From: Plasmodium brasilianum
Lineage: Eukaryota > Apicomplexa > Aconoidasida > Haemosporida > Plasmodiidae
DNA: 64,000 nt
Direction of reading: 5' to 3'
Assembly: GCF_023973825.1 (NCBI RefSeq)
Contig: NC_090123.1
Location: 1,223,501-1,287,500, forward strand
This document shows, in pieces, positions 1 to 64,000 of the stretch (position 1 is the stretch's first letter; every line of letters begins with the position of its first letter). The translations under genes were made by a program, and so were the position numbers. Below the pieces are notes generated by a model. That model saw only the letters and a list, made by a program, of their open reading frames with translations, made no database searches and was not told the origin of the DNA.

Positions 1-195
1 ATGTGTATGTAGAGAGAGAGATAGAGAGAGAGGACGCATATGTATTGTTATTTGCACAGAAAAACATGTAATGGATGGAAACGATACAATATAATACAAT
101 CAAAAAATGAAACGTAGTAACAAGAAAAGGGAGTGTGTATTACAAAAAGTAATACTACAAAACTGAAGGGGTATTGTAACAGGGACACAAAAACA

Positions 196-291
196 TGGGC
201 TGCACTATCAACGGTGCAGTATCTGGGCTGCAATATCAACGGTGCAGTATCTGGGCTGCACTATCAACGGTGCAGTATCTGGGCTGCACCA
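196..291. repeat. 28-bp tandem repeat covering the Eps15-like stop codon
   Basis: About 3.5 copies of a unit starting tgggctgcactatcaacggt. Its left copies are untranslated and its right copies encode the C-terminus of the Eps15-like protein. Confidence 0.85.
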
Positions 292-1980
292 TAGGATGCA
301 CTAACCTGGTCGTTTGGTATTCCCTTCTTATCCGTAAAGTATCTCCTGTGCACGCTTGGGAAATTGCAAAGCATGGCGTTGTTCTGCATAGTTGCATCGT
401 CATTCCCGCTGTGACTGCCGCTGTTACTTTCACCGTAATTAGCGCTGTAATTGGCGCGATCATTTTGCACACCCATTTTCAAGTGCGGGTGGGCATTCTG
501 CAGATCTAGGAGAACAGACTGATTTGACAAGGAGTTGAATAGGACAATATTTTGATTTTTAATTTTTTGAATATTAAGGCGTTTATTTGTAATTTTGTTT
601 AAATAATTTTGTTGATGTAATATATTTTTAATTAACATTTGATGATCAGAGTTTGTAACATCATATCTATTTTTTAAATTTTCTTGTAATTTAATAGCTC
701 GACATTTTTGTTTTCTTAAATAGTCAATCATATTTTTCAAAATTATTAAATTGCGTTCATCTTTTTTTAAATCATTTTTTTCCTTATCTATTAATATATT
801 TAAACTTTTTCTTTTATAATCAGTTGTTTTTATTTCTTTTTCTTTATTTATGTACTCTTTATTTATATTAATATTTTCAATATTTATTTTATTAATATCA
901 TCGATTAATTCTTTTATTTCTTTTTTTATATTTCGTATATTTTCTTTTTTATGTTTTATATCTTTATATAAACATATATTTAAAAATTCTAAATTTCGTC
1001 TCTCTTCTTTTAAACATTGATATCTCTTTAACTCATTTTCATAAACATAAGCCAAACATTTCATTTGTTTTTTCTTCTTTTCAATATTTTCTTTCTTTTT
1101 CTTTATATCTTCCTCCAATTTTCTATTAATCTCTTCTATTTTATACACATCCTTACTTTCAATATTATAATTTTTTAAGTCTGAATAATTAAAATCAATA
1201 AGTTTTGTGAAATATTTTTCTGACTGGATCATCTTTTTTTTCATCCTCTTCTCGTTTTCTTTTTGATTGTCTTTTGACTCATTCATATTGCCACTTCGCG
1301 TTTTATTATTGTGCACTTGTTGCTGATGCTGTTGATGCTGCTGCTTTTGATGCTGCTGCTTTTGATGCTGCTGCTGTTGATGCTGCAGCTGTTGATGCTG
1401 CTGCTGCTCTTCCTCCTTCTCCTCCTCCTCCTCCTCCTCCTCTTCGTTGTATTTACCATCTATGCCTTCCTTCCTTTTTTTTTTGTTTTTGTATTTTCCC
1501 CTGTCACTAGGAGTCGACCTTCTTCCTTCTCCTTTTCTTCCTTGTTCTCTCTCATCCCCATTCGCTTCTTTCTGCCTTTCACCTACTTGATTTCTTCTGC
1601 TTTTTCTTTTTTCCTTTTCGTCCCTCTTATTGCTTACATCTCTTTCTTCCTTGCTTTTTTTCTTCTGTGCATATTTTTTTCTTTCTGTATCCTCTTCTCC
1701 TTCACTTGGTTCCTCCTCCAACGTTTGTATAAATCGTTTTCCATGCTTTTCGCTCTTCCTTTTGATTTTCTTTTGGTTGTTTGCGTCCGCATTATCATCT
1801 ACATCATTCGCATTGTTTATTATATCAGCCGAGTAGTCTATATCATTTACATGCCCCTGGTCGATTCGTCCATAACCATTCGCCCCCTTTGTGAAGAACT
1901 CCCTTCTGTTATCACCGCTAATATTATCATTGCCATTGTTACTACTTTCCGAGAAGACCTCCTCCTCCTCCTCATCATCA

Positions 1981-2018
<38 letters not shown>

Positions 2019-3961
2019 CCTTTTCTCCTCGGAGTTATTACCAACATCCATATGTGATATATTATCCTCTTTTTTGAACTCAAAGAAGTCAAATTCTGCA
2101 TCCAATTTTTCATTTTCGTTATTTCCCCCCCCTCTACCTCCTTCTCCTCCTCTGTTTTCATTTTGTGCTATAAGTAAATCTCCAAAGGACATTTTGAATG
2201 AGTCCCGTTTATCTTTGTTGTTTTCCATTTTGTTGAAGGTAATGTTGTCTAAGGGGTTGTATAAAAAAAAAAAAAAAGCGAAATAAAAATTTGTTAACAT
2301 ACATGTGATCATGTATATATGCAGATCATAACTGTATACATATGTAGTGCATGCATCTGCTTGTATTTTCCGTTAAAGCTTACCGTCGAGCATCACCTCC
2401 TTCTCTGTTTTTATTGACTTCAACAGTTCAGGGGGAATGGTCAAAGGAATATTGATTTCTTTCTCCTTCCTCATTTCTACCATCTTATTCATAATACAGA
2501 ATTGCTCGAAATTTAAAAATCCATCATTGTCCAGATCCGATATACTCCATATTTGCATCAATTCACAAATGGACAAGTTGGATGTGTTTAAATAATATTC
2601 ACGTATAACTGTCCCTTCTATTTTTTCTTCATTATTTATATCTAACGTTTTAAATATTCTTTTATAATTTTCCTTTTCCCTTCCACTTATTTTCCATTCT
2701 ACATTTCCATCTAAGTTTGATATATCGGAAAAGGATTTGTGTCGTATAATGTCGAAGCTTGGCAGGCAGGGGGGACCTGATAAAAAAAGGGGTACAATCA
2801 ACAGAAAACAAAAAAAAATAAAATAAAATAAATAAAATAATAATAAATGGACAGTACTAAATATGATAAGAAAAATATGCAAATGAGGTCATATCCCACA
2901 TGAACGGGGGCCTCCCACGAGCATACACCACATACACGACGTATGTAAATACATATGATTGCTAATGCACACGAGATAAGACCGCATGACTGAAAGACGG
3001 CATAACCTCGTTGCACATATAGCTGATCATGCCCCGTGGATGAGGTTCAAAATGAATGGGAGCAATATGTATATATAATATAAAGCAGCGGTTTTTGGTC
3101 CATTTTTTATAGTGTACTGCTTTCTTTCTTGCTTGCTCGCTTCCATATTTCTTTCTTTTTTTAATTCCTTACGTATATTTATTATTTCGGAGCTGAGGCT
3201 ATTTCCGTTCTGTGCATGTGCAACTAGTCGACAACAAATGAAAAAATCTTCTAAAGTTAGATACCCCTTATTTTCAATATCGCTGTATTCCCAAATCTGT
3301 TAAAAGGAAAAAGGAAAAGGTGTATACGTTTTACCAATGTGCAAAAAAAGTAGGATGGCGTAACGGAAGAACACAAGCACAAAACATATTGTCCTTTTCA
3401 CTTCCTCCATTCGTACATACATGTACACATATATACATACACACACATATGTATATATATATATATATATATATGCAGTCTGTGCTATTCTATATCATCT
3501 ATGCACTTCTTTATTTCCTTCCCCCTATTACTGAATGCAAAACGGCTATAGATAGGCCAGAATTTTGAAGAAAGGACGATGCAGTCTTGTTGTCAATAAA
3601 ATGATTGTCAAATTTATCGTTCAAACTGCAAAGAGGAAAATATTTCAAAAGTTGAACAGATGATGAATATGTTAGAGAATACTAATGCAAGCTTTTGCAT
3701 CGATTTATTACTGAACGATGTTTATTTATTTTTTTTTTTTATTCTTTCTTTCTCTTTTTCGTACTTGAACAAGTTGATGTAATAGAGATACTCCTCCGAT
3801 GATAGAGTAATTCTATCCGTCGACCAAGCGTTATCAGAAACATTTAAGGAGTTGTTCATAACCATCTTTCTTACGTCATTACTAATACCACTGAAAGAAC
3901 TATTCATTAATTCGTTTGTTTTACTATTTGTAGTAAACTCCTTTGAGTTGTTATATATCAT
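264..3961 (-). CDS. Eps15-like endocytic adaptor with two EH domains and coiled coil
   Basis: Five exons reconstructed: 3765-3961, 3532-3625, 3173-3296, 2384-2776 and 264-2248; phases join to 930 codons. EH domain 1 (about residues 52-130) spans exons 1-3 and keeps the core Trp (IWEYSDI), but its EF loop is degenerate. EH domain 2 (about 170-255, exon 4) has a complete EF-hand loop, DLDNDGFLNFEQF. Exon 5 holds poly-Lys, Glu and His/Gln-rich tracts and then a long Lys/Glu coiled coil (about 1.0 kb). EH domains bind NPF peptides in clathrin-type endocytosis. In P. falciparum, as I recall, Eps15 sits in the Kelch13 compartment that takes up haemoglobin, and its gene lies next to GFPT as here. 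The start is the first ATG upstream of EH1 in an open frame. The stop falls inside a 28-bp tandem repeat, so the last dozen residues are repeat-derived. Confidence 0.85.
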
Positions 3962-4366
3962 GTGATACTACAGAAGAAGAAGATTATACAGATGATAAAA
4001 AAAAAAAAAAAAAAAAAAGTAAAACATATATTTATAAGTTTCACACTAACAGTTGTTGTTAATTTTTAACAAAGAATAAACAAACGATAAAATCGTATCG
4101 AATGTGATTGTGTACACATTTATACATAAAAAAAAAAGAAAAAAAAAAGTATATAGAACTTAAACATATCCTCATCAGAGTATTAAATGCAACAGTCTTA
4201 TTTCGTGTAAACTGTAGTATGTGCTCTATCTTTATGTAGTTAAGTATTGTAGGTAAATCTTTTTTTTTTTTTTCTCAGTCGTACATACGGCGTTCTATAG
4301 GTATTGAGGGAAACTCCAGTCATGTGTGCTACAAAAAAAAAAAAAAAATATATATATATATCAAAA

Positions 4367-4545
4367 TAAAATAGTAATAATATAGTAACAGAATAGTAAT
4401 AATATGGTAACAGAATAGTAATAATATGGTAACAGAATAGTAATAATATGGTAACAGAATAGTAATAATATGGTAACAGAATAGTAATAATATGGTAACA
4501 GAATAGTAATAATATGGTAACAGAATAGTAATAATATAATGATAA
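4367..4545. repeat. 22-bp tandem repeat, about 8 copies
   Basis: Head-to-tail copies of aatagtaataatatggtaac plus ag, in the intergenic region upstream of the Eps15-like gene. Copies are nearly identical. Confidence 0.85.
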
Positions 4546-6068
4546 AATAAAGCATGTATAAAATTAAAAAAAAAAAAAATAAAAAGCCCATCTTTTTACC
4601 CTATGCACATACATTCATGTATGTAACAAAAAATAAAAATAGTTTTCTAATATTCATGAACAAACATATACATGGGTAAAAGTCGTTCGCATGTTTTGCA
4701 TATGCATTGGGATTAGAAATAAGAAACAAGTGCAAAGTGTAAGGAATTTGTACAACCCCTTATAACAGTATAGTTGTTGTATATATCATAAGACTAAAAC
4801 AAAATAACGAGGGTGAAAGTTAAACGAAAAAAGGGGAAGAAAACGTACAATGTTTTACAATATGGTAAAAAATAAAAGAAAGGGGAAAAATAAATAAATT
4901 TACTCGCACAATCCATTCTTACACGTTCACTCAATTTTTAAAAACAATTGTTGCAAATATTTCATGTATGAGTAGCATACATATTATGTGTATATATATC
5001 TATAAATATTTGCATAAGTACTCGTACACATGTAATAATAAAATATGTGTATGAATACATATAGGCAATGGAAGCAGTCTGTGTTATTGTGCCATCAAAG
5101 CAAATCCATAAATTCTACACAATTTTATATTTTGTTTTTAAAATATTTCCAATTTTTTGGTGCATTACATTTTTTTTTTTTTTTTAATGGTTTGTAAACC
5201 TTCGGGAAAACTTTGATTCATCCAATATGGGATGGTTGTATAATTTGAAAATTCATACAGTAGTCAGAAATAATATTTATTTATTTTTTTCCAAAAGGAA
5301 AAATTAAAAAAGAATAATTTTGCTAACTGAATATTAATGATTAAATAAAATAAGATATACAACTTTTTTCAGGTTTTTGTCAAAAATAAATAAAATTGTG
5401 TATATAAACATGGTAATTCTATTAAAAATCTAGGCATAAAAAAAAAAATAAAATAAACACTCATACATATATAAACATATACATGTGTATATATTTATAT
5501 ATAAGTATTTATGTATGTACACATACATACATGAAAACATAAACATAGACATCTAAATGTATCGTAATAGTACGAGTAAGCGTAGACATGTATACATATA
5601 AGTATGCATAATCGTAAATGTAAACAAAGGCGTGCACACATAAACGAAAAACACACTACTTCCAATTTTTCCCAAATTCTAAATATATATGCGTATGTAT
5701 GTATATGTTTGTATATATAGGTATATATATGCATATATGTATATGTATGTATATATATGTATATATGTATATATGTATATATATGTATATATATGTATAT
5801 ATCCTTAACAATATATTATAAATGTAATATCGAAAACACAAAAAAAATAAAACAGTCATAATAAAAACTAATCATATAACTAAAATGAATAAAAACAAAA
5901 CAAAAAAAAATTCATTAAAAAATTTTAAAATATGATATATATAGAAACTCAAAATAATAAACAACGTGAACTGATATAATTTTTTTTTTTTTTTTTTTTC
6001 CTACTCTTTATTATTTTTAAAATATGTATGTATTTTATTTTTTTTTTTTTTTGTTAATATTTATGTAT

Positions 6069-6118
<50 letters not shown>

Positions 6119-6191
6119 TACACCCAAGGGAATTATAAACTATATAAACAATATCGTTAATATTCTGTACACAAGGAAATGAAAAACAAAA

Positions 6192-6325
6192 ACATAAGGA
6201 AGTAAACATAAGGAAGTAAACATAAGGAAGTAAACATATGGAAAAAGTAAACATATGGAAGAAGTAAACATATGGAAGAAGTAAACATATGGAAGAAGTA
6301 AACATATGGAAAAAGTAAACATAAA
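6192..6325. repeat. 14- to 17-bp degenerate tandem repeats
   Basis: Copies of aaggaagtaaacat pass into atggaagaagtaaacat. This is an intergenic minisatellite with no coding potential beyond a reading-frame artefact. Confidence 0.75.
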
Positions 6326-7624
6326 CGTGAACGTCAATATAAACATGAGCGTAAATATAAACGAACTGTTAATTTAATGGTAAAATAAACAAAAAAAAGT
6401 ATATAAAAGAAATATATGCGGGTATTGTGCATACGTTTTTAGACTCCACTAACATGTATATATATATAAATAAATGTATATATATTTATGTACGCATATA
6501 TGATGTATGTATATGTACTCGGTTTTGTACACTTCTTACAAGTTGTTCATCAACATGTATATGCATTCATTTCTATATATATAACAACAAAATAAAATAT
6601 AAAATACATAAAATTATGTACAAACTGAAAAAAAGGAAAAGGAAAAAAATATATCACCGCAATCTATACACATATATATATAAACATGCATACAGACATA
6701 TATACAAGTACATGTATATTATGGTCGTACTGCGTTAATGAACGAAAAATATTGCATGTAATTAAAAAGAAAGGTCTTACGATACATGTACAATTTTTTA
6801 CAAAATATTCGGAAAATTATGCACATAAACATAATATATATTATATACATACGCACGATAAGTATTTACATAATCATAATGTATGCATCTTACTGTAGCT
6901 GCAGGAGCATAGTTAAATTATGCGTTTGAGAAAACCTTTTTTTTTTTTTGTTCAACGTATGCATTTAATTAGACATACATATATATATATATATATATAT
7001 TCATATATATATGCATATTCATACATACATATATAATATAGTAAAGACAGATAACTGCTACAGGAAACATACAAAATGTAAATAGTGCAAACGCTCAAAG
7101 ATTAGATATGATTTATACATAAAAAAGAAAAAGACAAAATATGCAAAATAAAAAAAATAAATAGAACTTCGAAAATCCTACGACGGGGGTACAGCTGTAG
7201 CTTGCATAATTATCGTCCATGGATACCAATAAAATTATTCAAGGACATACATGAATAAACATATATATATTTTTATGTTCATATGTTCATAAGCTTATAT
7301 ATTTATGTATATTCAAAAACTGGATATACCAAAATTGCTTATATATAGTAAAAAAATATTAAATAAAATAAAGCAATAGTAGTAATATGTCTAAATGAAA
7401 ACAACTGTTATAATATAATATACAAGATAAAATAATATACGTGGTAATTATTATTATGTAAAAATTATGTCGTTTTCGAGCGAGATAAACTCTTTAAAGA
7501 ATGATACTAAGGTTAAAAAGTAAAACAAATAAATAAAAACATAAATACATATATACATTTATACATTTATACATATATACATACATATATACATATATAC
7601 ATACATATATATATACATATATAC

Positions 7625-7662
<38 letters not shown>

Positions 7663-9241
7663 CATATTTATGCACAAAATTAAAAATTCCTTTATACAAA
7701 GCAAAATAAAATACTTTTAAAAAAATTTGTTTTCACTATTTTGACAATCATATATATAATATATGTATATATTTATATATACATATTTATATATATAAAT
7801 GTATATAAACAAACATGTATAAAGAATTATAAAGGAATACAAAAACTCGCTAGTAATTATTTTAAGGGGAAATTTTTTTATAATTTTAGGATAATTCGTT
7901 AAAAAAGACTAAAAAGGTTTTATATATATATACAATATGTATATACAAGTAAGTATATACATGTAAATATATACATATAAGTACATACATATACGTATAT
8001 ACATATAAGTATATACATATAAGTATATACATATATATATAAATATATAGAAGAATAAAATTTTTTAAGTTTCAGTTTTTAACAAATATAAAAATATATT
8101 TTACATTTTATATTTTAATTTTAATTTTAATTTTAATTTTAATTTTAATTTTTTTTTTTTTTAAATAATTTTTCCTCTCATGTTAAATATTCTTACTGGC
8201 TCATATTATTACATGTACGGGTTCATATTTTTTTTTTTTTTTTTTAAATAAATAGTACTGCGCGTAGATACAAAAATATATATGCACGTATACATGTACA
8301 TGTACATATAAATAATTTATGAACGCATAAATACATTAAAGATTATTTATATATAAATATATATTGTAGAATTTTGAACCTTTACATTTTCGTAAATTTA
8401 AAATAATTAAAAATTATGTATTTATTTTCTCATAAGGAATGCTGCTATATAATAATATGCATAGAGAATTCGAAAATTTAAAAATATGTTTATGTTCATA
8501 TTTTAGGAAATTCAAAATAAGGATAAGAAAAAAAAAAAAGAAAAAAAAGCATATATAAATAGTATGTTTATTTTATAGAAAAAAATAATGTAAGTTTAGT
8601 TGAAATCGTTTTTTTTTATTTTTTTTTATTTTTTTTTATTTAAGCTAATGAAAAATGTAATATTCTGAATTATTTTGTGTTAAATTCGCATTGAATTAAG
8701 GGAAGAGAGTATTTATTTAAAAAAAAAAAAAAAATATGAACAAAGACAGCTTAATTGTTTTGTAGTTTTTTTATACATCCCTTAATTTTTTTAGCGTCGT
8801 ATATGCAAATATGTATGTACATATGTATTAAATACGTTTGTGTTATATGAACATGTTTACCACTTGCGAACGCGCCATTTATGCGTAATAATTTTTTGCA
8901 TTCCCATAATTTCCCTTGTTTAATATTAGAAGGGATAAGCAAATTATTACATAAAAATAAAGAAGTATATTGGGTCTTACAACTATAAAAAGACATAAAC
9001 CTTAAACGCGCAAAAATTTAAAACGAAAAATCGATACAACCCGTAATTAGTAGAATAAACGTAGATCTAACTGCTACATATATGTAATATGCTAGTATAA
9101 TAACGATTAAATAAAAAAAAAAAAAAATGAAAAATACTACAATGATAGGAATACTTTAAGCATATGTATAACGTAAAACAGTGAAGATTAAAAATTAAAA
9201 AAACTACCAAAATTGGGAAAAAAAAAAAAAAAAATTCAAAT

Positions 9242-9383
9242 GAACAAATCTTTTTCATATTTTATGTATGCACGTTTGGCAAAAAATCCAATTGAACAAA
9301 TCTGTTTCATATTTTATGTATGCACGTTTGGTAAAATATCCAATTGAACAAATCTGTTTCATATTTTATGTATGCACGTTTGG
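9242..9383. repeat. 52-bp tandem repeat, 2.7 copies
   Basis: The unit begins gaacaaatctttttcatatt and includes gtatgcacgtttgg. Copies start at 9242, 9294 and 9346 with only a few substitutions. It lies 1.6 kb upstream of GFPT and is complex sequence, unlike the surrounding microsatellites. Confidence 0.85.
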
Positions 9384-9773
9384 CGATTTATATTATCTGC
9401 TGGCTATGAGTTTTCATTTTTAGTAATTTTTCACGTTTTAACATTCATTAATGCGGATCTCTTGTATCTCCCAATTTTGTACAATAAAATTTGTTCGTTG
9501 CGTTACGCATGTATGAACATGTACATGTTGTTCATGCATAAACGTATGCCTATGCATATATATTTATTTTTCTTATATATACATTTCATTTATACGTTAA
9601 AAGGGGGGAATCCTGCAAAAGGATTTTATATAGCTTATTTCCCCATATTCATTGCTAAAAATTAAATTACATATATATAATATATATTTCATAATCCTTA
9701 TCATATTAAAAGGATAAGAAACTTATTTTGGATAGCTGAACAAATTATAAATAAACATGTACATCCTTCAGAT

Positions 9774-9809
<36 letters not shown>

Positions 9810-10452
9810 GAACATGCAATGTTTGGTAAATTGTAGCCATGCTGAAGAGGGAAGTACAAAAATACAAATGCATAAAAGTATTTTTGTATGCTCATGCATA
9901 CATATACTCTTACACATACACACATACATGTATATTATTTGCTAGTGGGTATACGTATACATGAATATTATAGCAAGATATGGAATTTCCCAAACGGAAA
10001 TTATTGTTCATATCATTTGCTTCTTTTTATTTTTGTTAAACTTACAATATTTTCCTTGTTCCCGATACTTGTGTATTAAAAGGAATTCTTGGTCGAAAAA
10101 AAAAAAATAAATAAAACTGCAAAATGTATTTACTTTTTGTTACATTATTATTACTGATTTAGTTTATTATTTTTGATAAAACTAGAGCGAAAAAATAAGC
10201 AAAAATCGTACAAGAATAATACATATAATGGGGAGGGGGAGGAAAAAAAAAAAAAAAAAAAAAAAATGTTCACTTGAAAAATAAAGGAAAATTGTACCGT
10301 ACCATAAAAAAATAGAAACACGTTAACCCATTAGCATTTTAGCAGCCGTTAGAAATGTTCATAAAACGTCTTATTATTTTTTCTTACTTTTATAGAAGAT
10401 TATAATATATTCATTAAGAGGAATTTTAAGATTATATTTAACTATACATTTG

Positions 10453-10484
<32 letters not shown>

Positions 10485-10996
10485 TGTATACTTGTGTATT
10501 ATGTGTGTGCGTATGTGACTTCATAATTTATGTACAACTCATATGTAGAGGAAAATTCTTACTGGGACTTAACATTATAACAAAACGTAGCTTAAAAAAA
10601 AGAAAAATTCAAATTTGAGTATTAAGCAGAACAAAACAAATAATAATTGCGTAATATTAAGCACAATGGAATTATATATAAGCACGATGGGTAAAATATA
10701 GCATAGGAAAAAAGCAAGGAAAAAGAAGAGATAGGGAAAAACCAAACGAATGTTGTGGCCTATGCTTGTACATTAGTACATATATATATATATGTATATG
10801 TATACGCACACACACATATCCGCCCCGTCCATGCATATTTGCGCGTGTACATATATGCAAACATACTCAGTAGTACATGCAAGCGAACTTACACAATAGT
10901 ATATACATATCCACGCTCATTCACCTTCACACGAGCATTTGCGTCGAAGCAGTGAATACATGACTGAAAGAAAAAAAATAATAAAAGGCGCAAGCA

Positions 10997-11207
10997 ATGA
11001 ACTCCAAATTTAAAGTGTTACTAAACAAACTGCTGAACAAAATAGGAAATGATTGTGCATCATATAAAAGAAAAACATCGTTCAAACATTTTAAGGATAG
11101 CTTACGTAGTATTGTTAAAAATAATAGCATCGAAAAGAGAAGTACATGGGGAGTAAATGCTATTTATTGCGCTAATATAAAACCCATTACGCATAGTTGT
11201 AGTAGTC

Positions 11208-11265
<58 letters not shown>

Positions 11266-13387
11266 AGACAGCGATGGTGAAATGAAAGAAATTACAAATA
11301 AATGTATTATGGTGGACATGAGGAAAAGATGGAAAAATAGCATATTACAAAATTGTGTAGGAAAATATGGAATATTAAACGGAAGGTCTCTTTTTATATT
11401 GATAGCTATTTGTGGTTTGTATGAAATCCTGAACAGTTCGGAAAATAAAAACAAGAACAGAAACGATAACGAAAATGAAAAAAAAAAAAAAAAAAAAAAT
11501 GTTCCTCCTTTTGGTTTGTTGAACAAGGCCGCACATTGTTGTGGGATTATGGCATATGTAGGTAACAGAGATGCCTCTAAAATTTTAATAGACGGAATTG
11601 AAATATTACAGAATAGAGGATATGATTCATGCGGTATTTCAACGATAAGTAACAAGAATGTATTAAGAACAACAAAATATGCAAGTAGTTCTACATCTGA
11701 CGCTGTTGAAAAATTACGAATAAATTACATGAACAATCATAAAAATGATAGTATCGGAATTGCACACACAAGATGGGCAACACATGGGAGTAAAACAGAT
11801 GAAAATGCACATCCACATATGGACTATGATGAAAGAATTAGTATTGTACATAATGGAATAATTGAAAATTATAGAGAACTGAAAAATTTTCTATTAAAAA
11901 ACAAAATACCATTTAAATCAAATACAGATACAGAAGTAGTAGCAAATTTAATAGGTTACTATTTAGATCAAAAGGAAAATTTTGAAAATGCTGTTGTGTC
12001 TACTATTAAACAGTTAGAAGGTACATGGAGTTTTTGTATAATACATAAAGATTATCCGGACCAAATGATTTTAGCTGCTAATGGATCGCCATTACATATA
12101 GGTTTTAAGGATAACGAAATTTTTGTTGCTTCGGAACATTCAGCTCTTTTTATGTTTACAAATGAATATATATCTCTAAAGGATGGGGAAATACTTTCGA
12201 TAAATAAAAACAATATAGACGATTTGAAAATATTAAAAAAGGTAGAGAGTATACCAGAAGTAATTATTCAGAAAACACCTCATCCATTTCCTCATTGGAC
12301 TATTAAAGAAATACACGAACAGTCAATTAGTTTATCAAAATCTTTAAATAATGGTGGTAGATTTAGCATTCTAAATAATTCGGTTAAATTAGGTGGTTTA
12401 GATCCATATGTTGAAGATTTATCTAAAATTGAAAATATATTATTAATTGGATGTGGGACTTCCTATTATGCTGCTTTATATGCTAAATATATAATGAATT
12501 ACTTGAACTGCTTTAATACTGTTCAAGTTATAGATCCAATTGATTTTAATATATCTGTTATACCCAAAGAAAAAGAGGGGATTATATTCATATCACAAAG
12601 TGGGGAAACTAGGGATGTAATAAAAGCATGCAAATTAGCAGATGATTTGAATTTAAAAAAATTATCTGTAATTAATTCTGTTGGGTCAACTATTGCTAAT
12701 ATGACTGGACGAGGTGTTTATGTAAATGCAGGTAGAGAAGTTGGTGTTGCATCAACAAAATGTTTTACATCTGAAGTATCTGTATTAACATTAATAGCTT
12801 TATGGTTTTTTCAAAATAAGAAAAATTATATATCTAATAATAAAATTAGTTCTCTAATAAATTCTTTACATAGGCTACCATTATATGCAGATACGACTAT
12901 TAAATCCTGTGAAAATATATGTAAATTATTATCATATAAATTGTCAAATGCTAAATCTATACTTATCATAGGAAATGGTTTAAGCTATCCTATAGCTTTA
13001 GAAGGAGCCTTAAAAATTAAAGAATTAACATATATACATTCGGAGGGATTTACTGGAAGTTCACTAAAACATGGTCCTTATGCACTACTAGGTGGCGAAG
13101 ATAATATACCCGTAATTATGCTTGTTTTTAATGATAATACAAAAACTGTCATGATTAATACAGGAGAACAAATTAAGTCAAGAGGTGCACATATCATTTG
13201 CTTAACTGATGATGAGAACCTGTGTAAACATTTTGCTGACGATATTATCCTAATTCCAAATAATGGTTTGTTAACTCCCCTACTGGGTGTAATACCACTG
13301 CAGATGATGGCATATTACACTAGTGTGAACAAAGGCAATAACCCGGATAAGCCGCGCTGCCTGGCCAAAACAGTTACAGTTTCGTAG
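10997..13387 (+). CDS. GFPT: glutamine-fructose-6-phosphate aminotransferase (isomerizing)
   Basis: This enzyme converts fructose-6-phosphate and glutamine to glucosamine-6-phosphate, the first step towards UDP-GlcNAc used for GPI anchors and N-glycan stubs. The single exon encodes 796 residues, against about 600-690 for most family members. The extra length is an N-terminal extension of about 180 residues with a poly-Ser run (AGT repeat), a hydrophobic stretch (LFILIAICGLYEIL) and a poly-Lys tract. The glutaminase domain starts at CGIMAYVG, with the nucleophile aligning to Cys182, and contains RGYDSCG, HTRWATHG and HNGIIENY. SIS isomerase domains follow at about 480-620 (GCGTSYYAA, SQSGETRD) and 650-790 (SEGF). 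The C-terminus DKPRCLAKTVTVS matches the conserved family ending. In the family the nucleophile is normally the N-terminal residue after Met removal, so the extension implies processing or an unannotated upstream intron. Confidence 0.96.
11208..11264 (+). repeat. AGT trinucleotide repeat encoding poly-Ser in GFPT
   Basis: About 18 in-frame AGT codons lie in the N-terminal extension, outside the catalytic domains. Copy number is likely to be polymorphic. Confidence 0.9.
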
Positions 13388-14049
13388 GAGTTTGTGCAAG
13401 TGTATGTAAGTGGTCTGTGCGAAGTCCAAACTGAATGGTTTTAGTTGCATATACATAAAGTCATATGTATGTAAGTTTTACGCGTGTACCTTTTACTTTT
13501 TTTTTTTTTTTTTGTTAAGTATTTTTTCCCTCTTTACAACAATTTGTTTCCAATTTTTTGGTCAAATATTTTTTAGTTCCCTTTTGTGCCGCACGCAATT
13601 TTGCATCATGCAACCCTCTGGCATGTTTTCTTTATTTTTTTATTTTTTTATTTTTTCGTTTTTTCTTTACATTTTTTCCCGTGCATTTTATCACCCCCAG
13701 TAATGTATCTTTTTTTCATTTTTGTGCTTCTCTTCTCCTACAATTTGTGTGTGTTTAATGGGCCTTGAAAAAACGTGCGATAAAATATATCCTAGCAGAC
13801 ATGTCCATGTACAGGTTTATTAAGAAACACAGTTTCGTAGTTACATTTTCACGAAGTTATCTTTGCTATCTTTGCGTTCAAAGGAAATTATGCACATAGT
13901 CATAAAAAAAAAAAAAAAAACAAAATAGTGAGCACGATTTTGCAAAGTTAATCGGACTGATATAAGCTTTATTTTTTTTATTCTATCACTGCTTGAACGC
14001 TCCACCATCTGTTCTTTTTGGCCAACTCTCAGTTTATCATGTCAACGAT
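13388..14049. other. convergent 3' intergenic region
   Basis: This lies between the GFPT stop and the ATP12-like stop on the opposite strand. It has T-rich tracts and no supported gene, and should contain both 3' UTRs. Confidence 0.7.
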
Positions 14050-15336
14050 CTAGCTACATTTCGGCGCTTGCCCATTTATAATTTTGTTAATCAAGCGCAA
14101 GGAGGAGAGGCGCAGTAGCGTGCTCGCGTCCTTTTCACTGTTTACATCAAACACGTATCCCCATTTAAAATATTGATATATATATTCTAAATTACAATAA
14201 CGATATGCTTCTTTATAATCTACATAGTTATTCAAAAATAAATAGGTAAATATAAAAGAATGTAAAATTTGTGAGCATTTGTAAAAAATAAAAACTTCTG
14301 AATCGTTCAGGTTTTTAATTAAATTCTTCATTTTTTTCTGAACATTTTGATCTTGTTCAGGTGTTTCAAAATTTTTCGCAATATTTAATTTTACTTGATG
14401 AATGCGTTCAAAAATGTTTATAAATTTGTTATAAACAGTATTTTCTTCCTTATATAAATTTTTTATTTTATAATTTTCCACATAATTAAGACTACTTGGC
14501 AAATTTATATTTTTTTCTAAATCCTCTTTTTCTCTGTGTGTGTCTAAAATGTTTATTTCGTTGTTCCCGTAAAATATTAAATCATTGTTAAAGTGTTCAT
14601 AAATTTTATTTTCCATAAGAATTCTTTCTATTTCGAAGGAGTTCATTCTGATTTGGGCCTTACTTTCGATGTTTCCATGGCTGTTACTACTGTTACTGCT
14701 GTTGCTACTTCTCTTCCCTATATTCATTTTTTCATCTCCCACTTCATTTTTACTTCTGCAAATAACCTTGCCCTGTTCAAAAAATTGAAGAGGCGTTCTC
14801 TTGTTCGGCTCCCCCTCCTCTTCTATATGGTAGAGCTCCCTTTTGTAATTAGACCCTTCCAATGTTTTGTGTTCTCCTTCTTTTAAATTTATAAAATCTA
14901 TAAGATTATTTACAGATAATGTTAAGGGCATTTTTAATATTTCCATTTCTTTTCTATTTCTTAGTAGCTCCAGTTTTATCAAAAAGCACAAATCATAGTT
15001 TTCCAACGCAAAAACATTTTTCTTGTTTGTTAATAATATTTTGTCATCCACAAAAATTTCAATTTTATTTGTTTTTTCATTTTTCCGCAGATCAATGTTT
15101 TTTAAGTTAGCGAACTTTTTTAAATTTTGTTTGTTATCATTGAAGCAAATGTGCGAACAGAACCGCTTCTCAGGACTAAGAGTGTTAAACGTGTTAAGCC
15201 TGTTATTCATGGAATGCATGTTAAACGTGTTAAGCCTGTTATTCATGGTATGCATGTTAAGCCCGGTAGACCTGCTTAGAGTGTAACATCTTCTCAATGT
15301 ACTGCATTTGCTACTAATGACAGAGCTCCATTTCAT
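14050..15336 (-). CDS. ATP12-like mitochondrial F1-ATPase assembly chaperone
   Basis: Single exon, 428 residues. The first 40 residues are rich in Ser, Thr and Arg with few acids, consistent with a mitochondrial presequence, and include two copies of a MNNRLNTFN unit. Residues about 75-150 fit the ATP12 N-terminal pattern of a core strand, a basic loop, a helix and then MPLTLSVNNLIDF (the family has M-x-L-T-x-L here). GKVICR resembles the family's T-I-C-Y-R. The last 90 residues (YVDYKEAYRYCNLEYIYQYF to the end) match the C-terminal helices that precede the wG-x-x-D segment. ATP12 binds the F1 alpha subunit during assembly in the matrix. A central Asn/Ser-rich insert (about 190-270) accounts for the extra length over the usual 280-320. 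The assignment rests on pattern, not on an alignment score. Confidence 0.72.
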   Translation of the reverse strand: MKWSSVISSKCSTLRRCYTLSRSTGLNMHTMNNRLNTFNMHSMNNRLNTFNTLSPEKRFCSHICFNDNKQNLKKFANLKNIDLRKNEKTNKIEIFVDDKILLTNKKNVFALENYDLCFLIKLELLRNRKEMEILKMPLTLSVNNLIDFINLKEGEHKTLEGSNYKRELYHIEEEGEPNKRTPLQFFEQGKVICRSKNEVGDEKMNIGKRSSNSSNSSNSHGNIESKAQIRMNSFEIERILMENKIYEHFNNDLIFYGNNEINILDTHREKEDLEKNINLPSSLNYVENYKIKNLYKEENTVYNKFINIFERIHQVKLNIAKNFETPEQDQNVQKKMKNLIKNLNDSEVFIFYKCSQILHSFIFTYLFLNNYVDYKEAYRYCNLEYIYQYFKWGYVFDVNSEKDASTLLRLSSLRLINKIINGQAPKCS

Positions 15337-16770
15337 GGTATTAAATAAATAGCGGCATAAAAGTAAAGCTAAATATAAGGTATGAACCGGTTGAGGAGAT
15401 GAGTTAAAGTCAACGATTAAATTATATATCTTATTTATTTATGCTCCTTTTAATTTTTGAGCAAAAAAAAAACATTAACGATAAAATAAAGTTTAAGTTC
15501 AAAAAAAGGGGGAAAAAAAAAAAAAAAAAAAAAAAGATTAAAAAAAGGATTTAAAAAGAGAGTATAAAAGAGATTATAAAAGAGATTAAAAAAAGCGTGG
15601 AGCAGATATATGTATGCTCCGTCATGTTAAAATTTTTTCATCTGACTTTTTTACACAGTAAATTAAAACCCATATATATAAGTACATTTACGCATATGGT
15701 ACATATAAACATATATGCACACAAACAACATTTTGTACGCATAAAACAAACGTTGCACTGGTTGAAAATGTCGAAATTAAAAAAATTTAGATGGGAGAAG
15801 CACATACGCGCGCTATTCCTATGAAAATGCTATATAGGAAGGGGGAAAAAAAAAGAAAAAAAAAAGGTAGGTATAAAATGGAGTGAAAATGAAGTGAAAA
15901 TTGAGTATTAATGACGTAAAAATTGAGTATTAATGACGTAAAAATTGAGTATTAATGAGGTAAAAATTAAGTAATAATGAGGTAAGAAAGATAAGCACAT
16001 ATATATATGGTTCCTTAAACGTATACACATGGGACATATTAGAAATTCACGAGAGACATAAAAATGATTGTGTTATTAGTAGGCTTTAAAAAAAAAAAAA
16101 AAATATTAAAATAAAAAATTAAAATAAAATATTAAAATAAAATAAAATATTAAAATAAAATATTAAAATAAAATATTAAAATAGAAAATTAAAATAAAAA
16201 AATTAAAATAAAAAATAAAAAAAAAAAAAAATTAAAATAAATTAATAAATAATTAACTTGTGTAACATAAGAAGCATAAGAAACATGAAACGCATATAAC
16301 AGCTCAATGCAATATGAGCAACATACAAAGATTAAAAAAAAAAAAAAAAAACTTCAAATTGAGCTAAAAATAGACATAAAAATATTTCGATGAGAATTAC
16401 AAAACGCACATCAAAAATGGAAACAAGAATATATACATACACATATATGCACATACATACATATGTACATGCGTGTGTTCATGTTCATTTTTGCACATGC
16501 AATCCATACACATGAGTAACATCCCGATACAACCCTTTGTCATGGTTCACCTATAAGGAGGGCCTACAAAATGCTACGAGAGTAATAATGAAGGAAAAAA
16601 AATCATGTATATTGATGTATATCCTTATAAGGGAGAACTGTCAAGTGGGATGATGATATCTGAACATGTATTATAATACTAGTGGGTCAACGAGTGAGCA
16701 AACGACGTAGCCCATAACTGCGCACGCACCATTGGTACTCTTCTTAACCGGGAGAGAACCGATGGGAGAA
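15337..16770. other. intergenic region with short repeats
   Basis: This is upstream of the ATP12-like gene and downstream of the retropepsin-like gene. It holds three copies of a 22-bp unit (attgagtattaatgacgtaa plus aa, 15900-15960), an attaaaataaaat repeat (16105-16245) and A-runs. No gene is supported. Confidence 0.65.
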
Positions 16771-19543
16771 TCAAAAAATTCCAGACTGCTTCAACATTTG
16801 GAGCAAATACATGCTTTTGTTGTCATTTTCCTTCCTGCACTGTTCATAAGTATTGTGATACCCTTTTTTAAGCGCATCGACTAAAATTTTTCGTACATTC
16901 TGATTTTTCAAAGACTGTACGATAAAATTTTTTAAATTTATATCATTTAACTTTTGAACCTTATTTAAAAGGTAAATTATATCAACATCTTTTTCTTCTT
17001 TTATTGCCTCTGATAAATTATCAGTAGTGTTACCATCTTTATTGTCAATATTAGTGTTGTCAGGTTCTTTAGTTTTAAACCCAATAACACTTTTTTTTTT
17101 TTTTCCTGAACATATTTTCCCCCATATTACCTAGTCCAAAAAAATTATTTAGTTCTGAGAATAAATCATTCTGACCCTCTTCATCAGTTTCATCTTGATT
17201 ATTTTCATTTCTATTATCACCAAAAAAATTTTTAAAGATACCTGAGAAAATAGAATTAGGGAAAAGGTCATCCATTTTATCCATATTTCCGTACTGATAA
17301 TCATTGTTTCCATCATTTTCATCTGAAGAATCATCATTTGAGTCTATTCCATTCCGTCTGATAATAATTTGTGTATGTACATTGTTATCGTCATTAGTAT
17401 ATCTCCTTACTATAATGTTTTTTCTCTTTTTATTTTTATTACCATTACCACTGTTATTGATGTTACTACTGATATTTGCAGCTGCTGTGCCTTCATAAAC
17501 ACGACACTTTGAAACTCTCTTTATGATTTCCTTTTCATCCTGGCAATCATCATATTTTATCCTTCTTGATAATAATTCTTTTTTAAAATCGTTCAACATT
17601 TCAAAACTGTATTCAGGATGAGACGTGTACAAATTGTACAGATGGTTGTATTCATCATTTAAAGATTGTTCATTCTTTTTATTTACATTATTCGACTTGA
17701 ACCGATGTAACGAATATAAATTATTCTTTATCTCGTATGTGACAAATTTTTCCAATATTTCAGATGCTTTTTCATAATCTCTTATATCATTTTTCATCAT
17801 AGCTACTATTTTATGTAACATGTTTTGTTTTTCATCATTACTCAATTTTTTAAAAAAATTTATCATTTCGTTATACCTTATGTCGAATTCTTTATTTCCA
17901 CTAGTGCTTTCATTTTTTTTTAAAAATTCTGAACCGTACAGAATTTTTATTGCATATCTCTTTATTACATCATTCGTAGTTTTGCAATCTTTTATGTATA
18001 TATTTTCCTTCTCTAATTCATTCGTTATTTTTAAAAAACTTAATTCTTTCCTTTTTAATTTTTCAAAAATTTCTTGGCATTTGCGCTCAACTAGTAAATC
18101 GTCAATGTGTTTATCACTTTGCTTACTATTCCATTGACTCCCATCCTTAGCATCATGCTGACTGTTCATGTTGTATGTATAACTATCCTCCCTTTCTGAT
18201 ATACTGTTTTGATTGTCCTTGGACATATCTACAGAAGAAGCGCTTGACATATTGTAATAATAAAGAATTATATTATTTTTTAAATCAAAAAATATTTTTT
18301 TATTTTCAAGGAAGTCTAACCCTAACAGTACTATATTTGCATCCAAGTAATCAAGTTCGCTTTTATAAATGCTTTTCAGTTCAATTGGAATAAGTTCATT
18401 CAACTTAGATATAATGTTAATATTGTTTACTTGCACCCTTTGTGCTTTGCACTTGTTATTTAATATATTTTCAATTATAACACTGTTGTATTTCTTTTTT
18501 TTTTCTTCTTCATCTTTTTCGTTTCTCACTATCCCTGTGTTTTCGCTGTTTACAATCATTGTATTTGAACTGCCGGTGTCTATTATACCTTTGTGCATTT
18601 GCCCCTCTATGTTTACATGGAAATATTTAATATTGTTGGAGTAGTCATATAACTTAATTTCATGCACTTGTTCATTATTTTTAAAAAAGGCATCTACCGC
18701 GTTATTACTACTTCTATCACTAGCATCGACAGTAGCACTGATAGTACTACCTGTAACAGCATGCCCATCTTCCTCTTTTAATACTATATTCATACTGACC
18801 ATGTCTAACATAAAACCGCTATACCTTTTGAAGAAGTCAAAGCCTATTAGACCATCAAAATTTTTGCCCAACTCATTGTTTCTTATTATGTAGAACGAAA
18901 CAGTTCCATTTGTCATGTTACTCTTCATATTTATTACTTTATCTACCAATACTTTATTATCATTTAAATGTATTTCTTCCTTTACACTTTGAATATCATC
19001 ATTATCATATGAAAAATGCATATGATCATTCCCATGATGCTCCTTATTATACCTATCACGCCAGTGGATTCCATAATTTTCATTTCTTATATCCCTCCTT
19101 CCCGATACCTTTTCCCCCTTGTCAAATATATAACTGTTATCACTACACAGATCTAAAATAAATTTATTTTCCTCATCATTAATAAAAAGCTTCGTACATA
19201 GGACGTCATTCCCGCTGCTGCTTTTAAATTTTTCAATAATTATTTCATTTTTATGTCCATCATTTTTTTTCACGTCTAAATGGACCTTTCTCTTGCCCCT
19301 TTCACTGCCTATGCTGCTACTGCTGCTGCTATTATGGAGCTTCTTACCTCTTTCGAATACCTTATTACTAAAATATAAATGCTTTGTTATATGCTTATTA
19401 CTCGTAGGTAATGATGCTGTGATAAAATTATTGTTATCATTTATGTATAGTATGCTGTTGTTTACGTTTTTTCGTAATTGAAGAGTATCATAATACGCAC
19501 ATAATAATATGGACCATATAGCGAAAACAAATAGTAAAGACAT
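16771..19543 (-). CDS. secreted protein with two retropepsin-like half-domains (apparent frameshift)
   Basis: The uninterrupted frame runs 17075-19543. Past a run of 14 T (17091-17104) the coding signal continues in another frame to a stop at 16771. The span 16771-19543 is one base more than a multiple of three, so one surplus base in the run explains it, giving about 923 residues. Residues 1-16 form a signal peptide. Half-domain 1 (about 116-256) has DLC at 131-133 where a protease has D-T/S-G, then DGLIGFDFF. Half-domain 2 (about 307-430) has a proper DTGSS at 322 and VLLGLDFLENKKIFFDLKNN, the retropepsin flap-to-ILG arrangement. The C-terminal half has three short helical modules with a Cys after an x-x-D motif (KDCKTTNDVIKR, DDCQDEKEIIKR, third at the end), resembling SAP or MANF C-terminal helices. 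Secretory location is inferred. Proteolytic activity is uncertain because the first Asp site lacks Thr-Gly. Confidence 0.72.
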
Positions 19544-19567
19544 TTTTTTTTTTTTTTTTTTCTTTGC

Positions 19568-19641
<74 letters not shown>

Positions 19642-20277
19642 TAATCCTTATTTTTATAAAATTTTGGCTAGCCATAAGCGAATTTTTGATCGTAGAAAAG
19701 TATCACTATTAACATGTTTGAATTTTATTTTTTTCAAAACAAAATGTAAATATAACAATACTCGGAGCATTTCAAATTATTTCGTAAATTATGCTACACA
19801 TACGAGTCCCCCCTTGTCATAGTCCTGAATGTATAGCAAATACGAATGTATGTAAACTCGTAAACTCATAAATACGTAAATACTTAAATGATTGAATGAA
19901 CAAGTGAGAAAATGCATACATACATATATGCATACATACATATATACATACATACAAGCATGCGTGCGTACGTAGTACCTTTGTACATAAATAACGCATA
20001 CCCCATAGATACACGTGAGCTCGCTCCTGTTTGTGAACTTGCGTTTCGTGCAAATTTTCTTGAAGGACATAGCTTTCGAAGCTACTTTTTTATTACTTTT
20101 TTAAAAACAAAGAAAAAAAGAAAAAAATAATAGAACGAAAAAATGAAAAAACGAAAAAATGAAAAAACGAAAAAATGAAAAAATGAAAAAAATGAAAAAA
20201 CGAAAAAACGAAAAAACGAAAAAAAGAAAAAAAGAAAAAAAGAAAAAAAAAAAAAAGGATTCTCCTACATACATATA

Positions 20278-20312
<35 letters not shown>

Positions 20313-20967
20313 CATGTGCGGTAAGCGAGTGTTATTAACAAAAACAAAAAAGTCTACCTCTTTTTGCCGTGCATATTTAATTGGTTGGAAAAATGCAAAT
20401 GATATATTTCTTCAAATACATTACAAGCTTAGAGAGGATTTATATTTTATGTATATATGGAAAGAAAAATTTATATGGCTCTTAACGGAAAAAGAAAAAA
20501 TCAAAGTGTTATTTTGATTTTGCATCTTGTTCTTTCTTTTTTGTTTTATGTTTCTTATTTACTGTTTATTTTATTTTTTTTTTTATTTTTTTATTTTTTT
20601 TTATTTTATTTTATTTTATTTTATTTTTTTTTGTGACACTTAGCATAAAAAAATATTAATTATTATTCAAATGTTGGCCACTGAAATTTTTTTTTTTTTT
20701 TTTTTACACAAACATCCGTATGTATAAGTATGTACATATATATACATATATATATATATATACATACATATATATATATATATGGACGTACATACATAAG
20801 TACCCCCATACATGTATTCGTTTCTACGTTCGCTAGATAAAGTGCTGTAAAAAGGAGCACTTAGTAGAAGCGCAACGAATATGAATATAAGGCAAAATTT
20901 CAGGTGGTACCAAATGGGGGTAGATGATACCTTATTATTTTTTTTCTTTTCCCATTCCCTTCACTGG
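19544..20967. other. intergenic region with extreme homopolymer tract
   Basis: This is upstream of the retropepsin-like gene and downstream of the polycystin-like gene. It contains a near-continuous T tract from 19544 to 19635, an A-rich gaaaaaatgaaaaaac repeat (20100-20255) and (TA)n at 20283-20310. I see no supported gene. The T tract is beyond what most sequencing resolves, so its length is uncertain. Confidence 0.65.
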
Positions 20968-23535
20968 TTATATCGGTTTGCCGAATACACCGCCATCAGA
21001 CTTCATCTCTTCCTCGGAGTGATTGTCTTGTTTCTCTTTTTGATCCTCCTGCTTTTTGTGAACTAAGAGAGATTTGAAAACACAAAAATAAAAAAAATAA
21101 AAAAAATAAAAAAAATAAAAACAAATAAAAACAATAAAAAAAAATAAAAAAAATAAAAAAAATAAAAAAAATAAAAACAAATAAAAACAAATTTCAAGTT
21201 TAACGGGGAAGTAATAGGGTACGCGTGTATACATGTATATATGTGAGGGCGTATATATATGCACGTATCTGTGTGCATATATATATATGCATGTATTGGT
21301 GTGAGTGTATATATATATATGTATGTATATATGTATGTGCGTGCGAGTATGAGGAGGCATTGCGCCTCCGTGGTACTTACATGTTTCGTCCTTTATAACA
21401 TGAATAACGGTACTCTTCAATTTGTTCCTAAGGAGAATACTCTTTTCCATTTCGTTGATATCGTCAGATAGCTTTTTTTGCAAGTTGAACAAATGACTTT
21501 TATATAAAATTTTATTTTGATATTCAGTCTTTAAGTCTTTTTTAGTGCTATTTAACTGGTTTATATTGTGTATAAGTATATGTCTTTTTATTTTCAAAAA
21601 GAGAATATACGTGAAGGATAATTTTATATTTTCTATATATCCCAAGTCTATGTTTAAATCATTTAGCATTTGTTTCAACTGACTTCTTTTTTTTTTTTTT
21701 TTTCTTTCTTTCTTTTGTACAGAGTTTTTGTCGTACATGCCCCTTTTGATTAAATTGATCAGTCGCATTTTTCCATTATTCCCATTTTGCACATTGGACT
21801 CACTGTATGCACTTTTTTCATGCAAAAAATTGAAATCATATTTTGCCTTAAGCAATTTTGTAAAAAACAACTTCATGTTTTCTACAGCTAAGGCAATTGT
21901 TAGTTCGTTGTAATCTTGTAAATAATTTCCTAGACTATTTTCAGCTATGCCAGTATGTTCCATTTTATCCGCAGTTATTGCCATGCCATTTTTATTTTCA
22001 GGAATATACTTATCAGTAGACTCTTTCCTGTCCTCCTTTTCACCATTTGTTACATTGTTGCTTATCATTTGATCATCCATTTTAATATCGTTCATCCTCT
22101 GACTCCTCATCTCCAATTTTTTCACTGACCTGTTCGGAAGCTGGTTGTTATACAGCTCATCGCTAATCCCATGTGCGCCGTTCATACTATAGTCGTAAAA
22201 ATTTACCAAATTGGGCTGACTGTGCAGGAAATTATTTTGCATAAATTGTTGGTAGCAATAATGGTTGTACCACTGAACTTGTTGATTTATAATTTGACAT
22301 ATTTCATATTTTTCTTTTAAAATCCTGACCTTTTCAAATGTTTTGTCTAAACTATATAGCACTGCTTTATAATAAAGAAAAATATCTTGATCATTAATAA
22401 TCATATCGTCAAAAGGTAAAATATACTCGTTATTTTTATTTAGTTTAATTTTTACATTTTGTTCACTCTCTTTTAGAAAAATAAATAAATATATTGATGT
22501 GATATAAAACAAGAAAAAGAAAAAAAGAAATTTGTTAAAAACTTCATATGCTGAAAATGTTTCGCTAGTCTGAATGTGATAATACAGCATAACCCAAGTT
22601 AAGAAATTTTTGCTGAAACAGAAAAATGCACCTGAGCCTGATGGAAACAAACGGAAAATTTAAAGTGAAATGGGGTTTAACAATACGGAGTAATATGGTG
22701 CAAAACTCTCTTTTGCATTTTGTACACTACTGCGCTCATACCCCTACACATTGTTGTGCTTTTTTCGAATTGTACATGCATGAATTTGTGCATATATATA
22801 TGAATGTGTGCATATATATGAATGTGTGCATATATATGAATGTGGGCATATATATGAATATGTGCATATATATATATGAATGTGTGCATATATACAAATG
22901 CTAGCACATACACAGATGCTGGCACATATACATACAATAAACACGCCCGTGTGTGTGTGTGTGCTCGTGTTTTGTCCTACTCAGCAGGGACATCAACAAA
23001 ACGAAGAAAAAGATGGATGCCGTGATAAAGAAGAAGTAATACTTGTACTTAACAAATACAGTAAAATAATTTATAAAAAAAAAGATATAAATTTTCAATA
23101 TGACTACAACAAGAATAATATATGAAAATAAATTTCCATAAAACTTGCACACTTTTATCCTTAACAGGTTATTAATTAAGGATTTAAATTTGTCTAACTT
23201 GTTCACGCTAAACGTATCAGATATATTTCTATTTTTTATATGATCCACATAATCATTAGAATTACTAACTGATTGTAATGTCATAAAATTAAAGATAAAG
23301 AAGAGAATACAAATTATGAAAAAACACACATAAAAACAAAGTAAAAATTTATTTCTAACATAATATAACAAGTGCATTATTGAGAAACTGTAACTTAAAG
23401 TTATAATTAAAAGGAGTATCAAAATTATTAATTTACTCCTGTAATTCGTATTATTAAATTCGTTAATTTCCTGCACAAATATTTCTTTTTTTTTTCTGAA
23501 CTGTTCATTATTTTGAATGCTATATGACACCTACC

Positions 23536-23566
<31 letters not shown>

Positions 23567-24427
23567 GCTAGCTAGCCAAAATTAGGTAAAAACAGTAGAT
23601 ACATTGTTTGTGCCTAATTTTTTTTTCATTTTTTCTTTTTTTCTGTACAGCTTGCGTGCCTTACGTTTATTAACACAAACAAGTTGTGTTCAAAGTTGTA
23701 AAGTACAGAATAAGCATTGCAGTATTTTACAACTCCATTTTTGTCGTCAAACAAGTCCTTATACTGATTTAATTCTCCTTTTTCTAATGCAAAAACGGAA
23801 GTACAGGAAAAAATGAATAAAAGGGAAGAAATAAAAGCAAGAAACAAAATAAATAAATGAAGTAACAAAATGAATAAATGAAGTAACAAAATGAATAAAT
23901 GAAGTAACAAAATAACATTTGTAGGAAGGGATAGTAATGTGTTAAACGGGCATATAATAAACATATGCAGTTTTTTTTGAAAGTAGGTACTTGTGTCAGG
24001 TTCGTCCGATAGCAAAGGGTTATCCACTGTTATTTCTTCTAACACTGTATAAAAAAATTCGAAAAAAGGGGAAATTGTCCAAATGGCAAAAAAAAATTTT
24101 TTTTTTTCCCCGTAAATACAAATATATGTATTACATGTACATATTACCTTTTCCCCCTTCGCTTAATTTTACATATAAGTCATAAGGAAAAATATGAAAA
24201 AAATTCTCATATACAAATATATTGTTTTCCCTGAAATCAGATTCAAGCTCAAACAATTTTTTATTTTTTAAATTCTTCTTATTCCTCATTATGTTATTTA
24301 TTACAATTGAATTTAAATATTCCAAATATTCGGAAGAATGTGTAAAATTGTCAAAAGATTTTTCCTGCACGTATAAGGAAGTGTTACACGCGCGCAAGCA
24401 CGCATGTGTGAAGAGGTATAAACGTAC

Positions 24428-24459
<32 letters not shown>

Positions 24460-26995
24460 TATTATATATACACACATATATATATATATACATGTGAGAG
24501 TACATACTCGCGCACGTATGCGCCTATGTATTGAGCTTCCCCCTTTTTATTTTATTTCATAGTTTTTACCTCATTCGTTTCAGTTATGAAGGGTTCTTTT
24601 AATAACTTTGCATAATTTGCATTAATATGAGAGAATGAATTTCGATCAAAGAATATCTTCAGAACGAATACAATCAAAAATAGGGAAAAAATGAACATAT
24701 TTGAAATTTTTAGAATGTCTATTCTTATACTTTTTTCCACGTCTTCGTAATGCTCTAAATTATCGTAATTATCCACATTTTCGTAATTTTCCTCATTATC
24801 ATTATTCCCTACATCGCCATAGTTGCCATCCTTTTTGTCATTCTTTTCTTCTCCTAATTCTATTGATGCCTATAAATGTGGGTATACATTTTTTTAACGC
24901 TATTAGAGCGTGTCACTTATTGTACTATTGAGCTTTTTCATTTTACTAATTTTTTTTTATCATTTTCATTTATTTCGTTTTATTTTCCTTTTCTTCTTTT
25001 ACAATTTTTTTATCCTCCCTCAAGAGAAAGAAATACTTCTTTGGTTTGGCCCACAGGGGGTTATTTAGCGGTTTAAAATCTATAGAAAATAAAAAAAAAA
25101 AAAAAATAAAAATTGTTCGCCCATTCATATATGTTAAGTAAACATAGCAGTAGTAGAAGCAATATCAGATTAGGTATAGACAAGTTATTTTCTTCTAAAT
25201 GCATATTTTTCTAGAGTATTTATTACTAAAAAGGTCACTGTAACTATATATAACTAAAAATATTGTAGCTGTGGATACGATAATAATCATCGGTATAAAG
25301 AAGAAGTTAAAAATTAATACAAAAAGGAAATTGTAAATGAATTCATTTTTATATTTCGAAGAGTCTGAAAAGGTGTATACTGAATTAAAGTAGCTGTTAA
25401 AATTTTCATCATCTGCAAGGAGAAAAGAAGAAATGGGTAATAGGGGGAGTGCACATTGGAAAAAATTAAGAAATTACGCATATGGATATGCATATGTATA
25501 TACACATATATTCATATATATGTATATATATATGAGAATGCATCCATGTGTACGAAGATTTTGCTCATCTATTTAGGCCCATTTATCCCCTTACTTGAAA
25601 AGTAGTTAATAATTATGAAAAGTAAAAAACTAAGAAGAAATGCTAAAAGTACACAGTTGTATTGGATTGTTTGCTTTATTATTTTTATTGGAATAATAAA
25701 CAATGTACAAAGTTTTGAAGACGCTTTAAGTACATTTAGGATTAGAAAAAGATAATACAAGTATATTAACAGTTCAAGGGTCTTTTCATGGAAGGAATTA
25801 TATTCTATTGAGTCTACGCAAGAAGGGGGAAAAAAAAAAAAAAAAAATATAAATAAATAAAAGAGAGGAAGTGAAAGTTAAATAACATACATATATGTAT
25901 ATATGTATGCTTACATATGTGCAATGCATGCGTGTTGATTTCTTATAGTGTACCTATAAACTGCTGGTAGAGGATGTTTAAATTGATAAGTGCAACTATG
26001 CTTATCTGAAATATATTTTTTTTTGTCCTAACAATTTAAAAAGGAAAGAAGAAAATAATACGTCTGTAAGGAGCAGTGGCAAAGAGAAATGCCCCCTTTA
26101 GCTATACATTTGCGCATATATTTATTTATTCATGTGTCTATACACTTATTTAGTCATGTAATTATGCACTCATTCATTCTTATATGTGTGTGTTTTTTAA
26201 CTCTCTCTTGTATTTTTTGATATTTTATTTTTTATATAGTTTAACTTTTTTTTCTCCCAGTCCCTATATATTACTGTAAATGTGAAGAGGTTGAATAAAA
26301 TATATAGTAACCATTCAGTCCAGTAGTAATAATGCGTAACGCTTATACTTGTTTGTTCTTTAAAAATTGCCGAATTAAATAAATGATTAAATGAAATTAT
26401 ATAATCTTCAAAAAAAAAAAAAAAATAAAATAAAAAAAAAATAAATAATCGAGGAGATCAATGCGAATCTACATATATTTGCACAGGTATACACAAATAC
26501 AGGCACAACCACACCTATTCATTAGCCCATGTTCCTATATACATACTCCCCCCGCTCCCTCATATACATGTAGACATATGTGAACGAAGTTGTGTGCATA
26601 TTTTAAGTACGCCTATATGTACCTATATACGTGTTAGCATTTTTATTATAAAATTGTAAGGAATATTTAAGCGGACTTTTCTTCTGAAATCTGGAATAAT
26701 TTATTTTTTCATAATTGCACATGCTATTTATTTTTGATAAATTATTTTGGATTATTCCTATATCGCTAAAAGAGACATATTTATTTTGTAAGGTATAAGA
26801 TAATGTTTGATTAAAGCAGTTTATAAATTCATCATTACTATAAGTGTAGTATATACTAATTAATTTTATGTACAAAAATACATGGATGATTAATAAAACT
26901 ATATTTATTATAAAGGAATAGTCGTATTCTTCCTTTTTATTTAATATTTTGTTTTGAATTCTTTCAAGATCTAAAATTTCGCTATCGTTCATCAT
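20968..26995 (-). CDS. tandem polycystin-like cation channel (two six-helix repeats) with coiled-coil tail
   Basis: Thirteen exons reconstructed: 26623-26995, 26246-26405, 25954-26027, 25595-25813, 25227-25412, 25003-25079, 24570-24869, 24148-24364, 23991-24044, 23665-23783, 22981-23530, 21381-22637 and 20968-21062 (1,226 residues; phases consistent). Repeat 1: S1 (FIINIVLLIIHVFLYIKLIS), a lumenal segment of about 100 residues ending FYNKNANTYIDYI, S2 (WLLYILFNLFTFTVIY), S3, S4, S5, a pore-like FNSYFNSVYTF, and a long S6. Repeat 2: S1 (NMFIFSLFLIVFVLKIFF), a larger lumenal domain ending VLYNFEHNLFVLINVSYS, S2-S5, pore-like NFLTWVMLYYH, S6 (KFLFFFFLFYITSIYLF). The tail of about 400 residues is polar then coiled coil. 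The long loop only between S1 and S2, closed by a YN-x-N-x-F strand, is the polycystin/TOP layout; voltage-gated and two-pore channels lack it. The exon 2 donor (GTTAAA) is the least certain junction. Ion selectivity cannot be read. Confidence 0.7.
22793..22880. repeat. 18-bp repeat in intron 11 of the polycystin-like gene
   Basis: Copies of tgtgcatatatatgaatg lie inside the intron 22638-22980. They create spurious ORFs on both strands. Confidence 0.75.
23850..23912. repeat. 21-bp repeat in intron 9 of the polycystin-like gene
   Basis: Three copies of aaaatgaataaatgaagtaa plus c lie in the intron between exons 23991-24044 and 23665-23783. Confidence 0.75.
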
Positions 26996-27188
26996 TTTAC
27001 TCACATGCGCACACACACGTATGCTTACATATATTTGCACACACACACACACACAATCACACAGGGAGAGAAAAAAAAAAAAAAAAAAAAAAAAAAACTA
27101 GAATAAATATTTTTTTTTTTTTTTTTTTTTATAGATCACTGAAAAAGTTACTTAATACATGCACACCCAAACATGCATGTATATATAT

Positions 27189-27420
27189 GTACATATGATT
27201 ATACATATTTGTACATGTATGTTCATATTTGCATATGTTCGTACATATGATTGTACATATTTGTACATGTCTGTTCATATTTGTATATGTTCGTACATAT
27301 GATTGTACATATTTGTACATGTCTGTTCATATTTGTATATGTTCGTACATATGATTGTACATATTTGTACATGTCTGTTCATATTTGTATATGTTCGTAC
27401 ATATGATTGTACACATATGT
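27189..27420. repeat. 52-bp tandem repeat, about 4.4 copies
   Basis: The unit begins gtacatatgattgtacatat and ends atatgttc; copies start at 27189, 27241, 27293, 27345 and 27397. It is rich in TGTACA and lies just upstream of the polycystin-like gene start and before the candidate small gene at 27510. Confidence 0.9.
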
Positions 27421-27509
27421 ATATGCAGATATTTAGGACTTGAACAACTGTAAAAACAATTTTAGCCTTAAGCGTTGTTTCACCATGTGTAGGTATAGTG
27501 AGACATGAA

Positions 27510-28179
27510 ATGGATGAAAAAATAAAAAAAATGAATAATAATATAGTAAGATTAGTGTGCTAAAGTTATTCTTATATTTTTTAATATTTTATATATGCAC
27601 GTGTCAGGTAAGAATATTGAACAGTATAAATATCGATACAACATTAATACTTTCAATTGCAATTCTTTTTTATCTTATATCTAAAATGTTGAAAAAGGCC
27701 TTTCATTTTTTATGCACATATTTGCATGGTAGACAGGTGGAGCTGCTAAAAAGAGGAAAAAAAAATAAAAATAAAAATAAAAAAAAAAAAAAAAGAAAAA
27801 GAAAAAGAAAAAGAAAAAGAAAAGAAAAAAATAAAATAAAATAAAGAATAAAGAATAAAATAAAAAATAAAAAATAAAATAAAAAATAAAAAATAAAATA
27901 AAAAATAAAAAGATAAAAATATAAAAAAATATATACACTAATACACTAATATATTAATACGAAAATATATGAATACTCTAATATATAAATACATGATGAC
28001 ATTAATCCATTAATACATGGATACATAAATACATGAATGCATAATTAGTTTTATACATGTGTAAATATGTGTATGTACCCTCGTGCATAAAAATATGAAC
28101 GGGCAAGGAAAAAATTCAACTGAAAAACAATTTTGCAGAAGGGCGTTATAGTAACATATGGACTTTAAACTTTTTGTAA
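27510..28179 (+). CDS. candidate small single-pass membrane protein, three exons
   Basis: Exons 27510-27545, 27608-27728 and 28139-28179 join in phase (GTAAGA donor with CAG acceptor; GTAGAC donor with GCAG acceptor) to 65 residues. It starts MDEKIKKMNNN, has one strong membrane helix (TLILSIAILFYLISKML) flanked by basic residues, and ends GRYSNIWTLNFL. If the second intron is not used, exon 2 runs into a poly-Lys ORF ending at 27844. I do not recognise a family. It would be the only plus-strand gene between the two large minus-strand genes. Short ORF support is inherently weak here; RNA reads across 27545/27608 would settle it. Confidence 0.4.
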
Positions 28180-28553
28180 ATCATTTTGTTGTATATGCAA
28201 GGTAAGGGAAAGAAGAATAACAATTTGTCATCTGAAAAGAGTTAAAAAGCAAGTAGAGAAAAAAAAAAAAAAAAATCAATAAAATGTAGAGAAAAGTGAA
28301 TGAGGAAAATATTTTTACTGAAAGTTGTACGACTATATACAGTGCCTCATGTTACGTTTAAAAAAATGTGCTACTGCAGTGGTAACTGCTACGACTGCTG
28401 CAACGACGCACATGCATAATTATTTGCGCAGCTTTATTCTGTTCTTCTTATTTTTAAATAAGCAAAATGTACACGCAAGCGAGTTGCATATGAAAGAAAT
28501 AAAAAGGTGTAATTTGGGGAAGGAGGGCATTTAGCAGGGAACACGCGATAAGC
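28180..28553. other. intergenic region 3' of the dynein-like gene
   Basis: A-rich sequence with a CTACTGCAGTGG/ACTGCTGCAACG patch at 28365-28410. I see no supported gene; it should include the dynein-like 3' UTR. Confidence 0.55.
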
Positions 28554-31500
28554 TTAAATATGCTCGACATGCATGTATATATAGACATATACGTATATAT
28601 ATATATTTTTTTTTTTTCCGTTTTTACTTTTTTTCGTGGACGGATTAAAACGCATAACAGGGCAGTAGTAAGCAAAATCGTTGTTATCAATTTGGTCCAA
28701 ATTTGTAAAGATATCATAGAAGGAATCTAAATTTTTTGGTTGTTCAGTTGACTCATTCATGACATTTTTACTATTTTCATCATAATGGTCCAGTTTTGCA
28801 TTTTCCAAATGTTCATTATTTTCACATATCCTATTTTTTTTGTTTTTCTTTATTTTTATCACTATATATGGAGAGTCATAGTAAAAGCTCTCTTCTCTTT
28901 CCCTCATATGCTCTTTGTAGTTATTCGAGCAATACATTCCTTTGCTTTCGTTGTGGTTACCACTATCGTTGTTGATGTTGTTGTTGTTGTTGTTTCCGCT
29001 GTTCTTGTTATCACCTTCTTTGTTCTCTTTTGTACAGTCATTCTGTGCGTGATCACTTGGTACATCGTCATTTTCGCTAGTTCCTTCGTAAAGAACTTCC
29101 ATATTTTCGTCTTTTTTATTTTCTTCATTACATACATTAAAATATATGTTGTTCTTTTTATGAATTCTTTTATGCGCAAAATTACGAGAGCTTTTCACGT
29201 ATTTGCTTTTGTATATTTTTATAGGTTCTATCCATGTGCCTTCTTCATTTCTAAAATGAAAAAACGAAATAAGGATAATCGGTTTGGGCACGTGGGTAGA
29301 GGGGTCTGCATGCAGGGGCCAGTCAGTGCTTCTTGTGTACGCACACATATATATATGCAGATATACATGCATATAAACATATGAACAGATATGTATGCAC
29401 GCATAAATAAGCGCTTGCACACGGTTGTAATAACCACTTGTGGACTTATTTCGTTCTCATCGTTCCTTTTTATTCTCCTTACTCTTTAAATTTTTCCGAG
29501 TACTTGAAGGAAATATTTAAATTGTTAACACGAACGTTCATGTTAGTTGCATATGTAAAATAAAGGGAGTAAAAAAATAACAAAGGATTTCTAAACATGG
29601 AAATATTGTAAATATTTTTTTTTCCCTTCTGTTCTTTGTTTATAATGTCTTTCAAATAGATTAATTTTTCTTTTATATTTGCAAAAAATAGGGTCAAATT
29701 TTGTTCGCCATTTGCTAGATATTCCCATTTTCTTGGTACCTTAAGAAGGGGAGGAAAAACACATGCGCATGGATCTATATAAATATATGCACATAAATAT
29801 AATATATATATATATATATATACATACATACATACACAAGGGCGCATAATTTTACGCCTGTGTGTTTCCCCATTCGAATTAGCAAAAAAAAAAAAATGTT
29901 CGTGTGAGACTCACTTTATAGGACAGTAGATCATTTTCCATGTTTGAATAAAAATTACTCAGAGCCTTATCGGATTGTACGAGTTTTATAAAATATTGAG
30001 TGTCCCTCTTCATTTCGTTAACACAACACACCAATGTATTGTACTCCTCCGTTAAATACTTTACTGCAAAATGTATATTCAAACAGGAAAAATGAGTAAG
30101 TGAAGAAAATGGTAATACGTGGGGATATATATGCTGAGCAGTCGAACGGGCCCACATATGTATATACATGCATGAATACATATATACATATGTATGCTTA
30201 TATCTGCTTATGTGCACAGTTATGAGTATAGGCAATGCCCTACGAAAAGATTATCTAAATACGCACATTTGGATGTAGCATTAACAGCGGGTTTTATAAA
30301 AGAACAGGAAGCGAAGTCATCGAAGGAGAGCAAAATTAACTTGAGTATACTTAATTTTTCATATCCATTAACAATTGAATATTTCGAAAGAAACACATGG
30401 TGCATTAATTTTATGTTATAACCCATTTGATATATATGAGCGACTTTGTTCTGTTGTAACATTTTAAGCATTAAATGAAAATTTTCTTGTATATATTCAG
30501 CTAGCTGTTTTATTGTCGAGATATTGCTAGGTATTTTTAATATATTATTCATATTTGATATGGCATTTTTATTTATCTTGTTTGAAAAGAAATTACTTAA
30601 AAATAAGAAAAACATATTCTTAGTTAACACCCATTTGGAGGGAAAGATCAGTTCCAAGAACGTTGACAGATAGCTAAGAAAGAAGTCGTTGTATCGTTCT
30701 TCCATTTTTTGCTCCTTTGTTTCCTTTTTAGCCCTCTCGGTGGTATGCTCCGTAGTATGCTCCGTAGTCCTATCCGTAGTCTGTTCCATTGTATGCCCCG
30801 TTATATGCCCCTTTGGATTGTCGCTAACAACCTCACCTTCTACTTCACCCCTGTGTGCGTCTTTCCCATTCAACACATCGCATGTGTTGTAGAACGTTTC
30901 AACTAAGTAAGTCATGTCGTTAATCAGATCAAATTCTAAACTCACATTATCTAAGTGCATTTGTTCATTTATGAGGACGAAAAAAAGAAGAGAGAAGAAG
31001 ATGCACCTCGAGTGGGTTTCACTATCACCTCGATCATCATCACTATGATTGTTTCCGCAGCTGTTAATGCAGCTGCTGTCGTCATTGTTGCTGCTGCTTC
31101 TTCTATGCACATCAGGCGTATGTTTATGTGTGCGACCAACCTTATCACATTTGCTCTTGTCGCCTTGCTGCCCCCATCCAAACGAATCAATAGCATAGTA
31201 CAAAAAGGTCAAGTAGTCACGTGAGTGTAAGCTGAAGTCCATATTAACCCTAACAGAGTTTCTTATCAGATAAGGAGTCATTACATTAATATTGAAGTAG
31301 AATACTACAAATATTTTATATATATTATTTTTTATGAAATTTTCTAATTTATTACTTTCTTCTTCATTTTTAATATCTAATACGATTACATCAGTTAATT
31401 TTGCCTGAACAGTGTTCATGTTTTTTATGTCGAGAAAAAGGACATTGTTGTTACTGAGCAGTACTTTTGACAGTATAAAACTGTACTGATTCTTTTCTAA

Positions 31501-34500
31501 AAGGATAATTATTTTACTTTTTTCTTTTAAAATGGTATTAAAGTAGCTGTAATTATTAATTTGGTCAAGTACAGGAAGACAATTTTTATACGGGGAAATT
31601 TCCACTAAATTTTCTGTGCTCTCTTCTACCAAAATATCCACGCTCTTTTCTGCCAAATTTTCTATCAGTTTTTCTCCGTATAACTGTGGGACTGGGTGAA
31701 ACACACCTGGCGCTTCTCCCACTTTGTAGATGGCACCATTAATGTTTGCATTTATAAAATTATACAAATTGCAGTATATGTTGTTCTTACTGATGCATAT
31801 ACTGCTTCCTAACTTTAAAGATACGTAATTTATAATAGAAATGTGTAGATAATTTCTTCTTACAATTTTGTCTACTACTATTTTGTAAAAATACATTGAA
31901 GGGTTCCTTAACTCTTTTAGGGGAATGTCATTTTTACTATTAATTTCACAGAATTCATCTTTCTCTTTTATTATATAAGCATTCCATTGCATTTGATTTT
32001 CCTTTATATTTTGTAACAGCTTTTTAAAAATTTTTTTTTTGCAATTTTTTAATTCAATTAATTTGTCTAAGTAGTACATTATGGATTCTTTCTTTTCTCT
32101 CTGTGCTCCTTTTTGTAATTTTTCTATTTCATCATCTTCAATGCTATCAGAATATTTACATGATAACAGGTCAGACTCATCGCTACCTTCTGATGACTCT
32201 TCATAGAATAATTTTTTTAATTTTCTTTTCTTTATATAAAGTAATTTATCTGATTCTTCTAGGTTCAGTATCAGTTCTTTTATTCTGTGTTCTTGCTTAC
32301 TATGTAGTATTGCATCTTGGGTTCCCATCCTTGTGTTCCCCTCCCTCAGGTAAGTCCCCCTGCCACAACTATTATTGTCATTGTCATTACCGTCATTACC
32401 ACTGCTACAAATACGATTACTATTAATTCTATCGTTACTATTAATTCTATCGTTACTATTAATTCTATCGTTACTATTAATTCTATCGTTACTACTAAAA
32501 CTATCGTTGCTTCTAATATTACCATTACTACTTGTGTTATTGTTGCTTCTACCTCTGATTGTACCTCCGCTTCTTCCGTTCTTTCCCTTCTCAAACTGGG
32601 AGCTCTCCTCTTCTCTGTCTAGTTCATAAACCATTAATCCAAAGTGCTCATCACAAGTACTGTCATTCGTTAGGGTAGAAAAACTATCATATATTTCATT
32701 GAACTCATCGTATTCACTTAACAACTTACCACATTCACTTAATTCACCACAACAGTACTCCTGCGTTTTAGTCTCATAATTATTCCCTTGCAAAATGGTT
32801 TTTCCCCCTTCGAGCCTCTTCTCGTGAGAGGTACACTTTTGGTGTTGAAAAGGAGAAAACTGATTTGAATTTTTTTCTGAACAGGGATCATATGCTTTTT
32901 TTCCATAAGGACTATAACTTCCCTTACTTGAGAACAAATTTTTTTTTTCCGCATATACACTGTCATGTTTAATATGCCCTTCCTTTTGTAACCTTGTTTG
33001 TGCTTCTACTTTTTCTTTATTATGGACAATATCTTGAATCACTCTTCTCTCACTATGCTTATTGTAATTTCTAAAAAATAAAAATATGTCCTTCCATTTT
33101 ATGCATTTGTAGAAAAATACATCCAAATATATACTCAGGACAAAATTTAAAACTAATATATGTTTGCTGTCAATAAATGATATGATATGAAAGTAAAAAA
33201 AATTCAAAATATCCTTTTCATTATTCTCCTTTTCCATACAAAATTGATAAAAAAATGACTTAACAATTTTTAAGTAATGCCACTTAGGGATAGTATAATT
33301 TTTTTTAAATATTTTTATCGTTTGAGTTAGTAAGAAGAATACATATAATAAGATAAATTTATTCTTCTTGCTTGACCCGTTCCAGTTTCTCAATGCCTCT
33401 TCATTTTTTTTCCTTTCCATATATCTCTCTTTTTGCTTAATTAGTTCTTCTTTCGCTTCTTGTTCGTTCAGCTTTTTATTCAAAAGGGCATTTGCTGTGT
33501 TCATGACCTACGGTTAGAGTAAGGAGGATGCACAGGTGAATCAGGTTACAAGAAAATAGGTGGACATGTAAAGCGGGGATGAAATGGATTGATAGGCAGG
33601 TAAAGCGGTTAACAAATGGATAGTAGAACATGTAAAGGTTTATGCTCCTCTTTCCACTGATGCACTGGCATAATTCATCTGTCGTACCTTTTGCTCGTAT
33701 ATTTCTTTCTCAAGAACAGGAAAGGAACAATCCATATTTATTTTTTTCACTTTAGTATAGTAATAGAAGAATAAATTAAGAATATTCTTTCTTTTATATT
33801 CACAAAAGAGCACATGATAGTTATGTGGTATATTGTCAAAGTTAATCTGTTTATAGCTGCTTATAAAAATATATATAGCACTCTTACAGCAGTGGACATA
33901 ACTTTCATTTAATATACTATAAGTCTTCTCATCTATTCCTTTAAAGATAAAGTAGTAATTATTATCTGCGTAGTATTTTAGGTTATTCAAAAATGTTGAT
34001 GTTAAGTCTTCCTCATTAATATTATTATCTTCATTTTCCTGTGTGGTATTCTTAGTATTATGTGTTAAGTTGCTATAGCAAGAAGGGTACATGCTACACA
34101 TCATTCCATTTTTAACATAGACATAGTTTTTCTTCTCTTGCTTTACTTTTTTGAAAAAATATTTTTTCAATTGATAAAACGGATCGACACATATAATTAT
34201 TTTGTCATTTGTAGTGTCTAGTATATGACAATTAAACATGACCATGCTATCATTGCAGAGTTTAAGTTGCTCGTACTCCTTTACAAAGGATGTGTTAAGG
34301 AAGCCTTCAAAATTTAGTGCGCGCTTGAGATCCTCCTTGGCAGCATCTTGCGCACTATGCGATTGGTCCGACAAGTCATATTCGTCGTAGTCGTCATACT
34401 CGTCATATTCGTCATACTCGTCATACTCGTCATACTCGTCATATTCGTCATATTCATCCGATTTGTCATATTCATCCGATTTGTCATATTCATCCGATTT

Positions 34501-37500
34501 GTCATGTTCGTCCGGTTTGTCATGTTCGTCCGGTTTGTCATGTTCGTCTGGTTTGTCATGTTCGTCTGGTTTGTCATGTTCTTCCGATTTGCGGGATGTA
34601 CTTCCCTCTATGCTTCCTTCAACGGAACTGTATGCCGTTTGACCAACTCTTTTCCCCTCAACATCACACCAGTTTTTATATTTATATTTTTCCAAAATTA
34701 ATAATTTTAAAAATTTGACTCGTTCCTTGCGATCAAAAGAAGAACAGTAACAGAACAGAATAGACTTAAAGAGAAGAATTTTTTTTTTCCTCTTTATCTC
34801 TTCTTTGACATCTTCGCGGATTGAGAGTAGCTCCTCCTACGAATAGTATCGAGCGAGAAAAAAAAAAAAAAAAATTAATTGAATTGATTAACTGGTTGAT
34901 TGACTGATTTGGTTGACTGATTTGGTTGATAGGCTGCCTGATTGATCGAAATAAAGGGCGAACCCTGCTTATCACGTGTATTGATGGAACGAAACGTTAA
35001 ACGTGCTCGAGGTGCAAGGTATATGGTGCATGGTACACTTGCTCTATTCGTTTTTTACGGACATACACGTACACAAATCTGTAATTTTGCTTTCTTTTTT
35101 TTCGTTTTGCACTTTTTCTTTTTCGTTTTGCACTTTTTCTTTTTCGTTTTGCTTTTTTTCTTTTTCGTTTTTCTTTTTTTCTTTTTTTCTTTTTTGTCAA
35201 ACCGCAAACATGGCGAGGACGTCGGAGGGCAAAGCGCTTGTGCGCATAGCTTTTATTTTTTCTTTTAGAGAAACAATTCCTGTTTTTAGTTCTTTTATCT
35301 TCTGTAATTGATCATTTAGTGTTTGTTTCTTTTTAGCATAATCATTAATAGCAGTTATGAAGTTGTGTATTATGCGAATAAACTTGTACTTTAGAAATTT
35401 GTACACGTTTGCCATGTTCTCGTATTTTAATACAAGGTTTTTATTAACAGCAGCTTCGTTAATATTTTGGACTTTTTTTAAAAAGTAGCTATATGTGAAT
35501 GTATTTTTTATGAAATGCTTATCGTTCTTTTTGTTTATATATAAATATAAAATTTTAAGAAATCCTATGTAGTTGTCTTTATTACTAAATTTAAAGTATT
35601 CAAAATCTTCTTTTGTGATATTTTTTAAATTATTTTTTGCCTTAAGTATATTTATTTTATATTCTATTAACTGACGTTTTACGCAATTTGTTAATCTCTT
35701 CAGTTGAATATTTGCCTTTTTCAAGTCACTGACTTCTTTTTTTCCTGTCTTGTTCAGGTTAAATAATTTTGCTAACAACTTTTTGCACTCATCTTTTTTG
35801 ATATATAGAAACTTATTCAGTTCTTCTTCCACAAACATGTGGTACATGTCATATGCATGCTTAGCTAATGCTGAGATACATTCACCACTGTATACTTTTC
35901 CTTTTGTTTTATCTGTTTCTTCGTTAGGATAAGCTTCATCTGTACATGTTTTCTTTCTCTTTTTCTTTAGGACAATATTATTTAAGTTATGTACAAGGTT
36001 ACAAATAAATAGGAATTCCCGTTTGTTCCTACACACAGATGAAGAAAGGCTTTTTGTTTTCTTTTTTTTGTTTTTTTTGTTTACCTCTTCTTTATGTAAA
36101 GGAATAGAGAGAAAAGAATAAGTTAGTCTATTGCGCACATAATTATAAAGAGGAATAGAAATGTTAAATGAAAATATATCACTCTGTTCAAATTTGTATA
36201 AATTTAAATATGCTATATAACAACTTTTAAATAAGTAGCTGAACTTTTGGTGATAATTATTATATAAAGAATGAAAGTCATCCGAAAAAAATAAAAAATG
36301 ATTCTTGTCTTGTAGTAAAGAAAATATATAATTGTTGAAATTTCCTTCTATGATCAACTCCTTATGCTTTATAATATTTATTATTTCTAGATAAAAATCG
36401 TTAACAAAATTGTCATATAGTCCATCCAAATCACAGTTGTAAAGAACTTGGTCGAAGAAGCCCATATACTCATCAGTGCTTAACATATGAGAGAGAAAAA
36501 CATTTTTGCATACTAGGGGAGTTTCCTTTCGGTGCTCCCACTTACTATGATCACTGCCTCTATTAGCGCTTAACAAACATATGGTACGGTTGTATGCCTC
36601 CCGTATCTGACTCTTCGTAGTATCCAAATGTTCACTCAAAAAAATAGAAGTGTATGTTTTATAATGACAGTAGATGTCAATTATTTTTGACAATAACACC
36701 TTCTGATGATTAAGAAAAATAATATTAGTTCTTCTTATGATTAGGTACGAATTTATTAAAATAATTATTTGTATTAAATCGTTATAGAATATTTCAATGT
36801 TTTTCCTTTCAAAAAATATATTCAAATCGCAAATACTTAACCTGTTGCTAGCATCATCACATAGGTTCGTCTTCTTTTCAAAGGACACAACATTATTACT
36901 ATTCATGTTTAGAAACAAATCGTTATCATCATAAATCATGTATTTTCTAAAGTGCTTATCAATATTTGTTTTTATTATTTCCTCGTACTTTATTCTATCT
37001 TTATAATTAATAACGTCATTACAGAATATGCGGAACAGATCCTTTTTAAAAAAAATCAATATATCATTAATACTGTTAGTGCACTCCTTATCATATAGCA
37101 ATAAATAATTTATTATATTGTTAATCTTGTTGATATGGAGATAGTATTTACTCTTCTCCTTTGTCTTTACTATTCCCTCAAATATATTCATAATGCACGT
37201 TATAAAACTATTGCACTCGTTTATTACTTCTTCACAAAAATTCTGCAGGAAGAATAGGGGGGGGAAGAAGAGAAGTATAAAGAGGTGTCAATGTGTATAC
37301 ACGTGTGGATATACTCCTTAATATATATATATATATATGTATATAGGTAAGTAGGTATATAAATATATGTATACGTACGCTCCCACGAGCGCACGAACAG
37401 AAGGCTCTACTCACATATTTAAGGAATAGGGACTCTATTATATTTGAATAGATGGAGTGTATGTCCTTCATTGTTAGTGTAGACACATTAAGAATAAAAA

Positions 37501-40500
37501 AGTTTTTGTATATTTTTTTAAAAGTGCTGTGATTACTTTCAGCAATCGCACTGTGCTTGTTGTTTAAGGTACACACAATTCTGTTCTTAGAAAACATTAC
37601 TCTCCTATTTCTTTCAACGTCGAAAAAGGCCTGCAGGGAGGGAGGGAAGCGAAGCGCGTGCGTAGGTGGTGATAAGCGCGAATAAGTATTATGATATATG
37701 CACTCATAAGTGTAGTGTTAAGTAGTGCTAAGTACTGTTAAGTAGTGTTAAGTAGTGTTAAGTAGTGTTAAGTAGTGTTAAGTAGTGCTAAGTAGTGTTA
37801 AGTAGTGCTAAGTACTGTTAAGTACTGTTAAGTAGTGTTAAGTAGTGCTAAGTACTGTTAAGTAGTGTTAAGTAGTGTTAAATAGTGCTAAGTACTGTTA
37901 AGTAGTGTTAAATAGTGCTAAGTAGTGTTAAGTAGTGCTAAGTAGTGTTAAGTAGTGTTAAGTAGTGCTAAGTAGTGCTAAGTAGTGTTAAGTAGTGCTA
38001 AGTAGTGTTAAGTAGTGTTAAGTAGTGTTAAGTAGTGTTAAGTAGTGTTAAGTAGTGTTAAGTAGTGTTAAGTAGTGCTAAGTAGTGTTAAGTAGTGCTA
38101 AGTACTGTTAAGTAGTGCTAAGTAGTGTTAAGTAGTGCTAAGTAGTGTTAAGTAGTGTTAAGTAGTGCTAAGTACTGTTAAGTAGTGCTAAGTAGTGCTA
38201 AGTACTGTTAAGTATTGTTAAGTAGTGTTAAGTAGTGTTAAGTAGTGCTAAGTACTGTTAAGTAGTGCTAAGTACTGTTAAGTAGTGCTAAGTAGTGTTA
38301 AGTAGTGCTAAGTAGTGTTAAGTAGTGTTAAGTAGTGCTAAGTACTGTTAAGTAGTGCTAAGTAGTGCTAAGTACTGTTAAGTAGTGTTAAGTAGTGTTA
38401 AATAGTGCTAAGTAGTGTTAAGTAGTGCTAAATACGCAAACATGTTATGCTAATCAGGCATACAAGTGCCGCTAAACCCGCGTGTGAGTAGTGCTCAGAG
38501 CGCGTGGATACAGCGTAACAGCAAAACATACAAGGCGTTATTTGCCGCTTTTCATCTTTACATTGTGCCTTATGAGATTGTAGAGGAACTCCATAGTCTT
38601 CTGAGACCGTTCTGTTGTCAATGAAGAAATGTCGTCTATGAAGATAGTAACATCATGAGTAATTTCATCTTTCGAAAAATAGAACGATTTGTTCAATTTT
38701 TTAATTATTTGATCATAATGAAAAAGATAATTGAATCGGAAAGAAAAATTGAAGATATAATTTTTTTTTTTAGTATATGCATTTAAGTAATTGTATATAC
38801 ACAAAGACTTGGCTGAGTTGGAAGTACCCATAAGCATAAAAGGTATATTCAAATTAAATGATATATTTAAAAAGTTGACCACTGATAGAATGTTCATATT
38901 TTCAAAAAGGAAATAATTAGAATTAGTTATTAGCACATTATGCATTAGTTTACTTTTATCTATTAATATATTTTCACTTCTGAAAAACTTTTCTTGTTTT
39001 AAAATTTTATTTGTTTCCATATTGTAGTATATATGTACAAATGATGTATTTCGTGGTATTATAGATATATTATTTATGTATTTAAATATATAATTTTCAA
39101 AATTTGTTCTTAGATCGTTTTGCATAAAAGATGTAAACGTATATATAAAACAAATAGTTATGATGTTATTCAAGTGGTTATCTATTATTTTCTTATCCGA
39201 TCCTTTTTTTTCCTTCAATATATTTATAAAGTATTCAATGAATTTGACAAAATGGTGTATCAGAGTATTTACGTGAATACTTATGCGCACTTCGTTGTCT
39301 TGCAATACCTCAATGACTCCTTCCTCTTCCGCATCTGCATCAGTTCCACCGTCTTCCGAGTCGTCATCTCGGAGGGGATCGCTCTCACTACTTCCAAAGC
39401 TTACATCACTATCACCACCATCATGCTCATGTTCTTTCCCCTTTGTCCAGGCTGACCTTTTTTTTCCCTTTTTCGAACTATTGCCCTTTGCGATCTCATC
39501 TGTTTGTTCATCTCCACCATCTTCTTTACCCTCTTCCATAAATCTGTCTGTAAGTCCTTCTCCACATTCGTCGGCGTAAAACAATTCACGTCCTCCTTTC
39601 TTCGCATGCTGACTACCATTCGACTGACTATTCTCAGTTGCATAATCTTCGCCATCTACTTTCTGTTCTATGTTGCCCTCATTTGTTCCAACCCTCCCAT
39701 GATCTCTCTTCCTTCTGCGCACCATCTGAGTAGTATTCTTTCTTTGCTTCTTAAAAAAATTTAGAGTTTCCATAATCAAGTCTTCAAATAATTTTATGAT
39801 TTTCTTTTTTGCAAATTTATATGTTTTTATCTGTTCCACTGAGTAAGTAATGAAGGAAATATAAGGAACAGTATGCTTGACATTAATATAATAAACTTTG
39901 TCAAAAATGTATGGAGAAATTTTACTTAAATTTTCGGGTTTATATATAAAGCATTTGTGATTGTTATCATTATTTTCCTTATTTATTTCGCTGTACATGT
40001 TTTTCTTTAATGTATAATTACATATCTTTTCTATTAGTTCTGTCTCTAGTACGCTTATAAGTTTTAGTACTATTTTACTTTTATGCCCATGGTGCAGCTC
40101 ATTATTCCCTTTTAGGTTTAGCCTCGACTTACCTGGCCTACTCTCACAATTCGCGGCATATTCCCTTCCATGAGGGGGCAGAATTTCCTTCATTTCTCGC
40201 CCTTGTTCGAGGGACTGCTCAAGGGGATGTTCAAGGGGCTGCTCTGCTACTTGTTCTCCCTCCGTCTGATGGTTGACCTGGCCATATGACAAGTTCTTAG
40301 CCGATTGCGTTATTGGTCGTATAATTCCATTTCCCGCGGCATTCTTTAATTCGTCATTTACTTTTAATACCTTTTTTCTCATTTCTGCTATCCCTTTGGA
40401 TTCATTTGTATGGCCTAAAATAGGCATATCTTCATTGTGAAGAAGAAACCGTAGAACGTCCTTCTTCTGGCAGTAGTTCAAGTTAATTTTTTGAAAGACG

Positions 40501-43500
40501 CACAAATTATATGGAGAATTCTTGATCTCTTCCAAATATTTTAAAAAATGATATAGAAGAAAAACAATAATACTTATCCCTGAAAAATTTTTTCCAACAA
40601 TTAAAATGTTTGTAATTTTATTTCCTTTCCTTTTATCCCACTCTATACTTTTTTCCTTTTCATTTTTTATATTTATTATTTCATACATTTCGATAGCTTT
40701 ATCTATTTGGTATTTCAAAAAGTTCATTTTCTTTTCTTTTTTTAAAGCTTCTATAACGTTATTTATTTCTTTTTTCCAGTATTTAGTAGTACGTGTTGGG
40801 GAATGGAAGTTTGTGTCAGACCAGATATATGATTCCCGTTCCTTTTTCCCCTTATGTTTCCCCTCTTCTGTCTCTTCTTTCTGTTCCTCCTCTTCTTCCT
40901 CTTCCTCCCCTTGATGTACCTTTTTCTGTGCATATTTAAGCATCTTCTCACATCCCTCCCTTGACATGTTAAATAATAAACAAGTATTTTTTACCACCTC
41001 CTTTAGTTTATGCATTCCCACAAAATGCGAACAGAATTTTGTTATCTCTTTCACAATGGCATATTCTTCATTCGACTTGCATTTGATCATGCAAGTCTTC
41101 ACAACTTTGATGAGCTTCTGTATACTCATGTGTTTCCTGAGCGCGTCCTGTGTAGATGTACACATGAGAAAGTGTGTACGAGAGTATGTGTGTAGGTATG
41201 CACATAAATGAAAAGGGAAACACATAGACACATGTAAAAATGGGCAAACGCACACATATATACAACCGAGAAAACATGAACACATGTAAAAATGGAAAAC
41301 ATAAACATGGAGTTCTCCCTTGACATGCTTACGTGCTGCCTCAAGTAGTGATATGCCCTGTGCACTGCATTGGAGAGGGAGACCGCTCTGCTGCTTCCAA
41401 AGGAAAGGAAGAGAAGGTGAAATAGCGGCAATGAAAATGGCTTGAAGGATTGCAATAACGAAAAAGAAAACTGCAGCTTCTTCGCACTCATATGATAAGA
41501 CTGGTCAGAATAGTAATCATAAAAAGGGATAGAGATTTTACTGAGTGAAACATATATAAGATGCTTTTTGTTTAAATTAATTTCGTTGTTATTATTTATA
41601 ATTATGGAATTCTTCTTATTCATAAGATGATAATTTATGTTTGATAGTTGTTCATTTAATAATGCTAAAAGGTCCGGTTTATAAACATCTATTTCATGAA
41701 AGAACACAGACACATTAGAACACAAACTACATGATATAAAGTTGAGTATTTCACTATTTAGTAAATTTATTTGATTAATGAAGGCATAGTGAAACCCTAG
41801 AAGCGTAGAAAAATTTTTTGAGTATTTCATTATGTACGTAATGTTATTATTAGAACAGAGAGTAATCACATTATTTTGCAAATATTTGTAAAATAAAAAG
41901 GTGTACTCTCTTTCGTGATATAACAAGTCCATTGAGTAGTTGTAGTTACCTATCAGTTCATATCGGTATTTCACATTATGATGAAAAAATCTTATGTAAT
42001 AGTTGTCTTTAGTATAGTAGTGCTTTATTTGTTCTAAGTAGCTGTAACTGTAACTATAGCTCTGACCGCTCACACTACAGTTGTTATTCTGCGTTCTCAG
42101 TATGGATTCCATCTTTTCTTTCATGTGCATAAAGAATGCCAGGATAAATGATATGTTCTTTTTTTCCTCCTCACCTCTGTCACTGTTAATATTGTTGTTA
42201 CTATTGCTGTTGTTACTATTTCTGTTGTTACTATTTCTGTTGTTACTATTGCTGTTGTTACTATTGCTGTTGTTACTATTGCTGTTGTTACTATTGCTGT
42301 TGTTACTATTGCTGTTGTTAGTATCGTTACTTCCATTCCTAGTAGCTTTGTTCTTAGCATCGGCTTGCTTCGGTGGGTGCATGGTCCTGCGGACCTCCTC
42401 AACTATGCTGCTTATGTTTTGAGTGAGAGCATAAAGGACAAATTTATTTTTCTGCACATCCTGAAAAACGTACTCCAGAATGTGCGTAAAATATATGCTT
42501 AGCAAAATGAATAATACTTGTCTATTTTGTATTGGCATAAAAAAGAGATAGGTGTCCTCCTTTAAAGGGGTAAAGAAATTTTTACTATTGACGTATATCT
42601 GTACTGTTCGCATTAGCCAGGATTTAATTTCATTGTTAATTTGGTTTAACAGAAATTCTATCTTTTTAAATTTTATTTCTTCTTTAAATATGATTCTTTC
42701 ATTATCATTAGTTAGAATCCCACATATAGCTTCATTTTGATAAATTATTTTTTTTACATAAGGAAAGAGTTTGTGTACATATGTGTTCAAACTTTTCAAA
42801 TCAGTTAGACTTAAATATACATTTAAGAATTCTTCATCATTTAGGAGATAAAAAGAATAGTATTCTCTTCTCCTTAGTAATGTATTCTTTTCGACCTCTT
42901 TTATTATATCCTGTAACTCGATCAAAAAACCATTAAAATAGTTGAAGTCATATTCCTTCTCAATATGTTTAGTAACATGAGGATATATATAGAATTCTTC
43001 ACACTGGTGTTTATATTTATTAATAATAAAATTTAACTGATCGATGTTTATAATTTTCTTTAGTTCGTTATTCTTATATCTCTCTAAATTTTTTAGGCAT
43101 AACTGTATACTCTTAATAATTACTAAAATGTTCGTAAAGCCCCGAATTTGTTTAGACAGTTTATACATATCTTCGTAAATATGCTTACTGAACAAATTAT
43201 TTTGAATTATAAACAAATCAAAAAGAAGGCTTCTTAAATCGGGTATAAGTTCGTTCACATTATTGATGATATACACTTTCTTATTCATCAGACTTACATC
43301 TATTTTATACTTTTTTAACGTTATCTTTATCTGTTCAAATTTTTCATTTATCTTCTTTTCCTTTTCGTACTCGTAGCATATTGCTTCTATTTGCGCCAAG
43401 CTATCCTCAAACTGCAGTTCGAATAGATGCCTCAGTTCTATCTCCCCGTACAAGTACGACAGGATAGGAGACGGTGGAATAGAGACTGGGGAAGCACCTG

Positions 43501-46500
43501 CAGTAGCAGGTGGAGTAGAGGCTAGAAGAGTTTCTGATATAACCTCTGACGTGGCCCTTGTTGTAACAGATGACGAAACCGCTGACTCAGCTTCTACTCC
43601 TTTGGAGTGATCCATGTGCACCCCTACTTCGTACATATCGGCGTGTTTCCCCTCGTGCTGCTGCTCATCCAATCTCCTGCAAAGATTTAGAGTGTCAATC
43701 GTCCTCTTGAAGTACTTTTCACTGTTGCACACAATGACGAAAAGCTTCAAAATTTTCAGAACACCATCATACATTTTGCAGAGTCTACTACATTTGTCAT
43801 AAAAGTCTTTGTTTACGAAATTTTTGTTAATTTTTTTAAAAAAAAAGTTAATATTATCTATTTCGGTGGACAGAAGTTCTATATTTAAATTTTTTATTTT
43901 TTGTAATTTATATTTTTCACTACAGCAAATGTATTTGAAGAATGTATATATAGTTAAACTATTATTTATAAACATATTTTTCAATAAACTGAAATTTACA
44001 AATTCGTTTTTCTTTTTTTTCAATACGTTTTGATAATACAAGTATTTATTTACCTCTTTTTTTATACTCACTATTTTTAGCCTAATAAATTCTAAGAGTT
44101 CAAAAATGTAAAATCGTTTTTTCATTTCATCGTTCAGTATTACTATTTCATTACTCTCGTTAATGCGGAAGTATTTTTCCAGGATGTTGTTGTCAGAATG
44201 CTCATAGAAGTCATCCTTCTCAGAGGAAGTGAGAAGTACGATTCCTCCCTTTTCTTGAACACCAATGTACTGTGCTTCTTTTTTTTTCCCCTCTTCCACT
44301 TCTTCAACGTGTGCTACGTCCTTTCCAATGATCCGATTTTTAGCCTCTTCTCCATTTCCTGTAGGAGTTGTAACTCCTCTGGAGCAGTAGACCTGGTTAA
44401 TATCACTAACAGGTGTAACAAAGCGGAGGGCTTCTACCATCTGTGGCAGGGAGTAGTTAGCGCTATTTGGAATCAAGTTACACCTGACTATGGTAAGCAT
44501 ATTTTTTATTTTCTTTTCAATTTGATTAATTTCGGATGATAAGTCTTTATATAAGTCGTTGAACTGTAAGTCATAATTTTTTTCGCTATGTAAAATACTT
44601 TTTAATGATATCATTTTTTGATTTATATGAAAAATTTTCGTAGTTTGATTCCCATTAATACTTATATAATACTTCTTAAAAAGAAGAAAGAGAGACGAAA
44701 TGGATTCTATATTTTCCTCAATTTGTATTAATTCATTTTCAAAAATATTAACAAAGTAGATGTAAGAAACCAATTCATCAATGGTACTTGGTTTTTTATT
44801 AATAATAGTATAGGATGTATCTAACTTTTGTGCTAATTCTTCTATTGTCTTATTATTTAAAGAAGGTAAATAATTTATTAAATCCATCCATTTTTTATTT
44901 ATATTTTTTAATAAATAATCTATCAATATACTGTTGTCTACTTTAAATATATGAATGCTAAATTGTTTGTTCATTTTTTTTATTTTGTTTTCTAACTCCT
45001 TAAAGGATGTGAACAAAAGTGAAACGGACGTTACGTCCATTATGTTTATTTTTTCAATCTCTATTTTTTCATATTTGTTATGTAATGCTATAATATTACT
45101 GAAATCTTTGCATGCATCGTACATGGAATCGTACAGAATTCTCATCTTATCCTTCAGCTCGACGTCCAAATTGTATATTGTTTCGTCTGCATGTATGAAG
45201 TTAAAAAAGTTCATGTTCTGTTTGTCCACGTCAACTGCATCAACCACGTCAACCGCATCAACCACGTCAACCGCATCAACCACATCCACCGCATCAACCA
45301 CATCCACCGCATCAACCACATCCACCGCATCAACCACATCCACCGCGCTAATAGCTTTTCCGCTAACATCCTTCGACTCCGCCCGCTTCCTACCCCCCCT
45401 GGTAGTAAACACGACTTTGTCGACGAATATTTCCCTTTTGAAAAACTCTTTTACTTTGTAGTACTGCATGAACTCCTCCCTTTTACATATATGTTCTAAG
45501 CTCATGTTTAAGTAATACATAATAGTATTTATGAGTAAATCATATTCTGGAGAAATTTTTAATTTATCCTCTTCTATAGTTAAAGCGACACTGAAAAGAC
45601 ATATATCGTTATTTATTTTGTTACTACTGCTATTACTCTTACTATAAATGTTGATGCTATTTCCAATACTTCTATTTTCGCCCTTGCTATTGTTTTCTTT
45701 ATCTTCATTTTTAATTAATTTGTAAGGTACATATTTATTCGTTGGCGATTTGGTCGTATTACCACTTTGATGTAAGTTTTTTTTTAATTCTTTATATTCG
45801 TTGAATACAGTATACCCTTTTCTGCTTTCTTTCAACTGATTACTTTTTTTACTATTGCTGAGTGTGTAGCCTTCCCCTCTTGCTTCCTCCACATCGTGCT
45901 TATTATTCTTGCTCCCATCAACCAGACTAATATGACTTCCATTCGAATTAACTTGTTTTTCACTTCTACTAACGTGGATGCCCTTCTCGCCGGAACTACT
46001 CCCCCTATCGTCCATTTCAAAATAGTTGTTCAACTGCTTGAGGAAGTACTCGTAAGTGTTAATGATGATTCCCCTCAATGTGTTGTCACACATGTACTGA
46101 CATAAGCGAATAAAACGTTTTATATATATGCAATAGCAGTTGCTGAGGGCTATTTTGTTATAATATATATCTATACTTGTTTCATCTTCCTTCTTTTTAT
46201 ACATTTTTTTTTTATATATATTTTTCTGCCTACTTATTTGAGTCTTTCTTTGGACACTCCTACTCCCCATGCCCTTCATAAGCGCACTTCTGGGGGGCAG
46301 ACGACCTCCGTTACTTTCATCTACACCTATTGAAGTACCGCTATTCTCACTTTCGTTTATCACAGTACCGCTATTCTCATTTCCGTTTATCACAGTACCG
46401 CTAACCACGGGACCGCTACCCCTTGACATATCTTCTCTTATCCCGTTTTTTCTCAAAAAATCGTTGAGGGCCTTGAGACAGTACTTACATATTATGTTTG

Positions 46501-47994
46501 TTATTTGTTTCAGCTTTCCCTTCAGAAATGAATCAAATTTTAAGAAATACTCATTTTGGAATTCCTTAAATTGTTCTATGTTCACATTATTTATATTTAT
46601 ATCCACTAATTTGAATTCATTCAATTCGTTTAAAATTATTTGTATTTGTATGATACCTTTTAAAAAACTGTCGTTTAAAAACAGTAAGTTCTCTTTTATA
46701 TATGCTTTTTTCTTTTTAAATTTGGTAGACTTAATTCTATTTTTTAATAAAAAAAAATATTTATATAAGGGAAATTTCTTAATAAATTTTAATCCTAAAG
46801 CACTATTTAGTAATGTTATATGGTTTTTCCATTCATTTATTTCGTAAAATGTTGTTTCGTTCTTTTCATTTATCATAACTCCGTGTAGTGAGATAGACAT
46901 GATTCCTATTTCTTTCTTGTTTCCACAGTCCACTCGTTCGTAGCGGTTGTTAGACAGCCTTAACAGGGGGAAAAAAGGCGTCCGTAAATGGGTATATATA
47001 TGTGTGTATACGTGTGTATGTTAGTATATGTACATGGTATATGTGTATATATTATATGTATACGTAATATATGTACATGTATGTATGTGCACTTCTTTTT
47101 TTTGCCTATTTTATTAGTGAAATGTGTCTGGTAGTCTATTGTCAAAGAAACAAATAAATTAGCTAGTTGGCGAATTGACAAGACTGGTGAAGAAGAAGAA
47201 AGGGGGGGGGAGGAGCGAATGAAAACAAAGCCGCAAAAAGATGTAGGCATTGTCAATTAGAAGCGCATGAACAAAACGTGCAAAAAAGGGGAGAAGCATA
47301 TAATAATAGAAGTGGAAAAGTAATGCCTAAAGTATTATGTGTATACAAATGATATGCATACACGAATTATGAACAATTGAATGTGAGGGAACACAAAATT
47401 TTACCTCCTTACATAAATAAATGCGTTGTTTTTTAAATTATTCTTCACAAATTCTATCAATTCTATGTGGTTCTGCCATTTGTTCACTATACTGAAGCTT
47501 GCTTCTACAATGTTCTTTGTCTTACTGTACGTATTTTCTTTTTCTTTTTCACTGCAATTTTTTCCCTTTTTCATCCAAATCGCATCGTAATTGTAGGGAG
47601 TAGGCGTCGTGGTACTAGTACCTGCAGCAGTACCTATAGCACCACCTGCCGCAACAGCTGCAGTGGGCACGTTTTTACCCGAGTGATCATCTCCCCTTAT
47701 ATTTGTTTTTCTAAGAGAGATTTTTGTTTTATTATTTGCGCTACTAGCATTCTCCTTAGAAGCAGCATTTTCCTGTAATATATCGTTTATTTCGAAAAAA
47801 ATATCAAAAGCATTTTTTTCACCATCATTTATTTTTTTGCTACTAACACTGTCTTGCTCAAACGTTGATGTTACACCTATGCTCCTTTTCCTAGAATGAC
47901 CTACTACTTTATTTTTTTTTTCATTACAAACATGTTGGTTACATGTGTTACTAAATTTAATTACTAGGTTTTTTTTTAGTGAGCTATAATTCAT
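28554..47994 (-). CDS. degenerate dynein heavy chain-like protein
   Basis: Ten exons: 47405-47994, 41333-46958, 38562-41147, 37415-37630, 35203-37242, 33688-34836, 30267-33507, 29915-30063, 29483-29739 and 28554-29250; phases join to 5,516 residues. Dynein landmarks occur in order: DHC_N2 segment (KKPSTIDELVSYIYF), linker end (RREYYSFYLLNDEEFLNVYL, about residue 1560, then VEDWL-like IKSWLMR), AAA1 (about 1900-1960), AAA2 (about 2250), AAA3 (about 2845-2910), AAA4 (about 3180), stalk base, AAA5, AAA6, C-terminal VPRKWEYLANG and the terminal YYCPV. Missing parts: the AAA1 Walker A position reads ITYIMKYSKN and the Walker B FDEFNR equivalent reads FHEIDV; AAA2 has VGKNFSGIS; AAA4 has FLNHQKVLL. 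AAA3 is least decayed (GTSNSAKS, FIDDISS). The stalk is about 70 residues in total, with no microtubule-binding domain. Long Asn, Asp/Glu and Val-Asp-Ala repeats interrupt the fold. The weakest junction is the GTTTGA donor after 35203. Confidence 0.85.
32418..32502 (-). repeat. 18-bp in-frame repeat in dynein-like exon 7
   Basis: Copies of aattctatcgttactatt encode Asn-Ser-Asn-Asp-Arg-Ile repeats within a polar insert of the AAA6 region. Confidence 0.85.
34376..34580 (-). repeat. in-frame acidic repeats in dynein-like exon 6
   Basis: Two adjacent repeat families encode DEHDKP units (about five) and DEYDEYD units (about eight), placed just after the stalk remnant and before AAA5. Confidence 0.9.
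37715..38432. repeat. 10-bp minisatellite filling intron 3 of the dynein-like gene
   Basis: About 70 head-to-tail copies of agtagtgtta with three main variants (agtagtgtta, agtagtgcta, agtactgtta) lie inside the intron 37631-38561. Phase is essentially unbroken over 700 bases. The unit is about 35 percent GC, well above nearby introns. Confidence 0.95.
42190..42320 (-). repeat. 15-bp in-frame Asn/Ser repeat in dynein-like exon 2
   Basis: Repeats of gctgttgttactatt encode Asn-Asn-Ser-Asn-Ser units between the linker and AAA1. The opposite strand yields a meaningless Leu-rich ORF. Confidence 0.9.
45232..45345 (-). repeat. 18-bp in-frame Val-Asp-Ala repeat in dynein-like exon 2
   Basis: Six or seven copies encode V-D-A-V-D-V in the tail region. 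Two sub-types (cacgtcaaccgcatcaac and cacatccaccgcatcaac) form adjacent blocks, which indicates recent local duplication. Confidence 0.9.
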
Positions 47995-48121
47995 TATTTA
48001 TTCCTTTCTCCTAATTCCTTTTTATTCTTGTATTTCTCCTTTTCTGTATGCCTTTTTTTTTTTTTTTTTCTTTTTTTTTTTTTATGAACATTTAAAAAGT
48101 GAAGGAAAGGAATAATATCTA

Positions 48122-48335
48122 TTAACTTTATATAAACTTTGTATAAACTTTGTATAAACTTTGTATAACTTTTGTATAAACTTTGTATAAACTTTGTAAA
48201 ACTTTGTATAACTTTTGTATAAACTTTGTATAAACTTTGTAAAACTTTGTATAACTTTTGTATAAACTTTGTATAAACTTTGTAAAACTTTGTATAAACT
48301 TTGTATAAACTTTGTATAAATTTTGTATAAACTTT
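48122..48335. repeat. 11-bp repeat upstream of the dynein-like start
   Basis: About 19 copies of tttgtataaac with shortened variants (tttgtaaaac) lie within the 5' flank or UTR of the dynein-like gene. Confidence 0.85.
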
Positions 48336-49587
48336 ATAGCAACTTACATTAACATGTAATAAGGATTATACTTTTTAAGTTTCATGTTTTGTTTTCTTAT
48401 TACAAATAAAAAGGTAAAAAAATAAAATAAGCGAATTATCTTTCTTACATATAGGATGGCGTTATATATGTAAACTTTTAGACAGCGAAGAAAGAAAAAA
48501 AAAAAAAAAAAAAAAAAAAAAATAAAGCCTCTATATGTGGTTAGAAGTTATATTTTAAGCTACACTGTGAAATTTGCATAGAAGCAAAAAAGTGAAGAGG
48601 AAAAAAAGAGTAAAAGAGAAGGAATGAGGAAAAGGGAAAATGACAGATAGGAGTGATCAAGCAAATTAATAAGAGGACAAAAGGACGAACGAGCCAAATA
48701 AAAATTAAGCTTTTGAAGGGAGGGAAGACGCTTGATATTATAACATTCAACGTAATTTAACAATAGAATTTTATTTTTATTTTTTTTTTTCAGATTTTCA
48801 AATGGCATAGACAAAGGAGAAAAATGAGAAATAGGGAAAAGTATAATTAAGCATACTATATTTGCCTCTTCAAACATTTCTATATTTTCAACTAAATTCA
48901 TATGTTAATTTATTTCTTTTCCATTGAGACTGGTATTTATTTTTGTGGTTTCACTTCCTTCAAAATTTTCATAATAGTACTCTATTCTGAAGGATTAACA
49001 CATATAGCTTATATTAAGAGTGAAATAATAAGTAGTATAATTCTCATAAATGGACACCTTTATAAGAATTTGAAAAGGATTATAAATGTCGACGATTTTG
49101 GAAAAATGGGCATCTCTTTTGTTCTGCTATGTATGCATGCACAAATGCATATTCATTGCGCTTATGCAAGGGCATGCACACTTTTATATACCAGTGAATG
49201 TATACGAGCGTGTACCCGTTCATACGTACGTGCGGGCATATGTGTATATATATGTGTATATTATGTGTATATATATGTGTATATGTATGTGTATATATAT
49301 GTGTATACGTTTCAGCATTTTCTGTTAAATTTTTTGAGCTCCAAGAAAAAATGCACCTTGAAATGATTTGATGCGTAAAGTTGTTTATTTAAAATTTTCT
49401 TATGCCAATTTATAAATGACAGTGAACAACTTTTTTCAAAATTGTACCATATTGTATTATATGATATATTCTTTTTTTTTTTTTTTTTTTTTTGACTGAT
49501 CAACATGTATCGGCACTTAGAATTCATTTCAAGAATAACAAAGAGCATCATGGCGTGTATGCTCCAAAAAAAAAAGATAGAAATGAA

Positions 49588-49710
49588 AAAATTATAATGA
49601 AAATATAATGAAAATATAATGAAAATATAATGAAAAATAATGAAAATATAATGAAAATATAATGAAAAATAATGAAAATATAATGAAAAAATAAGGAAAA
49701 TATAATGAAA
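49588..49710. repeat. 11-bp A-rich tandem repeat
   Basis: Copies of aatgaaaatat lie about 330 bp upstream of Cox17. Confidence 0.75.
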
Positions 49711-50024
49711 AAATAAAAAACATTCGTAAGTTTTACTTTTTTATCATTTCCTACTATAAAATAAAAAATAATTACATGAGCGAATAACTTACTATTTAAG
49801 AGCTTATTTTAATATGAAACAGTGGTTAAGCGAAAAAAGAATTTGCAAAAATAGTAAGAAAAAGGTGAAAAGGCACAGGGATTGGGATTACATGTAATCA
49901 TATAAATATATATATATTTGTAGAATTGTACGTATACACATACAAACGTACGTTTCATGCACGAACATATACCCGTATACTCACATACCCACACACATGA
50001 GTAGCACACACAGCAACAGAAAAA

Positions 50025-50225
50025 ATGAATATGTTTTTTAACAAATTTATAAAAAGCACAAAAGAAGATAAAGGAGGAGAAGCAAAAAAGAAAATTTGTT
50101 GTGTTTGTTTAGAAACGAAAAAATTAAGAGACGAGTGTATCATAAATTTGGGTGAAGATCAGTGTAAAAAGTTTATTGATGATCACAATCAGTGTTTGAG
50201 GAAAGAAGGATTCGATGTAAAATAA
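50025..50225 (+). CDS. COX17: cytochrome c oxidase copper chaperone Cox17
   Basis: 66 residues, single exon. KICCVCLETKKLRDECIINLGEDQCKKFIDDHNQCLRKEGF carries the Cox17 signature: CC-x-C for Cu(I), then the twin C-x9-C helices (Cys at DEC, DQC and NQC) of the CHCH fold. Cox17 carries copper in the intermembrane space to Sco1/Cox11 for cytochrome oxidase assembly. The length and the ending GF-D-V-K match the family. The first ATG (50025) and the third codon ATG (50031) are both possible starts. A GTAAAA donor at 50218 and an AAG acceptor at 50413 would replace the last two residues with GKIEDVYH in phase; the unspliced form is the simpler reading. Confidence 0.96.
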   Translation: MNMFFNKFIKSTKEDKGGEAKKKICCVCLETKKLRDECIINLGEDQCKKFIDDHNQCLRKEGFDVK

Positions 50226-50934
50226 AATTCCCTACATTTGTTGTTTTCACGAACCCGCGAATATAGCAAAGTACGTATATATATATATACATACGTACAT
50301 TCATAAAGTCATACAAGTATACATATCCTTTTGTCCCTCTCCTAAAATATCTTTTAATGTACATGAATTGTCCTTCTTATGCGTGTATATATTTTTTTTT
50401 TTGATTTTTCAAGGGAAAGATTGAAGATGTATATCATTAAGGTTTTGATGAGAGTTATGCAGTTTGTTTTTTAATTTTATAAATGCATTCATATGAATGC
50501 ATAATTTTATACCCATGTGCACATGTGCAACACTCAGAGTGGAAACATAAATATTTGTGGAGGTATCGGAATTAGTTTAATTTTCCTACCCTTGTATGTT
50601 TTTCAGTTTTGAGCTAAGCAGTATTTGTTTTAATTCAATCTATCTTCTTATAAATATTTGTGTGTATTGTGTACATAAGCGTATTTACACACATTTTAAT
50701 AAAATTATGAACTATTCGTAATTATTTCCTTTGTTTTATTAAAGGGGAGAATTTCTGTGTCAATGAAAAATATCCATTTTATATGTAAAAAAAAAAAATA
50801 AATAAGGAACAAAAGATTTTTGAACTCGTTTAATTCGCCATATTTACACACGTACATATACTCATACAATCAAACTGACTTATGCGAGTACAACAATTGC
50901 ATTCACAACTAAAAGAGGACAAGACAAAGAGGAG
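50226..50934. other. short intergenic region between Cox17 and bL35m
   Basis: Same-strand spacer. Apart from the possible alternative Cox17 terminal exon at 50414-50440 I see no gene. Confidence 0.6.
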
Positions 50935-51516
50935 ATGCTTCGCTTAAATTACAAAATTGGAAAAAATGTCCTGACATGTTCAGGAATGGTAAATAATTGC
51001 AAAATGTTTAGGCAATATGTTACCCATACAAATGAAATGATAATTGGTAGGGTTAATAGTCCCTTTAAAAATAACTTAACTACAATTGATAAAAGTAGTA
51101 CATTTCACAATAGTGGAAGTAGTAACATGTGTGTACATACAAAACTGAACAATAATTTTAAAAGGTTTTATAATCCGCGGGCACATATCAATTGGACACT
51201 TATTCGATTTAGACATAGGGTATCACAGTTAAGAAAAAAAAAATTAAAATATAAAAATCACTCAAAGGTTGCTTTACGATTTCGTTTAACAAAATTTGGA
51301 TGGGAAAGATTACAGTCAGGTAGAAATGCAAGTAAAAAAAATTTATCAGCTAAAAAGTGTAATGAAAAAATGAAAATAAAATATGTTTCAAGAGATGACA
51401 TAAAAAAGTTCAAGTTCCAAATGCAAAGTTATGTATTAAGAATAAGAGATTCACCCGTCGATTATAACCCTAACATAATGAGAGCTCGAAAGTATTTTCC
51501 CACACATTTTGGTTAG
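50935..51516 (+). CDS. mitochondrial large-subunit ribosomal protein bL35m
   Basis: 193 residues. The C-terminal half carries the bL35 pattern: KNHSKVALRFRLTKFGWERL for the family's K-x-HSGAAKRFKKTGSGKLKR, then SGRNASKKNLSAKK for KAGKRHLLTKK, and VSRDDIKKFKFQM for VSKSDAKRVKRLLPY. The first 90 residues are basic with hydroxylated residues and few acids, as expected for a mitochondrial targeting and extension segment. Bacterial bL35 has about 65 residues, so the extension is organelle specific. The start is the first ATG of the open frame. Confidence 0.9.
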   Translation: MLRLNYKIGKNVLTCSGMVNNCKMFRQYVTHTNEMIIGRVNSPFKNNLTTIDKSSTFHNSGSSNMCVHTKLNNNFKRFYNPRAHINWTLIRFRHRVSQLRKKKLKYKNHSKVALRFRLTKFGWERLQSGRNASKKNLSAKKCNEKMKIKYVSRDDIKKFKFQMQSYVLRIRDSPVDYNPNIMRARKYFPTHFG

Positions 51517-52140
51517 TTTGTTCATTGTGCTTGTAATGGAACAATTATAGGATATTACTAATTTGCGTTAACGTGTGTGTTTTTCCGTATATGCGCATAC
51601 ACATATATATATTGACGTGTGTACATTGACGTGTGTACATTGACGTGTGTACATTGACGTGTGTACATTGACGTGTGTACATTGACGTGTGTACATTGAC
51701 GTGTGTACTTTGACGTGTGTACATTGACGTGTGTACATTGACGCATATAAATTTATGCGTGTGTACTGATGCACATATATTAATATGTATGTATTTATAT
51801 TTTTTTTTTCTTCTCCAAACTAATGAAGTATACTTAATTTTTATGTGAAAATTTAAAAATATTTTGGTATTAAAACTTGTAAAAAGGGGGAAATAACAAC
51901 TGTATTTATAAAAAATGCGACAAGTGTTGGCGCGTAAAAATTGCAAGAAAAGCACAAAGGGGGGAAAAAAAAAAGAATATAAAAAATGGATGAAAAATAT
52001 GGATAAAATGGATAAAAAAAAAAAAATTAAATCAAAATATAACTAGGTGGTTGTGAAATATATTCATATACACATATATATGTGCATACACACATACTTG
52101 TACATGCACGTAGGTATAATATTTTAAAAAATGGTAAAAT
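51517..52140. other. convergent 3' intergenic region
   Basis: This lies between bL35m (plus) and the three-exon small gene (minus). It holds the 14-bp repeat and A-rich sequence. No gene is supported. Confidence 0.6.
51611..51745. repeat. 14-bp tandem repeat, about 9 copies
   Basis: Copies of attgacgtgtgtac are nearly perfect and lie about 100 bp after the bL35m stop, probably in its 3' UTR. Confidence 0.9.
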
Positions 52141-52405
52141 TCACTGAGAACTTTTGCCCTCCTTATCATCCAAATTGCCCTTTTGATCATAGCCTAACCT
52201 GGAAAAAAGATAAATTAATATATGACAAAATGATATGTGTAAAAATGGGAAGAAAATAAATTTGCAAGTTGTAGCATAATATATCATACAAATATTTCGT
52301 TGTTCCTTTAAAATGTTTTATAGAATAGGCAAATTGGGAACAAATCGTTTGTGAATCTTGTTGTAAACACTGTATTAGCGTAGCACACACGCGGGATTTC
52401 ATACG

Positions 52406-52447
<42 letters not shown>

Positions 52448-52843
52448 TGTGTATATGCATGTGTGTGCGTATGATTGTACTACTTATTTTGTCTTATTGT
52501 TATATACATGTGTGTATCCTTTTCTTTATTTTCTCCCTCATTTTATTAACCTTTTCAAGTTGACTTTTTCTAGCCACCATGACCACATGGTTAAATTTGG
52601 ATTTCTGAATTCTGGGATATTGTACTCGCTAAAATAAAAAAAAAATAAAAAATCAATTCAGTTCCAGACAAATAAAATTAAAAATTTACCTGAACATGCA
52701 AGCACTTAACCACTTTTTTTTTTTTTTTTTTTTTCAATATTATACTATCTAGCTAGCTGATCTAAAATGACAAAAATGCCTATAGTCCCAAAAATGCTTT
52801 TCGAAAACCAATTTTTTTTAAATATAAGGTTGTACTTTCCCAT
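52141..52843 (-). CDS. small single-pass membrane protein, probably mitochondrial inner membrane
   Basis: Three exons (52746-52843, 52551-52628, 52141-52198) join in phase to 77 residues, each exon being too short to be noticed alone. It starts MGKYNLIFKKNWFSKSIFG, continues into one membrane helix (SIFGTIGIFVILDQLA), then a Trp-rich amphipathic segment (NLTMWSWWLEKVNLKRLGYD) and an acidic tail ending GKSSQ. A short basic N-terminus, one helix and an aromatic segment fit an accessory subunit of a respiratory complex. The Y-x-L-[IL]-F-[KR]-[KR] start recalls Qcr9 of complex III, but this is a weak resemblance. Neighbours on both sides of Cox17 are mitochondrial. The first donor (GTATAA) is non-ideal. 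Confidence 0.6.
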
Positions 52844-54039
52844 TTTTATAAAATATTTTTATTATTAGCACATCTGAGAATTTTAATTAATTTTATCGTA
52901 ATTTTTTTTTTTTTTAATTCAACTACTATTATGACTGTAAAACAAACAACTATGGATAATTTGAGGAAAAGGCAAATAAGTTAACGTGTGTTTGTTTTGA
53001 TAAATTATCCTCCTTCCGTAATTGCGTGCAGATCTGTACGCATATGTAAGTTCATAAGCGTACGTAAGGACATACATATACATATATTCATATATATATA
53101 TATGTATATATATTTATATATATAATTCTAAAAGCATATATTTCAGTAATAAGAAGAAATTTTTTTTTTTTAAACAAATAACGTACGTCAAATCTTTAAT
53201 TTAAATCTAATTTTAAAAATAAAAAATTTTAAACGTGAAGTATCTTGTGCCTCTCCCCATGCAACGTATGTGCTATATTATGTTGTTGTATTAGCGTAAC
53301 TATGAATATATACATGTAGGTGTATACATATAGAACATGCGTATATACGTACGTGAATACATACAACGCGCGTTTATACGTACTTATGAATGTGTATATA
53401 TATGTATACATTTACAAACATACACACAGGTAAACGTTTAAGTATTGTATGCAAAATTTTAAGAATTAGGGGGAAGAAAAAAAAGTAAGTGCACAAAATG
53501 AAGTAACATGTCACAGTATCATATTATGAAAGTGAGTAACATACATTGCATAATTTTATTTTATTCTTTTTTAAAAAATAAAAATAAAAAAAAAAAAAAA
53601 AAGGAAAAAGAATGAAAAAAGGAAAAAAGAAAGAATGAAAAAAGGAAAAAAGAAAGAATGAAAAAAAGAAGAAAGAATGAAAAAAGGAAAAAAGAAAGAA
53701 TGAAAAAAAGAAAAAAGAAAGAATGAAAGAAAAAAGAAGAAAAAAAAATTGTAAGGTTAGGTGTTATATAACAAATGTTTGTAAAAACATAACAGACGAA
53801 AAGGTTTGTACAAAATAAAGGAACAAGGAACTTTTAAAGAAAAAAAAGGATTCTTTCTTTTTTTTTTTTTTTTTTTTTTTAAAAATAAATACAATATATT
53901 TTCTGGAAATATAACGTGCACACACACTGACACTTTAACAACATTTTATAAGTTCTCAAATAAATTATGTAAATACTTCAAATAAATTAGGAAAAATTTT
54001 CAATATATTACTAATTCAGTATCAATATGTGAACACAGT
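52844..54039. other. intergenic region with polypurine repeat
   Basis: Upstream of the 77-residue protein gene. It contains a gaatgaaaaaaggaaaaaagaa-type polypurine repeat (53590-53750) and (TA)n at 53090-53120. No gene is supported. Confidence 0.6.
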
Positions 54040-54090
54040 TCACGGTGCCACAGTACTTTTTAAATTGTCAACACACTGTAAGGTAATAAC

Positions 54091-54123
<33 letters not shown>

Positions 54124-57100
54124 CATATACATATAATGTACACTTATGCATGATTTACTTGAGAGCAAAAAGAACGTATATGTTAAGCCGCTTTGAAATG
54201 AATTCATTCGTATTCTTATTTTGTGTATTTTTTTTTTTTTTTCTCTTACACTCCCAAATATTTTGATTTCGTTTGCCTGCGATTCGATCTAATTAAAAAA
54301 AAATGAAATAAAAAAAAAAAAAAAAAATAAAATAAATGGTAATTGATAAATGATAATATAAATGATAAATGGCAAAATAAAAAAAAAACAATAAACGTCG
54401 ATTGGTAAGGATGGGAATATATATCTACACTCATATACGTAGAGCATGTCGATTTGTCAATCCACTTATCAGAAAAAAGCTTTTTTTAATAATGGAACAC
54501 CAAAGTATAAATGTAGCGAGCGAAAAAAGCAGAGCAGATTTATTCTCTTTTCATCCTACTAGAGCCAAAATATTCCTTTCTGTATCGTCCTCAGTGTTTT
54601 TGATTGAATTCCTTATCGCTTTCAAATTATTATAAATCTGTTTCAAGTTGTATTTATTTTGCAATTTCTGAACAGGACAGAAAATATAAAATAAAAGGAA
54701 TAAATTAAAATAAAATGATAAATTAAAATAAAATGATAAATTAAAATACAATGAATAAATAAACAAACAAATTTATAAATTTTGGTGTAATATTGGAACA
54801 GTTGGACAATGAAAAAATTAAATATACGAACGCATATTCAACGTTACACGTATCGAAACACAGTGTTCTTCTTACATATTGCCCAAACGAGTTAACATAA
54901 CTTTTTGTGTTTTCAATTAAGTTTTCATTGTGTTTTCCTTTCAGCAGCTAAATGGTAGAAGTAAGAAGAAAAATAGGAATTTGTATAAAATGTGAAAAGA
55001 ATGGATGACAAAGAAAAAGGGCATACGTTTTTTCCAAAGTGAATTTAACAAAAATGTGTATCACGCTTATGTTACGTGCATATATGTGTATATATCAACA
55101 GATAAAATCATCAGAATAGAAGAATAGTATAAGGGTCTTTATTCTGCTATGAACGCAAAAAGTTATATGTTAGCGTGAAATTTTTTCGCAGTTACTGCTA
55201 GTAGTTCAATCATTTTGTTTTTGCTTCTTTCCACCTAAAAAAAAAAAAAAAAAATGGATGCATAAATGGATGCATAAATGGATGCATAAATGGATGCATA
55301 AATGGATGCACAAATGGATGCATAAATGGATGCACAAATGGATGCACAAATGGATGCACAAATGGATGTATTAATGGATGAATATGTGACAGAAAAGCGT
55401 TCTCCAAGTGTATATGTTCAAGGTGAAGCTATCCCTTTTCATTTAAAATAAATAATAAGGGGAAATAATCATATTGCATGTATTGCGCTTATTGTACATG
55501 TTGTACTTATAGCGCATATTGCGCCATCTTTTTTTATTTTCCAGCTTTCCTAAACCTACTTCTACTTCGTTAGACAAACTATTTCTTTCCGATATATCAC
55601 TTCCACTCTCATCAGATGAGGATGAGCAAGACGAAGAGGAATATGATGGTTCATCCTGCGCTTGTAAACCTCCTTCTTTTGTGTACAATTTATAATTTAA
55701 TTTTTTTTTTTCCACACTTACATTGTTGGTATTATTAAAGTATATGTCATCTCCCTTAATATTATTTTTTACCTTATCGACGAAAACTACATCCTAAGGT
55801 TGAATATATGCATGAGAGTGTAATCACATGTACGCAGGTACATATGTAAATATGCATAAATGAATATATACATGTGCACATCTACTTCTATGCAATTGCA
55901 AAGGCATATATGCTTGTGTCTTTGCACCTTTTTACTCCATCAAACCTTTTCATTACTTCTCTCTTTTTTGTCATTGTCCTTGTCATCACAAAAGCTGCAA
56001 TTTATATGCTGCAATGGGGAAAAGGTGTTAATTGAGTTAGGATATAATTTACAGTTTTTCTTCTTTTTTCTTCTTTTTTCCTTTTTTTTGTTTTGTTTAT
56101 TTTTAATATATTTTGCTTAAGTACTTCGTTCAGGGTGCGCAGCTGATCTTCAATAACTTTGATCTGCGGTTGGAAGAAGAAAAAAAAAAAAAAAGAAATA
56201 AAAAAAAGGAAAAACAAAAAATAGTTGTGCCCTTTGGCTAACTGGTAGTTATATTTTATTTTACATTATATTATATTATTCTGCACTGGCATGTTTTATT
56301 TTTCTTTTTTCTCTTCGTGTTTACCTTTTCGTGCAACATGTCATGATACACCTCACCAGTTTTGTCGTTCAATGATAAGTTACTCACTTCCATCTTTTCA
56401 TTATTGTTTATGTTCTTATCAGTTGCTGATCTTTCTTCTTCTTTTTCTTCTTCTTCCTCTTCTTCACCTTCTTCTTCATTTTCTTCTTCATTTTCTTCTC
56501 TCTTATTAATAGTATTCCCTTTTTTGTTTTTTTCAACTTGATCTGCAATTTTTCACAAATTAAAAAAAAGGTTTACATTTCGAGCAAGAATATATTATCG
56601 TATTGCATTTTGCTTATCTCTTCTGTGTTCGTCTTATTCTTATTTATATTTCTTTTGTTAGTCGTTTTTTAGTCTTTTTTTTAAATAGCTTTTAAGGGTA
56701 CCCCTTGGGATGTAAGTCTCATTTTGCGCTTCCTGCAAGGGTGAAAAGAAAAAAAAAAAAAAATAGCAAGTGCGGACGTGGACATAGTTTTTATGTTTAT
56801 AAAAAAGAACATGATAATTGTAGAAGTAGTAGTAGTAATGGTAGTTGTGATAGCAGTTGTAGTGATAGCAGCTGTAGTGATAGCAGCTGTAGTGATAGCA
56901 GCTGTAGTGATAGCAGTTGCAGTGATAGCAGCTGTCGTGATAGCAGTTGTAGTGATAGCAGTTGTAGTGATAGCAGCTGTAGTGATAGCAGTTGTAATAG
57001 TGATTATAAACACTGGAAAGTTTCGCTACAAGGCATTTGAACGGTCGATTGGGAGAACTCACATTATTGAACTGAGAATGCAAGTTACTCAGACATAAAG

Positions 57101-58287
57101 ATAAATTTTTTTTCCTTAAATTTTTCAGCATAATAGAGTGCTTATGTAACTCCTCCTCCAGGTGCTGGATGTCCTCTTCCAATATCATTCTCGACGGTTT
57201 ACAGGAGCTGAAGGCACGAAGAAAAAATAAAATGAATAAACAAAACTACTAAATGAAATAAATAAATTAATTAAAATAAAATAAATAAGTAAACTAAAGT
57301 AACATGAATACATAGAAGTAAGCATAAAAGATATGCAAGCGGGGATGCGCTTGTGATTGCTCTATATATTTAAGAAAAAAAAAAAAAAAAAAATTACCAA
57401 TGAGGGTCTCTTCTTTTTACGTTAAAAATATGGGCTTTAATGTTCTTCATCTTTTTTCTCAAATTATTTATTCGGACAACTGTTTGTTTTATCTGCGCAT
57501 TTTGTCGAGATGCATAAATACGAATGTAGGGGAGAGTCAAGTTTGTACATGTGTGCACGAGTGTGCTGGTGCATATATTGACTTGAAAAACTAGGCTGAA
57601 GATGTGATTTGTAACTCGAGATGGGTAATCTATGTATACAACAAACACTGAAACACGCACAAATGAAAAAATGTAATAAATGAGAGTTTCGAAATGATCT
57701 ACCTCCTCGAAATTTTCTTTGATTATTTCCTCAAGGCTTGTGACGTACACAAGCTTCTCCTTTTTGGTCTAAAAAAAAAAAAAAAAAAAATACGAAAAAA
57801 ATATAGAAAGGTATAAAAAGGTAGTGAAAAAAAGAACATAAAAAGTAACAACGTTTATTTTTTGCATGTTTCGTTTTGTCATTTTGTCCAAATATTTTTT
57901 ATCATTTTTCCTCAATTTTTTGTCCTTTTTTGCCGCTCCTTTTATTTTCCTTCCTTACGTAATCATTTTCCACAACAAGAAATTTTATCTTTTCAAAAAA
58001 TTCCTCAATTAGGTTTTTCAAATTTAAGTAGAAGATATTTATGGTCTCATGTCCCTGGAAAAAAAAAAAAAAAAGTTATGAACAAGCAAGGTTTATTTGG
58101 AACATATATAAATATGAGACCACATCAATAAACCAGCATAAGCGGGGAAAATGAAAACATACAAGCGTGCGCTAATTTTCATGGCGTATTTCCTCCATAT
58201 GTGACATCCATACATATACATAAATAAATATATGAATGTAAATATATATGTAAATACAAATGTAAATCTATCTACAAAAATAAATAA

Positions 58288-58320
<33 letters not shown>

Positions 58321-61300
58321 TATATATAAATAAATAAATAAATATATATATATATATATCCAATGCACAAGGACCCGTTTTTCCCTCTTCGGCGCGTACC
58401 TCTATGATCATATTTTTTGTCTGCATAAATATGCTATCAATTGCATCCGCTGAAATGTCTGCTCTGTTGAGGTTAAACAGAACCTTGTGATTTATGTTTT
58501 CCTTTTCTCTCAACGATTTAATTTCATTTTTATATTTTTCTTTTTCTTCATTCAAATTGATTATCTGCTTGGCAAGTACTTTCTTGACACCATTCAGATC
58601 ATGACTAGACAAAATTGTTTTTCCTAAAATCTTCATTTGATTCCTTAATTTTTCATTTTCTCTTTCTAATTTTAAGTTTACTCTTTCATAGTCTAAATTG
58701 CTCATTTTCGAGGGGTTATATTCCCCAGGCTTGCTCTTTGCTAGTTGTTCTCGGAGCCGGTTGCACTCGCTCTGTGCAGCGCAAAAAAAAAAAAAAAATA
58801 AAATAAATAAGAAATAAAATAAGATTAGCAATAGTGATAATAGCAATAATGGAAATAGTAATAGTAATGATGGTAAAATGCATCATTTGCTAGTCGCGCA
58901 CCCCCAGGTGGGAATGAATACATGTGCACACACATATAAGTCTGCACACGCACACATATAAGTCTGCACACGCACACATATAAGTCTGCACACGCACACA
59001 TATAAGTCTGCACACGCACACATATAAGTCTGCACACGCACACATATAAGTCTGCACACGCACACATATAAGTCTGCACACGCACACATATAAGTCTGCA
59101 CACGCACATATATAAGTTCACACACGCACATGGGCGTTTACGTATCTACACGCGGATTACCTTGTACAACTTGGCTAGCTGATCCAGGTTTTTGTTTTGC
59201 TTGCTGATGTCATCTACTCTGCTGTTGAGTTTCCTGACTTTTTCATTTAATGAAGATACCTCTGATGGTGGGTTTGAATCCTTGTCTGATAATTTACTAG
59301 AAGCTTCAGTAGAACATTTAGTTATATAATTTCTTATCTCATCATTGTACTTTTTTCCTTTCTGTTCATGTATACTGTTATCATATGAAGACATGTAAAT
59401 GTTATTGGGGTATACAGCCCCAGCTGATGATGTGGTTACAGTTGTAAAGCCTGTAACCGCATTAGGGGTATTGTTATTTTGTAAAGGGTATCTGTAAGAG
59501 ACTTCGTGTGTACAAATAGGTTCATGCTGTTCCAATTGTGATTGCGATTTAGATTTTCCTTCTGATTTTCCCTTTGCTCGTATATGTGCTTCTATCTGAG
59601 AATGGGGCATGGATTTCCTCCTCCTCAGACTTAACCCTTTCAGAGCGGAGACACTCCCATTTTGAGTGCTCAAACATGAACGAGGAGTAAAAGATCTTGT
59701 CCTAATAAAAACATTGTTAGATTTGGGTAGAAATTGCTTATTCATATTTACATCGTTATTATGAAATGCATTTTTGTTTAAACCTTCTAGAGATTTGTTT
59801 TTATAAATCAATATTTCTGTTTTATATTCTTTGGTTGATTGTTGTTTAAGACAATTTTTGGAAGAACTACTACTATTACAGAAGAACCCTTTTTTTTTAC
59901 TTGATGTACGTGAACTGTTATAAAATTTGTTTTTTGTTTTTACACAATTGGAAGATGTTCTTCTATGTGGTATTACCTGAACAATATTTTGTACGTCCAT
60001 AATTTTGGGGGAACCGTTTATACAAACTTGTTTTAGAGGCGTATGAGACATTTGAGGCATTTGAATCGTCTGAGGGGTGTACATGAATGCCTCTGGTGCG
60101 ATACCAGGTCTTTCCGGCATATCTAACTGAACGAAATTATTTCCATAATTGGCAGCATAACTAATACTGTTATTGTTGACGTTGCCCATACCGTTAACAC
60201 TACTATTACCGTTACTGCTACTTCGCGTGACAATATGACTGTGTGCTGGATTCAGAAGAGTGGATATAGGAACCTCCTCGGAAAATGGTGTCTGCCTTGT
60301 AGTTACAAACATGTTATTGTCATTGTAGTTAGTATCCACGTACGGGTAATTCTTAACCATGCTTGTGAATTTCGTTTCGCCCACTTCACTTGTTACAATG
60401 TTTGGCATGAACTCAACCTTATCTTGAACGTTATAAAGAACACCATTTGAATACATGTTATTGTCACAGTGTATTTGCTTTTTATATGGCTGATGGTTAT
60501 TGTATATGTTGTCATCATTTGTCAAATTGTCATTGTAGGGACCACTGCTATTAGCACCCTGGTCGGCAAAATACACGTTTCTATGTCCATCTCTATTCAA
60601 ATGTATGCTACTATTACTATACATGTCTTCATTTATGTTTCTGTTTGCGTTTACGTTTTTGTTCATGTTTACGTTTTTGTTCATGTTTACGTTTGTGTTC
60701 ATGTTTACGTTTGTGTTCATGTTTACATTTTTGCTTTTGCTTTTGTTTTTTCCAGTTTTATGTTCATTCTTATATTCGACATTGCTCGGATCACCTCCGT
60801 TTTCCATAGGTATATATCCCTCTGCTTCGTAAACATTGAATCGCTTAGCTGTTTTGTTCTTCGACTGTTTGCTAAATACATGTCTCCCCCTTTGAGCAGT
60901 ACTCTTTTTGTTTCTCTTCTCATAGGTAGGTGAATCATCATCAGTATTGAATATTTTGTTTTTTGAATTTTTTATATTTCGTTGTTCTCCATTAGTTATA
61001 GAATTGTAGCTATTTTTATCTTCTCGAGTTACTATATTCTTTTTACCCAAAAAATTGGGTATGCTCTCAGAATTACTACCATCATTGTTGACATTCATTT
61101 TTTTATCTGAACATTGGTTTGATCTGCTTGACTCTCTCCACACAGGGCTAAATTTATTCAACAACGATGTTGTTAAACTATTTATAATATTGCTTTTTGG
61201 TAAATCTATGACTACTTCCTCTTTTAACCTCTTTGACCTTTTTGAAAATACACCCTTTTTAAAGGCACCACCACTACTGTTACCATTGTCATCATCATCG

Positions 61301-61638
61301 TACTGAGCTTCATCAACATCGTCATCATACTGAGCTTCATCATCATTTGCTTCGTAGTAGCTTTCCCTTGTACGCTCATTACACTCACCATGTTGACTAC
61401 CCCCCCCCTGACAGTTACTTCCAATCTGATTGTCGCATAAAATCATGTGTGTTTGGTTGCTTAGCTGAGTACTGCGCCTATTTCTGTACATATCATTTTT
61501 CTCATCTGCATCATTTTGTGCAAGTTTTTTTCGAAATTGTACAGGACCAGAATATCCTTTATATAAATTATCCTGTGATAACATTTCGTTTGGCACACCC
61601 AACTTATCCGTGTTACCTTGTTCTTTATGCATTATCAT
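54040..61638 (-). CDS. large coiled-coil protein of unknown function, 16 exons
   Basis: Exons: 59161-61638, 58400-58771, 57959-58054, 57703-57768, 57398-57492, 57063-57207, 56702-56732, 56325-56542, 56053-56163, 55946-56008, 55560-55793, 55196-55234, 54876-54947, 54560-54667, 54250-54288 and 54040-54075. They total 1,401 codons including the stop. Exon 1 (826 residues) is polar, Asn/Ser-rich and probably disordered, with Asp/Glu clusters, NMNTNV repeats (60650-60740) and several basic Ser/Arg patches (RTSSKKKG, LRRRKSMPHS). From its last 40 residues onward the protein is mostly heptad coiled coil (LNEKVRKLNSRVDDISKQNK; NLKLERENEKLRNQMKILG). Twelve of the fifteen introns are phase 0. No catalytic domain is visible. 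A structural or scaffold role is an inference. The exon 11 donor and the final two tiny exons are the least certain. Confidence 0.78.
55255..55375. repeat. 12-bp repeat in intron 11 of the coiled-coil gene
   Basis: About ten copies of atggatgcataa/atggatgcacaa lie next to the T-rich acceptor of the 39-base exon at 55196-55234. Confidence 0.85.
56820..57005. repeat. 15-bp repeat in intron 6 of the coiled-coil gene
   Basis: About twelve copies of agtgatagcagctgt lie in the intron 56733-57062. They are open in several frames on both strands and so mimic genes. Confidence 0.85.
58920..59118. repeat. 22-bp repeat in intron 1 of the coiled-coil gene
   Basis: About nine copies of acacatataagtctgcacac plus gc fill half of the intron 58772-59160. 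Confidence 0.9.
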
Positions 61639-61723
61639 GTTAACTGAAATTTAATTTGTTAAGTAAGCTCTTCTTGTTAAATTAGTGTTCATTTGAGTAG
61701 GTTTTTACTATATTATATTATAC

Positions 61724-61755
<32 letters not shown>

Positions 61756-63669
61756 TTTTTTTTTTTTTTTGTTTTATTTTCTTCTGCACTATTCGCGATT
61801 ATTTCGTTTTGTCTTTTTGAGCGCACATTTATCTGCCGTACTAAGAAGTTTTGCAGGCGTATATGTGCACGTTTATACATATGCTCGTTTGTACATGTGT
61901 TTACATATGTACATGTATTTACGTTTGTGTGCGCAATATGTTCCCCTTTTTTTCGTTAGAGAAATACATGCACCTGTTTTCATACAAAACTTGAAAAGTC
62001 ATAAAAAGGCACAACAATGCTATGAGGAAAAAAATAGAAACAAAATTAAAATAAAATTTTAAAAGAATCTTTGCATTAAAATTGAAGAGGGAGAAAAGAC
62101 AAAATAAGGCTAAACTGAAAGGCGGAAAAATATTATAAATTTTTCGAATTGTTACAAGGACGTGTATGTGCACGTTTTACCAAAAAAATAAAAAAAAGAA
62201 AAATGGAAAGAAAATAAAAAAATATGCAAAAGTGGATAAAAAGGGTATACTTATGGAATGGGCAAAATGGGTAATAGTTTGTTGTAAAGGAAGAATTTTA
62301 CTATCTGACCCCTTCTCTTATGTTTTTATACTAAAGGGAAATTATTACAATTAAAAAAAAAAAAAAAAAAAAATATTGTACAGTACAATACATTACAACT
62401 CAGTGCAGTACACATAAATGCGCTTAAGCAGGTGCAAAATATGCAAAAATACATGTGAATACTCGAAAAATCCATAAAATGTAGGTTTATATAAGTACTT
62501 ATGTACGATAAGAGTAAAATGATCCATACTTTTTTATGTTTTATTTGATACATTTATGTGAGTTTTAACGATCGCCCATAATTTGGTGTCCTGACAATGA
62601 GGAGGATATTAAACCAACACTTGAGCTGAACCTCTATTTTATTACATTTTATTATAAATCATTATATTCTGTTTCATTTTACCTGTTTTTATTTTACCTT
62701 ATTTCATTTTCTCATTTTTTTTTACCAAATGAACAGAACAATGAAATATAAAAAAGGAATAAAAGTTGTCCCTCCTAAGTGCTACTCCACTTACGTTCAT
62801 GAAAAAAATAAAATTGTGTATTCATATTCATCATTTGTCTGCGCAAAATTTATATTTCCCATGGTGGTTTCCGTTTTAGGATAAAAATATTTTTTTTCTA
62901 TTGTGCGTTAAAATCAATTAAATTAACAAGTACAGAAAAAATAAAAATAAAAATAAAAAAAGATAAAAATAAACATAAAAATGAACAAAATTAAAATGAA
63001 AATATACATAAAAATGAGCAAAAATAAACATGAAAATATACATAAAAATGAGCAAAAATAAACATGAAAATATACATAAAAATGAATAAAAATAAACATG
63101 AAATTACACATAAAAATAAATATAATGTATGCGTACACATTCACAATGAATATGTCTAAAGATGTTTCGTGGGGCGCATACACAAGATCACATACACATA
63201 TGTGATATGCATAGGTTTTAACAATATATGTTTCTTATAAATAAAATACATCTTTGTTTAAAAGAAAATAAAATTTCATTGAGGTATTTTTTTTCTTTTT
63301 TTTTGCTGTTATAAAAGCATATAAAGAACAAATAAAGGTAAAAGTTATCATCAGATAATTTTTTGTTCTATGTGCATTTTTTTTACAGTGTAATGGATAC
63401 ATGTACATATATATATATATACACACGCATATATATACATATATATATATACACACGCACATATATACATATATATATATACACACGCATATATATACAT
63501 ATATATATATACACACGCACATATATACATATATATATATACACACGCACATATATACATATATATATATACACACGCACATATATACATATATATATAT
63601 ACACACGCACATATATACATATATATGCACCTACATATGGGGCATTTTAACGAGGGTGCAAAACCTCAC
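61639..63669. other. intergenic region with two possible small exons
   Basis: Upstream of the coiled-coil gene and downstream of the edge gene. On the minus strand an ATG at 62862 opens MGNINFAQTNDEYEYTIL and runs to a stop at a T-rich run (about 62800), beyond which another frame stays open to about 62706. A GC-richer patch (62562-62640) is open in two minus frames. Neither is enough to call a gene. The rest is A-rich repeat (62930-63120) and microsatellite. Confidence 0.45.
63405..63625. repeat. 30-bp compound microsatellite, about 7 copies
   Basis: Exact 30-base periodicity of acacacgcatatatatacat plus atatatatat, with c/t variants at one position. It is open in several frames, which gives false ORFs on both strands. 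Confidence 0.95.
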
Positions 63670-63891
63670 CAGTCAAGTCACTGTCATATAAGACAATTTC
63701 CTTCACTGCATTGGTTTCTGTTTTAATTTCAATTTTTGTTTTTCCTTTTGCTTCAATTTTTCTTGTTGTTTTTTTTTTAACGTTTCTTCTTTCTCAACAA
63801 TAGCTATAATATCGTCGATTTTTTCCCTCTTTTTTTTTTTCTTTGATTCATTATTTAACAAGAGCTTTAGTTTTTCATTCACGCCAATTAC
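63670..63891 (-). CDS. partial gene: Lys/Glu-rich exon of a gene cut by the right edge
   Basis: A CCCCGCAG acceptor at 63892 opens a phase-0 exon beginning VIGVNEKLKLLLNNESKKK and continuing IDDIIAIVEKEETLKKK. This frame stops at 63703. From an A-run at about 63770-63780 another frame reads IEAKGKTKIEIKTETNAVKE and IVLYDSDLTG up to a GTGAGG donor at 63669, with better composition than the first frame's ending. Either the exon ends at 63703 or a one- or two-base homopolymer error hides a downstream junction. Upstream exons lie beyond 64000. Function unknown; the visible part is a charged coiled coil. Confidence 0.5.
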
Positions 63892-64000
63892 CTGCGGGGA
63901 GGGGGGGGAAAGATAATTAAAAAAAGAAGGTACATGTATGTAAAAGTTTACATATGTGCATGTTTACTGTAGGTATATACTATATGTACATAAACGTGTA

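Follow-up and report, generated by a model that had tools for sequence, protein, structure and literature searches.

Dynein heavy chains (DHCs), axonemal and cytoplasmic alike, share a linker, an AAA ring, a stalk between AAA4 and AAA5 and a C-terminal domain, arranged in the same order. Movement of the ring needs AAA1, which drives the cycle in known dyneins while AAA3 regulates it, and the Walker and sensor motifs serve nucleotide binding and hydrolysis. Human DNHD1, described as a 'ghost gene' and an 'orphan' DHC (PMC8754002) whose loss damages sperm flagella (PMC9916431), is like the gene reported here a dynein-derived orphan that has been kept, a likeness drawn from published descriptions. 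According to the survey of Wickstead and Gull (2007; PMC2239267), P. falciparum has highly divergent DHCs, which were excluded from that work; its available text neither names our gene nor describes their ATP sites. The excluded chains very likely include the P. falciparum member of the family analyzed here. Compared with canonical DHCs, the Plasmodium brasilianum protein lacks the AAA1 Walker A motif and Walker B Asp as well as the P-loop Lys of AAA2 and AAA4, and it has a shorter stalk.

The window, that is the whole stretch of DNA analyzed, comprises 64,000 nucleotides of P. brasilianum contig NC_090123.1 (positions 1,223,501 to 1,287,500), and all coordinates below are window positions. 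Between 28146 and 47994 of the minus strand, a gene of 11 exons was predicted to encode 5,520 residues followed by a stop codon.

28146..47994, minus strand: whole gene, 11 exons (47994-47405, 46958-41333, 41147-38562, 37630-37415, 37242-35203, 34836-33688, 33507-30267, 30063-29915, 29739-29483, 29250-28628, 28231-28146)
28146..28231, minus strand: exon 11, C terminus ending in KVHMLL, aligned with orthologues
37631..38561, minus strand: intron 3, largely made up of a minisatellite (37712-38431; some 36 copies of a 20-base unit)

The exons are long and open, and GT-AG borders were found at 10 of the 10 modelled introns. With the base composition of exon 2, a stop-free run of 1,875 codons would arise by chance with p ~3e-72. 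The splice model is sequence-based. For introns 5, 6 and 7, the top pair of a crude splice score was passed over for the pair continuing a dynein-like reading, which ranked second for intron 6, sixth for intron 7 and outside the best eight listed for intron 5; orthologues align across all three joins as chosen. An earlier note on this DNA had proposed ten exons, a gene end at 28554 and YYCPV as the protein terminus. Instead, the C terminus NDKLLFFFPLPCIYNKMIYKKFKVHMLL, encoded by exon 11, lies beyond YYCPV and has a counterpart in all five orthologues, which rules out the ten-exon model and sets the end at 28146. The P. brasilianum copy also carries large, species-specific low-complexity inserts.

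Protein searches identified five orthologues, in P. inui, P. coatneyi, P. relictum, P. vinckei and P. chabaudi (4,666-5,116 residues); two of these species are rodent parasites. The six orthologous sequences span 4,666-5,520 residues with pairwise identities of 37-91%. Conservation is uneven: positions invariant in all six amount to 38/100 in the microtubule-binding domain (MTBD)-like stalk tip, 102/341 in the linker, 46/171 in the large part of AAA1 and 56/196 in AAA3, and they are few in the CC1 (6/71) and CC2 (4/62) arms of the stalk. Outside Plasmodium, the protein searches, for which P. falciparum was beyond reach, returned only one canonical insect DHC (E 4.1), and scanning contigs of bacteria and archaea gave 28 pattern matches and no relative. 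The loss of catalytic residues and the species-specific inserts in this copy would fit a pseudogene in decay, or exons without relation to one another that were joined in the model. This explanation is nevertheless highly improbable given the gap-free constrained segments, the C-terminal exon kept in all sequences and the five full-length orthologues, the last of which rule out a pseudogene. The orthologues and their uneven conservation thus agree with the view previously taken from the open frame that the gene is not a pseudogene.

Descent was assessed by a Pfam search with curated cut-offs and by hhalign profile alignments, each with a reversed-profile control. Two Pfam segments frame the protein.

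42608..43441, minus strand: DHC_N2/linker (PF08393), E 1.8e-16, recovered also in the genome-wide search
29491..29739, minus strand: dynein C-terminal domain segment (PF18199), starting with VPRKW, from the Dynein_C match (5.5e-6) and profile alignment

In the joined protein, DHC_N2 (1.8e-16), AAA_7 (2.2e-6) and Dynein_C (5.5e-6) exceeded the curated cut-off, Dynein_AAA_lid (7.3e-4) fell short of it, and the AAA_6 model (AAA1) gave no match. In the genome-wide search, Dynein_C reached 24.8 bits for this gene, slightly under the cut-off. Local alignment of the family profile with that of six canonical DHCs from the same genome gave a probability of 99.8% (E 5.3e-30), against 0.1% (E 0.51) for the reversed profile. 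Modules AAA1 to AAA4 were placed in order by profile alignment to canonical DHCs, in agreement with the AAA_7 match, and AAA6 with the C-terminal part aligned at 94.7-95.7% (E 6e-8 to 9e-9; reversed 0.1%). The weakest placed module is AAA5, which was part-aligned with the C7 reference and whose start is a non-significant secondary match, AAA_9 being unmatched in the gene. With the family profile, HMMER searches up to E 10 missed all six canonical paralogues, and with the canonical profile HMMER recovered one of four family members. Alignments of the family to single paralogues ranged from 8 to 94% probability, and the P. relictum orthologue alone showed no DHC family over the Pfam cut-off. Judged from its sequence, the P. 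brasilianum gene is a DHC by descent, with a predicted linker, AAA ring, stalk and C-terminal domain in order, and the Pfam matches and family alignment bear out the order of linker, AAA1 to AAA4, AAA6 and C-terminal domain noted earlier.

The stalk was located by profile alignment.

35626..35838, minus strand: stalk CC1 arm, residues 3475-3545, shortened, 6/71 invariant
35326..35625, minus strand: MTBD-like stalk tip, residues 3546-3645, gap-free, 38/100 invariant in 6/6
34774..35325, minus strand: stalk CC2 arm, residues 3646-3707, split by intron 5, 4/62 invariant

Together, stalk and MTBD-like segment aligned with the stalks of the six canonical DHCs encoded in this genome at 89% (E 2.3e-6; reversed 0.4%, E 0.16), and the MTBD segment alone, in global alignment, at 27% (E 1.3e-4; reversed 0.3%, E 0.15). 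The Pfam MT model PF12777 matched neither this gene in the genome search nor the stalks of two orthologues. From the MTBD start to the AAA5 anchor, 4 of 4 family members have 159-160 residues, whereas the distance is 207-231 residues in five of the canonical paralogues, C9 being truncated at this place. The gene had been thought to have no microtubule-binding domain; with PF12777 unmatched, the alignment to canonical stalks instead places a shortened stalk with a putative MTBD between AAA4 and AAA5.

We then compared Walker and sensor motifs in the six orthologous sequences, P. brasilianum included, aligned to canonical DHC modules.

41786..41851, minus strand: AAA1 P-loop region, NNNITYIMKYSKNFSTLLGFHY where canonical chains have GPAGTGKTE..., by profile alignment to canonical AAA1; Walker A absent
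41687..41704, minus strand: AAA1 Walker B position, FFHEID versus CFDEFN by alignment; Asp replaced
41522..41560, minus strand: AAA1 sensor-I region, LIYVSLSKISIPF; aligned place without Asn
40572..40595, minus strand: AAA2 P-loop position, GKNFSGIS by alignment; Lys replaced by Ile
38805..38828, minus strand: AAA3 P-loop, GTSNSAKS, from AAA_7 (2.2e-6) and alignment; Lys-Ser kept, second Gly replaced by Ala
38628..38642, minus strand: AAA3 Walker B, FIDDI by alignment; Asp-Asp kept
36670..36732, minus strand: AAA4 P-loop position, RTNIIFLNHQKVLLSKIIDIY by alignment; without P-loop

The pattern GxxxxGK[ST] does not occur across the 5,520 residues. Neither the AAA1 Walker A motif nor the Walker B Asp was present in any of the six sequences, and the catalytic Glu of Walker B was retained in two (P. 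brasilianum and P. relictum). The earlier note's reading of AAA1, without Walker A and with an altered Walker B, therefore extends to all six sequences; the comparison across orthologues that it had proposed placed no intact P-loop in AAA1. Its claim that the sensor-I Asn is gone holds for five sequences and fails for P. relictum, which has N in that column. The P-loop Lys of AAA2 and of AAA4, reported as missing, is absent from 6/6. Six other DHC loci of the same genome match the AAA1 family PF12774, a control indicating that the AAA1 loss is specific. Because both the AAA1 Walker A and the Walker B Asp are lost in 6/6, the protein cannot be a conventional motor.

AAA3 differs in keeping its Lys-Ser, Asp-Asp and sensor Asn in all six sequences, as had been noted for Lys-Ser and Asp-Asp, with the correction that the second Gly of Walker A is Ala in 4/6; a full GG[SP]SSGKS is found in the two rodent-parasite sequences. 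It is conceivable, if rather unlikely, that this sole remaining nucleotide site hydrolyses ATP and slowly moves the stalk as a motor or switch, as its retained residues and the complete Walker A of the two rodent-parasite sequences might indicate. However, the Ala substitution in the other four speaks against it, as do known dyneins, in which AAA3 is the regulator and AAA1 the driver. With its AAA3 site retained and its stalk tip conserved, the protein may be more than an inert scaffold. The previous description as a conserved non-motor dynein-like scaffold stands as to conservation and the absence of a conventional motor, 'scaffold' being one of several possible roles.

The gene lies between GFPT and COX17, the latter recognized by its motif. 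This microsynteny points to PF3D7_1025500 as its P. falciparum counterpart, and likely orthologue. A gametocyte transcriptome table in which dyneins appear as well lists PF3D7_1025500 as 'conserved Plasmodium protein, unknown function' with the GO term microtubule-based movement (PMC10581088). Another text gives it as the sole gene of P. falciparum to which the GO term cilium was attached at the time (PMC5765010). These GO terms may derive from domain matches. Together with the microsynteny, they are the basis for placing the protein in the axoneme of the microgamete, to our knowledge the parasite's only flagellum. The architecture itself leaves the cell location unfixed, and a microtubule cross-linker or anchor at the spindle, basal body or subpellicular microtubules could be envisaged; this seems distinctly unlikely for a protein whose likely orthologue has the GO term cilium (PMC5765010) and stands among axonemal genes in the gametocyte table (PMC10581088). 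P. yoelii dhc7 (PY17X_0510800) is reported as male-specific and belongs to a set of 12 tagged proteins, 11 of them axonemal (PMC11144265). It may be orthologous either to this gene or to the outer-arm beta chain. In the accessible parts of the open-licence literature searched, no description of this gene as a dead dynein was found, nor was any mention of its older P. falciparum or guessed P. berghei identifiers. PF14_0626 is presumably the old name of PF3D7_1465800.

A more specific axonemal role would be that of the dead one of two heads in an inner-arm dynein. The protein would replace IAD-1alpha (DNAH10-like) and pair with the canonical IAD-1beta of contig C12, the latter head pulling and the former only holding. 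The C12 DHC is best matched by DNAH2/1-beta chains, and a 1-alpha or DNAH10 chain is the best PDB match for none of the six canonical loci. Moreover, IAD-1beta was reported as found in P. falciparum, and IAD-1alpha, IC138 and IC140 as not found (Wickstead and Gull, 2007; PMC2239267). We nevertheless regard this pairing as an appreciable but unlikely possibility, as the family has no affinity to any one DHC class: PDB matches of its profile are mixed and mostly confined to the linker end, and its best single-paralogue match is cytoplasmic dynein, the least diverged paralogue. Another divergent DHC encoded in this genome (C13:353154-369393) is an equal candidate. It matches DHC_N2, AAA_9 and Dynein_C and not AAA_6, sharing with our gene the DHC_N2 and Dynein_C matches and the unmatched AAA_6, but the family profile does not recover the C13 locus, and its AAA1 was not located by profile alignment (best forward probability 2.1%). 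Slightly more doubtful still is the extended proposal that one, perhaps two, Plasmodium DHCs are permanent non-motile heads, with this protein as the dead IAD-1beta partner gripping the neighbouring doublet by its short stalk and AAA3 as a slow switch.

On balance, we consider it reasonably probable that this DHC by descent lost its main ATPase, AAA1, ahead of the divergence of the sampled Plasmodium species and persists as a pseudo-motor that does not move, as an arm of the microgamete axoneme. Without AAA1 there would be no powerstroke cycle; linker and stalk would be fixed in one state, or altered only via AAA3, by nucleotide or partners, and the stalk tip could touch a neighbouring microtubule permanently or under slow regulation. 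The most probable role is that of a microtubule cross-bridge, static or gated by AAA3, with the protein serving as a static or regulatory arm in the microgamete axoneme. A full-size DHC without AAA1 that retains AAA3 and a conserved stalk tip across Plasmodium parts structural from motor use of the dynein fold, and the role of AAA3 and the stalk in the absence of AAA1 becomes directly testable. PF3D7_1025500, still listed as of unknown function, gains a likely identity. If axonemal, the protein may help to account for the beating of the microgamete, given that the 1-alpha chain, IC138 and IC140 of the inner arm were reported as not found (PMC2239267).

In its set of genes, as in the best orthologues, the window (C10:1223501-1287500 in the 31.4 Mb genome) is of Plasmodium type. 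The divergent dynein heavy chain (DHC) gene on its minus strand was modelled as follows.

47994 to 28146, minus strand: modelled DHC gene, 11 exons, 5,520 residues
34375-34591, 42193-42324, 45226-45346 and 32412-32532: low-complexity repeats within its coding exons, of types EHDKPD, NSN, VVDAVD and SNDRIN

The earlier ten-exon model ending at 28554 stopped short, as orthologues revealed exon 11 (28231-28146), which brings back the conserved C-terminal end KVHMLL. All ten introns are GT-AG, and the model is a predicted one in which the joins at introns 5, 6 and 7 were picked for continuous dynein-like reading, not top splice score. Several of the low-complexity coding repeats face gaps or different sequence in orthologues. 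Intron 3 is mostly occupied by a 720-base minisatellite (37712-38431; 20-base unit, ~36 copies), and an array of 11/43-base units (48120-48335) lies directly upstream of the gene start.

Single exons matched the Pfam families DHC_N2, AAA_7 and Dynein_C above cut-off and Dynein_AAA_lid below it, with no match to the AAA1 family. Genome-wide, that family (PF12774) matched the six other, canonical DHC loci and not the window gene. DHC_N2 and Dynein_C each found eight loci, including the window gene (for Dynein_C at 24.8 bits, slightly below cut-off) and a second divergent DHC. A profile of four members of the family (the window gene and its Plasmodium orthologues) aligned locally to the six canonical paralogues with 99.8% probability (E 5.3e-30; reversed-profile control 0.1%, E 0.51). 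The post-stalk region reached 94.7-95.7% against two references (reversed 0.1%), AAA5 being its weakest module. Other results speak against close similarity: single paralogues gave hhalign probabilities of 8 to 94%. HMMER with the family profile found 0/6 canonical paralogues, a canonical DHC profile matched one of the four family members, and the P. relictum orthologue by itself had no DHC family above Pfam cut-off. On balance, profile comparison and exon-level Pfam matches make homology to dynein heavy chains secure, though the sequence is strongly diverged.

The other DHCs of the genome are listed below.

C2, canonical: best PDB match cytoplasmic dynein 1
C7, C10 near 1.13 Mb and C9, canonical: best PDB matches outer-arm chains
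C12, canonical: best PDB match DNAH2 / 1-beta
C3, canonical: best PDB matches DNAH1/DNAH7-type inner-arm chains
C13:353154-369393, divergent, multi-exon: matched by DHC_N2, AAA_9 and Dynein_C and not by the AAA1 family, AAA1 not located; perhaps PF3D7_1465800 'dynein beta chain'

A 1-alpha chain was the first PDB match of none of the six canonical loci, in agreement with what Wickstead and Gull (2007; PMC2239267) describe, in an account that mentions the exclusion of highly divergent P. falciparum DHCs. The window protein might conceivably partner the inner-arm dynein 1-beta chain (canonical gene on C12), a pairing we consider rather unlikely.

The ATP sites were compared in six sequences (window gene, P. 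inui, P. coatneyi, P. relictum, P. vinckei petteri and P. chabaudi; pairwise identity 37-91%). Alignment across orthologues, one of the checks suggested in the earlier note, found the AAA1 Walker A absent in 6/6; in the profile alignment, ...YSKDFSTLLG stands opposite canonical GPAGTGKTETTKDLSKAIG. The AAA1 Walker B is indeed altered (FFHEID, FLHQVD in two, FFYEID, YFFNAN in two), with Asp in 0/6 and Glu in 2/6. Loss of the AAA1 sensor-I Asn holds for five sequences including the window gene, and fails for P. relictum, where Asn is present. As claimed, AAA2 lacks the P-loop Lys (Ile, Arg or Val instead, 6/6) and so does AAA4, its P-loop missing in 6/6, while AAA3 retains Lys-Ser and Asp-Asp in all six, with Asn at the sensor-I place (assigned by position). 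The AAA3 Walker A is complete in the two rodent-parasite sequences, and its second Gly is Ala in the other four. A single GxxxxGKS (P. inui residue 3635) lies inside a non-conserved insert.

The absence of a microtubule-binding domain (MTBD), also claimed, was not upheld: the stalk and an MTBD-like tip align to six canonical stalks (89%, E 2.3e-6; reversed 0.4%, E 0.16). Aligned globally by itself, the MTBD segment gave 27% (E 1.3e-4; reversed 0.3%, E 0.15). Against this, the Pfam MT model matched neither the window gene nor two orthologue stalks. From MTBD start to AAA5 anchor there are 159-160 residues in 4/4 family members versus 207-231 in five canonical paralogues; both coiled-coil arms (CC1, CC2) look about equally shortened, as would be needed in an antiparallel coil. 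Across six sequences the tip is gap-free with 38/100 residues invariant, as are 6/71 in CC1 and 4/62 in CC2.

Neighbouring frames in the window are:

10985-13387, plus: GFPT, with SIS and GATase (glutamine amidotransferase) domains, used for microsynteny
14050-15438, minus: ATP12-domain frame, used for microsynteny
~50010-50225 (near 50097), plus: COX17-like frame, CCVCLETKKLRDEC, adjoining the DHC gene on the side opposite GFPT
50824-51516, plus: frame with RFRLTKFGWERLQSGRNASKKNLS, which we take to resemble mitochondrial ribosomal protein bL35; no Pfam match

By microsynteny, PF3D7_1025500 is likely the P. falciparum orthologue, since GFPT and COX17 are given there as PF3D7_1025100 (PMC4628283) and PF3D7_1025600 (PMC7612242). 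A gametocyte transcriptome table names it 'conserved Plasmodium protein, unknown function' and assigns it microtubule-based movement in GO (PMC10581088); in 2018 it was, according to another account (PMC5765010), the sole P. falciparum gene that GO annotated to cilium. The five orthologues compared above are named hypothetical, uncharacterized or of unknown function in NCBI and dynein heavy chain in UniRef.

A conventional dynein powerstroke is impossible without AAA1. Judged from its sequence, the window gene encodes a dynein heavy chain that has been conserved and is catalytically dead. DNHD1, as characterized in the published description (PMC8754002, PMC9916431), offers a precedent for a retained dynein-derived orphan. 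The constrained parts (linker, AAA1 shell, AAA3 site and stalk tip) would fit a non-motile head holding a microtubule, probably in the axoneme, with a hold that may be fixed or set via AAA3.
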